Shown one piece after another: positions 1-43,391 of a stretch of DNA of 43,391 bases. Origin of the DNA: a virus; the IMG/VR virus record IMGVR_UViG_3300023112_000033, positions 1 to 43,391 of that record; one strand, written 5' to 3'. How positions within the stretch are numbered: the stretch's first letter is position 1; every line of letters starts with the position of its first letter. The notes under the pieces are model-generated. The model did no database searches. It had not been told where the DNA came from and saw only the letters and a list, made by a program, of their open reading frames with translations. Position numbers and translations under genes: made by a program.

Positions 1-657
1 CCAAATAGTCTTACTTTTGGTAGGATGGAGTGCATAATCAATAGCTTTATAAATAGTGTCCTCTATACTGGAAATAATGGTAGCAGATCTTGCATCCTCA
101 TCACTAACCAAGTCATCCAATACAGCCAAATCTACCCTTCTACCTAATTCCTTAGCCCCCCTTACTCCTGTCTTGGCACCATACATCTTAACTATTAACT
201 TTTTACCATCAACATTAGTAAATTCCATCCTAACATCTGTAAACCTAGTATGAGGTATAAACTTCTGAAGGAACTCACTATTCTGCCATCTATACTCAAC
301 ATTCCTTCTCATATTCTTGACCCCATTCTCAATAGAGTCACTCACATATATAGCCAATTCAACACCAAAGTCAGCAATACCACCATATACAGCCAAATAC
401 AGAAACAAATACTCACCCATCATAGTTGTCTTACTCATTCCCCTATGACACATATTAACGATATGGCTTTCATCACCAGCAATGGTATCCAACATCTTAT
501 AATGCACAGGAGGAGTCTTATGTTCTTCTCCCTCCTCACCATTCACCATCTTAATAAAGTTAATAAACTCCAATGCAAAGGCACTAGGAGTGTAACCAAT
601 ATTATCACCATAATCAGTGGTATTTAACCACTCTTCAACTGTCTTTGCTTCATCCAT
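1..657 (-). CDS. Terminase large subunit, N-terminal ATPase part (cut by window edge)
   Basis: The motor ATPase that pumps DNA into the procapsid. The first 219 residues are visible and the reading frame runs open through position 1, so the C-terminal nuclease domain is missing only because of the window edge. A Walker A-like motif CHRGMSKTT lies at residues 70-78 and a Walker B motif VDLAVLDDLV at 175-184, with an YGAKTGVRGAKE segment between (159-170). This matches the terminase of N4-like phages (N4 gp68). The ATG at 657 overlaps the stop of the upstream gene as TAATG, so translation is probably coupled. It is the last visible gene of a leftward late operon. Family assignment is firm; N4 equivalence is by motif and gene order. 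Confidence 0.9.
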   Translation of the reverse strand, partial: MDEAKTVEEWLNTTDYGDNIGYTPSAFALEFINFIKMVNGEEGEEHKTPPVHYKMLDTIAGDESHIVNMCHRGMSKTTMMGEYLFLYLAVYGGIADFGVELAIYVSDSIENGVKNMRRNVEYRWQNSEFLQKFIPHTRFTDVRMEFTNVDGKKLIVKMYGAKTGVRGAKELGRRVDLAVLDDLVSDEDARSATIISSIEDTIYKAIDYALHPTKSKTIW

Positions 658-833
658 TAATTATGCACCATCACTACCCCATCAGGAATCATCCTTCTAG
701 CCTTATGGATCTCTTCCAAAGTACTATCCCAAAGATCAATCCTTACAGGATCACTTGGCTTATCAACTAGAACCAATAAAAGAGAACTATATTCCTCACT
801 CCTACCACTCCTATACGTAATTTTAACCCTCAT
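657..833 (-). CDS. Hypothetical protein, 58 aa
   Basis: Small leftward gene between the terminase and another small gene. I chose the ATG at 833 rather than the one at 839 because a GGAGG Shine-Dalgarno sequence sits seven bases before the former and almost touches the latter. The start overlaps the upstream stop and the stop overlaps the terminase start as TAATG, so three genes are translationally coupled. The protein is basic at its N-terminus (RVKITYRSGR) and has no recognisable domain. The position beside the terminase suggests a role in late functions, but this is only context. Confidence 0.6.
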   Translation of the reverse strand: MRVKITYRSGRSEEYSSLLLVLVDKPSDPVRIDLWDSTLEEIHKARRMIPDGVVMVHN

Positions 834-1129
834 TAGCATACCTCCACATCAACCCAAGCTTTCCTGAACTTCCTATAACTAGGAATAAATTCCTTAATAA
901 ATCGAATATACTGAATGAAACCAACAGGAGCCACATATATGTATAACTCTGTACAAAACCAATAAAAACTAGGTCTAGGTTCACTAGATAAGAATACATC
1001 ACCATCAGGAATAGGATTCTCTTGAGGAGCTACATACTTAGAATCATGAGACACAGCAGCTTGATCAATATCATTCTCTTCCATAAAATCATTAAAGACT
1101 TTTATATATTTTGAATTACTATTAGGCAT
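833..1129 (-). CDS. Hypothetical protein, 98 aa
   Basis: Not recognised. The protein is rich in aromatic residues in its second half (FYWFCTELYIYVAPVGF), which is followed by a basic stretch (RKFRKAW). Its start overlaps the end of the upstream gene by eight bases and its stop overlaps the next start, so it is part of the leftward terminase operon. A GGAGA element lies upstream of the ATG. Confidence 0.65.
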   Translation of the reverse strand: MPNSNSKYIKVFNDFMEENDIDQAAVSHDSKYVAPQENPIPDGDVFLSSEPRPSFYWFCTELYIYVAPVGFIQYIRFIKEFIPSYRKFRKAWVDVEVC

Positions 1130-1802
1130 CTATGACTTCTCCTTGGACTAACTTGCTATGGGCTACTTCTTTAACTGTAACCAGATTCATCTCTATCATC
1201 TCTTGTTGCTGTTTAGCAAGAGCCATAGTACTTGCCCTTAAATCATCAATGACATTATCAGTTCCATGCTTTACATCAATAGCTATCTTAGTAACCTCAG
1301 TAGGCTTCAGATGGGTCAACAGACTATTAGCAGAATCACTTCTAACCTTCTCACTATTGGCATACATCATCAATTCTGCCTGAGTATTAATAGCCTTCTG
1401 ATACAGATCAATATTCAATACATGCATAGGAACAAGAGTCTGTTCCATAATCTTATTAACCAACTGATTCTTATTATAAGCACTCACATAACTAGAAATA
1501 GTCTTATCATCTGCTCCATTATTAACTAACTTCTGAAACCTATGAGGGAAAGTCTTGGTATAAGCATCTACATTACTTGAACCAAGTAACTTATAAGTTA
1601 CGTACTTAACAGCATCAACATAACTCTCTATCTTATACTTACCATCCTTCATTACAGAAGTATAGCCAAGAAGATTATCCCTAAAACTCTCCCTTACTAC
1701 ATCATCTCCTGTAATACCATTGAGGGTATTCATAAACTCATCAGTAATTTTACCCTTAATATTCTTAGGCATAACTTTAACTAGTACTTCTTTAGTAATC
1801 AT
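1122..1802 (-). CDS. N4 gp69-like protein, possible small terminase component
   Basis: A 226-residue, mainly helical protein upstream of the terminase ATPase. Residues about 165-205 are predicted coiled-coil-like (TEVTKIAIDVKHGTDNVIDD then LAKQQQEMIEMNLVTVKEV). In N4-like phages the gene next to the large terminase (N4 gp69) has a similar size and place and is often suspected of being the DNA-recognition subunit. No helix-turn-helix can be called with certainty, so the small-terminase role is inference from position and size. It could equally be a minor structural or packaging accessory protein. Confidence 0.55.
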   Translation of the reverse strand: MITKEVLVKVMPKNIKGKITDEFMNTLNGITGDDVVRESFRDNLLGYTSVMKDGKYKIESYVDAVKYVTYKLLGSSNVDAYTKTFPHRFQKLVNNGADDKTISSYVSAYNKNQLVNKIMEQTLVPMHVLNIDLYQKAINTQAELMMYANSEKVRSDSANSLLTHLKPTEVTKIAIDVKHGTDNVIDDLRASTMALAKQQQEMIEMNLVTVKEVAHSKLVQGEVIDA

Positions 1803-1815
1803 ATTCGATCCAATA

Positions 1816-2013
1816 TTAATAAAATTCTATCTTACCATCTGGTAACATAACATGGCCCAACTCATGCAATAATTCAAAGGTACAAGTATACCTAGAAGGA
1901 ACCAATATAGTATGAGGTCTATTACCCTCTAACCTTATACCCCTAAACCTTGCTCTATCATTTACAGGATAAAACTTAATACCTGTATCAAATATCATTA
2001 CTACTTCTTTCAT
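1816..2013 (-). CDS. Mini metallopeptidase-like protein with HELGH motif
   Basis: A 65-residue protein ending in LLHELGHVMLPDGKIEFY. HELGH fits the HExxH zinc-binding signature of zincin metallopeptidases, in a helix followed by a short turn as in many minimal phage peptidase-like proteins. The third zinc ligand expected further on cannot be identified and the protein is far shorter than active families, so activity is uncertain. I prefer the ATG at 2013; an in-frame TTG at 2025 has no ribosome binding site. It is the first gene of the leftward terminase operon and lies nearest the genome end. Confidence 0.6.
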   Translation of the reverse strand: MKEVVMIFDTGIKFYPVNDRARFRGIRLEGNRPHTILVPSRYTCTFELLHELGHVMLPDGKIEFY

Positions 2014-2174
2014 ATACCTATCCAATATAAATAATTCAAACCTTTCAGGCCGATAACCAGAGTTTAGACTTTAGACTCCCTTATGTCAAATTTACTTGTT
2101 GGGAATCATTCTTATTTAGAATTTCGGACATAGGTAAATATTATTTTTAGGAAAATAATTTTGTGTATGGTTTC

Positions 2175-2187
2175 AGCTTGAAAAGCT
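2175..2187 (+). promoter_or_regulatory. Candidate virion RNA polymerase hairpin promoter
   Basis: AGCTT-GAA-AAGCT forms a five-base-pair stem with a three-base purine-rich loop. N4 virion RNA polymerase recognises hairpins of five to seven base pairs with three-base loops and starts about a turn downstream. The hairpin has the right geometry and lies before the early genes. Assignment is inference from geometry; no transcription start is known. Confidence 0.35.
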
Positions 2188-2252
2188 ATATTAGGGATTG
2201 TTGATGCAGGTTTTTTAGGAAAATTAAAAATAGGTATGAGATCAGTACTTAT

Positions 2253-2266
2253 GTGTAGAACTACAC
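2253..2266. repeat. Perfect hairpin in genome-end region
   Basis: GTGTAG-AA-CTACAC is a perfect six-base-pair inverted repeat with a two-base spacer, just before the C-rich tract. It may be a promoter hairpin or a packaging/end-processing signal; nothing in the sequence decides. Confidence 0.35.
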
Positions 2267-2291
2267 CTACACCGAACACCCCCCCACCAAG

Positions 2292-2341
2292 CAATCCTAA
2301 AGGATTGTTATTAATCAGTTGAGGTAAACCTCATGTTGAGG
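2292..2341 (+). promoter_or_regulatory. Hairpin cluster upstream of the first early gene
   Basis: Three small hairpins lie within 50 bases: CAATCC-TAAA-GGATTG (2292-2307), GAGGT-AA-ACCTC (2321-2332) and, mutually exclusive with it, CCTCA-TGT-TGAGG (2329-2341, five-base-pair stem and three-base loop). The last fits the N4 early-promoter geometry and lies 25 bases before the first early start codon. A CCTAAAGG core recurs upstream of the gene at 6332. The early-promoter role is inference. Confidence 0.35.
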
Positions 2342-2366
2342 AGCCATAACACAAGGATAACTAACC

Positions 2367-2597
2367 ATGTCAGACAAACAAATGGGTATGTGGGCATCAC
2401 TAACAGCAATCGTTAGAACAGCACCAGCTACAGTACTAGACTCTAAGGAGAGACTAGGCAAGACATCTAGCCTTGTGCTAGACAACATAGACATAGAACT
2501 GCTATCTAACAAGTACGAAGGTCTTAAGGAGCTTAATGACAAGTACGGTACTGAAGTAGAAACATTAAATGAATTAGCAAATAAATTTGGTTTATAA
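2367..2597 (+). CDS. Early hypothetical protein, 76 aa
   Basis: First rightward gene after the genome-end region. An AAGGA element lies upstream of the ATG. The sequence is mixed in charge with a helical C-terminus (residues about 45-76) and no known domain. It is immediately followed by a strong terminator, so it forms a one-gene transcription unit. The position suggests it is among the first proteins made after infection. Confidence 0.65.
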   Translation: MSDKQMGMWASLTAIVRTAPATVLDSKERLGKTSSLVLDNIDIELLSNKYEGLKELNDKYGTEVETLNELANKFGL

Positions 2598-2602
2598 AGA
2601 TT

Positions 2603-2631
2603 AGGGACGTAAAGTCCCTTCTCTTTTTTTC
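2603..2631 (+). terminator. Intrinsic terminator after first early gene
   Basis: Stem AGGGAC/GTCCCT with a five-base loop, followed by CTCTTTTTTT. It closes the transcription unit of the 76-residue early gene. Confidence 0.8.
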
Positions 2632-2703
2632 CTAAACAAGACCTATACAGATAGGGCATACAGTACACCTGTACACTCCCTAAACACTAAAGATAGGGCT
2701 TGT

Positions 2704-2722
2704 ATTACTCAAGGAATTAATT
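2704..2722 (+). promoter_or_regulatory. Repeated AT-rich promoter candidate, copy 1
   Basis: ATTACTCAAGGAATTAATTA matches the copies at 3039 and 3447 with one inserted G. Each copy lies a short way after a terminator and before a transcribed unit, which is what a promoter for the phage's own heterodimeric RNA polymerase (or for the host enzyme) would look like. This copy precedes the structured non-coding RNA. No promoter has been mapped. Confidence 0.55.
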
Positions 2723-2726
2723 AGTA

Positions 2727-3035
2727 CAGGATAGGGGATCAAACCCTAGTATGTAGCAAGCCTATTGCACTGTAATACATACGACATATCCTAGTGATGC
2801 AATCATATTGGCTCATTACCAATATGCAACTAGTCGGTGGAGTCATACTCTGCAAGTTATTACGAAAATAGGCATAATTGTCTCGGAAGTATATTGGCTC
2901 AAATATACTCGTAAATTACGAAGGCTCTGAGCAGGCAGTTGATATGTATTAAAGTAATTGACATTGAGGAACTGACGAGTTCAACCAAGCATTACATATC
3001 TAATCCATAAACCCTCTTCGGAGGGTTTATTTTTA
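2727..3035 (+). ncRNA. Candidate structured non-coding RNA, about 300 nt
   Basis: No open reading frame of useful length occurs between the promoter-like repeat at 2704 and the terminator at 3009-3035, yet the stretch is packed with hairpins: 2732-2748 (5 bp), 2749-2782 (GTATGTA/TACATAC with an inner GCAA/TTGC), 2804-2826 (CATATTGG/CCAATATG, 8 bp), 2888-2909 (AGTATATT/AATATACT, 8 bp), and GATATGTA 2941-2948 with TACATATC 2993-3000 enclosing GAACT-GACG-AGTTC. Two of the loops share the motif TTGGCTCA. A promoter, an RNA-like body and a terminator together argue for an independent abundant RNA. It is not a tRNA, tmRNA or group I intron by inspection. Function unknown. Confidence 0.65.
3009..3035 (+). 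terminator. Intrinsic terminator with UUCG tetraloop
   Basis: AAACCCTC-TTCG-GAGGGTTT followed by ATTTTTAT: an eight-base-pair stem capped by a stable UUCG tetraloop. It defines the 3' end of the non-coding RNA unit. Confidence 0.85.
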
Positions 3036-3038
3036 TGC

Positions 3039-3057
3039 ATTACTCAAGAATTAATTA
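3039..3057 (+). promoter_or_regulatory. Repeated AT-rich promoter candidate, copy 2
   Basis: ATTACTCAAGAATTAATTA starts directly after the UUCG terminator and lies 60 bases before the start codon at 3119. It is identical over 19 bases to the copy at 3447. Confidence 0.6.
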
Positions 3058-3118
3058 ATAAAGGTTTAGAATCAGTACCTACATAAACTGGTTCATCTTT
3101 CAATAAGGAATTAATATC

Positions 3119-3409
3119 ATGGCTTTACAAAACAACAACAAACCTTCAAACAAATCAGACTTCAAAAAGGCTGATGTATTCATAAATTTCACAGCTACAG
3201 CTAGTAGTCCAAATGTAGAAGGTCAATTCGATCTCCCTACACATAACCAGTCTTTGAAGTTATATGCTGATGAAGACATTATTAGTAGATCTATTTACCA
3301 TAAACTACTTCAGGATCCTAATGCTGACATTACTATAACCTTTAAAGTTAATAGCGTTAGATTGGCTAAACAACCTATCAGTGATACTGATGCAGATATT
3401 CCTTTCTAA
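3119..3409 (+). CDS. Early protein with SSB-type C-terminal tail
   Basis: A 96-residue protein of unknown family. Its last eight residues are DTDADIPF, closely matching the acidic tip of bacterial single-stranded DNA binding protein (DDDIPF), the docking peptide through which many repair and replication proteins bind SSB. The body contains a beta-rich stretch (KADVFINFTATA, later ITITFKVNSVRL) that could be a small OB-like or sheet fold, but this cannot be shown by eye. It has its own promoter-like repeat and its own terminator, so it is probably made in large amounts. It may be a DNA-binding protein or a decoy for SSB partners. Confidence 0.7.
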   Translation: MALQNNNKPSNKSDFKKADVFINFTATASSPNVEGQFDLPTHNQSLKLYADEDIISRSIYHKLLQDPNADITITFKVNSVRLAKQPISDTDADIPF

Positions 3410-3416
3410 TCTTTTT

Positions 3417-3442
3417 GAGCCTCTTAATGAGGCTCTTTTTTT
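3417..3442 (+). terminator. Intrinsic terminator
   Basis: GAGCCTC-TTAAT-GAGGCTC followed by seven T. It ends the single-gene unit of the SSB-tail protein, eight bases after its stop codon. Confidence 0.88.
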
Positions 3443-3446
3443 CTTC

Positions 3447-3465
3447 ATTACTCAAGAATTAATTA
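3447..3465 (+). promoter_or_regulatory. Repeated AT-rich promoter candidate, copy 3
   Basis: ATTACTCAAGAATTAATTAG directly after a terminator and about 70 bases before the first RNA polymerase subunit gene. It is the third copy of the repeat in this 800-base region. Confidence 0.6.
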
Positions 3466-3535
3466 GTTATGGATTTATTTATTGGGTACTCCGTACCCTT
3501 TTTGAAATATTTACTTATTAAGGAGATAGATAGTT

Positions 3536-4435
3536 ATGAACCAAGAGCAATCAGATTTGGAACTCACATATTCAAAGAAGCTAGTTAACCTAGCTTGGAG
3601 GAATACTAATGTTGATCCAATATTGAAACAGGAGATGATAGATAGATTAGATACCTATAGGACAGGTAGTTACTACCAATCCAAGAACGATAGATTAGAT
3701 AGCATTAACTCTGTTGATAGCTCAGATATCATTGATGAAATAATCATAGCTACAGTAGCTATCAGAGATATGTCTGTAATCCAACAAGTAATAACTAAGC
3801 TAGCTCATAAACTATTTAGTTCATTGGATCAAATACAGGCTGTTACAACAGTGATAGAAATACTCACAGTTCTATGTGAGTTTGATCTATATCACATCTA
3901 CTTCAAGGAAGATGTTAACAATAGTTTAGGTACATTAGCTATCAAATCTAATATTCCTATCTCAGCAGAGATGGAAGAATATTTGGATCAAGTTCAATAC
4001 CCATTACCAATGATATGTGAACCAAATGATTGGAATACCAACAGAGATGGTGGTTATTTACATGGATCAATTCACTGTGTACTAGGCAAAGGAAACTTCC
4101 ATGAAGAAATTCAAGCCTTAGATAGGCTTAATGAACTTCAATCAATCCCTTGGGAAATCAATCCCTACATACTTCAGTACGAGGAGAAACCGAATAAACC
4201 AGAGAAACTCAAATTACCTGAACAAGTTACCCAGTTCAAGAAACATAGCAAGAACTCAGGTAAATGTTATGCAGAAATGATAGCTAGAGGGAACAAGTTC
4301 TACTTCACTTGGAAGTTTGACAAGAGAGGTAGGGCATATTCATGTGGATATGATATCAATTTGCAGAGTTCTCAATATAAGAAAGCAGTAATTAACCTAG
4401 CCAATAAAGAGATTATACCTCTAGAGGCAATTTAA
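3536..4435 (+). CDS. N4-type RNA polymerase II, subunit 1 (N-terminal part)
   Basis: One half of a heterodimeric, T7-family single-chain RNA polymerase that in N4 (gp15 with gp16) transcribes the middle genes. This half is 299 residues, a little longer than N4 gp15. Near its C-terminus it carries the T/DxxGR motif as FDKRGRAYSCGYDINLQSSQ (about residues 260-279), which contacts the template-product hybrid. The catalytic aspartates are absent, as expected, because they lie in subunit 2. An AAGGAGA ribosome binding site precedes the ATG. The gene is followed by subunit 2 after 100 bases. The split is the normal state in N4-like phages. Confidence 0.9.
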   Translation: MNQEQSDLELTYSKKLVNLAWRNTNVDPILKQEMIDRLDTYRTGSYYQSKNDRLDSINSVDSSDIIDEIIIATVAIRDMSVIQQVITKLAHKLFSSLDQIQAVTTVIEILTVLCEFDLYHIYFKEDVNNSLGTLAIKSNIPISAEMEEYLDQVQYPLPMICEPNDWNTNRDGGYLHGSIHCVLGKGNFHEEIQALDRLNELQSIPWEINPYILQYEEKPNKPEKLKLPEQVTQFKKHSKNSGKCYAEMIARGNKFYFTWKFDKRGRAYSCGYDINLQSSQYKKAVINLANKEIIPLEAI

Positions 4436-4481
4436 GCCTCTCTAAGAGGACTTCATCTTTAATCTAGTAAATCATATCAAC

Positions 4482-4509
4482 TAGGTATAGATCAAATGAT
4501 CTATACCTA
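4482..4509 (+). repeat. Perfect 13-bp inverted repeat between the RNA polymerase genes
   Basis: TAGGTATAGATCA-AA-TGATCTATACCTA is a perfect inverted repeat with a two-base spacer. It is not followed by a T run, so it is not a classic terminator. A smaller hairpin (CCTCT-CTA-AGAGG) overlaps the end of subunit 1. The arrangement could be an RNase III processing site that sets the ratio of the two subunits, or an operator. Role unproven. Confidence 0.7.
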
Positions 4510-4535
4510 CAAATTTACCTCTAAGGAGAATATAC

Positions 4536-5525
4536 ATGTTTCAGCGATTCACAGGAATTCAATACTTGGCATTAGATATAGCAAATACTTTTGGACTAGA
4601 CAAAGAATCTTTCGATTCTAGGCTAGATTGGGTAAGGTTACATAGGGCAGAACTGGAGTCATTTGCAGAAGAAGCAGATGAACCTATGTTATTTCTTAAA
4701 GGTGTAAAAGCTCTTAGAGATGTAGAAGCAGGAAAACTTATAGGACATAATGTCTTTTGGGATTGTACAGCTAGTGGTCTACAGCTAATGGCTTGTCTCA
4801 CAGGATGTGAGGCTACAGCATTAGAAGTAAATATTGGTACTGATGAGAGGAAAGATGTGTATATATCTGTAGCTAAACAGATCAATGAGGAATGCGGTTT
4901 TAGCTTTACTAGACAAGATGTTAAACCTGCACTGATGACAAGATATTATAATTCTATACTCAATCCAATAGAAACATTTGGTGAAGATACAGATGAATTG
5001 AAAGCTTTCTATACAATCTTAGGCAAATCCTTTAAAGGAGCTGAAGAGTTTATGGAAGATTGCAATGATATCTATCAGAGCTATAGGAAAGATGTATATA
5101 GCTGGACATTACCAGATGGTCATGTAGCTGTATGCCCTATAACTGTTACCAAGGTAACTAAGTTAGAGATTGATGAACTGAACCATGAGAAGGTTGCATA
5201 TACTCATTCAGTGAACCAATGGAATAAGAAGGACAGATCACTACCTGCAAATATCATTCATTCAATTGATGGATATGTAGCTAGAGAGATGGTTCGTATG
5301 GCTAGAGAACAGGGATTTGAGCTTGCCCATATACATGATGCATTCACATTTTTACCTAACTATGGTAATCAAGTAAGACAGAACTTCTTAGACATACTCC
5401 AAGGGATAGCTAAGAGTAATCTATTAGGTGATATCTTCAATGAAATAGCAGGTGAAGATGTAGGTTGGGAAAGAGTAGGTGATATCTCAGAATTGATCCA
5501 TAAATCAAACTACGCTCTTTCATAG
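4536..5525 (+). CDS. N4-type RNA polymerase II, subunit 2 (catalytic part)
   Basis: Catalytic half of the middle RNA polymerase, 329 residues against about 400 for N4 gp16. Visible motifs in order: motif A DCTASGLQLMACL (aspartate at about residue 76, the first metal ligand), motif B RQDVKPALMTRYYNS (lysine at about 130; the usual Tyr-Gly is Tyr-Asn here), and motif C HIHDAFTFLP (aspartate at about 267, the second metal ligand). With subunit 1 it forms one active polymerase. An AAGGAGA ribosome binding site precedes the ATG and a strong terminator follows. Confidence 0.92.
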   Translation: MFQRFTGIQYLALDIANTFGLDKESFDSRLDWVRLHRAELESFAEEADEPMLFLKGVKALRDVEAGKLIGHNVFWDCTASGLQLMACLTGCEATALEVNIGTDERKDVYISVAKQINEECGFSFTRQDVKPALMTRYYNSILNPIETFGEDTDELKAFYTILGKSFKGAEEFMEDCNDIYQSYRKDVYSWTLPDGHVAVCPITVTKVTKLEIDELNHEKVAYTHSVNQWNKKDRSLPANIIHSIDGYVAREMVRMAREQGFELAHIHDAFTFLPNYGNQVRQNFLDILQGIAKSNLLGDIFNEIAGEDVGWERVGDISELIHKSNYALS

Positions 5526-5531
5526 GGCTAC

Positions 5532-5569
5532 AGGTACTAGAGCTGAGAAGCTTTAGTACCTATTTTTTT
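5532..5569 (+). terminator. Intrinsic terminator after RNA polymerase genes
   Basis: AGGTACT/AGTACCT stem with an inner AGCT-GAGA-AGCT hairpin, followed by seven T. It closes the RNA polymerase unit. Confidence 0.88.
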
Positions 5570-5572
5570 GTC

Positions 5573-5596
5573 GCTCCGCTCTCTTTTGTGAATTTT
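5573..5596 (+). promoter_or_regulatory. Repeated GCTCCGCT element, copy 1
   Basis: GCTCCGCTCTCTTTTGTGAA followed by a T run. Close copies lie at 14922 and 27856, all in spaces between transcription units. This one follows the RNA polymerase terminator and precedes the DUF1874 gene by 22 bases. A promoter for the phage RNA polymerase or a shared leader element is likely, but the role is unknown. Confidence 0.5.
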
Positions 5597-5618
5597 TAAA
5601 TCAATTAAAGGAACAGAC

Positions 5619-5957
5619 ATGAAACTAACAATATTAAGTGTACCAATGATATTTCCACAAACAGCAGTATTAAGTACTGCAATCACGCTTAATGAAGCAA
5701 GAGAGTTAGTAGCAGATGCAGAAGAAGTCATCAACTATTGTGGTCACTCAACCATGTTAGCCCTTGGTATTGAACCAGCAACAACTAGGGATCAATGTGA
5801 GTCTTATACTGATGCTTTGGTTCTCAAGCCAAACGCTCGTTTAGAATTTGGTAGAGAGTACTCTGTTGAAGAGATCATGGATATTGGTGTAACAGCAGTT
5901 CACTTGAGAACACTAACACCTCTTTTTGATAAAGAAGAGGGTCGAATGTATTTTTAG
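5619..5957 (+). CDS. DUF1874 family protein, candidate viral ring nuclease (AcrIII-1-like)
   Basis: 112 residues resembling the DUF1874 (STIV B116) family. Members studied as AcrIII-1 degrade cyclic tetra-adenylate and so switch off type III CRISPR defence. Family features visible: a leading strand MKLTILSVPMIF, the segment LNEARELVADAEEVINYCGH with the Gly-His (H43) that aligns with the catalytic histidine of AcrIII-1, an arginine at 57 after the second helix, DALVL (65-69), and the R-L-E-F-G segment (R74, E76) followed by YSVEEI. It is the first gene after the polymerase terminator and the GCTCCGCT element, an apt place for an early defence-blocking gene. The alignment was made from memory, so family membership is likely and enzyme activity unproven. 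Confidence 0.7.
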   Translation: MKLTILSVPMIFPQTAVLSTAITLNEARELVADAEEVINYCGHSTMLALGIEPATTRDQCESYTDALVLKPNARLEFGREYSVEEIMDIGVTAVHLRTLTPLFDKEEGRMYF

Positions 5958-5966
5958 GAGTAATTT

Positions 5967-6158
5967 ATGTCTACAATAATCAGGGTATTAGATAGTAATA
6001 ATAGGCTTGTAGATACATTCAAGCTCCACAGTAATAAATCAGTCAAAGCCTTACAGGAGATGCTTGAGTATCAACATTATCCTAAAGGAATGAAATTCAT
6101 CATTGGTGAAACCAATGGTATTTTAAACCAATTAGAGTATAGAAATGACGCCAGTTAA
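5967..6158 (+). CDS. Hypothetical protein, 63 aa
   Basis: Not recognised. It begins nine bases after the DUF1874 gene with an AGGAG ribosome binding site, so the two are probably co-transcribed and perhaps functionally linked. The sequence has alternating hydrophobic residues at the start (TIIRVLDSNNRLVDTFKL), suggesting two beta strands, then a helix and KGMKFIIG. Confidence 0.65.
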   Translation: MSTIIRVLDSNNRLVDTFKLHSNKSVKALQEMLEYQHYPKGMKFIIGETNGILNQLEYRNDAS

Positions 6159-6219
6159 ACATGAGTTTAAAGCTACTGCTATTAGCTTTGACAATGGTCG
6201 ATCAATACATAAAGTATAG
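6145..6219 (+). CDS. Very small possible gene, 24 aa
   Basis: ATG at 6145 opens a 24-codon frame (begins MTPVKHEFKATAISFDNGRS) that overlaps the end of the previous gene by 14 bases. No good ribosome binding site is visible; it would depend on coupling. It may be a chance frame. Confidence 0.25.
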   Translation: MTPVKHEFKATAISFDNGRSIHKV

Positions 6220-6228
6220 CTAAAACCT

Positions 6229-6246
6229 AAAGGTTAAGACCTTTTT
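6229..6246 (+). terminator. Weak terminator-like hairpin
   Basis: AAAGGT-TAAG-ACCTTT followed by only two further T. It lies between the 5967 and 6332 genes in a stretch where CCTAAAGG occurs three times (6225-6232, 6271-6278, 6307-6314). Confidence 0.4.
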
Positions 6247-6331
6247 AACATTTTTAAAAACCTAAAGGGAAAATCACTAGTTTTTATGAATTAGTGGTAT
6301 ATACTACCTAAAGGATAACAGGAGTAAAATA

Positions 6332-6664
6332 ATGTCAGAATCAATCAAAGAATCAGGGAAAGAATTCATCTTAATGAGCTTGGATTTCTTTAATGATAAG
6401 GTAGGAAGTGAAGTATTGATTATACTTACTTTCTTATTAAGTTCAATTGTAGGTCAGTTAGGTAATGACCAAGAAACTAGGAGTAAGTTAATTGAGCAAC
6501 TAACAGGTATGCTCGAGGTAGATAACAAGGATGAGTACAAGAAGCTCAAGAGCTATCTACAAGGTATGTATGATGCTGAAGAGGAAGAGGAACAAAACAT
6601 AGATAAGTTAGAAGATCTAGACCTTAGTGACATTAAAATTGAGAAAGTGGGGATGATGCATTGA
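6332..6664 (+). CDS. Hypothetical protein with hydrophobic segment and acidic tail, 110 aa
   Basis: Unknown family. Residues 27-42 (EVLIILTFLLSSIVGQ) are strongly hydrophobic and could be a membrane helix or a buried core helix. The C-terminal third is very acidic (EEEEEQ, then DLDLSD). A CAGGAG ribosome binding site precedes the ATG. The middle part resembles the protein encoded at 8429 (LIILTFLL..GN/DQETRSKLIEQL compared with LMLIIMTVL..LNEKQRWKYIKDL), so the two may be paralogues. The stop overlaps the TTG start of the dUTPase gene. Confidence 0.65.
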   Translation: MSESIKESGKEFILMSLDFFNDKVGSEVLIILTFLLSSIVGQLGNDQETRSKLIEQLTGMLEVDNKDEYKKLKSYLQGMYDAEEEEEQNIDKLEDLDLSDIKIEKVGMMH

Positions 6665-7092
6665 AGATTAAAATATTGAATGACAAGCTTAAACCTGAAC
6701 ACCTACAACCTAGTACTATTGGATCAGCAGGATTAGATCTAAGATATTTAGGTAATACTGCTATAGAAGTTAAATCAAGAGAACTACATAAGATTCATAC
6801 AGGGATAGCTATACAACTAGATAGTGATTCAGTTGGATTAGTATTCCCTAGAAGCTCTACAGGATGTAAAGGTTTAGTACTTGCAAACACTATTCCTGTT
6901 ATAGATTCAGATTATAGAGGTGAAATCATATTACCTTTTATGTTCTTAGGTGAAGTTAGTTATACAATTCAACCTATGGATAGAATTGCTCAATTAGTAG
7001 TAACTAAGATTGAACAACCAATATATGAGCTTGTACAGGAATTGGATGATACTGAAAGAGGTACAGGTGGATTTGGTAGTACTGGTAAGTAG
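6661..7092 (+). CDS. dut: dUTP diphosphatase
   Basis: Hydrolyses dUTP to dUMP and pyrophosphate, keeping uracil out of phage DNA and supplying substrate for thymidylate synthase. All five motifs of trimeric dUTPases are visible in 143 residues: GSAGLDLR, PRSSTGCKG, PVIDSDYRGE, RIAQLV and the C-terminal RGTGGFGSTG phosphate-binding arm. The start is TTG, overlapping the previous stop (ATTGA), with GGGG upstream; no suitable in-frame ATG exists. It fits with the thymidylate synthase gene at 8824. Confidence 0.95.
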   Translation: MKIKILNDKLKPEHLQPSTIGSAGLDLRYLGNTAIEVKSRELHKIHTGIAIQLDSDSVGLVFPRSSTGCKGLVLANTIPVIDSDYRGEIILPFMFLGEVSYTIQPMDRIAQLVVTKIEQPIYELVQELDDTERGTGGFGSTGK

Positions 7093-7271
7093 ATAGTACG
7101 CAATACCCCAGTCAGCGGAGGGGATTAATATCACTGACAGATAGGCTATTATTCCCTCTCCTTTAGGTAAATAGCTCCATAAGAGTTACTTACTTATTTT
7201 GGCGGATAAAAGTGACTATTTGACTTTAGGGTGGAAAGTAACCCTATCTAATTCAATTCAAAGGAAAATCA

Positions 7272-7550
7272 ATGATTAATACTAATTTAAGTCCAGATCA
7301 AATGTTAGATATCTGTGGCTTTGTCACAGAGCATAAGAAGACATTTCAAGAGAATAAATTGAACTTAGGTGCTATGGCTTTGTTCTGTAATACTCACTTC
7401 GATTTTGAAGTGAAAAAACATGACATAGTATTTCTATGTGAAGCAGTAAAGATTCTATTGGATCAAAGGAACCAACCAGTAATGCATGTAGCTAAAAAGA
7501 TAATTCATGATTTACAAGGTCAAATACAGGAGTTAAAAAATGAAAGTTAA
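7272..7550 (+). CDS. Hypothetical protein, 92 aa, upstream of variable cassette A
   Basis: Unknown family, mainly helical, one central segment AMALFCNTHFDFEVKKHDIV. AAGGAAA precedes the ATG. Its last ten bases overlap the start of variable cassette A, and an AGGAG within its 3' end serves that cassette. It is not the usual upstream half of a sulfatase-modifying-factor fold, which makes the position of cassette A odd. The 180 bases before it are gene-free but can fold (GGAGGGGATT near 7116 pairs imperfectly with ATTCCCTCTCC near 7151). Confidence 0.65.
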   Translation: MINTNLSPDQMLDICGFVTEHKKTFQENKLNLGAMALFCNTHFDFEVKKHDIVFLCEAVKILLDQRNQPVMHVAKKIIHDLQGQIQELKNES

Positions 7551-7714
7551 TCCAATTAATTCTAATGGCTCTGACCATGTTATCCGAGGTGGCTCGTGGT
7601 ACGACAACGTGGGCCTCGCCAGGTCTGCTCTCCGTGGCTGGTACTTGCCAGGCCTTCGTGGCGGCAACGTTGGTGTTCGCTTAGTAAGAAAAGCAAAACA
7701 AGGAAATAAATAAT
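7541..7714 (+). CDS. Free-standing variable cassette A, C-terminal part of FGE/C-type lectin fold
   Basis: A 57-residue protein that corresponds to the last section of the formylglycine-generating-enzyme (sulfatase-modifying factor) fold: the hallmark VIRGGSWYD is followed by RSALR and GVRL. The same section is encoded at 8269 with a conserved frame (MKxNPIN, GS, RGGSWYD, RSA, R, P, R) but quite different residues between, at just the surface positions that diversity-generating retroelements vary in this fold. It has its own AGGAG ribosome binding site nine bases before the ATG. The core is strikingly poor in A and rich in G+C compared with the rest of the window. No N-terminal FGE half precedes it. 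Proposed to be an alternative or stored variant of cassette B. Confidence 0.7.
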
Positions 7715-8279
7715 GAATATTCAATCTGAAATTACAGCATTACAAGAACAAATAAACTTACTTAAAGAAAAGCAAGCTAATCAAACTCAACTACCTGACT
7801 GGAATAAAGACTTCAAAGATATTCCTATCAATATACCATTTCTTATGGGTAATACAGATGAGCATCAAGCAGTTATATTAACTAAACCATATCAAATGTG
7901 TGACCACACTGTAACAGAAAAAGAATGGTCTATAGTAATGAGCACCGTATATGCTACAAGTGAGGCTGATCTACCTAAGGTGAATATCTCTTGGAATGAC
8001 TGTCAAGAGTTCATTAAAAAGTTAAATGAATCTCAGGATGAATGGGAATATTCACTCCCTACAGAAGCTGAGTGGGAATGGGCTTGTAAAGGTGGAAGTT
8101 TATTAGAACCCAAGAATATTGATGAGGTTGCTTGGCATTATCATAACTCAGATGAAAGATTACATGAAGGAAAAGAACTAAAACCTAATGGTTTTGGTTT
8201 ATATGACATGTTAGGTAATGTCTGGGAATTCTGTCAAGACTCATACACTTCTTATAAGGATGTTAAAGATGAAAACTAA
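7713..8279 (+). CDS. FGE/sulfatase-modifying-factor-like protein, N-terminal part of a split fold
   Basis: 188 residues with a short coiled-coil start (residues 4-26) and then the FGE-type C-type lectin fold: FLMGNTDEHQAVILTKPY (about 42-59), VTEKEW, ISWNDCQEFIKKLN, the signature LPTEAEWEWACKGG (about 116-129), and GLYDMLGNVWEFCQD (about 162-176). The fold normally continues into an RGGSW segment, but this frame stops after KDEN, and that segment is supplied by the next overlapping frame at 8269. The formylglycine-forming cysteines are not evident, so it is more likely a binding protein than an enzyme. Whether it acts on the virion surface or inside the cell is unknown. Confidence 0.8.
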   Translation: MNIQSEITALQEQINLLKEKQANQTQLPDWNKDFKDIPINIPFLMGNTDEHQAVILTKPYQMCDHTVTEKEWSIVMSTVYATSEADLPKVNISWNDCQEFIKKLNESQDEWEYSLPTEAEWEWACKGGSLLEPKNIDEVAWHYHNSDERLHEGKELKPNGFGLYDMLGNVWEFCQDSYTSYKDVKDEN

Positions 8280-8436
8280 CCCAATTAATACTAGCGGCTC
8301 TCGCCGTGTTAACCGAGGTGGCTCGTGGTACGACTATGCGAGCAGCAGCCGGTCAGCGTATCGTAACCTCTTCTCGCCTGACTATCGTAGCTACGGTTTA
8401 GGGTTCCGTTTGCGCAGGAGAAAGAAAAATGACTAA
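8269..8436 (+). CDS. Variable cassette B, C-terminal part of split FGE/C-type lectin fold
   Basis: 55 residues: MKTNPIN, RVNRGGSWYD, RSAYR, SPDYR, GLGFRL. This is the canonical end of the FGE fold that the upstream protein lacks. It overlaps that gene by 11 bases in another frame and has an AAGGA ribosome binding site nine bases before its ATG, inside the upstream gene. The intact SD and start, and the same arrangement at cassette A, suggest a genuine two-polypeptide protein rather than a chance frameshift. Varied codons between A and B mostly keep a pyrimidine third base (for example GGC/AGC, CTC/AGC, GGC/AAC, GGC/GAC), the footprint expected from adenine mutagenesis of AAC codons. Confidence 0.75.
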   Translation: MKTNPINTSGSRRVNRGGSWYDYASSSRSAYRNLFSPDYRSYGLGFRLRRRKKND

Positions 8437-8680
8437 AATAAATGAAGGCGTAATCAGTGAGGATGTCCAGAGAGTATTTAATGCTGTAAGTGAAACATTA
8501 GCTAAATTAGATATTAGATTACTAGAAGGTAATCTTGGGTTAATGTTAATAATAATGACTGTCTTAACAGAAGTAGGTTTGAATGAAAAACAACGCTGGA
8601 AATATATAAAAGACTTATATGATCCACTTGTTGGAGCTACAGTGGAGGAGGAATTGGATAATGAAAAGAAAGAAAAATGA
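8429..8680 (+). CDS. Hypothetical protein, 83 aa
   Basis: Unknown family. A hydrophobic central helix (LGLMLIIMTVLTEVG) is followed by a charged helix and an acidic-basic tail. It overlaps the end of cassette B by eight bases (ATGACTAA) and its own stop overlaps the next start (ATGA). It resembles the protein at 6332 in layout and may be a paralogue; both lie beside the FGE cassettes' neighbourhood. Confidence 0.65.
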   Translation: MTKINEGVISEDVQRVFNAVSETLAKLDIRLLEGNLGLMLIIMTVLTEVGLNEKQRWKYIKDLYDPLVGATVEEELDNEKKEK

Positions 8681-8820
8681 CACATGCAAGTGATGAACCA
8701 TATCCAGATAAACTCTGTGTAGTATGTCCTAACAATGACAGCACTAAACTAGATGGCTGTAAATTAGGTCTTATATTTACAGGTGACAGAGAGATGTTAC
8801 CTAGAATTCTTGGAGAGTGA
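8677..8820 (+). CDS. Small cysteine-containing protein, 47 aa
   Basis: Begins with an ATGA overlap to the previous gene. It has three cysteines in LCVVCPNNDSTKLDGCKLG, a pattern reminiscent of small phage proteins that may bind a metal, but a fourth ligand is missing. It ends three bases before the thymidylate synthase gene. Confidence 0.55.
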   Translation: MTHASDEPYPDKLCVVCPNNDSTKLDGCKLGLIFTGDREMLPRILGE

Positions 8821-8823
8821 TGA

Positions 8824-9492
8824 ATGATTAAAGTATTAAATGAAGGGCATGTACAACTCATAGATCATATGGGTAGTGATTTAGCTATAAGTAGGAATGC
8901 GAGAGTATCATACGCTGCAGAATGGAGAGCAGGTGAAGCAGATACTAAATTAATTAATTATTTATATAATGCAGGGCATAACACGCCATTTGAGGCAGTG
9001 ACATTCACATTTGATGTGAAAGCACCTATCTTTGTCTTACGCCAATGGCATAGACATAGAACCCAATCATACAATGAATTGAGTGCTCGATATAAAGAAC
9101 TTCCAGAAGAATTCTTCATACCTGAACTTGATACTATTACATTTCAGCATCCTGACAATAAACAAATGAGGACTGATGAACAGAATCCTAATGCACAGCA
9201 GATTCAAGATTTAATTGTTGGTTCAAACAAATCATCATTCATTATATACCATGAATTAATTAAACTAGGTTGTCCTAGAGAACTAGCAAGATCAATTCTA
9301 CCAGTAGGAACTTATTCACACATGTTCTGTACTCTTAACTTAAATAACTTATTTAAATTCTTACATGAGAGGTGTCATTATCATGCACAGTATGAGATCC
9401 AAGTATATGCTAACGCTATGCTTGAGTTGGTAAAACCAATAGTACCAGTGGCAATGAAATGCTTTGAAGATAACTTTGATTTTAAGAGGTAA
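8824..9492 (+). CDS. thyX: Flavin-dependent thymidylate synthase
   Basis: Makes dTMP from dUMP with FAD, NADPH and methylene-tetrahydrofolate. The 222-residue protein has the ThyX signature RHRTQSYNELSARY (from about residue 77; consensus RHRxxSxNExSxRY) and a full family length, with the second conserved block CPRELARSILPVGTYS. It works with the dUTPase at 6661. It lies in a tight run of small genes and is probably made early to middle. Confidence 0.95.
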   Translation: MIKVLNEGHVQLIDHMGSDLAISRNARVSYAAEWRAGEADTKLINYLYNAGHNTPFEAVTFTFDVKAPIFVLRQWHRHRTQSYNELSARYKELPEEFFIPELDTITFQHPDNKQMRTDEQNPNAQQIQDLIVGSNKSSFIIYHELIKLGCPRELARSILPVGTYSHMFCTLNLNNLFKFLHERCHYHAQYEIQVYANAMLELVKPIVPVAMKCFEDNFDFKR

Positions 9493-9497
9493 GACTA

Positions 9498-9722
9498 ATG
9501 GGCGATGGCACATTTGGATTAACAATAATCCTATCTATTCTATTAATAGTTACAGGTTCTTTAAATAGTGTAGAAATTAATCAGAAAGAATTAACTTCAA
9601 TAACTACTGAATGTAAGTCAGGAATATACTCAGTGGAAGTGAACCAAGGATTTAAATTTTCAAATAAAATAATACTTTCCTGTAAGGATGGTACTGAAAT
9701 TAATTTAAATGGGGGTAAATAA
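9498..9722 (+). CDS. Small membrane-anchored or secreted protein, 74 aa
   Basis: Residues 6-24 (FGLTIILSILLIVTGSLNS) form a single hydrophobic helix resembling a signal anchor; the remainder is a soluble region with two cysteines that could pair in the periplasm. No lipobox cysteine follows the helix. The stop overlaps the next start. Function unknown; superinfection exclusion is one possibility for such phage proteins, but no direct evidence exists. Confidence 0.65.
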   Translation: MGDGTFGLTIILSILLIVTGSLNSVEINQKELTSITTECKSGIYSVEVNQGFKFSNKIILSCKDGTEINLNGGK

Positions 9723-9928
9723 TGGATGACTTAGACTATATGCAAGTGAAAAGAAAGATGCTTGAAGACAGGGATAGACATATTAAAGATCAAGCAGAAG
9801 AGGTATTAGCTCTAGAGCTAGTAGTTGATGCAGCAAGAAGAGTACATATGACTAATCCTTACTCAGAGACTAATGAGAAGTTGAGGAAGAGTATTATTAA
9901 TCTAGATATCTTGAGGGGTAAATCATGA
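9722..9928 (+). CDS. Hypothetical charged helical protein, 68 aa
   Basis: Highly charged, helical, coiled-coil-like through residues about 5-45. It starts on the stop of the preceding gene (TAATGG) and ends in an ATGA overlap with the next. No family recognised. Confidence 0.65.
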   Translation: MDDLDYMQVKRKMLEDRDRHIKDQAEEVLALELVVDAARRVHMTNPYSETNEKLRKSIINLDILRGKS

Positions 9929-10416
9929 ATGCAGAAATACACCCACATAGCGAGTTATTTAATCAATATAAAGAACTATCAAAGCATGTACCTAATCCAT
10001 ATGACTATGTTGAAGTTGAACTTGACATTGGTGGTTGGGTTACGTTATCTGATACAAATAAACCAGTTTGGTATAAAGACTGTGCATATAAAATTGACCA
10101 AGAGATTCTTCATAAATATGGAATCATACCTAAACCAACATCAATGGCAGATGCTATGGAATCAGTGGTAAGGAATTCTAGTGATAAAAACCTAATATTA
10201 TATAACCACTATTACAAGAATACTCAATTCCTAGACTTTATTGATGTGTATAGAGTATTGGATCTCTTTAAAGTTACTGATCCATGTAGTCAACATGCAA
10301 TCAAAAAGTTACTCTGTGCAGGAGACAGAGGAGCCAAGGATTACAAGAAAGATATCACTGAAGCAAGAGACACATTGAATAGGCAACTAGAGATGATGGA
10401 GGAGGATGATGGATAA
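9925..10416 (+). CDS. DUF3310-like protein
   Basis: 163 residues. The second half, from about residue 90 (HYYKNTQFLDFIDVYRVLDL then HAIKKLLCAGDRGAKDY and DITEARDTLNR), resembles the DUF3310 (SaV-like) nucleotide-kinase-associated family seen in many phages, in which an AIKY.WRAG-type motif precedes a helix of a short kinase-like domain. The first half is not recognised. The biochemical role of DUF3310 is unknown. It is coupled to both neighbours by overlaps. Confidence 0.6.
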   Translation: MNAEIHPHSELFNQYKELSKHVPNPYDYVEVELDIGGWVTLSDTNKPVWYKDCAYKIDQEILHKYGIIPKPTSMADAMESVVRNSSDKNLILYNHYYKNTQFLDFIDVYRVLDLFKVTDPCSQHAIKKLLCAGDRGAKDYKKDITEARDTLNRQLEMMEEDDG

Positions 10417-10576
10417 ACGAGACATGATACTATTTGCAATCATAATATCAGGGGGAATAGTAGCAGGGACTATTAGCTATCAAAGCAATGAACATAGTCA
10501 TATCCAGGCAATAACTAAGCTTCAAATGATAACTAAGCTTCAAATGAATTGTACCAAAGAGGTGAAAAGTGAGTGA
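10409..10576 (+). CDS. Small membrane protein with tandem repeat, 55 aa
   Basis: One membrane helix at residues 6-22 (MILFAIIISGGIVAGTI) with a short basic cytoplasmic start. The soluble tail contains ITKLQM twice in a row, encoded by a perfect 18-base tandem duplication (10511-10546). It overlaps both neighbours. Function unknown. Confidence 0.6.
   Translation: MDKRDMILFAIIISGGIVAGTISYQSNEHSHIQAITKLQMITKLQMNCTKEVKSE
10511..10546 (+). repeat. Perfect 18-bp tandem duplication
   Basis: ATAACTAAGCTTCAAATG occurs twice without a spacer, in frame within the small membrane protein gene. Likely a recent slippage event. Confidence 0.9.
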
Positions 10577-10766
10577 TATCAAAGTACCCAGAATTAACTC
10601 ACGCTGGGTACATAAGAAAACTGGAAGAGGTTTCTATGTTGATAATGTAGTGAACCTACATAAAACATCTAGACCTCCAACAGTAATCCTTGACAGGAAT
10701 GAGCACTGTTACACAGAAACATTGGAGGTATTTTACCAAGACTATAAGGAAGTATTAAATGGCTGA
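10569..10766 (+). CDS. Hypothetical small beta-rich protein, 65 aa
   Basis: Starts with GTG preceded by GAGGTG at good spacing, inside the end of the previous gene. The pattern PRINSRWVHKKTGRGFYVDN ... PTVILDR ... YTETLEVFYQDYK looks like a small SH3/KOW-like barrel of the type found in several phage proteins, but no named family is certain. Confidence 0.6.
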   Translation: MSDIKVPRINSRWVHKKTGRGFYVDNVVNLHKTSRPPTVILDRNEHCYTETLEVFYQDYKEVLNG

Positions 10767-10878
10767 ACTAGAATTACTTAAACAAATATCAGGTCAACTT
10801 GAAGGGATACAAGTAGGTACGGTAATAGCCTTGATATTGATAGTACTTATATTTGCTAAAATGGTGATGACTGACTAA
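10759..10878 (+). CDS. Small single-span membrane protein, 39 aa
   Basis: A helical start (MAELELLKQISGQLEGIQ) and a membrane helix (VGTVIALILIVLIFAKMVM). It overlaps the previous gene's end and its stop overlaps the next start (TAATG). Holin-like size but only one helix; function unknown. Confidence 0.55.
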   Translation: MAELELLKQISGQLEGIQVGTVIALILIVLIFAKMVMTD

Positions 10879-10940
10879 TGTTTGGATCAATAGTTTCAAT
10901 AGTATTCTTAGCATTACTGATAATGGTTTATCACATATGA
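10878..10940 (+). CDS. Tiny membrane peptide, 20 aa
   Basis: ATG overlaps the preceding stop (TAATG). The whole peptide is a hydrophobic helix (begins MFGSIVSIVFLALLIMVYH). Coupling and hydrophobicity favour a real gene, but at 20 codons it could be chance. Confidence 0.4.
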   Translation: MFGSIVSIVFLALLIMVYHI

Positions 10941-11010
10941 GGGATACTGAACTACACTAATAATAAAAATAAATAATAACCAATAAAATCCAGAGGAGAA
11001 TTGAATAATT

Positions 11011-11226
11011 ATGTATAAGAGAAAGCTAACTAAGGGTGCTCTAATTGAAAAGTATATATGTGAAATAGTAATACCTATGTCATCACTTATGACCGTAATA
11101 CTACTCTCACTAACTATGTTTGGTGTAATGCCAGAACCTTGGTTCATTATTCCTATGTTGATACTTGTTTCAGCATTTGGTTTCTTAACATGTGTAGTGG
11201 TTCATATAGGAAGGAGAATGTACTAA
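11011..11226 (+). CDS. Two-span membrane protein, 71 aa
   Basis: Basic N-terminus (MYKRKLTKG) then two membrane helices at about residues 17-37 and 45-64, with a basic end (HIGRRMY). AGAGGAGA precedes the start region. Holin-like in size and topology, but no lysis genes are nearby, so the role is open. Confidence 0.65.
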   Translation: MYKRKLTKGALIEKYICEIVIPMSSLMTVILLSLTMFGVMPEPWFIIPMLILVSAFGFLTCVVVHIGRRMY

Positions 11227-11227
11227 T

Positions 11228-11431
11228 ATGGCTTATCAGATGATGGGAAGAGAGCAATTTAATCAATTAATTTTAGAACATTTAACTCAGGGTTTCAGGA
11301 GAGTAACCATAAGGAAGGCTGATAAGATATTCAACAAATACGACAGATATATAGAACATTCAAGAATAATGTCCAAAGAACCCAAGCACGTAGTATCAGA
11401 GATACGGAGCAAGGAGAATGATAATGGATAG
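11228..11431 (+). CDS. Small basic helical protein, 67 aa (paralogue of next gene)
   Basis: Very basic and helical. It aligns with the next protein over REQFNQLILEHLT/RDEFKQVVIAKLT, FNKYDRYIEHSRI/YTKYHRYITQARV and the shared ending NG, indicating a tandem duplication. Possible nucleic-acid binder from its charge; no family recognised. Confidence 0.65.
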   Translation: MAYQMMGREQFNQLILEHLTQGFRRVTIRKADKIFNKYDRYIEHSRIMSKEPKHVVSEIRSKENDNG

Positions 11432-11600
11432 AGATGAGTTCAAGCAAGTGGTGATAGCTAAACTTACCTATGCTGGTGTAACAAACCAAGAGAGACTATA
11501 CACGAAATATCACAGGTATATTACACAAGCAAGAGTAAACCATGTAGCCCCTATTAAAATAGTTAAACAGATCTTAAAATTGGAGAGAAATAATGGCTAG
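11424..11600 (+). CDS. Small basic helical protein, 58 aa (paralogue of previous gene)
   Basis: I chose the ATG at 11424 because AAGGAG lies eight bases before it but only one base before the ATG at 11418. It overlaps the previous gene by eight bases. It is a shorter paralogue of the upstream protein (see alignment there). The stop overlaps the next start. Confidence 0.65.
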   Translation: MDRDEFKQVVIAKLTYAGVTNQERLYTKYHRYITQARVNHVAPIKIVKQILKLERNNG

Positions 11601-11730
11601 GCATAAACATGTAGAATTAATAAAGAGATATGCAGAGATAGCAGGGGTTACTGATGAGCCTGAGAAGTTTGTTAGATATAAAGACATATTAAAGGAACTA
11701 AAGTGGAGGTGGAGGAATGACATTAGATGA
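11593..11730 (+). CDS. Small hypothetical protein, 45 aa
   Basis: Starts within the end of the previous gene with GGAGAG upstream. MARHKHVELIKRYAEIAG resembles the N-terminus of a common phage family that begins with HxxLIKAWADG and has a YRIKP-type end (see 14456); the rest is basic and rich in tryptophan (KWRWRND). Possibly a shortened relative. Confidence 0.55.
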   Translation: MARHKHVELIKRYAEIAGVTDEPEKFVRYKDILKELKWRWRNDIR

Positions 11731-11965
11731 AGACTACTCAACTAAGTGGATCTGTAGTGAATCAGGTAAAGAACTTGATGATGAAGATTTTTTTATTAGT
11801 GATAGTGAGTGTATGTGTAATAAGTGTGGAGAGTTATTTACACAGAATACTGACTTAGGTGTACATATGCAAAGATCGGTAGGTAAGTGGAATAGACCTT
11901 CATTGCTTGAATGGTGTCAGGGTAAACGTGCAATCTTCATTTTAAAAGGAACAGAAAATGCTTAA
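11717..11965 (+). CDS. Zinc-finger-like protein, 82 aa
   Basis: Contains CNKCGELFTQNTDLGVHM: two cysteines two apart and a histidine twelve residues later, as in C2H2 fingers, but the final histidine is not at the usual place. WICSESGKEL with another cysteine precedes it. A metal-binding regulator is possible. Overlaps its neighbours at both ends. Confidence 0.6.
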   Translation: MTLDEDYSTKWICSESGKELDDEDFFISDSECMCNKCGELFTQNTDLGVHMQRSVGKWNRPSLLEWCQGKRAIFILKGTENA

Positions 11966-12023
11966 AATTAATAAACCAATAGTATCAGTATTGTACCTAC
12001 TCAACAGAGATGAGTTCTTATGA
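11958..12023 (+). CDS. Tiny possible gene, 21 aa
   Basis: AAAAGGA lies seven bases before the ATG, which overlaps the previous gene, and the stop overlaps the next start. The start LKINKPIVSV resembles the start IKIDKPIIDA of the protein at 13002, so this may be the stump of a related gene. Small size limits confidence. Confidence 0.35.
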   Translation: MLKINKPIVSVLYLLNRDEFL

Positions 12024-12187
12024 GTATGACTATGTGTCAAAATATGATATGTAAAAGTAGCTATAAATGCTCAAGATTCATGTCTGAACCAAATTATCCT
12101 ATACAAACTTATCGAGATTTTTCACCTAGAGATGGTAAGTGTGCAGGATTCATTAAATTAATGGAGACTAAAAATGAAAGGGTTTGA
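12020..12187 (+). CDS. Small cysteine-rich protein, 55 aa
   Basis: Four cysteines arranged as CQNMICKSSYKCSRF near the start and GKCAGFI near the end, which suggests a small metal site. ATGA overlap with the previous frame; its end overlaps the next start. No family named. Confidence 0.55.
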   Translation: MSMTMCQNMICKSSYKCSRFMSEPNYPIQTYRDFSPRDGKCAGFIKLMETKNERV

Positions 12188-12380
12188 TGCTGCTGAGAAG
12201 CAATATGAGTGGGCTAATGAATGCCCAGAAAAAGAACCAAATGTATGTTGGCAATGTGATATGAAAGAAGAACATTTTGACATACACACAGGAACAGAAT
12301 TTGAATGTGGTATTACACATCAATTGCTGTATTTCAATAATGAAGAATGCCTTATACCAAGAGTAGAACCAAAAGACTAA
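12174..12380 (+). CDS. Hypothetical acidic cysteine-rich protein, 68 aa
   Basis: Contains CPEKEPNVCWQCDMKEEHF and ECGITHQ, with six cysteines and histidines that could bind metal. Acidic overall. It overlaps the previous gene's end. Not recognised. Confidence 0.6.
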   Translation: MKGFDAAEKQYEWANECPEKEPNVCWQCDMKEEHFDIHTGTEFECGITHQLLYFNNEECLIPRVEPKD

Positions 12381-12414
12381 TAATAACAATAAACTTTAAA
12401 GAGGATTACAGGTC

Positions 12415-12936
12415 ATGAAAAGACCGATTAAACACTTAATGTTAAAGCAGATGTATTTACAACCAAAAAAGTTCTGGGGTATATGTGAGATGGCTAATGA
12501 AATTAGCTGTAGTCCTACCTCAGTAACTGTAGTTGTAGCTAACATGATTAAAACTAAAGAACTATATAGATCTGCAAGTAAGAGAAGATGTAACAAATCT
12601 AACTTCAGATTAAAAATAGCACCAACAGAAAACTATAACCAGAAGTGTATTGAAGTAATGAACTTAATTAATACTGAAGAAGTATACTTCAGAGAAATGG
12701 CAAATAGTACAGGATTAGATGATCTGTATTTACATACCATCATAAAATGTAACTATCATAAGATCAAGGCAAGGAAACTAAAGAATAGTAAAACTCTCTA
12801 TAGTAAGAGAGAATCACCTAACCATTACGTACTTAGCAATGGGCATGTGCTTACACAAGCTTGCCCTTTCTTATCACCTAAACTATTTGAGAGCCTTAAA
12901 GTTCCTCTAGTAATTAAAACTTGTCTTCAAAGATAG
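12415..12936 (+). CDS. Probable winged-helix DNA-binding protein, C-terminus possibly frameshifted
   Basis: 173 residues, basic, with two repeat-like helical units. The first unit reads EMANEISCSPTSVTVVVANM then IKTKELYRSASKRR, like a helix-turn-helix followed by a wing; a second unit follows after residue 80 (REMANSTGLDDLYLHTIIK). Just after the stop, another frame continues without a start as SSKIGKHLAKAELYRDSYVE and closes at 12998, and its AKAELYRDSY matches the KTKELYRSAS wing. The original protein was probably about 20 residues longer and lost them by a frame change near 12917. Transcription regulator or decoy; the target is unknown. Confidence 0.6.
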   Translation: MKRPIKHLMLKQMYLQPKKFWGICEMANEISCSPTSVTVVVANMIKTKELYRSASKRRCNKSNFRLKIAPTENYNQKCIEVMNLINTEEVYFREMANSTGLDDLYLHTIIKCNYHKIKARKLKNSKTLYSKRESPNHYVLSNGHVLTQACPFLSPKLFESLKVPLVIKTCLQR

Positions 12937-13001
12937 GTAAACACTTAGCTAAAGCAGAGCTATATAGAGATAGTTATGTGGAAATTAAAAGAGGATAAAT
13001 A

Positions 13002-13622
13002 ATGGCAATAAAGATTGATAAACCAATAATTGATGCAAGGGTTCTTACAGAAGAGAAACCAAAAGAAGAAGTGATTGAACCAAAACTAAGAAAGGTAGAT
13101 ATTAAGAGAGCTAAAACATTGACTGGTACAACTACTAAGATCAAGACTAATGAATCAAATATGTACATTACACTTAACAATATTGAAATAGAGGGGAAGA
13201 TCCATGTACATGAGATATTTATTAATTCTCAGCATCAAGGCTCTCACCAGTATATATCTTTTATTAGCCGTCTTATTTCTGCCGTATTTCGTGCTTCGAG
13301 AGATCCTTCTTTTATCGTTAGAGAAGCTAAGTCTATCTTTGCAGAAGAGGGATACTGGGAACAAGGAGGAGGAGGATTCCATCCTTCTGTAATCCATCAC
13401 ATTGGTTGTGTAATAGGAGATCACTTAGAACACTTAAAAGTTATCAACTCAGGAGAGAAAGTCCCTGAGAAGGCTCCTATGGAGCAGGAAACACCTAAAG
13501 AAGAATCAATCAAAGAAGCCAAGAAACCTAGAGGTAGTTTATGTCCAGAATGTGGTGAGTATTCTGTAGTGAAAACTGATGGATGTGCGGGATGTATCTG
13601 TGGCTATTCACATTGCTCCTAG
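13002..13622 (+). CDS. TSCPD domain and zinc ribbon protein, NrdJ C-terminal-like
   Basis: 206 residues. The middle (about 50-145; YITLNNIEIEGKIHVHEIFI, ISFISRLISAVFRAS, HPSVIHHIGCVIGDHL) fits the TSCPD domain that follows the catalytic barrel of B12-dependent (class II) ribonucleotide reductases. The end, SLCPECGEYSVVKTDGCAGC then ICGYSHCS, is the matching zinc ribbon. No ribonucleotide reductase catalytic domain is encoded in this window, so this is a free-standing version; it may act on the host enzyme or with a subunit elsewhere in the genome. The linker (150-175) is charged and probably disordered. Confidence 0.75.
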   Translation: MAIKIDKPIIDARVLTEEKPKEEVIEPKLRKVDIKRAKTLTGTTTKIKTNESNMYITLNNIEIEGKIHVHEIFINSQHQGSHQYISFISRLISAVFRASRDPSFIVREAKSIFAEEGYWEQGGGGFHPSVIHHIGCVIGDHLEHLKVINSGEKVPEKAPMEQETPKEESIKEAKKPRGSLCPECGEYSVVKTDGCAGCICGYSHCS

Positions 13623-13631
13623 GAGAACCGT

Positions 13632-13841
13632 ATGAAGAAACCAATAATTAAAAAGGTTAAGTGTCCAGATAATAAGCCATGCGGAAGATGTATTTTTGTA
13701 GGTGGATCATATGAATGTATGCCACTAGAGTGCAATTTGTCAGAAGAATATTATTACTTCAAATTAGTTGGATATGTTGAGGATAGAATTAAGAGTTCTA
13801 TGGGTGTACCTAGCAAATATCAAGGAGAGAGGAATGAATGA
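13632..13841 (+). CDS. Small cysteine-rich protein, 69 aa
   Basis: KCPDNKPCGRCIFVGGSYEC and LECN give five cysteines in the first half, likely a small zinc site; the second half is helical. AGGAG lies upstream. It opens with KKPIIKKV, like the KPII start of the previous protein. Function unknown. Confidence 0.6.
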   Translation: MKKPIIKKVKCPDNKPCGRCIFVGGSYECMPLECNLSEEYYYFKLVGYVEDRIKSSMGVPSKYQGERNE

Positions 13842-14031
13842 ATATGGTAAATGGAACTGGACAGTACCAGAGGGGTTCTATAAAAATGTACCCACCCAAA
13901 CAATATCACTGAGGAATCACTTAGCTGGCCAAGCTATAGGTGGTTTAATCAGTAAGTTTGGTAGATATGATGATTTAATTGAAGATGCTTATGAAATGGC
14001 AGATGACATGATTAAGGAGAGTCAGAAATGA
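13834..14031 (+). CDS. Conserved small phage protein, 65 aa
   Basis: The ATG at 13834 follows AAGGAGAGG at ideal spacing; the frame is open further upstream but without a better start. The pattern SLRNHLAGQAIGGLIS ... AYEMADDMIKE matches a small protein common in phages of many hosts, in which a helix with LRDYFAAQAL-type sequence precedes AYxxADAML. Its function is unknown. It overlaps both neighbours. Confidence 0.7.
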   Translation: MNEYGKWNWTVPEGFYKNVPTQTISLRNHLAGQAIGGLISKFGRYDDLIEDAYEMADDMIKESQK

Positions 14032-14186
14032 ATAAGTATTTGGTTACCCTAGAACAAATAGAAATTGAAGCTAATTCAGAGGAAGAAGCTTGGGTTATTG
14101 CTGCTACTATTTTTGATGATCCAGAATTTGATTCAATAGAATCTATTCATCTAGACAAAGAAAATATTGAGGAGAGTGAGGGATGA
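14028..14186 (+). CDS. Small acidic protein, 52 aa
   Basis: ATGA overlap with the previous stop. Acidic, with KYLVTLEQIEIEANSEEEAW followed by an alanine-rich helix and DDPEFD, like the small phage proteins that have a beta strand, an A-SEEEA helix and a second strand. The next protein has the same plan (LTAKSKEVAK), so the two may be distant paralogues. Confidence 0.6.
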   Translation: MNKYLVTLEQIEIEANSEEEAWVIAATIFDDPEFDSIESIHLDKENIEESEG

Positions 14187-14455
14187 ATTTATATTTATTA
14201 GAACAAGATGTTAATAGAAAATATGGTACTTATAACGCTTTCATATTGACAGCAAAGTCAAAAGAAGTAGCCAAGCTAATGCACCCTGATGGGACTTTAT
14301 TTAAAAATGTATCTGAATTTAATAAATACAGCGTTGATGACTGGGCTAGACAAGATGAAGTTACTATTAAATATTTAGGTAAAGCAACGCCAAGCTTAAA
14401 TACACTTCCAGTGATTCTAACTTCATATTTACCTAACATGTATGGAGAAAGATAA
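14183..14455 (+). CDS. Conserved small phage protein, 90 aa
   Basis: MNLYLLEQDVNRKYGTYNAF followed by LTAKSKEVAKLMHP and WARQDEVTIKYLG matches a small phage protein family that typically reads MNLYLLxQ, YDTYD, AxSEEEAR..HP, and W......V..LG. Role unknown. It overlaps the previous stop and directly abuts the next start (TAAATG). Confidence 0.7.
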   Translation: MNLYLLEQDVNRKYGTYNAFILTAKSKEVAKLMHPDGTLFKNVSEFNKYSVDDWARQDEVTIKYLGKATPSLNTLPVILTSYLPNMYGER

Positions 14456-14917
14456 ATGAAAGGTCACAAACATAAGAAAAAAATACTTGAATACGCTCAG
14501 GATTGTCAAGAGGATGCAGAAGCTTGGCAGAAGTGGGAATTTATTTGGAATGATGTATGGGTGGCTTGTAAAGAGCATCCTGCATGGAATACTGGCACGG
14601 AAATATACAGAAGAATTGACCCGTATAGAGAGCTAAAGGAGGCTCAAGAAAGAGGTGAGGTTATTCAATTTAGATATCTGACAGGTGATTGGAATATAGC
14701 TACTACACCAACATGGAATTTACCAGTGGATAGATACAGAATCAAACCAAAGGTTAAGAAGTTGTATGCTTTCTTGGTTTGCGCTTCTGCTATAAACACT
14801 ACTGGATATATGAAAATTTATTTTAAATGTGAATCAGGTGCACAAAGCTATTGTGATACACTTGCCATTGAACTAATCAAACAATTAGATGATGAACCAA
14901 TAGAAATGCCTGAGTAA
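14456..14917 (+). CDS. Conserved phage protein, 153 aa
   Basis: Contains GEVIQFRYLTGDWNIATTPT and VDRYRIKPKVKKLYAF, the pattern of a widespread phage protein (..GxxIQYR...W......P.W....YRIKP). The function of the family is unknown. An N-terminal extension (residues 1-60) is rich in tryptophan and charged residues. Last gene of the accessory array; a repeated GCTCCGCT element follows its stop. Confidence 0.65.
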   Translation: MKGHKHKKKILEYAQDCQEDAEAWQKWEFIWNDVWVACKEHPAWNTGTEIYRRIDPYRELKEAQERGEVIQFRYLTGDWNIATTPTWNLPVDRYRIKPKVKKLYAFLVCASAINTTGYMKIYFKCESGAQSYCDTLAIELIKQLDDEPIEMPE

Positions 14918-14921
14918 TAAC

Positions 14922-14943
14922 GCTCCGCTTTCTTTTTTGAATT
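14922..14943 (+). promoter_or_regulatory. Repeated GCTCCGCT element, copy 2
   Basis: GCTCCGCTTTCTTTTTTGAA, directly after the accessory gene array. See copies at 5573 and 27856. Confidence 0.5.
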
Positions 14944-15002
14944 GCTCTATTACATATATGTAAGGGGGATTATTTCTAATAAAATCAAGGACTTAAAAAA
15001 GA

Positions 15003-15051
15003 AAAAGTTGTATGTTATTAACATATAGGTTGCGTATAACATACAACTTTT
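15003..15051. promoter_or_regulatory. 15-bp inverted repeat upstream of RepL-like gene
   Basis: AAAAGTTGTATGTTA pairs perfectly with TAACATACAACTTTT across a 19-base loop. The 3' arm ends in TTTT, so it can terminate transcription from the left; as DNA it is a possible operator for the winged-helix protein encoded 39 bases further on. TGGTATACTTAAAGG after it could be promoter material. Confidence 0.65.
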
Positions 15052-15089
15052 GGTATACTTAAAGGCTCTCAAACAATTAAGGAATACCA

Positions 15090-15512
15090 ATGACAACTAA
15101 TACTACTATATCTGTGCACTGTAATCCAGATACAGATGTAAATATTTCAAGTAAGACCAGATATGAAGGTGCTATACTTAAAGAATATTCCCAAATAGGC
15201 CGATTAAACACCAAACTAGCTAAAGGAGGTAATAGAATGGACATTATTGATTTAATGAATATGTTACCTAAACCATCTAGAAACCTATTCACTAAACTCA
15301 AGACAGAAATGAATTACAAGAATAATTTAGCAATCCTAGATAAACCAAAAGACAAATCAGATCAAATACGTAGATCCAGAGCAGCTAAAATACTTATCAT
15401 TCATGATATGGTTAAAAAGCATGGGCAAAGGGGTTATATGATTAACCCACAACTAATTATACCTCCTATCAAATACCAAGAAACACAAATAGATATTTGG
15501 AATAGTCTATAA
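15090..15512 (+). CDS. RepL/MarR-like winged-helix protein, 140 aa
   Basis: The second half resembles winged-helix proteins of the plasmid RepL or phage MarR-like type: LPKPSRNLFTKLKTEM, then RRSRAAKILIIHDMVKKHGQ as helix-turn-helix and RGYMINPQLIIPP as the wing, matching the GxYmlNPxLixP ending of RepL-type proteins. A DNA-binding role in replication start or gene control is likely. It stands alone, between a large inverted repeat upstream and a structured non-coding stretch downstream, which suits a self-controlled regulator or origin binder. Confidence 0.6.
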   Translation: MTTNTTISVHCNPDTDVNISSKTRYEGAILKEYSQIGRLNTKLAKGGNRMDIIDLMNMLPKPSRNLFTKLKTEMNYKNNLAILDKPKDKSDQIRRSRAAKILIIHDMVKKHGQRGYMINPQLIIPPIKYQETQIDIWNSL

Positions 15513-15803
15513 TAATTTTAACAATAGGCATGGCAAACTCTATTAGGGTTTGTTTTATAACATCCTAACCTAGTGGGATGATGTTAAATAAACTGGGTAC
15601 AATTTCGACAATAAGCAAAAGGGACTCATATACCCTGTTAGCCCCTAACCTAAGAGGGGTTTGCTTAATAACTTAGGTACTTATTTCAGGTTAGTCTATA
15701 ATCTGGACAGGAGTGATTAGTCCCTATAAGCATGTGTAACTAATCAATTTTTTATAACCCTATGTGGTTATTTATGTGTAGTAGATTGTAAGAGATCTAT
15801 TTT
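15513..15803 (+). ncRNA. Gene-free, foldable region
   Basis: About 290 bases without a gene but with much pairing. A terminator-like hairpin lies near 15533-15557. At 15613-15666 AAGCAAA pairs with TTTGCTT and encloses two hairpins (AGGG..CCCT and CCCCT..AGGGG), which together make a three-way junction. CTAACCTAG and CTAACCTAAG recur in loops. The unit ends at the strong terminator at 15804. It may be an independent structured RNA or the leader of the tRNA cluster. Confidence 0.45.
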
Positions 15804-15842
15804 GGCTCTATAAGTATTTATCTACTTGTAGAGTCTTTTTTA
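15804..15842 (+). terminator. Strong intrinsic terminator
   Basis: A 13-base-pair stem (GGCTCTATAAGTA with TACTTGTAGAGTC, two wobble pairs) and a six-base loop followed by seven T. Confidence 0.85.
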
Positions 15843-15846
15843 TTAC

Positions 15847-15892
15847 CTGTGTGTAGCTCAGTCCAGGAGTTCGATTCTTCTCAAGGGCTCCA
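15847..15892 (+). pseudogene. Broken tRNA lacking the anticodon arm
   Basis: A D-arm start (GTGTAGCTCAG) is joined directly to a T arm and a CCA-ending 3' side. The T arm, CAGGAGTTCGATTCTTCT at 15864-15881, is identical over 18 bases to that of the tRNA-Glu at 16134-16151. The 5' acceptor strand and the anticodon arm are missing, so it cannot act as a tRNA. Probably the scar of a deletion or recombination in a tRNA cluster. Confidence 0.65.
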
Positions 15893-15910
15893 ATTTTATA
15901 TGAGAATGAT

Positions 15911-16102
15911 ATGAGTAATACTAGAAGAGGTAATAAGCCTCCTGGACTAGATTTCTGGTCTAAATATAGGTGTAATAGACATGGTGCTTCAGGTTGTGGG
16001 AGAGTAGCTAAAGGATTAGCTAGATCTGAGCGAAGAAATACTAGTAAACATATTATTAAGGAAGAACTTAAAGATTTAATCAATTACACAGCTATTGTCT
16101 AG
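15911..16102 (+). CDS. Conserved small basic phage protein, 63 aa
   Basis: MSNTRRGNKPPGLDFWSKYR is like a small phage protein family with a GxDFWSRRP-type motif; the rest is basic (RVAKGLARSERRN). Function unknown. Its last 15 bases lie inside the tRNA-Glu gene, so the stop codon is formed by the D arm of the tRNA. Confidence 0.6.
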   Translation: MSNTRRGNKPPGLDFWSKYRCNRHGASGCGRVAKGLARSERRNTSKHIIKEELKDLINYTAIV

Positions 16103-16159
16103 TGGTTAGGGCAGATCACTTTCTATGATCTAACAGGAGTTCGATTCTTCTTAGCTGTA
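16088..16159 (+). tRNA. tRNA-Glu (anticodon UUC)
   Basis: Full cloverleaf: acceptor ACAGCTA/TAGCTGT, anticodon stem GATCA/TGATC with loop CTTTCTA (anticodon TTC, reads GAA/GAG), T arm AGGAG-TTCGATT-CTTCT. It has the GTCTAG..TAACAGGxGTTCGA pattern of bacterial tRNA-Glu. CCA is not encoded (ATCA follows). It probably supports translation of the AT-rich phage genes. Confidence 0.9.
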
Positions 16160-16298
16160 TCAAATTAGCTCTTGAGCGGATAAATGACATAAAGTGTCTT
16201 AAAACCTTTGAAGGTCTTTAGGTCGGGATATTAGAATAAAAGCCTATATCTACCCGTAATCTTTTTAAGCTAAGCCCCTTTAAACCGCCTAATTTTAA

Positions 16299-16372
16299 AG
16301 CAGTATGGTCGAATGGTTAGACATGGGACTTTGACTCCCATTACGTAGGTTCAATTCCTACTACTGCTTCCA
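16299..16372 (+). tRNA. tRNA-Gln (anticodon UUG)
   Basis: Full cloverleaf: acceptor AGCAGTA/TACTGCT, anticodon stem TGGGA/TCCCA with loop CTTTGAC (anticodon TTG, reads CAA), T arm GTAGG-TTCAATT-CCTAC, and CCA encoded at the end (16370-16372). Confidence 0.92.
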
Positions 16373-16378
16373 ATTTCA

Positions 16379-16408
16379 ACCTTATAGGATTCCCTATAGG
16401 GTTTTTTT
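16379..16408 (+). terminator. Intrinsic terminator after the tRNA genes
   Basis: Ten-base-pair stem (ACCTTATAGG with CCTATAGGGT) and a four-base loop followed by seven T. Confidence 0.85.
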
Positions 16409-16430
16409 ATCCCTAAAGGAAATTTATATC

Positions 16431-18398
16431 ATGGAAAAATTTAAACCATTTGCTAAGGCAATCAATGAAAGAATTACTAAACTATCTGAATATGACTTAT
16501 TTGTTGTAGATACCCAAGGTATTAACCTAGAAGAGTTATATCTAGATTCATTTCCGAAAGGTACAGATCCAATCTTTAAAACCAACACAGAACATAACTG
16601 CAACTGTTGTAAGTCATTCATTAGACAGATGGGTAATGTAGTAGCTATTGTTGATGGGGAATTACAAACTATCTGGGATGTAGAAGTAGAATACCCTTAT
16701 AGTACAGTAACTAAATCTATGGATTCTCTTGTTAAAAGCTGTGCTATTGAGAGTGTCTTCTATTCTGGTCATGGGAATATTGGTAGAGAATCTGATATCA
16801 AATTACTAGAATCAGATAGTACAATTGAATTTAATCATTTCAATACTGTATTGGCTAGGAAGTTTGTTAAACAGAGTCCTGATTCATATAGTGGTAAATC
16901 TAAGACTAATTTTAAAGTTATTAAGAGAGCATTAGATGAATTTACTACTGAAGCAATTGGTACTGTATTAGAACTAATTAATGATAATGCTATTTATAGG
17001 GGTGAAGAGTTTAAGAATTCTGTAACTAGATTCTCAGTATTGAAAGCTCAATATATGACTAGCCCTAAAAAAGACTTAGTTATTTGGCAAGTAATTAAGG
17101 AGGGTTATAATTCATTTAGGAATTCAGTAATTGGCACTTTGATCCAAGATTTATCTAATGGTATGCCTGTTGAAGACGCAGTAAGAAGTTATGAAGTGAA
17201 GGTAGCTCCTAGTAATTACAAACGAACTACAGCTCTAATTACTAAAGCTCAAATTGAAAGAGCATTAGTTACTGTAGATGAGTTAGGTTTAAGAGAATCT
17301 CTTAATAGAAGATTTGCAGTTACAGAAGATGTAAGTATTAATAATGTTCTATTTGCTGATAGATCAGTTAGCCCTCTAATGAAAGATTCCTTATTGGATT
17401 CTTTAATGAAGGAAGCTAAAGGAGAAGCTATTCCTGATAGCACTGATATTACTACCCATGAATTTATGAATCAAGTATTACCTAGCTGTACCTCACTTGA
17501 AGTATTTGCTAAGAATAACCAAGAATCTAACCTGGTTAGCATTACTGCACCAATAACTAATACCAAAGGAATCTTTAAGTGGAATAACAACTTTGGTTGG
17601 TCTTACAAAGATAATGTTACTGATTCAATTAAACAAAGGGTTAAGAAAGCTGGAGGTAATGTAGATGCTGAACTTAGATTTAGCTTATCTTGGTTCAATT
17701 CAGATGATTTAGATATTCATGTATATGATCCAAATGATAATCATATTAGTTTTCAGCATATGATGGATAAGTTAGACGTAGATATGAATGCTGGTAACAA
17801 TATTAATTCCATTGATCCAGTAGAGAATGTATCTTGGACTGAGCCAGATAAAGGTAGATATTTAATTGAAATTAACAACTACAGAAGACGTAATTCTGCT
17901 AATGTTGGATTTGAATTAGAGATTGCATGTAATGGTACTACAACAAATTACTCATATTCTAAAGGACTACCTAATAAAGAAACTGTTAAGTGCCTAGTTT
18001 TAAATTATGATGGTAAATCATTAGCCAATGAATATACCAATCCTGACTTAGTTGAGGGCTCTCAATCCAAGGATATGTGGAATATCTCTACAGAGAAATT
18101 TGTACCTGTAAATATGATTATGCAATCACCTAACCATTGGGATGAAAATGCTGTAGGTAATAAGCATTGGTTCTTCATACTAAAAGATTGTATCAATCCA
18201 GAGAAAACAAGGGGTATCTATAATGAATTCTTAAAACAGAACTTAAATGTTCACAGGAAAGTATTTGAAGTTTTAGGTGATAAAACTAAATGTGAATTAT
18301 CTGATAACCAACTTAGTGGTTTAGGATTCTCTTCTACAAGGAAGGATGAAGTAATCATTAGAGTTGATAACCAACGAACTTATAACATTAAATTTTGA
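16431..18398 (+). CDS. Large conserved phage protein with DUF2135-like C-terminal domain
   Basis: 655 residues. The segment from about residue 405 to 520 (AELRFSLSWFNSDDLDIHVY, then HISF, VDMNAG, NPVENVSWxEP-type and RYLIEINNY) fits a beta-sandwich domain of the YfaP/DUF2135 kind, often found near VWA proteins. A CNCCKSF cluster near residue 57 may bind metal. The N-terminal 380 residues are helical and not assigned. It stands upstream of the AAA ATPase and VWA genes and probably belongs to that functional module, a pairing seen in other phages. The process is not known. The ATG follows a terminator and an AAAGGAAA ribosome binding site. Confidence 0.65.
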   Translation: MEKFKPFAKAINERITKLSEYDLFVVDTQGINLEELYLDSFPKGTDPIFKTNTEHNCNCCKSFIRQMGNVVAIVDGELQTIWDVEVEYPYSTVTKSMDSLVKSCAIESVFYSGHGNIGRESDIKLLESDSTIEFNHFNTVLARKFVKQSPDSYSGKSKTNFKVIKRALDEFTTEAIGTVLELINDNAIYRGEEFKNSVTRFSVLKAQYMTSPKKDLVIWQVIKEGYNSFRNSVIGTLIQDLSNGMPVEDAVRSYEVKVAPSNYKRTTALITKAQIERALVTVDELGLRESLNRRFAVTEDVSINNVLFADRSVSPLMKDSLLDSLMKEAKGEAIPDSTDITTHEFMNQVLPSCTSLEVFAKNNQESNLVSITAPITNTKGIFKWNNNFGWSYKDNVTDSIKQRVKKAGGNVDAELRFSLSWFNSDDLDIHVYDPNDNHISFQHMMDKLDVDMNAGNNINSIDPVENVSWTEPDKGRYLIEINNYRRRNSANVGFELEIACNGTTTNYSYSKGLPNKETVKCLVLNYDGKSLANEYTNPDLVEGSQSKDMWNISTEKFVPVNMIMQSPNHWDENAVGNKHWFFILKDCINPEKTRGIYNEFLKQNLNVHRKVFEVLGDKTKCELSDNQLSGLGFSSTRKDEVIIRVDNQRTYNIKF

Positions 18399-18407
18399 GG
18401 AAAAGAA

Positions 18408-18800
18408 ATGACTAATATTTTTGAACAAGCAACAAGAGAACACCTACGATTTGATACTACTATTGGAACATTAACAGTAGAGGACTTATGGGAACTACCT
18501 TTAACTAGTAAAACTAAGTTGAATTTAGATGATGTAGCGAAAGCTACTAATCGACTTATTCGTGAAACTGAGGAGGATAGTTTTGTAACTAAAAATGAAA
18601 CTGATTCAGCTCTAATATTAATGATGGATATTGTTAAGCATATTATCTCTGTAAAGCTTGCTGAGAAGGATAAGCTTAAAGAAGCAAGAGAAAGCCAAGC
18701 TCGTAGGAAACTATTGGTAGAAGCTCTTCATGAGAAAGAAATCGATAGTATTAAAAGTATGTCTGAAGAAGATCTTAAGAAGGAACTAACTAACTGTTAA
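18408..18800 (+). CDS. Conserved phage protein, 130 aa
   Basis: Follows the previous gene by nine bases with GAGGAAA upstream. NIFEQATREHLRFDTTIGTL then VEDLWELPLTS and LNLDDVAK match a conserved phage family; the C-terminal half is a charged coiled coil (residues 80-125). In other phages the gene also accompanies the large DUF2135-like protein. Function unknown. Confidence 0.7.
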   Translation: MTNIFEQATREHLRFDTTIGTLTVEDLWELPLTSKTKLNLDDVAKATNRLIRETEEDSFVTKNETDSALILMMDIVKHIISVKLAEKDKLKEARESQARRKLLVEALHEKEIDSIKSMSEEDLKKELTNC

Positions 18801-18822
18801 GATTTACAATTAGTTAACTGAC

Positions 18823-18856
18823 AAAACCCTATATGATTAGCTCTATAGGGTTTTTT
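18823..18856 (+). terminator. Intrinsic terminator
   Basis: Eleven-base-pair stem AAAACCCTATA/TATAGGGTTTT followed by further T. It separates the DUF2135-like pair from the AAA/VWA genes. Confidence 0.85.
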
Positions 18857-18873
18857 AATTTAAAGGAAAATTA

Positions 18874-19896
18874 ATGGATATTAAAATTAATGAACTAGCA
18901 CCGCTAATAATGGATGATCTTATATGTGGATTGGTTCCTTATATAACATCAGTCCCAGGTATTGGGAAAAGTGATGTAGTAAAAACTATTACTGAAGACT
19001 CCAATTTAGCATTAATAGATGTAAGATTATCACAATGTGATAGTTCAGATTTATTGGGAATACCTAAATTAGGTACTGATAGACTTGAATTTGCACCACC
19101 AAAGATGTTCCCACTTGAAGGGGATAAGATCCCTGAAGGTAAGAAAGGATGGTTATTATTCTTTGATGAGTTCTCTTCAGCTAACAAGTCTGTAGAGGCT
19201 GCAGCATATAGAATTTTATTAGATAAACAGGTAGGTGAATTTAACTTACATAAAAAGGTAGCTATTGTATGTGCAGGTAATGGTACAGGACAAGGAGCTA
19301 TTGCAAATAGATTAAGTACAGCTTCTCAATCAAGAATGATCCATTACAATTTAGTAACTGATGCAAATGCTTGGTGTGACTGGGCTATTACTAAACAAGT
19401 TCACCATAAGATTATTGGTTTCATTCAATTTAGACCTGATTTACTACATGACTTTGACCCAAAACATAAAGACAATACTTTCCCTTGCCCACGTACATGG
19501 GAGTTCTTAGATAGAAAACTAAAACTATGGGGCGGAGAAATAGATGAAAGTAGATTACCCTCTGTTGCAGGAACTATTGGTTCAGGTGCTTCATTTGAGT
19601 TTAAAGCATTCTTAGATATATTTTCTAGGATACCTTCTATGGATATACTTAAAAAGAATCCTAGCTTGATATCCGAATATACAGAGCCAAGTATGCAATA
19701 TGCCTTATCAGCAACCATAGGACATAATACTAATGCACATAACATTAAAGAAATGTTCCCTCTAATTGAAGCACTACCTTTAGAGTTTCAAGTAATTTGT
19801 ATAAAACAATTAATCCAATCAGATAGAACAATTAAACGTAATCCTCTTATAGGTAAATGGGGTACGTTACATCGTTCAATATTAGTAGGAGACTAG
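18874..19896 (+). CDS. MoxR-like AAA+ ATPase
   Basis: A 340-residue ATPase that by analogy remodels protein complexes together with a VWA partner (N4 gp24/gp25 pair). Walker A PGIGKSD is at residues 28-34, Walker B LLFFDEFSSAN at about 92-102, and sensor 1 AIVCAGNGTGQGAIANRL follows at about 130-147. A second conserved segment, NTFPCPRTWEFLDR, is typical of this phage group. It is the first gene of a three-gene operon that ends with the VWA protein. Confidence 0.88.
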   Translation: MDIKINELAPLIMDDLICGLVPYITSVPGIGKSDVVKTITEDSNLALIDVRLSQCDSSDLLGIPKLGTDRLEFAPPKMFPLEGDKIPEGKKGWLLFFDEFSSANKSVEAAAYRILLDKQVGEFNLHKKVAIVCAGNGTGQGAIANRLSTASQSRMIHYNLVTDANAWCDWAITKQVHHKIIGFIQFRPDLLHDFDPKHKDNTFPCPRTWEFLDRKLKLWGGEIDESRLPSVAGTIGSGASFEFKAFLDIFSRIPSMDILKKNPSLISEYTEPSMQYALSATIGHNTNAHNIKEMFPLIEALPLEFQVICIKQLIQSDRTIKRNPLIGKWGTLHRSILVGD

Positions 19897-19897
19897 T

Positions 19898-20782
19898 ATG
19901 ATCAAATATCAACAACAACAAGCTAATAGTTTTGAAGACTTATTTGCAGAAGAAACTCTAGGTGTAAAATTCAATTATAAATTTAATCCAGAAACACGAG
20001 TTAGATATATTGATTTTACTAAGTATGATCCTATTGCTACGATAAATACCAAGCATTTTGAAGATGAAATAATTAAAACTTCATTTGGTTTTGAATCTGT
20101 ACAATCACACCAGGTTTCTGTACATATTTCTAGAGATATTAACAATATTCCAGTTATTTTCTGCAATCTTAAATATGTTACAGATAAGTATAATCTATTT
20201 AACACAGAAGATAAGAGAGTACCTAAATCTAACTTCCCAAATCAAAATTCAAAATTCATTATTTATAATGGTATTGCTAAAATGATAAAGGGGAAGGCAA
20301 TAACTGAAACTATATTAAGACCTGATAATGTTAGGGAAACAGTAATTAATACTGAACCTATGACTATTGTTAGACCTGACAGAAAACTAAATAATAAGTA
20401 TAAGCAACAAATACAAGATGAGGTAGATTCACTTAAAACACTAGATATTGTTGATCCAATCAATTCAGAGAATATTAAAGAATTATTTCCTAATGATGAT
20501 GATTGGTCAATTACTAAATTAGTAATGGATTCAATAAATAGGAATAACCGAAATCTAATATATTCAAGCATAGATTATAACCGATTAATTGAACTAGTAT
20601 TTAATGATCCAATACTCAGTCACTTTATGATGTTAGACACTGGAAATCTTAGTGAATGGGGTTCATACGTAAATAGGGGTAACATACGTATTAACGCCAA
20701 AGGAATTAAAGATTTTCAAAAATTAATGTATCACCCTAAAGCTATGTATTCATTGGATCAGGTAACCCTCAAGGAGAGATAA
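19898..20782 (+). CDS. Hypothetical protein between AAA and VWA genes, 294 aa
   Basis: Not recognised. It starts one base after the AAA gene and ends two bases before the VWA gene, so it is probably a component of the same complex. The sequence is mixed alpha/beta without cysteine clusters or membrane segments. A tight three-gene unit makes an adaptor or substrate-binding role plausible, but this is inference. Confidence 0.7.
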   Translation: MIKYQQQQANSFEDLFAEETLGVKFNYKFNPETRVRYIDFTKYDPIATINTKHFEDEIIKTSFGFESVQSHQVSVHISRDINNIPVIFCNLKYVTDKYNLFNTEDKRVPKSNFPNQNSKFIIYNGIAKMIKGKAITETILRPDNVRETVINTEPMTIVRPDRKLNNKYKQQIQDEVDSLKTLDIVDPINSENIKELFPNDDDWSITKLVMDSINRNNRNLIYSSIDYNRLIELVFNDPILSHFMMLDTGNLSEWGSYVNRGNIRINAKGIKDFQKLMYHPKAMYSLDQVTLKER

Positions 20783-20784
20783 CA

Positions 20785-21897
20785 ATGGAAGACCTAGACA
20801 AAGCTCTTTTACAAGCAAAAATGGGTATAGTTCGTAAGTCAGCATTCTGGTCTACTATTTGTTTTGGATTAAAACATGCATTTATTATAGATCCAGAAAT
20901 ACCTAGAGCAGGTACTGATGGAACTTCAATATTTTATAATCCTGATTTCTTTATGGGATTAACTAAAGAAGAAAGGATATTTGTAATAGCACATGAATTA
21001 GGACATGTAGCATTAAGCCATATGACCCGTAGAGGGAATAGAGATCATAAGAAGTTCAATTATGCAGGAGACTTTAAAATTAATTATATGTTACACGCAG
21101 AGGGATACTGCTTGATTAATGATATATTATACGATGAAAAGTATGACCATACTTGGACTACTGAAGCTATCTATGACGACTTACCTGATCCTAAAAATAA
21201 TGAACCAGGAGGATTAGGTTTAGACATCTTGGATCCAAAAGGAAAGCATAGTCAGGGTAAGAATGAACAAACTGTGGATTTAGAAATAAAAGCATTACTT
21301 GCTAGAGCAATTACTCAATCTAAGATGGCCAAAGAATACGGGAACTTACCTGGGGATATTAGGGCAGAGTTTGATGACCTATTATCACCTAAATTAACTT
21401 GGTATGAATTGTTATCTAATTATGTGGATGGGTTTATCAAAGAAGACTACTCTTGGAGAAGACCTAATAAGAAATTCTTACCACATTTCTACTTACCTAC
21501 AGCTTACTCAGAGAGACTAGCTAATTTAACTATTGGTGTTGACACTTCTGCATCAATATCTAAAGAAGATATTACTAAAATGGTATCTGAGTTAAACACT
21601 ATCAAAGAGGAATTTAAGCCTGAATTATTAACTGTAATTGATTGCGATACTAAAATACATGCAATTCATGAATTAACTAATGATATGGATATAAGAGAAT
21701 TATACTTCACAGGTAGAGGTGGTACTTCATTCCAACCAGTATTTGATTACTGTGAGGATAATGTTCCTGTATGCCTTATATACTTCACTGACTTATATTC
21801 AGATTTCCCTCCTGAACCAGATTATCCTGTTATATGGGTAAACATAGATAATGATCGAGAAGCTCCCTATGGAGTCACAATCCATTATGAGAGGTGA
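20785..21897 (+). CDS. VWA-like protein with metallopeptidase-like N-terminus (DUF2201 type)
   Basis: 370 residues. The N-terminal half carries IAHELGHVALSHM (His at about 70), a HExxH zinc site as in the DUF2201 peptidase-like domain. The C-terminal half is a VWA-like domain: GVDTSASISKED (about 251-262) supplies the DxSxS metal-binding loop and RGGTSFQPVFDY its partner. In N4 the corresponding gene lies beside a MoxR ATPase and is a middle gene. Such pairs act in metal insertion or complex assembly elsewhere; the phage role is unknown. Confidence 0.85.
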   Translation: MEDLDKALLQAKMGIVRKSAFWSTICFGLKHAFIIDPEIPRAGTDGTSIFYNPDFFMGLTKEERIFVIAHELGHVALSHMTRRGNRDHKKFNYAGDFKINYMLHAEGYCLINDILYDEKYDHTWTTEAIYDDLPDPKNNEPGGLGLDILDPKGKHSQGKNEQTVDLEIKALLARAITQSKMAKEYGNLPGDIRAEFDDLLSPKLTWYELLSNYVDGFIKEDYSWRRPNKKFLPHFYLPTAYSERLANLTIGVDTSASISKEDITKMVSELNTIKEEFKPELLTVIDCDTKIHAIHELTNDMDIRELYFTGRGGTSFQPVFDYCEDNVPVCLIYFTDLYSDFPPEPDYPVIWVNIDNDREAPYGVTIHYER

Positions 21898-21900
21898 TAC

Positions 21901-22218
21901 ATGGCTAAAGATAGGTATCTCTTATCTGAGTTCATAAAAGCAGAAACTAGTAAAATGATTATAAGTTATGATCTAGATATTAATATACATGCATATTCCA
22001 ACTATATACGTAAATATATTAATAGTATTAATACTAGGTCTGAACAAATTTGGTTAATAACTGTTAAATTACGATACTTAGATTTAGGTGCTTACTATGT
22101 AAATCCAGATAAACTACAAAAAACAGTTCCAAATCCTATCCTACTAAATAAAATAAATAATCCAGCAATGGAAGATGTTATCAAACTACTCAACACATTA
22201 GCTCTAGTTAACGATTAA
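21901..22218 (+). CDS. Hypothetical protein, 105 aa
   Basis: Starts three bases after the VWA gene with GAGAGG upstream, and so is probably in the same operon. The sequence is helical, rich in isoleucine and tyrosine, and not recognised. Confidence 0.65.
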   Translation: MAKDRYLLSEFIKAETSKMIISYDLDINIHAYSNYIRKYINSINTRSEQIWLITVKLRYLDLGAYYVNPDKLQKTVPNPILLNKINNPAMEDVIKLLNTLALVND

Positions 22219-22271
22219 AGCTAATTTAAAGGGGGTACACTGTACGATCACATATAGAGGTAAACAAACTG

Positions 22272-23414
22272 ATGGATGACATAAAATTAACCGAGAAACA
22301 GGACACAGTTCTGTTTGCTATAGCACAATGGTTTATATCAAAAGAAACCCCTTATTACAGGTTAGGTGGTGTAGCTGGATCTGGAAAAAGTGTTTTAATA
22401 TCTCACCTAAATGATGCTATTAATACTATGGAACTAGTTGATGAAGTAGATGATAGGGGTATAGGTATTATGGCTCTATCTTGGAAAGCAGCTAATGTTT
22501 TGAAAAGTAAAGGTTTACCTGCATCCTCAATACATTCAATTATATATCATTCCCAGAAAATAGGTCCAAATGAGTATAGACAAACCATAAAATCAAAACA
22601 GGCAATGACTGCACACTATAAGTTGTTTGTTGTAGATGAAGCTTCTATGGTGAATGAACAATTGAGGGATGATTTACTTTATTTTGAGATACCTATTTTA
22701 TTTGTAGGGGATAATGCACAGTTACCCCCTATAACTAACAATATACTTGATAGGTATTTTATGCGTAATCCTGATTCTGAACTAACCACAGTACATAGAG
22801 TTGCAAATGAAAATCCTATTATTAGATTAGCTACTCATATTAGAAATGGTGGGGAATTACCTGATGTAGGTATTTATAAAGATAAGATTCAAGTAATACA
22901 TAGGAATCAACTTACTGATGAATATTTACTTGGATCAGATATAGTTATTTGTGGATACAACAAATCTAGAATTAAATTAAATAATATAATCAGATCACTT
23001 AAAGGAATTGATCCAACACAACAACCACAAATAAATGAAACACTTATGTGTACTCAAAATAGTAAACGTATAGGTATATATAATGGTGACATGTTTAATG
23101 TAGAAACACATATTAATTCAAACACTAATACTGTCAATGAGCAGTTTGAATTACACATAAGACTTAAAACCCTAACTCATGAAAATAAATGTGTACTAAT
23201 CAATATGCCTGACTACTCAAATAGAGACTATGCACAAGGAGCTGTAAATATGACTTTTGGTTATGCAATTACTTGTCATAAAGCACAAGGAAGTGAGTAT
23301 AAGAATGTATTGGTATTCACAAATGAAGCTATGGGTAAGACTAAAGAAGATAAAACTAAGTGGCTTTATACAGCAATAACTAGAGCAAAGGATAAACTAA
23401 TATTGGTGGTATAG
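22272..23414 (+). CDS. SF1 DNA helicase, Dda/RecD-like
   Basis: A 380-residue replicative or recombination helicase (N4 gp37 place). Motifs in order: I GVAGSGKS (33-40), II FVVDEASMV, III LFVGDNAQLPPI, IV HRVANENPIIRLA, V AITCHKAQGSEYKNV, VI LYTAITRAKDKLILV. This is the complete 5'-3' SF1B set. A second helicase of the same superfamily is fused to the virion RNA polymerase in this genome (34505-43391). The DNA polymerase gene follows directly. Confidence 0.93.
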   Translation: MDDIKLTEKQDTVLFAIAQWFISKETPYYRLGGVAGSGKSVLISHLNDAINTMELVDEVDDRGIGIMALSWKAANVLKSKGLPASSIHSIIYHSQKIGPNEYRQTIKSKQAMTAHYKLFVVDEASMVNEQLRDDLLYFEIPILFVGDNAQLPPITNNILDRYFMRNPDSELTTVHRVANENPIIRLATHIRNGGELPDVGIYKDKIQVIHRNQLTDEYLLGSDIVICGYNKSRIKLNNIIRSLKGIDPTQQPQINETLMCTQNSKRIGIYNGDMFNVETHINSNTNTVNEQFELHIRLKTLTHENKCVLINMPDYSNRDYAQGAVNMTFGYAITCHKAQGSEYKNVLVFTNEAMGKTKEDKTKWLYTAITRAKDKLILVV

Positions 23415-24902
23415 ATGAAGTATTATACTTACACAGAAGAAGTAAATGAAGCATACGTAGTAGCAGTACTAATCAAAGATACTGCATTCAAAGAAGTTAA
23501 CCTAAAGGAATACTATTTAAACCCATTAAACGAACTAGGGGTACCTAAAGAGAAGGTAATCTTTATTGGGTTAAAATATAACCCTAACGGAAAGATCTCT
23601 GCTACAGAGCAGAAGGAATATCTAGATTTAATTAAACCATATCTAGAAGAGCTACAAGTAAAACTCTTACTTGTTACTGATGGAAAGTACTTTAAAACTT
23701 TAACCAAAAAACCAAAGGTAGAACCTTACTATGGGTATAAAGTTGAATGTGCTTACAAAGGGTATGAAGAGTATACAGCAGTATTAAGTATTAACTCTGA
23801 AGCTCTATTCTATAAACCTGATTTACAAGTAAAACTAACTAAGAGTTTACATATAGTGAACTCAATCCTATGTGAAACATATGTGGATCCAGGTATACGT
23901 GAATTTGGTATTCAAGCTCTTTTTGATAGGGAATCTATCGAGAAAAAACTACTAAACTATTTAACTGAACCCATTCTTACCTGTGACATAGAAACGTCTG
24001 GTTTATCCCTTACCAACTCGATAATTTCTATCTCATTTGCTAAGAACGAAAATGAGGCCATTGCTTTCCCTATTGCAGAGGAAAACAAAGCTACATTAAG
24101 AACTTGGTTCACATTATATAAAGGTACTCTCATATTTCATAACTGTACATTTGATATAAAAATGCTTATCTACCATCTATTTATGAATGATCCGTTGGAT
24201 ATGGAAGGTCTAATTGATGGATTAGAGGTAATGTTCAGATCCATAGAAGATACTAAATTAATCATTTATTTAGCTACCAATAATACTGCAGGTAATAACC
24301 TAAAACTAAAAGATAACAGTGCAGATTTCCTAGGTAACTATGGATTGATTAATTCAGATACAGATGTAACTAACATTCCTATGGATCAATTACTTGAATA
24401 TAACGCTAAGGACTGTCTAGCTACTTGGTATGTCTATAACAAGTTTAAACCAATGATGATTGCTGATGAACAGGAGAACCTATACAAGGAAATATTTATT
24501 CCAAGTGCAAAAGTTATTTGCCACATGGAACTTATAGGTATGCCTATGGATATGGATCAAGTACAACATGCTAAATCCTATCTAGAAGATATCATTGCTA
24601 AGCAGTATCAAATATTTAATAAATCTAGAATCATAAAGAAGTTTACTTGGGAGCTGAACAGATTGGAAATGATCAAAGCTAACGCTAAATTGAAATCTAA
24701 GGTTAAATCTATTATGGACTTTGATGTGGAATATAACCCTAACTCAGGTAACCATAACCAAAATCTAATCTATGATTTCATGGGTAATGAAGTAATAGAC
24801 ACTACTGATTCAGGATTGCCCGCTACAGGTAAGGAAACGCTAGAGAAGGTACTTAATAAACTCATCCATGAACATGGAATAACAGAAGACGAACTTAAAT
24901 AA
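23415..24902 (+). CDS. DNA polymerase family A, exonuclease and thumb part (split gene)
   Basis: 495 residues. The 3'-5' proofreading exonuclease motifs are visible: DIETSGL (about 191), NCTFDIKML (about 242) and YNAKDCLATWYV (about 328). The frame continues into the thumb (PATGKETLEKVL) and then stops; the palm and fingers are encoded separately at 25497. N4-like polymerases are normally one chain of about 850 residues. Here the break falls in a loop-helix of the thumb and no sequence seems to be lost, so two polypeptides probably assemble into a working enzyme. It starts immediately after the helicase stop. Confidence 0.88.
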   Translation: MKYYTYTEEVNEAYVVAVLIKDTAFKEVNLKEYYLNPLNELGVPKEKVIFIGLKYNPNGKISATEQKEYLDLIKPYLEELQVKLLLVTDGKYFKTLTKKPKVEPYYGYKVECAYKGYEEYTAVLSINSEALFYKPDLQVKLTKSLHIVNSILCETYVDPGIREFGIQALFDRESIEKKLLNYLTEPILTCDIETSGLSLTNSIISISFAKNENEAIAFPIAEENKATLRTWFTLYKGTLIFHNCTFDIKMLIYHLFMNDPLDMEGLIDGLEVMFRSIEDTKLIIYLATNNTAGNNLKLKDNSADFLGNYGLINSDTDVTNIPMDQLLEYNAKDCLATWYVYNKFKPMMIADEQENLYKEIFIPSAKVICHMELIGMPMDMDQVQHAKSYLEDIIAKQYQIFNKSRIIKKFTWELNRLEMIKANAKLKSKVKSIMDFDVEYNPNSGNHNQNLIYDFMGNEVIDTTDSGLPATGKETLEKVLNKLIHEHGITEDELK

Positions 24903-24915
24903 AAAGGAAATAACA

Positions 24916-25497
24916 ATGTCATTATTACTAAGAAAAGCAACACAAGATTTATTAATTAAATTTAATTTAGGAGAATATCATATAGATATTAATCAAGAGT
25001 TAGATATGGTTATTGTAGGAGAATGCGGCAACTATTTATGTACAGTTAAAGGTGTAACTTTTAGTAGAAAATCTCCTACAAAAGCTGAAATAAATTTTGC
25101 TGTAGAATTACTTAACAAATTTCTAACTACACATAAATCTAAAATAAACAAAGTTATCTCAACTAAAGCAGATTGGAAACTTAATTCCCCAAATGAAAAT
25201 TTATGGTCAGGGAACAAAATCAGACAAATTGACACTGATGAGCAGTCTATTAGTGTTTACTTCAAAAAAGGATTAGATTCTAGAGTAATTTTCTATAAAA
25301 AAGACCTAACATTAATTAAAGTATACTTACCTGGTTATGGTAGTGAATCAATTAATGTAGCTGACTTAAATACATTCCTTAAGGGTAAAAAGATGCAGAA
25401 TAAATATTTACACATTTTGGATCAAAAATTAATTGAGGATGACTTACATAAAAAATACAATGCTGCAATAAACGCACTTAATACCTGTGCTATCTAA
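24916..25497 (+). CDS. Protein of unknown function inserted in the split DNA polymerase gene
   Basis: 193 residues between the two DNA polymerase halves, with its own AAAGGAAA ribosome binding site. No HNH, GIY-YIG or LAGLIDADG motif is visible and it is not an intein, since both polymerase parts have their own stop and start. Its sequence is lysine-rich with beta-like stretches (MVIVGECGNYLCTVKGVTF). Its stop overlaps the start of the palm part (TAATG). In T4-like phages split polymerase genes contain homing endonucleases; this could be an unfamiliar or decayed one, or a polymerase-associated protein. Confidence 0.65.
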   Translation: MSLLLRKATQDLLIKFNLGEYHIDINQELDMVIVGECGNYLCTVKGVTFSRKSPTKAEINFAVELLNKFLTTHKSKINKVISTKADWKLNSPNENLWSGNKIRQIDTDEQSISVYFKKGLDSRVIFYKKDLTLIKVYLPGYGSESINVADLNTFLKGKKMQNKYLHILDQKLIEDDLHKKYNAAINALNTCAI

Positions 25498-26627
25498 TGA
25501 ATAGATCTGAAGCCATAGAACAGGCAAGGATTATTAAAGCTCTAATTACTCTTACTGAAGTATCTAAGATTACAGGTACTTTCATTAAAGCATTTGAAGA
25601 GAAGTCATTTACTAAGGAAGATGGTATTAACTATCTTCATGGAAACTTTAACTCAGGAGGAACCAAATCAGGAAGACTATCCAGTTCATCACCGAATTTA
25701 CAAAATATCCCTAGTACTGGTAACCCACACTCTAAAATAGTAAAGAAATGCTTTAAGCCACCTAGTGGCTGGCTCTTTGTGGGAGCAGATTTTAGTTCTT
25801 TAGAAGCTAAAATTGGTGCTTTATTAACAAAAGATCCTGCTAAATTAGGTATATACACTGAAGGCTACGATATGCACTCATTCAATGCTTTTGGGTATTG
25901 GGGGGATAAAATGCCTGATATACAATTAGAATTAACTAAGGCTAATTCAATTAAAGAAAGGGTGTATATAATTAACTCAATTAAAGATAAATACCCTGAA
26001 TTTCGACAAGCATCAAAAACAATAACCTTTGCTGCACAATACGGGGGAAGTTATAAGACATTTATGGATTCAGGTTTTTCAATGGAAGAAGCTAAACAAA
26101 TTGAAGCTAACTACAACAAACTATACGAAACATCTATTACTTGGGCAGAAGATAAAATTAAACAAGCTAGTAAAGATGGGTTTGTGACCTGTGCTTTTGG
26201 ATTGAAGTTAAGAACACCAATTATAGGTCAAGTAGTTATGGGTACGTCTAGCACACCTTATGAAGCTTTAGCAGAAGCCAGAACAGCTGGGAATGCTATG
26301 CAACAAGGGTATGGATTACTTAATAATAGATCAGCAATAGAGTTCCAAGAACTGCTATTAAACAGTGAATTCAGGTATAATATTAAGCCTAGTTGTCATA
26401 TACATGATGCACAATATTTCCTTGTAAAGGAAGACGTAGATACCATTCATTGGTTAAACCAAAACCTAATTAAATGTATGTCTTGGCAAGAACTACCTGA
26501 ACTAAAGCATGATCAAGTAAAGCTAGGAGCAGAGTTAGATCTGTTCATACCTGACTGGTCAGAACACATAACACTCCCCAATGGGGCAACTAAAGAACAA
26601 ATAGGAGATATATTAAATGAGAAGTGA
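25497..26627 (+). CDS. DNA polymerase family A, palm and fingers part (split gene)
   Basis: 376 residues holding the catalytic core: GGTKSGRLSSSSPNLQNIPS (about 52-71), motif A VGADFSSLEAKIGAL (aspartate at about 97, metal ligand), motif B RQASKTITFAAQYGGSY (about 170-186), and motif C CHIHDAQYFLV (aspartate at about 303, metal ligand). It lacks the exonuclease, encoded at 23415. Its start overlaps the stop of the inserted gene, so its synthesis is probably coupled to it. The split separates proofreading from synthesis onto two chains. Confidence 0.9.
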   Translation: MNRSEAIEQARIIKALITLTEVSKITGTFIKAFEEKSFTKEDGINYLHGNFNSGGTKSGRLSSSSPNLQNIPSTGNPHSKIVKKCFKPPSGWLFVGADFSSLEAKIGALLTKDPAKLGIYTEGYDMHSFNAFGYWGDKMPDIQLELTKANSIKERVYIINSIKDKYPEFRQASKTITFAAQYGGSYKTFMDSGFSMEEAKQIEANYNKLYETSITWAEDKIKQASKDGFVTCAFGLKLRTPIIGQVVMGTSSTPYEALAEARTAGNAMQQGYGLLNNRSAIEFQELLLNSEFRYNIKPSCHIHDAQYFLVKEDVDTIHWLNQNLIKCMSWQELPELKHDQVKLGAELDLFIPDWSEHITLPNGATKEQIGDILNEK

Positions 26628-26919
26628 TGAGGACAGTTCATACACTTATGTATGCGAGGAAACTACTCGACAAAATAAACAATTTAAATTCACAACTTCA
26701 AAAAGCTTTCATAGTTTAATGATGGATCAGTTTGCTAGTATGCGAGATGAATTAATAGAGCAACATAACTCTGAGGATATAGTGGGTGATATAGTTTATG
26801 AGATTTCTTTAAATAATAAGCAGGAAAATGGCTATATCCTTGGATGTAGAATTGATAAAGCTGGAGTAAGTAATAAATACTCAGAAATATATACAGCATG
26901 GGATTGTCGTGACTATTAA
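26617..26919 (+). CDS. Hypothetical protein, 100 aa
   Basis: Overlaps the polymerase end by 11 bases with GGAG upstream. Unknown family; mixed charge with a methionine-rich helix (HSLMMDQFASMRDELIEQH). Part of the replication operon. Confidence 0.65.
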   Translation: MRSDEDSSYTYVCEETTRQNKQFKFTTSKSFHSLMMDQFASMRDELIEQHNSEDIVGDIVYEISLNNKQENGYILGCRIDKAGVSNKYSEIYTAWDCRDY

Positions 26920-26942
26920 AGAACAAATACAGGAGATATTAA

Positions 26943-27209
26943 ATGGCTAGTGATAGATACTTTTTAGCATGTAAACAAGTAAACCTATGTTTATTCATGG
27001 GTAAATGTACAGGTGATCCAATCATATACAAAACACCTACTGGTGAAAAGCTTCAAGAATTCTTTGACTTGGTAAATGACTTAGCTCCTAGAGTTGATTT
27101 AGATTTCTTCATATTAAGGGAAAATAAAGATGCATACTCAATTATTTCATATAAGGATATACCCCATATTTGGAAGTACACAATAGAATTTGATTGGGAG
27201 GTAAAATGA
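26943..27209 (+). CDS. Hypothetical protein, 88 aa
   Basis: CAGGAG precedes the ATG. The protein has a compact mixed fold pattern (VDLDFFILRENKDAYSIISY). Not recognised. Confidence 0.6.
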   Translation: MASDRYFLACKQVNLCLFMGKCTGDPIIYKTPTGEKLQEFFDLVNDLAPRVDLDFFILRENKDAYSIISYKDIPHIWKYTIEFDWEVK

Positions 27210-27261
27210 ATAATTATTTGAAGTAAAATATTTATGATAAAGGAAATCAAGGAGACATTAA

Positions 27262-27525
27262 ATGGCTAGATTTAAAGGAACTGTACAAGGTAGTAGAGGT
27301 GAAGCTAGTAGACTAGGGCATAAAACCACAGGTCTTATAGCTACATTAAATGGTTGGGATGTTGGTATAGAGATACAAGCTTCAGTAAATAATGCTGACG
27401 AAGATGTCTTTCATATCTATAGAACAAGTGGATCAAATAATAGTTCACGTAAAACATTACTTTGTGAGTTGAATACAAATGCTTCCAAATTAAATGATCT
27501 AATTTCAGGAGTACATTTTGAATAA
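27262..27525 (+). CDS. Conserved small phage protein, 87 aa
   Basis: Starts MARFKGTVQGSRGEASRLGH followed by NGWDVGIEI, a pattern found in a small beta-rich phage protein that is widespread in unrelated phages and whose function is unknown. AAGGAG precedes the ATG. The family likeness is from memory. Confidence 0.7.
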   Translation: MARFKGTVQGSRGEASRLGHKTTGLIATLNGWDVGIEIQASVNNADEDVFHIYRTSGSNNSSRKTLLCELNTNASKLNDLISGVHFE

Positions 27526-27778
27526 TTCACCTATGAAAGCCATAAGAGCTTACTGCATGGAATGCAACTATGATCCATTAGATAAAGGTACTGCTGTTGC
27601 TCAAATTGAAAGTTGTACTATCAATAAATGTCCTCTATATGGATTCAGACCCTTAACTTCAGCAACCAAGAAAAAGCTAAAAGAGGAACGAATTCAGAAC
27701 ATGTCCCCTAAAGAATTAGCTAAATATAACAAGAGATCTGAACAAGCTAAAGAAAGATTCTCTAAATACCGAAAATAA
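27518..27778 (+). CDS. Conserved cysteine-motif phage protein, 86 aa
   Basis: KAIRAYCMECNYDP ... SCTINKCPLYGFRP gives a CxxC plus CxxxxCPL pattern, a putative zinc site of a common phage family. The C-terminus is a basic helix. The start is TTG with AGGAG seven bases upstream; the ATG at 27533 has no ribosome binding site. It overlaps the previous gene. Confidence 0.7.
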   Translation: MNNSPMKAIRAYCMECNYDPLDKGTAVAQIESCTINKCPLYGFRPLTSATKKKLKEERIQNMSPKELAKYNKRSEQAKERFSKYRK

Positions 27779-27781
27779 GCT

Positions 27782-27800
27782 CATTTTACTCGGTAAAATG
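27782..27800. repeat. Hairpin after replication sub-operon
   Basis: CATTTTAC-TCG-GTAAAATG, a perfect eight-base-pair stem with a three-base loop and no T run. It may be a weak terminator or a polymerase recognition hairpin; it sits before a repeated GCTCCGCT element. Confidence 0.5.
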
Positions 27801-27855
27801 CTTACTAATTCAGACTAAAACCAAAAAGCAATACAATCACCTTGATCAAAGAGAA

Positions 27856-27877
27856 GCTCCGCTTCCTTCTGTGATTT
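27856..27877 (+). promoter_or_regulatory. Repeated GCTCCGCT element, copy 3
   Basis: GCTCCGCTTCCTTCTGTGAT, 17 bases before the nuclease gene's start. See copies at 5573 and 14922. Confidence 0.5.
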
Positions 27878-27893
27878 CTATTAAGGAAAATAT

Positions 27894-28859
27894 ATGTATA
27901 CAAACGAAGAAGGGATAGAATTACCATTAGCTGTATGGCTTGCAGCGGATGAATACGATCATAATTCTGATCCAAAAGCTATTAGTGCTACAACACTACT
28001 CAATCCAATCAAATCATTACTCTTACAGAACAGAATGAATGGTGCATTGGATTCAGAGGTAGATGTAGATATTTTAAGCCAAGTACCATCTAGAATGGGT
28101 ACTGCTTTACATGACTCTATTGAAAGGGCTTGGATTGATCCAGAACTAAGGGTAGCTAGCTTGAAGAAGTTAGGTTATCCAGAAGCAATGGTTAAACAAA
28201 TACAAATTAATCCAACTAACCCTAAAGAAGGTATTCCTATCTACATGGAACAGAGATGGTTTAAAGATCTCAAAGATTATGTCATTTCAGGTAAAGTTGA
28301 TTTTGTAATGGAAGGTGTAGTACAGGATTTCAAATCTACGGGTACTTACACTTGGTTAAATGTCAAAGATAAGACAGATGACTATATTAAACAAGGGTCA
28401 ATCTATAGATGGTTAAGACCTGATATCATTACAGAAGACTATATGAAGATTCATTTCATATTTACTAACTGGTCTAAATTGGAAGCAACTAAGAGTAAGG
28501 ACTACCCTCAGAGTAGGCTCAGAACTATTAAATTAAATTTGATGAGTATTCCTGAAACAGAAGCTTTTATCCAATCTATACTTAATAAGCTTGATACCTT
28601 GAAAGATGCTACTCAAGAACATATGCCTAGGTGTACTGACAAGGAACTGTGGAGAAGTAAATTTGTATGGAAGTACTACAAAGATCCAAATAAGAGAACT
28701 AGATCAACTAAAAACTTTGATAATGAATCTGATGCCTACATGAGATATGTGAATGAAGGTAGCAAAGGTATTGTTGTTAGAACAGGGGGAGATGTAAAAA
28801 GATGTAACTATTGTGATGCTCGCAATATGTGTGACCAAGCCAAAGAATATATAAAATAA
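27894..28859 (+). CDS. PD-(D/E)XK nuclease, Cas4/RecB-like
   Basis: 321 residues. The core SGKVDFVMEGVVQDFKSTG (about 132-150) gives the D...DxK catalytic set, and a QGSIYRWL-type motif follows, as in RecB-like nucleases. The C-terminus has CNYCDARNMC, three cysteines that in Cas4-like enzymes hold an iron-sulfur cluster with a further cysteine. A conserved N-terminal ATTLLNPIKSLLL resembles the usual start of these nucleases. In N4-like phages a gene of this kind is part of the replication set and probably trims DNA ends. Confidence 0.82.
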   Translation: MYTNEEGIELPLAVWLAADEYDHNSDPKAISATTLLNPIKSLLLQNRMNGALDSEVDVDILSQVPSRMGTALHDSIERAWIDPELRVASLKKLGYPEAMVKQIQINPTNPKEGIPIYMEQRWFKDLKDYVISGKVDFVMEGVVQDFKSTGTYTWLNVKDKTDDYIKQGSIYRWLRPDIITEDYMKIHFIFTNWSKLEATKSKDYPQSRLRTIKLNLMSIPETEAFIQSILNKLDTLKDATQEHMPRCTDKELWRSKFVWKYYKDPNKRTRSTKNFDNESDAYMRYVNEGSKGIVVRTGGDVKRCNYCDARNMCDQAKEYIK

Positions 28860-28872
28860 CAGGAGAATAATA

Positions 28873-29226
28873 ATGCTAAACACAATTGGCAAACTAGCTA
28901 TCGCTAGTATAGTCCCAAAACTAGTAACTACTATCTATGCTGAAGCAGTAAAGCTAATCACACCAGATAAAGAGGAAGAAGTAGTAAAATCAAAACATAG
29001 AGTTAAAGGTAAATTACGTAAGATAAGGGACTGTCATAGACTCACTACAGAAGAAAGAGCTTGGATAGGTGAAATATTCAGACAATGGTCTATGGATCAT
29101 AAAGAAGTTGATATGGGTGTTATCTGTCACAGCAGAGAAGAGCTAGGTAGATTCTTTAATCAGAAGTTAAACATAAACAAAAGTAGAAGCTTTTGGTATA
29201 ACTTATTTATTGAACTTTCTAAGTAG
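28873..29226 (+). CDS. Hypothetical protein of the replication operon, 117 aa
   Basis: CAGGAG precedes the ATG. An N-terminal hydrophobic stretch (IGKLAIASIVPKLVTTIY) is followed by a basic linker (KSKHRVKGKLRKIRD) and a helical part (TTEERAWIGEIFRQW). The helical part could bind DNA. It lies between nuclease and primase genes; no family named. Confidence 0.6.
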   Translation: MLNTIGKLAIASIVPKLVTTIYAEAVKLITPDKEEEVVKSKHRVKGKLRKIRDCHRLTTEERAWIGEIFRQWSMDHKEVDMGVICHSREELGRFFNQKLNINKSRSFWYNLFIELSK

Positions 29227-29234
29227 GATATAGC

Positions 29235-31382
29235 ATGAGAGATTTAGACTCGATAGAACATTTTGATACCTTAGAGGAAATAACCCAAATATTGATGGCT
29301 AAGACTCAAAATGATAATCCTCTGTTCTTTAGAATATTGACCGCTTATTACTTCTCCAAGATAGCAAGTATGATGAGAACCAATATTAAAACACATGATA
29401 GAGGTACAATACCTGTAAGCCTATATGCCATAAACTTAAGTGTTTCTGGTACAGGTAAGGGACATAGTACTAATATCATGGAAGAGCAAGTTATCCATAA
29501 ATTTAAAAAGAATTTCTTAAATAATACTTTTGAGGAAGTAGCTAAGAAGAACCTAGCTAAACTAGCTAATTTTAGAGCTACTAAATATGCTGATGATCCA
29601 GATGAGACTTTAGAACGGGTAGAGAAAGAATTCGATCTACTTGGGCCACTATTATTTTCATTTGATTCAGGTACTACTCCAGCAGTTAAACAGATGAGGC
29701 ATAAATTACTTATGGCTAATGCTGGATCAATGAATTTTGAATGTGATGAGATTGGTAATAATATAGCTAGTATTAATGAATTACTAACTACCTTCCTTGA
29801 ATTATATGATGTAGGTAAAGTTAAACAAAAGCTAATTAAGAATACAACTGAAAACAGACGTAATGAGGAAATTGAAGGCAAGACACCTACTAATATGCTT
29901 CTATTTGGTACACCTAACAAGGTATTAAATGGATCCAAAGAGGAAGAAACTTTCATTTCAATGTTAGATACTGGATATGCTAGAAGATGTTTATTTGGAT
30001 TACAGACTAAGTCTAATGGATTCAAAGATATGTCTGCTTCAGATCTATATGACATTATGACTGATACTTCATCAGTTGATTACCTAGATGCAATATCAAA
30101 TCACTTTGGTAACCTTGCAGATATACTCAATTTCAATATAACACTAACCATGACAAAAGATGTTAGCTTACATATTATTGAATATAAAACCCATTGTACC
30201 AAAATAGCTTATGATCTAGGAGATCATGAAGACATCCTTAGAACAGAGATTGAACACAGGTATTACAAAGCACTAAAACTTGCAGGAGCATTTGCTTTCA
30301 TAAATGGTGATCATGAAATAACTGAAGACATCCTCTATTCAGCAATCAAGTTAGTTGAAGAATCTGGTAAAGCATTTGAAAGTATTCTTTCCAGAGACAG
30401 AAACTATGTCAAATTAGCCAAGTACATAGGAGGAAACAAGGGAGAACTTACCCAAGTTGATCTAACTGAAGACTTACCTTTTTATAAGGGAGGAGAAGCT
30501 CAGAAGAGAGACTTAATGAACCTTGCAGTAGCATGGGGTTACAAGAACAATGTAGTCATTCGTAGGGCATTCAGAGATGGAATAGAAATGCTCCAAGGAG
30601 ATTGCTTAGAAGAAACTAATATAGATAAAGTTATAATATCTTATAGTCAGGAATTAGCTGCAGGATATCAACCTGATGTAGCACCATTCAAGGACTTACA
30701 TAAATTAACAACTTTATCTGGTTACCACTATACGGCACACCACTTCATAGATAATTACAGATCCAGTATTAAAGCAATTCCAGGATTCAATCTATTAATC
30801 TTAGATGTGGATTCAGGTATTTCTATGGATACAGCTAAAGATCTTTTATCTGAATATATGGCTCTATTTGCCACAACTAAAAGACATACACCTGATAACC
30901 ATAGATTTAGAATTATTATGCCTTTATCTCATACTCTCAAACTAGTACCAGAAAACTACTCTAAATTCATGATGAATGTATTCAACTGGTTACCATTTGA
31001 AGTAGATGAAGCAACTAAAGACATAAGTCGTAAATGGATGGCATATTCAGGTACATACGATTATCAGGATGGGAAACTGCTTAATGCATTAACCTTTATA
31101 CCTGAGACAAGTAAAGAAGAGGAATATAAGAAGCTTATCTCTGATACCAGTAATTTAAATAACCTAGAGAGATGGTTCTATACAAATACTGATAACGGGA
31201 ATAGAAGTAACCAAATGATTAAATATGCATATGCATTAGTAGACAAAGGTCTAGCACTCGAAGATATCAAGAATGCTCTATATTCGTTTAATCATAAAAT
31301 CAAAGATGGTCTTACTGAAACTGAGATCAATTCAACAATTTTAATATCAACAGCTAAATCAATAGCAAAGAGAGATGCATGA
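29235..31382 (+). CDS. Replication protein: DUF3987-like ATPase fused to primase-like domain
   Basis: 715 residues, in the N4 gp43 position. The N-terminal half is a P-loop ATPase: VSGTGKGHS (70-78) and a Walker B FECDEIGN (168-175), as in DUF3987-type phage proteins. The C-terminal third has LLILDVDSGIS (about 518-528) and HTPDNHRFRIIMPL (about 549-562), which fit the DxD and RxxxPL strands of archaeo-eukaryotic primase-type domains. The combination would join strand opening and primer synthesis in one chain. Its stop overlaps the start of the next gene (ATGA). The primase call is from motifs only. Confidence 0.7.
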   Translation: MRDLDSIEHFDTLEEITQILMAKTQNDNPLFFRILTAYYFSKIASMMRTNIKTHDRGTIPVSLYAINLSVSGTGKGHSTNIMEEQVIHKFKKNFLNNTFEEVAKKNLAKLANFRATKYADDPDETLERVEKEFDLLGPLLFSFDSGTTPAVKQMRHKLLMANAGSMNFECDEIGNNIASINELLTTFLELYDVGKVKQKLIKNTTENRRNEEIEGKTPTNMLLFGTPNKVLNGSKEEETFISMLDTGYARRCLFGLQTKSNGFKDMSASDLYDIMTDTSSVDYLDAISNHFGNLADILNFNITLTMTKDVSLHIIEYKTHCTKIAYDLGDHEDILRTEIEHRYYKALKLAGAFAFINGDHEITEDILYSAIKLVEESGKAFESILSRDRNYVKLAKYIGGNKGELTQVDLTEDLPFYKGGEAQKRDLMNLAVAWGYKNNVVIRRAFRDGIEMLQGDCLEETNIDKVIISYSQELAAGYQPDVAPFKDLHKLTTLSGYHYTAHHFIDNYRSSIKAIPGFNLLILDVDSGISMDTAKDLLSEYMALFATTKRHTPDNHRFRIIMPLSHTLKLVPENYSKFMMNVFNWLPFEVDEATKDISRKWMAYSGTYDYQDGKLLNALTFIPETSKEEEYKKLISDTSNLNNLERWFYTNTDNGNRSNQMIKYAYALVDKGLALEDIKNALYSFNHKIKDGLTETEINSTILISTAKSIAKRDA

Positions 31383-32893
31383 ATAATAATTTATTACTAA
31401 TAGCAGGTAAGTCTGCTACAGGCAAGTCTGCCTCACTCATGAACTTAGAGAATCCAGAAGGAGTAATGTACTTAGGTTGTGAGAACAACAAATCCTTACC
31501 CTTCCCAAGTAAATTTCAAGAGTTTAACATTACTGATCCATTACAAGTATACGAAGCATTTGAGGTTGCAGAAACCAAAGATAATATCCATACAATAGTA
31601 ATTGATACCCTTACTTACTTAATGGATATGTATGAATCCATGCATGTACTTACTTCAAGCAATACGATGAAAGCCTTAAGTGTAAGGGCAGTTCACTAGA
31701 AATGGTGTTCTAAAGAAACCAATTGAATTCAGGGAAACTCTAAGGGAGAAATCCTAAGACAATCCTGAGCGAAGATTGACAATACCCCAGCTATATAATA
31801 CAATATTGTATTTTAAGTTTAGGGGAATATGATGAATAAGAAAAGATATGGTAATGAATTACATCCTTTATACACACGCTGGTTAAGTATGAACCAACGC
31901 TGTAATAATCCTAATCATAAGCAGTATAGAGATTGGGGTGGTAGAGGAATTTGTATTTCAAACGAGTTAAAAAAATTTAATGATTATGTAAGTATAGTTG
32001 AAAATTTACCTAATTATTCTCTTGATAATTCATTAGACAGAATTGATAACAACAAAGATTATTCAAAAGATAATTTACGTTGGACTAGTAGTAATACACA
32101 AGTAGCAAATCAAAGACCTAATTCCAGAGGTTTTAACAAATATACTGGAGTAGGTTGGAGTAAAGCCCATAATAGATGGGTTGCTAGAGTATCTTATAAA
32201 GGTAAAGTTTTACTCAGTAAAGTAACCTTAACTGAAGAAGAAGCTTTAACTGCTAGGAATCAATTTATCATTGATAATGATTTACCTCATCCTATCCAAA
32301 CATATTGTCAATAACGTGCAACGACTATCCTGAGAAGGAGTACACTCAAGTGAGTGGAAGCGGTTGGTACCTAAACAAGTAGAGTTGTAGGTAAAGATAT
32401 AGTCTAGCCTTATATGAAAATATAAGAAGTTCATAAGAGAACTGATATGGTTTAACGAACCATATTGAATATAAGCGGGGGCGGCTATGCTCAATTCTTT
32501 AAGAAGTTAATGCAAACCTATGTAGCTAACTCTACCAAGAACATTATATTCCTAGCCCATACATTAGATGTGATGAATGAAGCAGAGATGATCTCTGAAA
32601 CCTTAGTTAAGGTTAAAGGTTCATTGATGAATAATGGTATTGAGAGTGCATTCTGTACTGTTATTGGATCCAAGAAAGTAGCTATCAAGAAATTGAAAGA
32701 TACTAATTCAATGCTAAACATAACTGAGGAGGAAGAGCTACTGGGGTACAAACATGTATTTCAAACTAAACTAACGAAAGAAACAGTTAATGAAAGACTC
32801 CGAAGTCCTATAGGAATGTGGACTAAAGACGAAACATTTATCAACAATGACGTTCAATTAGTTTTGAACCGACTACATACATTTTATAATTAA
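31379..32893 (+). CDS. RecA-fold ATPase of the replication set, interrupted by a group I intron
   Basis: Exon 1 spans 31379-31676 and exon 2 spans 32478-32893; joined they encode 237 residues. Exon 1 has Walker A AGKSATGKSAS (9-19) and Walker B HTIVIDTLTYL; exon 2 has NIIFLAHTLD. Joining the T at 31676 to GG at 32478 creates a tryptophan codon and reads KAWGGYAQFFKKLM, the sequence expected for the family. Without splicing, exon 1 runs into a stop after 106 residues. In N4-like phages this ATPase (N4 gp44 position) precedes the SSB gene. The 3' exon has no start of its own; a TTG at 32465 lies inside the intron and is not genuine. Confidence 0.85.
31677..32477 (+). ncRNA. Group I self-splicing intron, td-like
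   Basis: 801 bases. The 5' exon ends AGCCT, whose GCCU pairs with GGGC in the intron start (P1 with the required U.G pair), and the last intron base is G. Conserved core: GCAACGACTATCC near 32318 with GACTAT (32323-32328) pairing ATAGTC (32399-32404) as P7, P8 hairpin CACTC-AAGT-GAGTG, and AGATATAGTCT, all close to the T4 td intron. An AATCCTGAGCGAAGATT-type P4-P6 segment is near 31770. The HNH gene lies in a peripheral loop. Terminal hairpins (ATATGGTT/AACCATAT near 32446) form P9 extensions. Confidence 0.92.
31829..32314 (+). CDS. HNH homing endonuclease with AP2-type DNA-binding domain
   Basis: 161 residues encoded inside the group I intron, with AGGGGAA ahead of the ATG. The nuclease part has RCNNPNHKQYRDWGGRGI and LDNSLDRIDNNKDYSKDNLR (HNH-like with the N-DR-D-N signature); the C-terminal part KYTGVGWSKAHNRWVARVSY fits an AP2 domain. 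Such enzymes cut intronless alleles and so spread the intron. The stop lies at the edge of the conserved intron 3' core. Confidence 0.88.
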   Translation: MMNKKRYGNELHPLYTRWLSMNQRCNNPNHKQYRDWGGRGICISNELKKFNDYVSIVENLPNYSLDNSLDRIDNNKDYSKDNLRWTSSNTQVANQRPNSRGFNKYTGVGWSKAHNRWVARVSYKGKVLLSKVTLTEEEALTARNQFIIDNDLPHPIQTYCQ

Positions 32894-32905
32894 GAGGAAA
32901 TATTT

Positions 32906-33625
32906 ATGTCACTATTTGACAACTTGAAAACTGATAAATCAATTGAAGCAGAAAAAGATACACTAGGTGGAGGAGGAGTTCTACCAACAGATGCCTATGA
33001 CATGGTAATAGATATGGCTTATGTCCATATGTCCAAAGGTGGAGCTATGGCTATTGTTCTTGCTACTAAGAGCCAAGAAGGTAGAAACCTTAAACAAACT
33101 ATCTATGTAAGCTCAGGTAATGCTAAAGGTAACAAAAACTATTACATGGATAAGCAAGGAACCAAGAAGTATCTACCAGGTTTCAATATCATGAATGGTA
33201 TTGTTCAATTAACCTTAGATAAAGACTTAGGTGATATTGAACCTGAAGAACGTACTATCAGTATCTATGACTTTGATGCTAAGAAAGAGAAACCAACTAA
33301 GGCTCAAGTATTAACTGAGCTCATTGGTCAGAGAATCATTTTAGGTGTACAGGAACAGAAGGTAGACAAGAACATTAAGGATGGCAATGACAACTATGTT
33401 CCTAGTGGTGAAACTCGTATGGAAAATGAAATTGTTAAAGTATTCCAAGCGGATACTGATCTAACAGTCGCAGAGGCTAAAGCTGGAGAAACTGAGGGCA
33501 AATTCAAAGACAAATGGGTAGAGAAGAACCAAGGTAAGGTTCGAGATAAGTCTACCAAAGATGCAAGTAAAACTGCAGGTGGAACTACTAACGATTCTAA
33601 GCCAGCTGCTTCAATATTCGGCTAA
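32906..33625 (+). CDS. N4 gp45-type single-stranded DNA binding protein
   Basis: 239 residues starting MSLFDNLKTDKSI and ending with a disordered glycine/serine-rich tail and ASIFG. N4 SSB is essential for replication and activates transcription by the host polymerase at late promoters. The gene-order match (ATPase, SSB, then convergent virion RNA polymerase) supports the call. Its last residues, IFG, resemble the end LFG of the protein at 34091, hinting at a shared docking peptide. AGAGGAAA precedes the ATG. Confidence 0.85.
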   Translation: MSLFDNLKTDKSIEAEKDTLGGGGVLPTDAYDMVIDMAYVHMSKGGAMAIVLATKSQEGRNLKQTIYVSSGNAKGNKNYYMDKQGTKKYLPGFNIMNGIVQLTLDKDLGDIEPEERTISIYDFDAKKEKPTKAQVLTELIGQRIILGVQEQKVDKNIKDGNDNYVPSGETRMENEIVKVFQADTDLTVAEAKAGETEGKFKDKWVEKNQGKVRDKSTKDASKTAGGTTNDSKPAASIFG

Positions 33626-33638
33626 TCTATTGCTGAAG

Positions 33639-33678
33639 TCTAGAAGTCGCCTTATAGCGTAAATATGGGGCTTCTAGA
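33639..33678. repeat. Hairpin after the SSB gene
   Basis: TCTAGAAG pairs perfectly with CTTCTAGA across a 24-base loop. No T run follows, so it is at most a partial terminator; it may stabilise the abundant SSB message. Confidence 0.5.
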
Positions 33679-33701
33679 TATACATTTGAAGTAATTGGAG
33701 G

Positions 33702-34094
33702 ATGACATTGGTATATACGATCATAGCACCATTAAGAGTACGAAGATCAAAGAAGAAATGGTTTGTTTTAAACCTAAACCAATATAGGAATACTCACTTT
33801 CAAGTTTTGAATAAAGCTAAAAGAGAGTACAAAGCAATCTTAACTGATCAAATTAAGAAATTACCTATATTTAAGAAAATCAAACTTACATACACACTGT
33901 TCCCTAAAACTAGAAGAAAGACTGATATTGGTAATGTATTATCCATACATCAGAAATTTGCTGAGGATAGTTTTGTTGAGAATGGTCGTATTGAAGATGA
34001 TGATTACTTACATATACCTATGACTATATTTGAGATAGGGGAAGTTGATCCAATTAACCCTAGAGTAGAAATAACTATTGAGGAAATTAAATGA
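33702..34094 (+). CDS. RusA-like Holliday junction resolvase
   Basis: 130 residues. RKTDIGNVLSIHQKFAEDSF (about 71-90) and GRIEDDDYLHI (about 95-105) give the D..N...K..D and DDD pattern of RusA enzymes, which cut four-way junctions. The N-terminal strands include NLNQYRNTHFQ, the usual N-x-x-R-x-H entry. It would resolve recombination branches before packaging. Its stop overlaps the next start. Confidence 0.85.
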   Translation: MTLVYTIIAPLRVRRSKKKWFVLNLNQYRNTHFQVLNKAKREYKAILTDQIKKLPIFKKIKLTYTLFPKTRRKTDIGNVLSIHQKFAEDSFVENGRIEDDDYLHIPMTIFEIGEVDPINPRVEITIEEIK

Positions 34095-34354
34095 ATATAA
34101 ATTTAGACGCAGAAGACATCAAAGAAGCATTAACCAACTATGTATCAGTCCTTGGATTTGATATGTCCAATAAGCAAGTAACTGTGAATATGGTTGCAGG
34201 TAGACAAGGGAATGGATATAGAGCTGAATTAGAGATTGTTAAAGGAAACTCTAACAATGAGACTCTGAAAGTAATAAGTCCCCCTGAAGAGCCTGAAATT
34301 AGCTCTGAAGAGGAATCTGAAGAGGATGCTCAACCTAATAGATTGTTCGGATGA
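34091..34354 (+). CDS. Hypothetical protein with acidic tail, 87 aa
   Basis: Residues 1-60 look like a small alpha/beta fold; residues 62-82 are very acidic (EEPEISSEEESEEDAQ) and the protein ends NRLFG, like the SSB ending SIFG. It overlaps both neighbours (ATGA). Possibly an SSB-associated or DNA-mimic protein; unproven. Confidence 0.65.
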   Translation: MNINLDAEDIKEALTNYVSVLGFDMSNKQVTVNMVAGRQGNGYRAELEIVKGNSNNETLKVISPPEEPEISSEEESEEDAQPNRLFG

Positions 34355-34512
34355 TTGAAAAGATTAAACATGGAGTAATTGCTGTAATCCTAGCACCATT
34401 AATAATAGGTGCTTGGATGATTATCCCATTAATCTTGACAATCTTACCTGTAATATTCCTGACTTTAGTCATATATTTTATATTACAGGAAGAATATTCC
34501 AAATCTAAGTAA
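34351..34512 (+). CDS. Small two-span membrane protein, 53 aa
   Basis: ATGA overlap with the previous gene. Hydrophobic from residue 9 to 46 (VIAVILAPLIIGAWMIIPLI and onward), probably two membrane helices in a hairpin, with a charged end (EEYSKSK). Its last eight bases overlap the end of the convergent giant gene, so the two operons meet without any spacer. Function unknown. Confidence 0.6.
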   Translation: MIEKIKHGVIAVILAPLIIGAWMIIPLILTILPVIFLTLVIYFILQEEYSKSK

Positions 34513-37500
34513 GAACTTGGACGACTGCTGGTACAGCAGCAGTCTCCCCTAAACCAAATGGATTCTGAAAAGGTGCAGTTGGTTCTGTAACAATGTTTGA
34601 ATCGAATGGAGTAGATATATCTAATCCAAGCATAGCTTCAAGCATATGTAATAGGAATACTGATGCACTCTTCTCAGTTGTCATCCTAGCTAATACTTTA
34701 AATATTCTAAGAGGATATCGAGTAAATGGTGCTAGACCCATATCATTAGCATATTGAATATACTTATGTGTTGGTAAAGCGTAGTTAATGAAATCTTCTC
34801 TTAAATGGCTAACTACTTGATTAGCAGGTTGCTTTTGGTTCTTAACCAGATGCTCGTATATAGCAAATCTAGCAATGAAATCACTATATTGAGTAAGCTT
34901 TAATGCGAGTTTAAACGTACTTGTATTGGCTCCCATATACAATTGATTAGTAGCTTCTTTACCTAATTGAGGTAATTTATTTAATACAGGATCAGCCCAT
35001 CTGATAAATTTACTCTTATTTGAGTGGAAGTCCTCAGTAGTATCAATATCTTCAACAATAGTTGGAAACAGTCCTTTATCAATTAGAGGTTTAATTGGAT
35101 TAAGCCGCTGTAACTCTTTGTTTGAAACAATTCTTGCTTCAATATCTTTACGTTGTATAGTAGTAATTCCAGCTAACTGTAATTTTTTAGCATCAGATAC
35201 TAACTGCCTTTCAATATTTAACCATCTATCTAAATGACGTATACCTTCTATTTGAAGTTTAGCCATAATTTCAGGAGGGACACCATTAATTATACCAACA
35301 ATAGTATTACTGAATATATTATTCATAATCACTTGAGGTAGCCTTACAACAATAGTTGTCTTAGCAAATTTTACTATTTCTTGCCAAATAGTTTCAGCTT
35401 TTTTAAGCATGGATTGTATTTTATTCCTTGGTTTATCAACTACACTAAACTTCCTATATGCAAAGAAAATATCAACCCAAGCATCTCTGACAACAATACC
35501 ACCATCACCAAACACACTAGTAGCATACCTACGCATATCTTCAGGCATTAATCTATATATCTCAGCTAATTCTGGGTCAGTAGAATCTTTGTTTATGGTT
35601 ACATAGCTCTGAGGTAGTTTTAAATAATTCTTATCAAAGTCTGCTTTAAGAATATCAATAGTTTCTCTATTAAAACCTTTAGTATTAGCCTTGTCTTCCA
35701 TATGAGAATACATATGCCCTAGCACATTAAATGCTCTATCATCTCTTTTGAATAATCTTTTCTCTACAGAATTAGATATAGTATTCCTATAATCTGAGAT
35801 ATGACCTTTATCATCAATAGTAGGGACCATAATATTATCTTGTATAGTGGTATTACTATTAAGAGTACGTTTCATCTCACGGATAGTCTTCATCTTAGTT
35901 TTGTTGAAGTCATTAATATTTTTTAAGAAAGTAGCTACATCATTTGCATTACCTTCTTGTAACATGGATTGACCCATACTAACTTCACTAGTTAAAGAAG
36001 TGATAGTTTTAACCCTAGTGTTTAAAGCATAGTCTTTATTAACCATAAGAACCTTAGGTTTAGAGTTAACTCTAATCTTATTCTCTGGAAGAGAAGATTC
36101 TATAACATAACCTTCTTTTAATAATTGCTCTACATCTACTTCATCAACTACTCTAGTATCAACAAATGGGTCATTTAATTTGGCAGCATAACCCTTGTGT
36201 GTATGCGCTATTTTGTTATCAAAGTTTTTAGTTAAAGATTCTTTCTTGAAAGCATTATGCATATCAACTAAGAAAGTAAACCCATTCTGCTTAGGATTAA
36301 TAGCAACCTCACTATCAATTAAATCAACTACCTGTTTATTAACAGTTGGATTCGTTAATTGTATACCATACAAGCTTGTTAATTTATTAATTAATTCAAT
36401 TGCTAGATCCATATTCTTAGGAGCAGTAATTCCTAATTGAGGAATTGTATGAGGTAATATAGCAATTGATGTTGGATTCAACATAGTGTTGTACCAATTT
36501 GCTTTACCAAAAACATTCAAATGAGCCAAAGAATTACTCTGTTTTCTGTACAAGTTATACAGGTCTTTAGAACCTAACTTACGTAATTGAATAAGGGTAT
36601 CCTTGATCTCATCTCCAACTTTACTTGGATCATCAATCAAATCTCTTAAGTCTTTAAGATTATAATGTTTACGGAATAAAGCAGAAGCATCATTCCTTAT
36701 AAGTCCCTGTGTTAAAGCTTCCCAAGTATTATCTGAAACATTTTCTGTTAACATACTATCTTTGAGATCATTACTTACAACATGACGAACAGTATCTCTA
36801 GTTTTATCTATAACACTCATAGATCTAGCAAGATGTTCAACAATAGGTATCTCTTCTTTATCACCAAAACCAATAACTTCCTTAATTGTAGCCGCTAGGA
36901 ATTTACGTCTAGATACACCCATCTTAGCTGCCATATTATTAAAAGCGTTTAAATAAGCAGAAGTAGTTATTGGATTAACAACACCAGCAACTAATGAAGC
37001 TGTATTTACATACTTATTTTTATGCACTTTAAGGCTAAAATTAGCTAAAGGTTCACCTATCAACTTAGTAGCAACTTTACTAATAACCTTATTACCAGCA
37101 TTCAAACCATTAATAAGAAACTGAGTAGACATATGAGTCTTTTGTATCTTATTTAAATCTTTAACCAAATTCAGTAATACTACATCACCTGTATGGCCCC
37201 TATTAAATCTAAGTAATAAAGCATTTACAGCAATATTAAAATAATGTTGTAAGGTAGCTGCAAAAGATTGTTTCTTACTATCTTTAAGTAAATTAGGTCT
37301 GAAAGAAGCTAAATGTTTAATCAAGTGTTTATTAGTTAATCCATAAGCAACAAATTCATGTAAACTAATTGGCACTTGTTCAGTTTTAATTGTACCTGTA
37401 TTAAGATCCATTAATTGAATTGCTTGTGTTTTCTTATTTCTAAACACGTAATCAAACCTATCTTTAGCAGTTTTCTCCTCAACTAATTGATCTACATATA

Positions 37501-40500
37501 TAGGTTGATTATTTGGATCCAAATTTAAGAATATAAAGTGCTCATTACCTTCACCAAATACTTTAGATAAATGTTCAATAGATTTATCTCTTAATCTAGC
37601 AATCTTATGTACTATATTAGATTTGGTACTAGAGAGTAGTCCAGCCCTACTTATTGCATGACCAACTTCATGTGCATAGGTTTCTCTACCAGACATAGCA
37701 ATAGGATTAGTACTTGTACCTTGAGTAAGAGCTACATATATATTATCTCCAGCAATCCTACCTTTAGTCTTATTACCTAACTCGTCTAATTGTAATGTGA
37801 AATTACCTACACTGGGCATTAATTTAGCAGCATACTCTTCTAAGAAAACTCTCAAATATGCATCATGCTCTGCAGTTTCAGATATATTATCCTTAGCTTT
37901 AATTTCATCATAGGTTTGCGTTAATGTACCTGCATTCAAAGCTACTTTAGGTAGGGACTCATCAATATCTATTTGTCCTGGAGTAGAGCCAAATTCAGCT
38001 GTAATATCATTAACCAAATCCTCAGGAGAAATAACATTACCAGCACTATCTATTGGCTGTCCTTCTCTATTTACTCGTTGTGTTGGTTTAGCTTGTTGAG
38101 CAATAGATCCTTTAATATCATCTCCTGAGAGTATGAACAGGGGATCAGCAAAATGCTGTATAGAAGTAGCTTGGTTAAGTATTTCTAATGTACCTTTTCT
38201 AGTTTCACTAGCGTAATGCTTAACAGCTTTATTTCTATTTTTAAGAAATTTATCTAATCCTGCATTACCACTACCTGCTTCTTCTATAGCTTCCTTGATA
38301 TCTAGTCTAGCTTGCTCAGGAGCACTTACAGATTCATTATATGGATCTGCATCCTGTTTAGATATAACTTCCTTAGGAAAATCAGTTAAGTATTTTCTAA
38401 GAGAAGCTTTATCAGCGGCAGATAATTTGAGAGCATTCTTAACACTTCTATCCAATGTATTGGATACTTCTTGAGCAATAGAGTATTCAGAATTAACTTT
38501 AACAAAATTCTGTAGATAATCAGCAGTAGCTGCTTCAATTAGATTTGATCCAGCTTGTACTGCATCAAACATAGACATCACAGGTTTGCTACCAAATACT
38601 CTTGTAATAAAGGCTGAATCCATACCTTGGGTACCCCCTACTAAAGTAGCAACTCCAGGTTCAGTAAATATTTGTTTATGTATCTGGGATGTAGCTGTAC
38701 CCCCAGGTACAGTATTAAAAAATGCAATAGCTGTATATGCTGGATCATTTTCAGTATTAACTACTTTCTTAGTCTTAGAAGCAAATAAACCTTCTACACG
38801 TCCTTCATCTAGATTTGAATTAGAATCATAGAACTCAATGATAGGTAGAAATGCTCTATATTCCTTAGACTCTAGGAAGTCTCTCATCTGTTTTACCGTA
38901 GGAATACCTTTAGATTCATTGATGAATTTTAGATATCTCCAGTTAAACATATGAGATATAAGATTAATGTTACTATTCATCATTTCTTTAAAAACCTTAG
39001 TATCTTCTAAGTATTTCTTAAGACTAGATTGAACAGTGATACCATAAGACTTACTTAAATGAGTGTGCATCATTTTACGCACATCTTCAGGTAACTTTGT
39101 TTGTTTGATATTGAAACCAGTTTCTAATGTTTTAACAGGTCTGTTATTACCTATATTATGCTCCTTAATAATTTTATTGATAATGCTTTGGGTAGGTGAA
39201 TCTTCACCTCCAACTTCTTCAGCTAGTTTACTTTCAATATCCGTAACCAAAGCAGTAATAATAGTATCAACAGCTTTAGCTATAGCAGCACCATAGTTAG
39301 TAGTCATGGTTGGTGATTTAGCTATCTCCCTAGCTTCTCTAGTTATCTTACCTGTTAGATCCTTAAATTCAGGTACAAAATTGTTGTATGTAGTCATAAA
39401 TTCAAATGGTTTAACTAAATCATTATTAAATTCAAAATTTTCACCTTTAAGCTCTGTATAAATCCGTTTAACCATATTGGTTAAATCAACTTTAATAGCC
39501 TTAAATCCTTTACTATCTCCATTTCTTAAAGCTTCATTCATGTATTCTGCTAAAGAACTTAGTTCAGTAATATCGTTTGCAGCAGCACCAATAACTTGTC
39601 CATAGTTATCTAAATTACCTGGTTTTGAACTCCAAGTAGATAAGTTCTCACCTTCTGTAAAGAAAACTCCACCAGCCTCCAATTTAGCCTTTGTAGATTC
39701 TGTTAATACACCAGCTTGGATTAATCCAATAATAACTCCAGAAGTTACAGCATCATTCTCTTGTGAAATAGATGTAGTTACCTTACCACCAGTTTTAGCT
39801 TTAAAATAATCAACCAATTCAAGAAGAGTATCCAAAGAGTGGGACTTCTCTTCATTATTTGTGAATTTACCTATCTTAGCAAAATCAGACATAGTAGAGT
39901 CTTTATTAGTTAATTTATTAACAAGTTCCTCAACACCTTTATCTGACATAAATTCATCAAACATTTGATTAATTACTGCAGGATCATAATTAAGTTTAAC
40001 CGTACCATCTTTTTGGATCTTAGCAGATTTAATAGCATTAACTTTCTTCTCTAAGTTTTGCCCCAATCCTTGCATAACAGCAAGTTTATATCTAATTTCT
40101 GCATGAGAATTATCACCTTTCTTAAATGTACTTAACCAATCACTATTAAATATAGAATGTCTCTGTAGCTTATTAGCTTGATAATTAAATCCACTTCCTT
40201 GGATCATTATTCTACTGTTAGTAATAGCCATATATTTGAAGAAAAATTCAGAATCTAATCCCCTCTCTTTAACCATGTCATAGAAGGTAAAAAGATTTTC
40301 TATTTCAGTTAGGATACCTAAATTTGCACCTTCATAAGACTTACGATGCTCTAAAGGTTTATCTTCAATAGAGTACTCATATCCAAGATTAATTTTAAAT
40401 AACTCAATTAATTTATTTCTACTGTGGGTTTCTAATAAATTAATAAAAGCTTTCTTGAATCTAAAAGGAACATTGTTAGCATATTGAACACTCTTTTGAA

Positions 40501-43391
40501 TTCCTACAGGTAAAGAGTTACCATTTTTAAAGAATTTAGGGGCAGGAAATTGCTTATCTGAATCATCTTTAAATCTAGGAAATACTGGACTACTAGGTTT
40601 ATCAGTTAAAGATCCAATAACATTGGACATAGTATCTGACTTATTCCTTGAGTCTTTCTCAGTTTTAAATATATGCTCTAATTTATTAGATGTAGCAGGT
40701 AATTCAAGTATACCTCCATTTTCTACAGATGCTCTCTGTTTAAATTCAGCTGTAGTAGTATTAAAAGTGTATTTCTGACCTTTCTTAGTTTGTGCTGCTA
40801 CTTGTACAAGATCGGGTGAACTCATACGAACATATATAGTATATGGTTCACTAGTTGGCCTATCAAAAGCAAAAGCAGGTATAGCTGTTTCTACAACTAA
40901 TTTCTGTTTACCTAGGATATACAGAGCATATTGACCCAGATTTGTTGCCATCTTGTTATCAAAGTTAGAATCTGAGCTATCAACTGCAGTAATACCAACT
41001 TCTCTAAGAATAGCTTTACCCAATTCTAAAGCGAGAGTAGTCCTAGGAACCCCAGCATAACCAAATATATTATATTGATCACTAGTAGGACTATCTTTAG
41101 TATCTGCACCTCTAGCCCTATTTACTGTTTCCTTGGTTGCAGATAAAGTAGTTTTACCCTGTGTAGTTAACCAATTCATAGAAGTAGTAGCCATAGCACT
41201 TAGGATATTACGATCCATATAACCTGACTCTACACCACCTACATTTAACTTCTTGAAAAGTAATTGAACTGGATCTAACCTAATACTTTCTTCAGGAGTA
41301 ATAAATTGATTTGTACCTAGAGAAGTATTTATAACTGGACGCATAAACTTCTCAAATTCTGAATATTTCTTTGTTTTACCCTGCTTATCTGTATAGGTAC
41401 TTTCTCTCCTAGCAGTAGCAACAAATTTCTTTTCAAAAGTTATTAAACTTTTAATTAACTCTTTCTGAGTAGCACTTGGATCTTTAAATATTTGTAAAGG
41501 ATTCTTACCTAATTCTACAAATAAATTCTGCACTGTAGAAAGTAAGCTTTTACTTGAAGCTACATTATCTATAAACTCAACAGCAATCTCATTACCTTCA
41601 TCATCCTTTATAATCTTAAAATCAGGTTTAGTCTTCTTAGCTGGTTTAAAGAAATTAGCTAACTTCTTGGTATATGCAGGGAAGGTAGGTCTACGATCCT
41701 TAAATTTAAATATGTTTAAATGATTACTAACCTTACCCCATTTACCAAAATCTTCCTCCTGATTAACCAAAATATCTGATAGGTTATAAGTAACCTCACC
41801 ATCTTTAGTTTTAACCTTCTTATTGGTTAATGCAACAATACCTTCTTCATTTCGATCCAATAAAGTAAGCTTGTCATAGTCTCTAATTACATGAGTATCA
41901 TCTGAAGTAGGTATAATTTCAGTTGTTGTGCTAGCAGTCTTCTTATCTTTAAAGTTTGGATCATCTCTAGGATCAACTTCTTCAGATGTCTTCCCTTTAA
42001 GTTCTACTTTCTTAGAGGCAGTATGCTTAGGAACTTCTTGTTTAAATACCGCAGAATCAAATACAGCTTTACCCTGTTTAGTGAAATCAATATCTTCTTG
42101 TTTAACAGGGACATTATCTGAATGTAAACCAACACCTTTATTTATTACTACCAATTTAGATGTTGCTCTTGTATACGCAACATACAGAGCATTATATAAT
42201 GTTTTAAGAGGAATACTTCCTGTTCTTTCTTGCTCATTGCTAACAATATTATCTTCCATAACATACACATTTCTATAGGAGGATCCCTGAGATTTATGTG
42301 TATTGATTGAATAAGCAAATTGAACATGAGGAACATTACCTTCCATCAATCTAACTAGTGGAGTTAAATTAGCTGCTTTAGCCTTACTTACCCTATCATT
42401 CCTATTTGCATTTCTTTGAATAAATTGTTGGATCCTAGAAATATTACCGAGTAACTCATTAATAGGGTGTGTTGATTGTGGAGATGGTAAATAACTAGTT
42501 GTTTCTGTTTCAGAGATTAAGTTACGCATACTTACTTCATAAAACTTAATTGGTTTACCTGCTAAATTGGCGTTCTCACCAGAAAATATAGCTTCTTTAA
42601 TCTCTGCAAAAGTACGTTTAGCATTTGTTTTAAACTTGTCATCAGTAGCTGCTACCTGTATGGCAATGTACGCATCAAAAAATTCACCAACATTCTTTGC
42701 AGAAGCAACGCCAGTAACTTTACTCGAATCTACTAGTGTAGGTTTAGAAGTTACCTTATACTCAAAAGAATTTCCAAGACCATCTACTTTAAGTAAACCT
42801 GTCTCTACATCAACGTCATCTGTCTCTTTATTAGTGCTATAAGAAATTAGAGCATCATTCTCAACATATGCATCAATTTCTTCACTATCAGCACCATATA
42901 TTGTCTTTCTGACTATTCTATTTAAGTTAGCAACAGAAGTATCTATACTGAATTTACGCTCATTATTATAAGTAAGTATTCTAGTTGATTCAGGATTCTC
43001 TTTGAAATCAGATATAAATTGATCCAATGCACTATCAGAACCTTTACCTAAGAATTGTACACCAGCATTCTTCTTTGGAGCAAAAACATTGAACCTATCA
43101 CTAACCTTGAGTAGTAGTTTACCTGCTTTTTCTTTAAGGAAAGCCCCTGCACCTTCAGCATGGAATTCATCTAATACACTAACAAATGCATCACCAATAG
43201 GTGTAATAGGTGATCCAGTATTCTGACGCACTCTAACAACTAACTCTGCTGAATGATCATACCCTTTTTCAAAAATAACTGAGTCTTTATTTTTGACCTC
43301 AACATTTGAATTATCATCTCTTACAGGTGCAAACTGATTAGGGTCACCAATATATAACTTCTTAATATGACCTAATTTAGGGTTATTTAAA
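34505..43391 (-). CDS. Virion RNA polymerase (N4 gp50-like) with fused SF1 helicase and zincin motif, N-terminus beyond window
   Basis: At least 2961 residues, open to the right edge. Numbering from the first full codon in the window: helicase motif III IGDPNQFAPV (14-23), motif IV-like LVVRVRQNTGSPI, motif V THKSQGSSYRNVYV (H365) and motif VI LYVAYTRATSKLVV (R408). The RNA polymerase follows: T/DxxGR-like TNSRIMI (R1060), motif A ENDAVTSGV (D1213), motif B REIAKSPTMTTNYG (R1354, K1358, Y1366, with T7 spacing), GTQGMDSAFI, and motif C MSMFDAV (D1609). Then a zincin AHEVGHAIS (H1907, E1908, H1911) and a long helical C-terminus ending in a phage polyvalent-protein-like segment. In N4 this enzyme is packaged, injected, and transcribes early genes. 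The opposite strand and position after SSB agree. Confidence 0.88.
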   Translation of the reverse strand, partial: LNNPKLGHIKKLYIGDPNQFAPVRDDNSNVEVKNKDSVIFEKGYDHSAELVVRVRQNTGSPITPIGDAFVSVLDEFHAEGAGAFLKEKAGKLLLKVSDRFNVFAPKKNAGVQFLGKGSDSALDQFISDFKENPESTRILTYNNERKFSIDTSVANLNRIVRKTIYGADSEEIDAYVENDALISYSTNKETDDVDVETGLLKVDGLGNSFEYKVTSKPTLVDSSKVTGVASAKNVGEFFDAYIAIQVAATDDKFKTNAKRTFAEIKEAIFSGENANLAGKPIKFYEVSMRNLISETETTSYLPSPQSTHPINELLGNISRIQQFIQRNANRNDRVSKAKAANLTPLVRLMEGNVPHVQFAYSINTHKSQGSSYRNVYVMEDNIVSNEQERTGSIPLKTLYNALYVAYTRATSKLVVINKGVGLHSDNVPVKQEDIDFTKQGKAVFDSAVFKQEVPKHTASKKVELKGKTSEEVDPRDDPNFKDKKTASTTTEIIPTSDDTHVIRDYDKLTLLDRNEEGIVALTNKKVKTKDGEVTYNLSDILVNQEEDFGKWGKVSNHLNIFKFKDRRPTFPAYTKKLANFFKPAKKTKPDFKIIKDDEGNEIAVEFIDNVASSKSLLSTVQNLFVELGKNPLQIFKDPSATQKELIKSLITFEKKFVATARRESTYTDKQGKTKKYSEFEKFMRPVINTSLGTNQFITPEESIRLDPVQLLFKKLNVGGVESGYMDRNILSAMATTSMNWLTTQGKTTLSATKETVNRARGADTKDSPTSDQYNIFGYAGVPRTTLALELGKAILREVGITAVDSSDSNFDNKMATNLGQYALYILGKQKLVVETAIPAFAFDRPTSEPYTIYVRMSSPDLVQVAAQTKKGQKYTFNTTTAEFKQRASVENGGILELPATSNKLEHIFKTEKDSRNKSDTMSNVIGSLTDKPSSPVFPRFKDDSDKQFPAPKFFKNGNSLPVGIQKSVQYANNVPFRFKKAFINLLETHSRNKLIELFKINLGYEYSIEDKPLEHRKSYEGANLGILTEIENLFTFYDMVKERGLDSEFFFKYMAITNSRIMIQGSGFNYQANKLQRHSIFNSDWLSTFKKGDNSHAEIRYKLAVMQGLGQNLEKKVNAIKSAKIQKDGTVKLNYDPAVINQMFDEFMSDKGVEELVNKLTNKDSTMSDFAKIGKFTNNEEKSHSLDTLLELVDYFKAKTGGKVTTSISQENDAVTSGVIIGLIQAGVLTESTKAKLEAGGVFFTEGENLSTWSSKPGNLDNYGQVIGAAANDITELSSLAEYMNEALRNGDSKGFKAIKVDLTNMVKRIYTELKGENFEFNNDLVKPFEFMTTYNNFVPEFKDLTGKITREAREIAKSPTMTTNYGAAIAKAVDTIITALVTDIESKLAEEVGGEDSPTQSIINKIIKEHNIGNNRPVKTLETGFNIKQTKLPEDVRKMMHTHLSKSYGITVQSSLKKYLEDTKVFKEMMNSNINLISHMFNWRYLKFINESKGIPTVKQMRDFLESKEYRAFLPIIEFYDSNSNLDEGRVEGLFASKTKKVVNTENDPAYTAIAFFNTVPGGTATSQIHKQIFTEPGVATLVGGTQGMDSAFITRVFGSKPVMSMFDAVQAGSNLIEAATADYLQNFVKVNSEYSIAQEVSNTLDRSVKNALKLSAADKASLRKYLTDFPKEVISKQDADPYNESVSAPEQARLDIKEAIEEAGSGNAGLDKFLKNRNKAVKHYASETRKGTLEILNQATSIQHFADPLFILSGDDIKGSIAQQAKPTQRVNREGQPIDSAGNVISPEDLVNDITAEFGSTPGQIDIDESLPKVALNAGTLTQTYDEIKAKDNISETAEHDAYLRVFLEEYAAKLMPSVGNFTLQLDELGNKTKGRIAGDNIYVALTQGTSTNPIAMSGRETYAHEVGHAISRAGLLSSTKSNIVHKIARLRDKSIEHLSKVFGEGNEHFIFLNLDPNNQPIYVDQLVEEKTAKDRFDYVFRNKKTQAIQLMDLNTGTIKTEQVPISLHEFVAYGLTNKHLIKHLASFRPNLLKDSKKQSFAATLQHYFNIAVNALLLRFNRGHTGDVVLLNLVKDLNKIQKTHMSTQFLINGLNAGNKVISKVATKLIGEPLANFSLKVHKNKYVNTASLVAGVVNPITTSAYLNAFNNMAAKMGVSRRKFLAATIKEVIGFGDKEEIPIVEHLARSMSVIDKTRDTVRHVVSNDLKDSMLTENVSDNTWEALTQGLIRNDASALFRKHYNLKDLRDLIDDPSKVGDEIKDTLIQLRKLGSKDLYNLYRKQSNSLAHLNVFGKANWYNTMLNPTSIAILPHTIPQLGITAPKNMDLAIELINKLTSLYGIQLTNPTVNKQVVDLIDSEVAINPKQNGFTFLVDMHNAFKKESLTKNFDNKIAHTHKGYAAKLNDPFVDTRVVDEVDVEQLLKEGYVIESSLPENKIRVNSKPKVLMVNKDYALNTRVKTITSLTSEVSMGQSMLQEGNANDVATFLKNINDFNKTKMKTIREMKRTLNSNTTIQDNIMVPTIDDKGHISDYRNTISNSVEKRLFKRDDRAFNVLGHMYSHMEDKANTKGFNRETIDILKADFDKNYLKLPQSYVTINKDSTDPELAEIYRLMPEDMRRYATSVFGDGGIVVRDAWVDIFFAYRKFSVVDKPRNKIQSMLKKAETIWQEIVKFAKTTIVVRLPQVIMNNIFSNTIVGIINGVPPEIMAKLQIEGIRHLDRWLNIERQLVSDAKKLQLAGITTIQRKDIEARIVSNKELQRLNPIKPLIDKGLFPTIVEDIDTTEDFHSNKSKFIRWADPVLNKLPQLGKEATNQLYMGANTSTFKLALKLTQYSDFIARFAIYEHLVKNQKQPANQVVSHLREDFINYALPTHKYIQYANDMGLAPFTRYPLRIFKVLARMTTEKSASVFLLHMLEAMLGLDISTPFDSNIVTEPTAPFQNPFGLGETAAVPAVVQVLT

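Follow-up and report, generated by a model that had tools for sequence, protein, structure and literature searches.

The window, by which we mean the whole 43,391-base stretch of viral DNA that was analysed, carries on its + strand the two genes of an N4-type RNA polymerase II, RNAP1 at 3536-4435 and RNAP2 at 4536-5525. These two-subunit polymerase genes, by which Schitoviridae are recognised, were assigned to PHROG 2166 and 2051, respectively, and their closest phage matches in tblastn were N4-like phages with about 37-40% identity. Moreover, a 2908-aa ORF at 34505-43231 has a size and place that fit the giant virion RNA polymerase gene, for which it is a candidate judged from the ORF list. 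As far as can be read from its genes, the record is part of the genome of a new N4-like (Schitoviridae) phage. RNAP2 of this phage and that of Alteromonas phage PT15-A5 are without an internal segment of about 65-85 residues found in four other N4-like RNAP2 proteins.

Seven consecutive C residues at 2279-2285, near the presumed genome end, resemble the C-run located near position 31 of N4, and CCCCCCC is enriched in the early intergenic DNA of relatives (37 copies against 2.6 expected). Because of this resemblance and this enrichment, the left end of the genome is probably to be placed near 2250. The candidate RNA described below would then lie a few hundred bases inside that end and probably close to where the phage DNA first enters the host.

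Elsewhere in the window, group I intron signals were detected at 32172-32426 (39.8 bits, E 1.7e-8, under the cut-off of 50), together with a partial match at 31729-31819. These signals (31700-32464) are placed between an AAA-type ORF at 31379-31699 and the ORF that follows it, and a 161-aa ORF overlaps them; a gene around 31700-32464 is probably interrupted by an intron. The DNA polymerase gene is apparently split: positions 516-926 of PHROG 17 are found in the ORF at 23415-24902 and positions 930-1247 in the ORF at 25497-26627, and a 193-aa ORF with no PHROG match separates the two within 23415-26627. A stretch of about 295 nt at 15513-15807, near tRNA genes, has no + strand gene of at least 50 aa, and inverted repeats are visible in it.

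The gene-free unit of the early region

The early region is organised in tandem units. The upstream unit consists of a 76-aa gene at 2367-2597 (+), the first gene of the early region, and of a terminator at 2603-2631 (+) with a 6-bp stem at 2603-2619 and a T-rich tail. By position and look only, this gene is proposed to correspond to the small gene with which the early region of the relatives begins (N4 gp1-like). It was not among the matches of the relatives' first-gene family profile, which itself matched N4 gp1 weakly (E 0.041), and it had no PHROG or Pfam match. Between it and the 96-aa gene of the next unit (3119-3409, +; no PHROG or Pfam match), upstream of RNAP1 and RNAP2, some 520 nt contain no credible gene and are flanked by a terminator on each side. 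In this gene-dense phage, no + strand ORF of at least 50 aa is present in 2598-3118, and the initial annotation was right to describe about 300 bases there as free of genes.

The longest open frames of 2598-3118 are a 40-aa frame starting with TTG (2808-2930) and a 24-aa frame starting with ATG (2797-2871). No Shine-Dalgarno sequence was seen by eye at either of them or at any other short frame of the interval, and the 24-aa frame is what remains of coding potential. It could encode a tiny membrane peptide, MQSYWLITNMQLVGGVILCKLLRK, being hydrophobic with a basic end, and small hydrophobic ORFs exist in the corresponding gaps of the relatives L016, L017, L041, L045 and L074. Nevertheless such a peptide is hardly to be expected from a frame of only 24 codons which, unlike the neighbouring genes, has no Shine-Dalgarno sequence, which starts beside predicted helices and which overlaps one of the hairpins described below (hairpin A).

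The gene-free unit ends in a UUCG intrinsic terminator at 3007-3035 (+), formed by a stem at 3007-3030 with a TTCG loop and followed by a T-rich tail. This terminator had been annotated with a stem of eight base pairs; it is indeed present, with a stem of 10 bp. A third terminator with a T-rich tail is found at 3417-3435, and terminator-like sites number 10 in the region against 1.7 expected. The unit has, in short, the terminator of its own that is looked for in an independent non-coding RNA gene.

An AT-rich, promoter-like repeat of 18 nt, TTACTCAAG(G)AATTAATTA, was found at 2705-2723 (copy 1, TTACTCAAGGAATTAATTA, with one extra G), at 3040-3057 (copy 2, heading the unit of the 96-aa gene) and at 3448-3465 (copy 3, ahead of RNAP1), always on the + strand. 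With up to three mismatches allowed, 2705, 3040 and 3448 are its only sites in the 43 kb, which confirms that the repeat also stands before two other units. Each copy has a terminator before it and a unit after it, and the second, third and fourth units are all headed by the 18-mer, the second alone being without a protein gene. A search for the exact repeat across IMG/VR returned four matches, each of them a single copy with no N4-type RNA polymerase nearby, which were taken as chance. Sigma-70 promoters were fewer in the region than in shuffled sequences.

The position of the UUCG terminator, about 85 nt ahead of the 96-aa gene, together with the long leader present at the matching place in relatives, would also suit a leader-type control region of that gene, that is, an attenuator in which the terminator at 3007-3030 sets the read-through. 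We regard this as quite improbable. Copy 2 of the promoter-like repeat, at 3040, stands between the terminator and the 96-aa gene and makes read-through unnecessary, and the helices predicted for an RNA starting at 2691 leave the terminator free.

Further upstream, a C/A-rich stretch followed by AAGATAG occupies 2665-2696 (+) with the sequence ACACTCCCTAAACACTAAAGATAG, and a first copy of AGATAG, in a weaker context, is located at 2649-2654 (+). The element is conserved among relatives in their early regions: in many of them (L018, L023, L045, L047, L060, L127 and others) the first small early gene is succeeded by a terminator and then by a C/A-rich stretch with [A/G]AGATAG; L073 also has the C/A-rich stretch with [A/G]AGATAG. 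The 68 kb of early intergenic sequence from relatives contain AGATAG 102 times against 26.8 expected, and the strict composite of the C/A-rich stretch and AGATAG has 12 copies in 8 loci against 0.0 expected and is absent after RNAP2. No description of the C/A-rich plus [A/G]AGATAG element was found in the literature searched, and it may serve N4-like phages as a promoter or start element of early transcription. The idea that AGATAG generally provides one strand of a closing helix in the relatives was rejected, with just a weak excess of CTATC/TATCT found downstream (58 against 38.8).

Because the relatives carry this signal, we propose to shift the 5' end of the RNA, first annotated at 2727, about 35 nt further upstream; it probably lies nearer to 2691, within the likely start region. 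The candidate non-coding RNA would thus extend from 2691 to 3035 (+), with no gene, with signals at both ends and with predicted end-to-end pairing. Two promoter-like signals, the 18-mer and the C/A-rich stretch with AAGATAG, are seen from the sequence alone. The architecture, with no gene, with terminators and with head signals, lends good support to the independent non-coding unit that had been put forward, and its suggested early placement fits. The candidate is probably a real and discrete non-coding unit of an N4-like phage, and probably a transcribed one.

Predicted structure of the candidate RNA

When the RNA is folded from 2691, its two ends are predicted to pair. The 5' strand of the closing helices (2691-2723, +) pairs with a 3' strand at 2955-3001 (+), which precedes the terminator, through AGAUA/UAUCU, GCUUG/CAAGC, CUCAA/UUGAG and then longer helices, with pair probabilities of 0.59-0.86. 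For this RNA 9.2 end pairs are expected against 2.3 in shuffles (7 of 400 shuffles were as extreme), and 31.8 long-range pairs against 14.9 (12 of 400). End pairing is maximal for 5' ends at 2688-2691 and drops to either side. These predictions amount to moderate evidence for end-to-end pairing of an RNA that starts at about 2691. A different long-range pair, between 2941-2948 and 2993-3000, had been proposed earlier; the two segments are complementary, and the pair is favoured in neither model, its predicted probability being 0.10 for an RNA from 2727 and 0.01 for one from 2691.

Two hairpins, A at 2804-2826 (+) and B at 2888-2909 (+), have 8 perfect base pairs each. Both contain TTGGCTCA, at 2808-2815 in A and at 2894-2901 in B, so the earlier observation of two loops with a common sequence is correct, and both also carry UUGGCUCA. 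Two smaller hairpins are predicted at 2837-2853 (+; GUGGAGU/ACUCUGC, 7 bp, probability 0.86-0.91) and at 2969-2982 (+; GAACU/AGUUC, 5 bp). None of 1000 shuffles (mean 0.04) contained as many as two 8-bp hairpins, and none of 2000 contained a pair of hairpins of at least 7 bp with a common 8-mer; these figures are optimistic, as the tests were chosen after the features had been seen.

The total folding energy is less distinctive. The interval first annotated gave a z of -3.4, largely because it includes the terminator; without the terminator z was about -2.0 to -2.1 (300 shuffles). Over 103 windows of the genome the mean z was -1.0, with 13 of the 103 at or below -2.5 and 8 at or below -3. As genome windows reach similar values, folding energy alone is unremarkable, and the stability above genomic background that is sought in a conserved structured RNA was not found (z about -2.0 without the terminator). 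The description of the RNA as structured can be kept for the two hairpins and the end-to-end pairing, which go beyond chance, and must be given up for the total stability, which is within the range of the genome.

In N4, hairpins are likewise found in the early region: the early promoters of this phage take the form of DNA hairpins close to the left genome end (PMC4496689). In the N4 genome we saw such hairpins at 90 and 557, the latter being AAGAAGC-TCC-GCTTCTT. The region studied here is near the presumed left end as well and might act at the DNA level, either as promoter hairpins of the virion RNA polymerase or as genome entry or packaging sites near the genome end. However, a promoter of the N4 virion RNA polymerase has a stem of about 5-7 bp, a 3-nt loop and C-TNC-G on the non-template strand, whereas hairpins A and B have 8-bp stems and loops of 6-7 nt. 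Moreover the unit ends in a terminator of the RNA type, and a DNA element appears very improbable to us. No canonical N4 virion RNA polymerase hairpin is found directly upstream of the candidate unit; one of this type, GGGTAC-TCC-GTACCC, is located at 3484-3498 and precedes RNAP1 by 52 bp, as in N4. GCTCCGC is also present at 5573, 14922 and 27856, the last copy within GAAGCTCCGCTTC, and both GCTCCGC and GCTTCGC are enriched in the early intergenic DNA of relatives.

Comparison with known RNAs and with relatives

The RNA was searched against Rfam 15 (6S, pRNA, Csr/Rsm, tRNA, group I intron and others) and matched no family at the curated score, which supports, as far as Rfam goes, the statement that it belongs to no recognised class. 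The best of the weak matches was to the Csr/Rsm sponge RNA rsmX (19.7 bits, cut-off 56, E 0.15). An identity with rsmX was rejected because the match rests largely on the UUCG terminator; unlike rsmX, the window RNA repeats GGCUCA and not GGA in its loops, and its GGA motifs are mostly in stems. The 6S RNA and the phi29 pRNA are non-coding RNAs, the first with end-to-end pairing and the second encoded near a genome end. The candidate, also without a gene, recalls 6S by its predicted end-to-end pairing and pRNA by its position, and differs from both in having no Rfam match. It is similar to the independent small RNAs encoded by phages in having head signals and a terminator of its own and no credible gene, whereas its length of about 340 nt and the absence of any sequence in common with an Rfam family set it apart.

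The search with RNAP2 gave 80 IMG/VR loci, all with at most 47% identity, and the 226-aa protein encoded at 1122-1802 has counterparts in relatives of the phage with up to 63% identity. No homologue of the RNA was found by DNA similarity in phage records, nor by blastn or nhmmer on the fetched loci of relatives, and no relative reached by searches with RNAP1, the 226-aa protein or the RNAP2 of L053, or by searches in genome contigs, carries it. With no homologue found in Rfam, phage or IMG/VR sequences, the RNA is at present an orphan candidate. The segment 446-950 of L053 has the words GGCTCA, GGCTCTG, GACATTGA and GACnAGTTC in the same order and at the corresponding place. Homology with it was rejected as unproven, since 9 of 300 shuffled sequences aligned with as high a score and the z of several unrelated gaps was higher. 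A pattern search of the whole collection matched L053 only and was circular, the pattern having been derived from L053. In L019 (5085-5566) and L045 (5114-5594) the gap before the small gene preceding RNAP1 contains non-coding blocks conserved between both phages; a tRNA-like stretch in the L019 gap is not recognisable in L045.

In the relatives the first small gene is followed by a terminator and by the C/A-rich stretch with AAGATAG, and a protein gene then comes after a leader whose length varies from about 65 to 540 nt. The leaders of these second units (L018, L060, L127 and others) correspond in place to the window unit, both following the terminator of the first small gene, and have the same C/A-rich AAGATAG head. 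They differ in being followed by a protein gene, whereas the window unit is ended by a strong terminator. Protein genes of the second unit were found in L018, L023 and L127, and long leaders in L047, L051, L060 and L074. Because the second unit of several relatives is a leader with a protein gene, gene loss is the main rival explanation: the window unit would be a relict that has shed its protein gene and retains the terminator and the leader, which is now drifting. The failure to find a homologue of the RNA and its unremarkable total folding energy agree with a relict. Nevertheless phage genomes shed useless DNA, the two strong hairpins and the end pairing go beyond shuffles, and the terminator and the head signals are intact, and we consider this chief rival somewhat unlikely.

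Proposed function

The explanation that we favour, on which our opinion is almost evenly divided and leans slightly to doubt, is that this N4-like phage has, near the left end of its genome, a separate transcription unit that codes for no protein and produces an early, closed RNA acting in trans. Its transcription, ends, timing and action in trans are what we infer from the gene-free architecture, the hairpins, the terminator and the head element, which is conserved among the relatives. Transcription would start at the AAGATAG element or close to it (about 2691) and stop at the UUCG terminator (3007-3035), and the product would be an RNA of about 340 nt with its two ends paired and hence closed. 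This early RNA would contact one host or phage partner by means of its two similar hairpins, either as a decoy or by base pairing. The presence of one sequence in both hairpins suggests a repeated contact; taken alone, this two-hairpin mechanism is unlikely, and nearly all of our confidence in the favoured explanation rests on the claim of an independent unit. The complement of the shared hairpin loop was found at or near no translation start in the window, and neither this search nor the comparison with Rfam points to a particular target. The high abundance, the binding of host RNA polymerase, ribosomes or a defence protein and the sponge action suggested earlier are hypothetical. Among 63 starts, one duplex with a translation start (gene at 12415) had a z of -4.6, a value obtained from 20 shuffles.

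To our knowledge few non-coding RNAs have been described for strictly lytic phages, and we know of no example from the early region of N4-like phages. It is conceivable, and in our judgement rather unlikely, that the candidate represents a new class of phage RNA, among the first N4-like transcripts, closed and with two copies of one binding loop, which would disable or redirect a host factor. If the unit is real, the earliest products of infection would include one that functions as an RNA. The C/A-rich stretch with AAGATAG, moreover, may serve as a handle on early transcription across the N4-like family.

Follow-up and report, generated by a model that had tools for sequence, protein, structure and literature searches.

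Gene and genomic setting of P0001

An open reading frame encoding the DUF1874-like protein P0001 lies next to an N4-type RNA polymerase gene in a 43,391-base virus record. The whole of this record is referred to as the window. The gene and the features around it, with positions counted from the first base of the window, are as follows.

4536-5525 (+): N4-type RNAP2 gene, just upstream of the P0001 gene (phrog_2051, E=1.8e-102)
5532-5571 (+): terminator-like hairpin (5532-5561, 13 pairs) with a T-rich tail, between RNAP2 and the P0001 gene
5607-5612 (+): AAAGGA, a plausible ribosome-binding site 6 bases before the ATG, read directly from the sequence
5619-5957 (+): gene for the DUF1874-like protein P0001, an ATG open reading frame of 112 codons (112 amino acids)
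5745-5747 (+): codon of H43, aligned with the catalytic H47 of SIRV1 gp29
5787-5789 (+): codon of R57, aligned with the arginine of the family 'NR' motif (R66 of SIRV1 gp29)
5838-5852 (+): codons of R74-G78 (RLEFG), the aligned counterpart of the RLPEG loop, with Phe77 at the place of the family glutamate

The P0001 gene is real. The 112-residue frame and all of the motifs quoted for it in the first-pass annotation were present as described, with EARELV at residues 26-31, NYCGH ending in H43, R57, and DALVL at residues 65-69. Residues 74-86 read RLEFGREYSVEEI. A small open reading frame begins 9 bases 3' of the gene.

Five N4-type genes were identified in the window (phrog_2166, phrog_2051, phrog_2135, phrog_743 and phrog_1297). 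The window carries the split RNAP1/RNAP2 polymerase together with an N4-type primase, single-strand binding protein (SSB) and ATPase, and by these neighbouring genes, along with a giant open reading frame that weakly matches a virion-RNAP domain, the phage is classed as N4-like (Schitoviridae-like). The P0001 gene had been described as occupying an early position. This is doubtful, since the terminator-like hairpin separates it from RNAP2 and the gene probably begins a new transcription unit. A hairpin of the virion-RNAP type was looked for between the terminator-like hairpin and the P0001 gene, and none was found. Elsewhere in the window, a GGGTAC-TCC-GTACCC hairpin stands before RNAP1 (3484-3498) and a GAAGC-TCC-GCTTC hairpin (27853-27865) stands before the gene at 27894. 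We take both to resemble N4 virion-RNAP promoters.

Two further regions of the window were recorded. A giant open reading frame on the minus strand (34505-43390, at least 2,961 codons) matches the virion-RNAP domain weakly, below the cut-off (E=0.0056), and carries a UvrD-like helicase C-terminal motif close to its N-terminus; it may possibly encode a fusion of a helicase with a virion RNA polymerase of the N4 type. A formylglycine-generating-enzyme-like (FGE-sulfatase) fold is present in pieces at 7540-7713, 7713-8279 and 8218-8436. The N-terminal piece is at 7713-8279, and a C-terminal piece with its own start and ribosome-like site lies on either side of it. The DNA of the two C-terminal pieces is shared as far as GGSWYD; beyond that point most differences fall at scattered codons, a pattern that resembles the variable regions of diversity-generating retroelements. 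The window record yielded no reverse transcriptase.

Relationship of P0001 to DUF1874

DUF1874 is taken here to correspond to Pfam PF08960 (STIV_B116-like; AcrIII-1/Crn2). A profile search against DUF1874, the check proposed in the first-pass annotation, gave a divided answer. PF08960 scored P0001 at 17.5 bits (E=0.0046), and at 15.9 bits in a second profile search, below the Pfam curated cut-off of 26, so that routine annotation would overlook the protein. A family profile was then used that comprised 50 non-redundant viral DUF1874 proteins, gathered by a query that did not include P0001. Among the 485 open reading frames of the window, this profile picked out P0001 at E=1.3e-8 and 29.4 bits, a figure that includes residues translated from the open frame 5' of the ATG; the runner-up scored 4.3 bits. 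The P0001 protein itself scored 28.1 bits with the family profile, compared to 8.2 for the highest of 5,000 shuffles, and it kept 20.3 bits when the YCGHST motif was masked. A second, independent DUF1874 alignment without P0001 also recovered P0001 from the window (E=1.7e-6). Comparison of P0001 by hhalign with an alignment of 24 family members, again without P0001, gave a probability of 96.8% (E=2.1e-10). When P0001 was used as a single-sequence query against 16,697 open reading frames of the fetched loci, the top 25 matches were all DUF1874 proteins. The agreement of the profile, shuffle, hhalign and single-sequence results makes it near certain that P0001 is a strongly diverged, remote homologue of the DUF1874 superfamily, with an identity to family members of about 14-31%.

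Searches with P0001 alone of phages, plasmids, viral contigs and genome contigs returned no relative, and neither the NCBIfam nor the PADLOC models matched P0001. A sequence search of the PDB gave YhaM as its sole match, which was judged meaningless. The family tree was unable to place P0001, which sat on a branch of 10 changes per column, and no clade is therefore claimed for it.

Structure prediction by AF2 without an alignment was poor (pLDDT 41), and this model was left out of the fold search. With 59 family sequences the pLDDT rose to 90.3. At E<=0.001, Foldseek matched this model in the PDB only to AFV3-109, SIRV1 gp29, STIV B116 and Csx1-Crn2. The Z scores to these family structures were 9.8-11.1, with one Csx1-Crn2 entry at 6.8, and the first unrelated PDB chain had a Z of 2.8. 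The model has the DUF1874 monomer fold, a result that is partly circular. Because the input alignment was itself DUF1874, the match speaks for compatibility more than it offers independent proof, and the predicted P0001 monomer is described as compatible with DUF1874.

The distribution of the gene was assessed in other N4-like phages. No relative of P0001 was found among 11,252 open reading frames around RNAP2 from 80 N4-like loci and three phages (best score 8.9 bits), nor did 50 other N4-like whole records contain a match to the DUF1874 profile without P0001, for which the window was the sole positive control (1.7e-6). A candidate role as an N4 core gene was rejected on these results. Other genes occupy the slot after RNAP2 in the closest N4-like loci. 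P0001 thus appears to be a patchy accessory gene in a variable slot, as would be expected of a counter-defence gene.

Active-site residues and proposed function

Residues were compared in an alignment of 60 sequences (rows), in which the apparent conservation of the family is owed partly to the search patterns used. G42, H43 and R57 were invariant in all 60 rows and R74 was present in 59; P0001 keeps these four residues and G78. H43, previously proposed as the active-site histidine, does occupy the position of the catalytic H47 of SIRV1 gp29, and R74 is the conserved arginine of the RLPEG loop. The glutamate of this loop (E88 of SIRV1 gp29) is found three places after the arginine in 52 of the 60 rows, but P0001 has Phe77 at this place and a glutamate one place earlier. 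In addition, the conserved N-terminal Asn8 is Ser7 in P0001, the asparagine of the 'NR' motif is Thr56, and the Ser-Ala that precedes [VI]-Gly-His is Asn-Tyr. The segment from the histidine to the arginine comprises 14 residues, five fewer than the 19 present in 47 of the 60 rows. Little weight was given to the loss of [SA]-T-A after the histidine: many homologues had been retrieved by patterns that include [SA]-T-A, which inflates its conservation. The roles of R66, R85 and E88 in SIRV1 gp29 are presumed from conservation and general background.

The DUF1874/AcrIII-1 call of the first-pass annotation therefore stands for remote homology and fold, but not for the Pfam cut-off, the RLPEG glutamate, the two asparagines or the full post-histidine segment. 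Since P0001 falls short of the Pfam threshold and lacks the loop glutamate, both of which were tested, and since its activity is predicted from sequence, P0001 is not filed as an established AcrIII-1; AcrIII-1 serves as a working model in which membership is not established.

AcrIII-1 enzymes are dimers acting on cyclic tetra-adenylate (cA4), which they bind and cut by means of a histidine that serves as general acid (PMC7371418, PMC7293037). AcrIII-1 is the commonest phage ring nuclease, present in 36 of 28,114 genomes (PMC12409355). For P0001, we infer dimerisation, a cyclic ligand, catalysis and an anti-CRISPR or anti-defence role. Ring cleavage is the best single reading because the histidine and two arginines are retained. 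P0001 would then be an accessory counter-defence ring nuclease, a dimer that cleaves a cyclic oligoadenylate, probably cA4. We assign this reading a probability of about 0.58. In its weaker form, the best reading asks only for binding of a cyclic oligoadenylate by P0001, with or without cleavage.

According to this model, P0001 would be a fast-diverged phage member of DUF1874 (AcrIII-1/Crn2), accessory in an N4-like phage. Two copies would dimerise around a central pocket that takes a cyclic oligoadenylate, probably cA4. R57 and R74 would hold the phosphates while H43 acted as general acid, and in-line attack by the ribose 2'-OH would open the ring to linear products. During infection, the type III CRISPR signalling branch, or a related cyclic-nucleotide defence, would be switched off.

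The lost glutamate and the changed pocket make sequestration or another cyclic ligand real alternatives. It is a tentative proposal, and one that we consider unlikely overall, that the altered pocket now accepts another cyclic nucleotide, or sequesters its ligand instead of cleaving it, and so represents a new counter-defence activity on a known fold. Taken separately, each of these alternatives is rather improbable. The pocket may bind a cyclic nucleotide and blunt the alarm by sequestering it, with cleavage weak or lost now that the RLPEG glutamate and its neighbours are gone, as Phe77, Ser7 and Thr56 would suggest. The fold can bind its ligand without cutting it, since the H47A substitution in SIRV1 gp29 abolishes activity while cA4 binding persists at about 25 nM (PMC7213978). 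However, the catalytic histidine kept in P0001 would be needless for a pure sponge, and L057, one of the best matches to P0001, likewise has a displaced glutamate. Similarly doubtful is the proposal that P0001 cleaves or binds another ring (cA3, cA5, cA6 or a CBASS-type ring) in a pocket reshaped by the shorter post-histidine segment. The shortened segment and changed pocket residues, together with the retained cleavage residues H43, R57 and R74, are consistent with this proposal, yet the characterised enzymes of the family are specific for cA4 (PMC7371418, PMC7293037) and short forms that keep RLPEG exist.

Less probable again is a different role for the DUF1874 fold, for example the control of transcription through binding to nucleic acid. 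The annotation 'DNA binding protein' is attached to several viral relatives and the P0001 gene adjoins RNA polymerase genes, but these annotations are older than the studies of ring nucleases with this fold, and the variability of the neighbouring slot between N4-like phages makes a core role in N4 transcription unlikely. A chance resemblance, in which an unrelated small phage protein carries a GH motif, would accord with the sub-threshold Pfam score and the lack of a close homologue in the collections searched, but is very improbable given that the profile, shuffle, single-sequence and profile-profile tests are concordant.

These results assign an AcrIII-1-like gene to a phage of the N4-like group, with no other example in 50 records. 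Because standard domain thresholds miss diverged members such as P0001, counts of phages that use ring nucleases for counter-defence may be too low. As a natural variant that lacks the loop glutamate, P0001 could indicate which active-site residues ring nucleases need, and also which signals phages must disarm.

Comparison with known ring nucleases and DUF1874 proteins

A pattern scan of viral contigs identified two kinds of short-segment DUF1874 proteins. One kind (L083, L084, L087, L088, L092 and L097) keeps RLPEG, and the other (L086, L090, L096 and L099) lacks the RLPEG glutamate, as does P0001. The proteins of the latter kind, short and without an RLPEG loop, have a Pfam score below the cut-off or none. 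The short-segment proteins have 13 residues from histidine to arginine, compared to 14 in P0001; they are 15-28% identical to P0001, and the tree cannot group P0001 with them.

The top single-sequence matches of P0001 were bacterial YddF-type DUF1874 proteins (Fusobacterium phages; L057 and L225). The loop glutamate of L057 is displaced (RPEPG), like that of P0001. Unlike P0001, the YddF-type proteins have a full-length post-histidine segment and normal SA-[VI]-GH and NR motifs. Several of the oddities of P0001 have precedents, and their combination was met nowhere else.

Two observations concern other loci. L248 carries tandem DUF1874 copies (1418-1777 and 1971-2309, both on the plus strand), the first of which lacks the Gly-His motif. 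The PADLOC model PDLC01147, named Csx16, matched L057:2992-3315 at 3.6e-18 and SIRV1 gp29 (L002:16362-16706) at 5.5e-8. Annotations made with PDLC01147 may mislabel AcrIII-1/Crn2 proteins, or the Csx16 and DUF1874 families may be related.

Among proteins of known structure, AFV3-109 (2j6b; Z 11.1) and STIV B116 (2j85; Z 11.0) have the fold of the P0001 model. Both are from archaeal viruses and, unlike P0001, have a full-length post-histidine segment. The Crn2 domain of Marinitoga Csx1-Crn2 (PDB 8y7g, 8y7f) also has the same fold (Z 11.0), and its catalytic histidine (H495) is the equivalent of H43 in P0001 (PMC7293037). Marinitoga Crn2 is a host protein fused to Csx1, whereas P0001 comes from a phage, is free-standing and has the changed residues and shorter segment already described. 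The AcrIII-1 of SIRV1, gp29 (PDB 6scf, 2x4i), is alike in fold (Z 11.0, 96 residues at 3.0 A) and has the histidine, both arginines and the following glycine in common with P0001. The two proteins are about 20% identical, and P0001 differs from gp29 in lacking the RLPEG glutamate and the conserved asparagines and in its shorter post-histidine segment.

Follow-up and report, generated by a model that had tools for sequence, protein, structure and literature searches.

The DNA analysed here, referred to as the window, is the 43,391-bp virus record IMGVR_UViG_3300023112_000033, a genome fragment with an overall GC content of 33.4% and ORFs truncated at both ends. Five overlapping genes form a tight operon (successive overlaps of 11, 1, 11 and 8 nt) that encodes the constant N-terminal half of a formylglycine-generating enzyme (FGE)/C-type lectin (CLec) domain, termed FGE-N, together with two small cassettes carrying its variable C-terminal half (Table 1). 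The operon is flanked by a dUTPase-like gene and a ThyX-like gene, both named by eye from the sequence, and lies in a non-structural region where a tail-fibre context is absent. No FGE gene adjoins ThyX in the ThyX neighbourhoods examined. Judged from the gene for its second RNA polymerase subunit (RNAP2) and its DNA polymerase, which share ~39-40% identity with N4-like phages (Schitoviridae), the window phage appears N4-like. Hallmarks of this family are a two-subunit RNA polymerase, an N4-type DNA polymerase and gene order, and a giant virion RNA polymerase; a 665-residue piece of the window's giant minus-strand ORF has no Pfam match. Searches for a close relative of the window phage, including one with RNAP2, found none.

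Table 1. Coordinates of the split FGE/CLec locus and of the FGE genes compared with it
Feature	Position	Strand	Description
Upstream gene	7272..7550	+	92 aa, no family; TAA falls among the first codons of cassette A, which it overlaps by 11 nt
Cassette A	7540..7713	+	57 aa, variable C-terminal half of FGE/CLec domain; own ATG and SD-like stretch
Cassette A variable-region core (RGGSW...GVRLV)	7585..7689	+	~61% GC
FGE-N	7713..8279	+	188 aa, constant N-terminal half: N-terminal helix and FGE/CLec domain to GNVWEFCQD; no in-frame RGGSW
FGE-N/cassette B junction	8256..8279	+	SD-like AAGGA; cassette B ATG 8269 (+1 frame); FGE-N TAA 8277-8279; 11-nt overlap
Cassette B	8269..8436	+	55 aa, variable C-terminal half; presumed physical partner of FGE-N
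Cassette B variable-region core (RGGSW...GFRLR)	8314..8418	+	~57% GC
Downstream gene	8429..8680	+	83 aa, no family; overlaps cassette B by 8 nt; in the same operon
L141 FGE N-half	9911-10399		Terminates in a stop
L141 partner cassette			RGGSWYDDMQYLRAAYRD...; +1 frame relative to N-half, start overlapping
L141 free-standing cassette gene	8740-8979		1.7 kb upstream
FGE gene of Microcystis phages LMM01, MaMV-DC, -CH01, -CH02, -DL01, -DL02, -DH01 (L259-L265)	from 2959		

Elsewhere in the window, an AAA_24 (RecA-like) gene (31379-32893) has a stop at 31699, followed by an HNH-type homing-endonuclease-like ORF (31829-32314; named by eye, no Pfam match) and a possible remainder of the gene at 32465-32893; Rfam matched no intron across 31379-32893. 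The family A DNA polymerase (23415-26627) occupies two ORFs, an exonuclease part (23415-24902) and a polymerase part (25497-26627), with an unknown 193-aa ORF between them (24916-25497). Neighbouring tRNA genes for Glu(TTC) and Gln(TTG) lie at 16088-16372.

The first-pass annotation described the RGGSW-containing C-terminal section of the fold as two separate small genes, and the profile matches bear this out. PF03781 (FGE-sulfatase) is divided exactly between genes: FGE-N covers positions 70-196 (E 1.8e-20), while cassette A covers 206-255 (E 4.7e-6) and cassette B 207-253 (E 5.6e-5), ~50 residues in each case. The locus is thus a split FGE/CLec gene set with one constant-half gene and two cassette genes. 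The earlier coordinates hold for cassette B and FGE-N, and those of cassette A (7541-7714) are shifted by one base. Other elements of that description also stand: the MKxNPIN starts, RGGSWYD and RSA are common to both cassettes, as is an R-P-R spacing; each cassette has its own Shine-Dalgarno (SD)-like stretch (AGGAG 7 nt 5' of the ATG of A, AAGGA 8 nt 5' of that of B); and only cassette B is preceded by an FGE N-half. At the nucleotide level, the 15-mer CGAGGTGGCTCGTGG occurs at exactly two sites in the window at <=3 mismatches (0.04 expected by chance), and cassettes A and B have the 21-base stretch CGAGGTGGCTCGTGGTACGAC in common. Cassette A was considered as a template repeat (TR) and rejected, as it does not have the AAY-rich make-up of one. 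A scan of IMG/VR with a free-standing cassette pattern gave six matches, none of them relevant, and exact and degenerate DNA searches for a cassette or template gave no related match.

FGE-N and cassette B together are predicted to make up one complete FGE/CLec domain. For analysis, a composite was translated across the join by reading the four-letter word TATA as one residue. Over residues 43-235 it matches contiguous FGE-family proteins of bacteria and phages, with 35-47% identity among the best bacterial matches, which cross the junction in one frame, and up to 47% among viral ones. AlphaFold2 models the composite with high confidence (53 homologues; pLDDT 93.2, pTM 0.86), the cassette contributing strands 198-201, 217-220 and 234-237. 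The closest solved structure is TvpA, the diversity-generating retroelement (DGR) variable protein of Treponema denticola (PDB 2Y3C), both by sequence (E 7e-63 with a profile, E 9e-19 with a single sequence) and by fold (E 5e-18). The composite combines a CLec/FGE fold with a variable region at its C-terminal end, as DGR variable proteins do. The earlier reading, an FGE/CLec fold divided between a constant half and a separately encoded variable half, is supported. The formylglycine-generating enzyme itself carries a catalytic cysteine pair in its C-terminal section. An enzymatic FGE was rejected here: this section aligns to YDYASSSRSA, and with no cysteine in either cassette the protein is not expected to act as an FGE.

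A similar arrangement is found in L141 (IMGVR_UViG_3300044981_000086), a 38.8-kb podophage-like contig with terminase and portal genes recognised by eye and unrelated to the window phage. Like the window, it has an N-half ending in a stop, a cassette in the +1 frame, an extra free-standing cassette gene, and neither a reverse transcriptase (RT) nor a TR found on the contig. In contrast to those of the window, its two cassettes seem to have been copied recently from a single template: they differ at 12 codons, by 9, 9 and 0 changes at positions 1, 2 and 3, so that the third base is kept in 12/12 (permutation p=0.0002), and their 3' ends are identical, the only two copies of this 3' end in the contig. 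An ERF-like single-strand-annealing recombinase gene (8976-9548, named by eye) lies directly 3' of the free-standing cassette. L102 carries an FGE gene related to that of L141 in which the domain is unsplit and the C-terminal tail resembles that of the L141 free cassette. A screen of N-halves in the collected viral and bacterial loci covered 187 cases; L141 was the one split case, 166 were contiguous and 20 had no RGGSW within 400 nt. The FGE genes of the Microcystis phages, Mic1, ctSAF950 and MT836415 are likewise contiguous and unsplit. Other free RGGSW pieces in relatives (L118, L119, L123, L124, L185, L187 and L235) were rejected as cassettes because they appear to be template repeats and not genes.

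The recurrence in L141 bears on whether the split is real. The window is a single metagenomic contig, a one-base shift at the FGE-N/B join would make the domain continuous, and the great majority of screened N-halves are contiguous, all of which would fit a full-length FGE gene disrupted by an indel or by a sequencing or assembly error, with cassette A the leftover of a second copy. This explanation is nevertheless unlikely. An unrelated phage shares both the split and an extra free-standing cassette, which makes the one-base sequencing error named in the first-pass annotation as its refutation improbable; the junctions of A and B are also alike in their 11-nt overlap and SD-like stretch, and both cassettes are intact within a tight operon.

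Programmed +1 frameshifting or a stop-codon hop could instead fuse FGE-N to B, with A perhaps joined likewise to its upstream protein. All four cassettes, two in the window and two in L141, overlap the preceding gene in its +1 frame; homologues are contiguous across the join, and a +1 product would equally yield the full domain. Several features make such a fusion quite improbable, however. Firstly, no slippery site is recognisable by eye, and the cassettes all carry an ATG and an SD-like stretch of their own. Secondly, the ATGs of A and B each overlap the preceding TAA by exactly 11 nt (ATGAAAGTTAA and ATGAAAACTAA), and since further genes of the window phage overlap by 8, 11 or 14 nt as well, the cassette junctions match the usual style of this genome. 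Finally, fusion would make no evident sense for the two cassettes that are preceded by non-FGE genes.

The differences between the cassettes carry a DGR-type codon signature, which the first-pass annotation did not mention, nor did it mention the jump in GC content. Amino-acid-changing codons of A and B differ by 17, 19 and 8 at positions 1, 2 and 3, and conserved codons by 1, 0 and 8. Within codons 12-43, the third base is unchanged in 14/18 amino-acid-changing codons, where genome codon usage would predict 6.3 (p=0.00015) and permutation 8.8 (p=0.002), whereas the N-half control (window versus L141) keeps the third base in 25/68 with 24.4 expected (p=0.48). At template-Asn sites, 18/24 cassette codons end in C, a level reached in 0/20,000 simulations. 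Distant relatives carry template repeats, such as RGGSWNNNARNCRSANRNNNSPGNRNNNLGFRL of L235, in which the RSA codons are CGGTCAGCG, the same as in cassette B. Compared with four such TRs, the cassettes mismatch preferentially at template adenines (Fisher p 0.0002-0.014), an enrichment at NNY codons that falls short of strict confinement. Against the L235 TR, cassette A mismatches at 21/29 adenines and 22/70 other positions (p 0.0002), and cassette B at 17/29 and 17/70 (p 0.0013). The proposal that the variable region is of DGR type is thus upheld by third-base conservation in changed codons and by mismatches at the adenines of relatives' templates. Because third positions also differ in 8/26 conserved codons, A and B are not fresh copies of a single template. 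Phage FGE genes of other loci (L102, L103, L104, L110, L121, L128, L136, L144 and others) are mostly C/T-ending at 12 template-Asn sites, most of them at 11-12 of the 12, and the majority of their contigs have no RT.

The same divergence argues against a role of cassette A chiefly as a DNA donor, recombined into B to alter its variable half, with the A protein irrelevant. The shared 21-base stretch and the ERF-like recombinase gene beside the L141 free cassette would suit such a role, which is nonetheless very doubtful: outside that stretch, A and B are divergent even at third positions of conserved codons, and A retains a start, an SD-like stretch and an open frame.

An RT and a template repeat, for which the first-pass annotation had proposed a search of the rest of the genome, did not turn up: the 43,391-bp fragment contains no PF00078 match and no template repeat, which for a DGR target should be identical to it at every non-A position. 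As a fragment with no RT, the locus is not classed as a complete DGR. Among viral records with related FGE genes, most of them fragments, an RT is present in 6/47 of the first set and 0/19 of a further one. None was found in nine phage-collection records, all recorded as complete (the seven Microcystis phages, Mic1 and ctSAF950), and a template search of 198 genomes from the phylum to which L235 belongs gave no match. The FGE genes of MaMV-DC and MaMV-CH01 differ at 16/25 codons in the variable region (12, 11 and 4 changes at positions 1, 2 and 3), compared with 15/143 before it (~10%) and 5/72 after it (~7%). Diversification in trans could account for this pattern, as could variable regions being captured repeatedly, a single comparison being no proof of either. 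In bacteria, remote targets have been suggested to be diversified in trans (PMC10907252, PMC7517822), and Roux et al. 2021 note of remote targets as a whole that RT-based surveys miss them (PMC8144416).

Taken together, we favour a two-polypeptide FGE/CLec variable protein of DGR type, with a probability only somewhat better than even (roughly 0.55). A single domain would be divided over two polypeptides, with FGE-N as the constant part. Cassette B would be translated from its own ATG, coupled to termination of FGE-N, and would contribute the variable binding surface along with the final strands. Cassette A would be a second version of the variable part in the same operon and could stand in for B as the complement of FGE-N. 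The earlier view of A as an alternative or stored variant holds in that A is a second version of the variable half; a stored or in-use status does not follow from it. The differences between A and B would stem from mutagenic reverse transcription of template repeats, directed at adenines and converting AAY to NNY codons, with the template and RT located in the part of the genome absent from the contig or, acting in trans, elsewhere, such as in the host. A broader reading, which we offer tentatively, is that phages carry stand-alone, swappable half-domain CLec variable subunits diversified in trans by a host DGR, one constant chain serving several variable chains.

As to function, FGE-N begins with a helix and shows no obvious signal sequence by eye; given this and the non-structural gene neighbourhood, an intracellular binding role appears at least as likely as host receptor binding. 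An anti-defence role is conceivable, since CLec/FGE domains diversified by DGRs have been put forward as sensors of antigens in conflict systems of bacteria (PMC10907252). In one version, the cassettes would have been captured from host DGR targets and would act as a decoy or blocker of such sensors in anti-phage systems. This is compatible with the split two-chain reading and would be an alternative for origin and purpose only. The GC content of the cassette cores (57-61% versus 33.4% for the genome) and their codons are foreign to the phage, and the dUTPase-like and ThyX-like genes nearby place the FGE gene in a non-structural region, both of which would fit this version. The idea is purely inferential, however, and the 198 genomes, all of one phylum, yielded no matching host template, which leaves it rather improbable.

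If the variable half is indeed its own gene in two copies, the locus would represent a combinatorial format of one constant chain and several variable chains. Likewise, RT-based surveys would overlook such targets should phages rely on a host DGR acting in trans. The wider question is posed by the RT-less Microcystis phage genomes, recorded as complete, whose FGE gene has a hypervariable region with DGR-like codons. Known DGR targets are, to our knowledge, single proteins that include their variable region, and a search of open-access papers, mostly at the level of abstracts, gave no title or abstract describing a split one. TvpA shares the FGE-type CLec domain and the variable C-terminal RGGSW...GFRL section but is one contiguous polypeptide, whereas the window has a separate variable-half gene, in two copies. 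Phage DGRs of the BPP-1 type share the mutagenesis signature at template adenines and a CLec coding sequence whose 3' end is the variable region; unlike these, the window contig has no RT or TR, and its target is split, is no tail fibre and lies in a non-structural region. The remote bacterial targets for which trans diversification is proposed, as sketched in PMC10907252 and PMC7517822, are likewise CLec/FGE variable proteins distant from an RT, but they are intact domains in host genomes, whereas those of the window are half-domain genes on a phage.

Follow-up and report, generated by a model that had tools for sequence, protein, structure and literature searches.

Two loose C-type lectin cassettes of probable DGR origin in an N4-like phage fragment without a reverse transcriptase match

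Two short open reading frames (ORFs) of an AT-rich phage contig, here called cassettes A and B, contain cores that are rich in G and C and poor in A. The question raised by this locus is whether these cores are products of DGR adenine mutagenesis and, if so, whose reverse transcriptase (RT) and template would have produced them. The viral contig analysed (the window) measures 43,391 bases and has 33% GC and 36% A. It was assigned to the N4-like phages (Schitoviridae) on the joint presence of a giant virion RNA polymerase (vRNAP; phrog_2206, E=3e-250; 2,908 aa, encoded on the minus strand), an N4-like RNA polymerase (phrog_2051, E=2e-102) and a primase (phrog_2135, E=3e-301), and a DNA polymerase family is also represented among its proteins. 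The vRNAP gene sits at the end of the window, and no terminase, portal or capsid was found among the identified and examined window proteins. Since no structural gene was identified and the related vRNAPs belong to genomes of 67-77 kb, the structural half of the phage genome, 20-30 kb, is probably absent from the fragment. Close relatives of the fragment were not found among the viral contigs or phage records searched. The window also carries tRNA-Glu (TTC) at 16088-16159 and tRNA-Gln (TTG) at 16299-16372, and its phrog_1735 protein has a 671-aa relative, 45% identical, in a genome of the Parabeggiatoa order (L106, G420:C275), on a contig that holds an aldehyde dehydrogenase gene as well.

The locus extends from 7272 to 8680 and is composed as listed below, where template-N positions are the 13 codons that are AAC in real FGE-type DGR template repeats; the ribosome-binding-like sites of cassette A and of the ORF after it, as well as the TAATG overlap, were recognized by sequence inspection, as was the site preceding cassette B.

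7272..7550, plus strand: upstream ORF, 92 aa; its stop (7548-7550) gives an 11-nt overlap with the start of cassette A
7528..7532, plus strand: AGGAG, ribosome-binding-like site for cassette A
7540..7713, plus strand: cassette A, stand-alone ORF, 57 aa; C-terminal end of an FGE/C-type lectin, PF03781 profile 206-255
7585..7680, plus strand: variable-region core of cassette A, codons 16-47; 66% GC, 11/13 NNC at template-N positions
7700..7704, plus strand: AAGGA in the tail of cassette A, ribosome-binding-like, for the next ORF
7711-7715, plus strand: TAATG stop/start overlap from cassette A to the FGE N-part
7713..8279, plus strand: FGE N-part ORF, 188 aa; PF03781 profile 70-196; composition ordinary, AT-rich
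8256..8260, plus strand: AAGGA, ribosome-binding-like site for cassette B
8269..8436, plus strand: cassette B ORF, 55 aa; PF03781 profile 207-253
8314..8409, plus strand: variable-region core of cassette B, codons 16-47; 8/13 NNC and 12/13 NNY at template-N positions
8429..8680, plus strand: next ORF, 83 aa, overlapping the end of cassette B and preceded by AGGAG (8416-8420)

Judged by the Pfam profile, what each cassette encodes is limited to the last 45-50 residues at the C-terminus of an FGE-type C-type lectin. The ORF for the remaining FGE domain lies between the two, and the three ORFs are arranged head to tail. Cassette B overlaps the N-part by 11 nt, in the +1 frame with respect to it, and the start geometry ATGAAANNTAA is common to this overlap and to that between cassette A and the upstream ORF. 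When read through the frame shift, the N-part and cassette B make up a complete FGE-type lectin domain that keeps every invariant column in alignment with complete FGE proteins. This joined protein is 40% identical to the target protein of L026, a genuine DGR of a virus in which RT and template lie next to the target, and the best PDB match is 2y3c, a Treponema DGR variable protein (E=2.7e-56). The variable core is located at the C-terminal end of the C-type lectin (FGE) domain, as DGR variable regions are, and it aligns with DGR targets. An AlphaFold model of the N-part with cassette B reached a pLDDT of 65 and, since the variable part stayed below 50, did not serve for a fold search. The pieces may be separate products that assemble or may be joined by a frameshift, or an indel may have divided the gene, and we consider the chances even that the variable ends pair with the FGE scaffold. 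Among viral proteins, one scan returned a single distant intact FGE (L003) and another returned no FGE relative.

The preliminary description of this DNA, in which A and B were not recognized as detached C-terminal ends of one protein, reported a GC-rich, adenine-poor core in cassette A, and this was borne out: positions 7584-7680 are 66% GC and 10% A, compared to 33% and 36% in the window. This is the most extreme 97-mer of the window for both GC and A, with cassette B (16-17% A) second on both, and it lies beyond every one of 100 simulated first-order Markov genomes (maximum 97-mer GC 0.55, minimum A 0.155). The core is sharply bounded by a head of 30% GC and a tail of 21% GC, both with ordinary codon use. 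Conditional on the amino acids and the codon use of this genome, 2.3 NNC codons are expected in the core of A and 15 of 32 are observed (p=2e-11); the corresponding figures for B are 3.9 and 13 of 32 (p=9e-6), and no 32-codon stretch in the other genes tested contains more than 10. At the template-N positions the 11 NNC codons of A compare with 1.6 expected (p=1.6e-10), and the 8 of B with 2.6 (p=9e-4), whereas NNC makes up only 4/19 of the core of A outside these positions. The excess is absent from the head of A (p=0.31) and mild in the head of B (p=0.01). Both cassettes thus combine NNC or NNY codons at template-N positions with adenine depletion, as found in DGR variable regions. Moreover, AAC with both adenines randomised becomes NNC, with a mean of 67% GC, which matches the GC content of the core of A.

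These data also bear on the explanation that no DGR was involved, and that the cassettes are pieces of an ordinary FGE-sulfatase gene from a GC-rich bacterium. Such a donor would raise GC3, and by Pfam match RGGSW...R.A.R...GFR is common in non-DGR FGE proteins as well. However, GC is raised in the core only, and not in the head or tail of A or in the N-part, and the NNC excess falls on the template-N positions. In catalytic FGEs the active-site cysteine pair is found in the C-terminal motif, and there is no cysteine in either cassette A (P0001) or cassette B (P0003). We therefore regard an ordinary FGE gene as a very improbable source.

It had further been claimed that most codon replacements between A and B affect the first two positions and leave a C or T at the end. 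The cited examples are real, but across the 96-nt core there are 14 first-, 12 second- and 11 third-position differences, and adenine is present in either copy at only 18 of the 37 differing sites. Because of these third-position differences and the low number of adenine sites, the A/B comparison alone is insufficient as an argument for adenine mutagenesis from one template, and the evidence for such mutagenesis rests on template-N codon use and on external template/variable pairs. We rejected a single template as a sufficient source of both cassettes: codons for S, A, P, G, F and R are also among those with the 11 third-position differences, and one template without further change would need A at many third positions. 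Consequently, two templates or later drift are needed. Differences of this kind are also what drifting copies would show, and would agree with cassettes that derive from a single capture out of a bacterial DGR target gene and are now fixed, the split being decay or a sequencing indel. On the other hand, the cores show no drift towards the 33% GC of the genome, and both ORFs have stayed open and have SD-like sites and a shared start geometry.

External support came from known DGRs. The letters common to A and B, GGTGGCTCGTGG, led to bacterial template/variable pairs that belong to genuine DGRs and mismatch at adenines only. A search of genome_contigs for the 5' core letters shared by both cassettes gave 25 sites, where we estimate that about 4 would be expected by chance; most are AAC-rich DGR templates, and the taxa include Cyanobacteria, Chloroflexi, Bacteroidetes, Verrucomicrobia and Beggiatoaceae. 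Ten of these sites had a variable copy nearby with adenine-only mismatches. When viral contigs were scanned with RGGSWNNN coded with AAC, the template/variable pairs L022, L023, L025 and L026 were found, again with 0-1 non-adenine mismatches, as was seen in 13 compared templates that have a variable partner (ten of them from the genome_contigs scan). The mean non-A mismatch to non-cognate templates was 0.33 for A and 0.31 for B, compared to 0.43 for the ordinary FGE L003, and by this distance A and B fall among variable regions. The pattern GGTGGCTCGTGGNNCNNC had 21 matches in the ten genomes followed up and its reversed control had 0, a control that should be taken to inform on specificity only, since these genomes were picked for already holding one match. 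Motif sites occur mainly in bacterial genomes, and two viral_contigs scans with similar but not identical patterns gave 1 real case, a distribution that points to a source outside the phage. Among the sites seen, Beggiatoales variable regions are nearest to A and B; we draw no conclusion about the host from this, as the group was searched more heavily. Treponema denticola TvpA (2y3c) and the L026 target share with A and B the same domain, the RGGSW...GFR core and NNC at template-N positions. The L026 target, however, is a single protein beside RT and template, whereas the phage cassettes are separate mini-ORFs in two copies, in a fragment with neither. Taken together, the codon use, GGTGGCTCGTGG and 2y3c uphold the earlier proposal that the cassettes originated by adenine mutagenesis, although not from one common template, and we infer with high confidence that both are of DGR origin.

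The reported lack of RT and template in the window was confirmed, as there was no PF00078 match, no tblastn match with six DGR RTs and no template repeat; four true viral DGRs do give RT matches in the same test. In a repeat search of the window A and B match only each other, with no third copy. Hence the fragment contains neither an RT nor a repeat that matches except at adenines, and we regard A and B as DGR variable regions outside any complete DGR. This absence is weak evidence about the phage, since genomes of this type usually measure 67-77 kb and the window covers 43 kb. The repeat matching the cassettes except at adenines that the preliminary description led us to look for in phage and host did not turn up in the window, or in the bacterial genomes and viral contigs searched. 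Searches of 84,980 genomes (one motif scanned), 369 Gammaproteobacteria genomes and 42 genomes from the order of Parabeggiatoa yielded no template for either cassette, and pattern scans of viral_contigs gave chance matches or none. Among the templates that were found, the best has 12 non-adenine mismatches in 63 to A, and 17 non-A mismatches to B. Short matches of the whole window in the Gammaproteobacteria and Parabeggiatoa-order genomes were the conserved FGE motif, repeats, or isolated, and no CRISPR-like array surrounded those inspected. That no template was found would also suit cassettes fixed since a single capture.

Alternatively, the phage may have an ordinary DGR of its own, whose RT and template are located in the part of the N4-like genome absent from the fragment and which rewrites A and B as remote targets. 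The position of vRNAP at the window end, the lack of an identified terminase, portal or capsid gene and the 20-30 kb that are probably missing all leave room for it, and DGR-like reverse transcriptases are common in phages (166-172 records). However, the literature searched, with incomplete coverage, reports no N4-like phage with a DGR, and related viral contigs are all without an RT match. Three other viral contigs, G433, G437 and G438, resemble the phage fragment in carrying several loose or split RGGSW cassettes (six, four and six, respectively), and none has an RT match where the four true viral DGRs are positive; they differ from it in GC content (57-63%) and in being other phage types. 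As these contigs have no end repeats, and the G437 units lie at the contig edge, host flank or missing parts are possible.

In G433 (IMGVR_UViG_3300037851_000413; L120/L124), the only viral contig with real cassettes under the relaxed motif, six RGGSW...GFR cassettes surround an FGE N-domain ORF that ends in GNVWEWCDE; the whole array lies at reverse-complement coordinates 8724-10900 of L120. Adjacent cassettes are overlapping mini-ORFs with ATGA-type stop/start couplings, a cassette end carries the ribosome-binding-like GAGGTG of the next cassette, and four cassettes differ mainly at codon positions 1 and 2. G437 (L129-L132) measures 66.9 kb and comes from a tailed phage, with genes for terminase and tape measure. 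It holds two N-domain units (minus-strand coordinates 64381 and 65480) that are 86% identical over 878 nt including cassettes, and in each, only a -1 shift at the heptamer GGGAAAG (read GGA AAG in the zero frame) leads into the first cassette; the second follows in the original (zero) frame, so that a frameshift could possibly choose between two variable ends. G438 (L133-L134), likewise from a tailed phage and with terminase and ribonucleotide reductase genes, has its six cassettes in three ORFs (3810-4334, 8844-9722 and 9719-10348 in L133), three of them in tandem; the tandem RGGSW cassettes stand at ORF starts and the ORFs run on into other sequence. One cassette of G438 is still template-like (NNN-rich), and an N-domain was not seen beside the cassettes. 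The recurrence of split or loose cassettes in unrelated contigs also argues against decay of a captured gene or a sequencing indel as the source of the split.

A complete genome was available in LMM01, a Microcystis phage with a circular genome of 162,109 b, in which we found no DGR RT match and no template for its two FGE genes. With this genome and the three contigs, one of them 66.9 kb, all lacking an RT, we consider it unlikely that the N4-like phage brings its own DGR. The FGE lectins of Fukuivirus (LMM01 and MaMV-DC; gp037/ORF40 and gp062/ORF63, L135/L137) have C-termini that differ between isolates mostly at codon positions 1 and 2 in phages without RT (checked for LMM01); unlike the N4-like locus, they are single intact ORFs and unsplit. 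Some of these lectins are annotated as kinases. Between LMM01 gp037 and its MaMV-DC ortholog (ORF40), the last 300 nt of the N part are 93% identical, with 4/3/14 differences at codon positions 1/2/3, whereas the variable part is 78% identical, with 9/8/5 differences (Fisher p=0.004). We rely on gp037, for which ortholog lengths agree, rather than on gp062, since gp062 and its ortholog (ORF63) differ by 3 nt in length and an ungapped comparison is unreliable. Judged from these sequences, the gp037 pattern is compatible with adenine-type rewriting, or with an exchange in which the phage receives such sequences from elsewhere; selection acting for amino-acid change alone accounts for it less well. 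Three Chinese isolates of Microcystis phages have identical orthologous variable parts, in line with fixed cassettes. Given the intact ORFs, the undrifted cores and the recurrent splitting, we nevertheless find it doubtful that A and B are fossils.

The explanation we prefer, and to which we give about an even chance, is that A and B are variable regions of DGR type which came from a DGR located elsewhere, probably in the host, or were rewritten by it. AAC-rich templates would have passed through adenine-specific mutagenic reverse transcription and left NNC codons in A and B, each of which would form the ligand-facing C-terminus of an FGE-type C-type lectin, cut loose as a coupled mini-ORF beside the ORF for the rest of the fold. 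RT and template would most likely belong to a DGR of the host cell, which may rewrite the phage copies in trans during infection or may have rewritten them before the phage acquired them. That the source lies outside the phage, acting in trans now or captured already rewritten, seems to us slightly the better bet. There are precedents for variable regions away from the DGR that rewrites them, in FGE/CLec domains: in Thiohalocapsa PB-PSB1, a DGR is reported to rewrite targets in trans at other sites of its genome, and these targets are proposed sensors in anti-phage systems (PMC10907252), and in cyanobacteria dispersed CLec paralogs are DGR targets (PMC7517822). Those targets are part of the bacterial genome itself, whereas A and B are in a phage and no template was identified for them. 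DGR surveys seek variable regions next to RT and so miss remote targets (PMC8144416), and targets such as A and B would be missed by them for that reason; in the literature searched, with incomplete coverage, no RT-less phage cassette arrays are reported.

The protein, which is encoded outside the structural genes, would probably serve in diversified binding, and with variable ends on loose coupled mini-ORFs one scaffold could pair with more than one of them. The loose ends might serve as binding proteins, or interfere with DGR-diversified sensors of the host. It is a tentative and rather unlikely extension of this reasoning that several phage lineages maintain RT-less arrays of loose cassettes that are either coupled to a common lectin scaffold or out of frame with it, rewritten in trans by host DGRs during infection and possibly directed against such sensors.

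In conclusion, if RT-less phages carry host-rewritten cassettes, DGRs would extend further than is known, with a single mutation machine serving both phage and host. Splitting the lectin in this way would also be a new use of variability, with one scaffold and interchangeable variable ends. The in-trans claim is directly testable, since cultured RT-less Microcystis phages show the same kind of variation.
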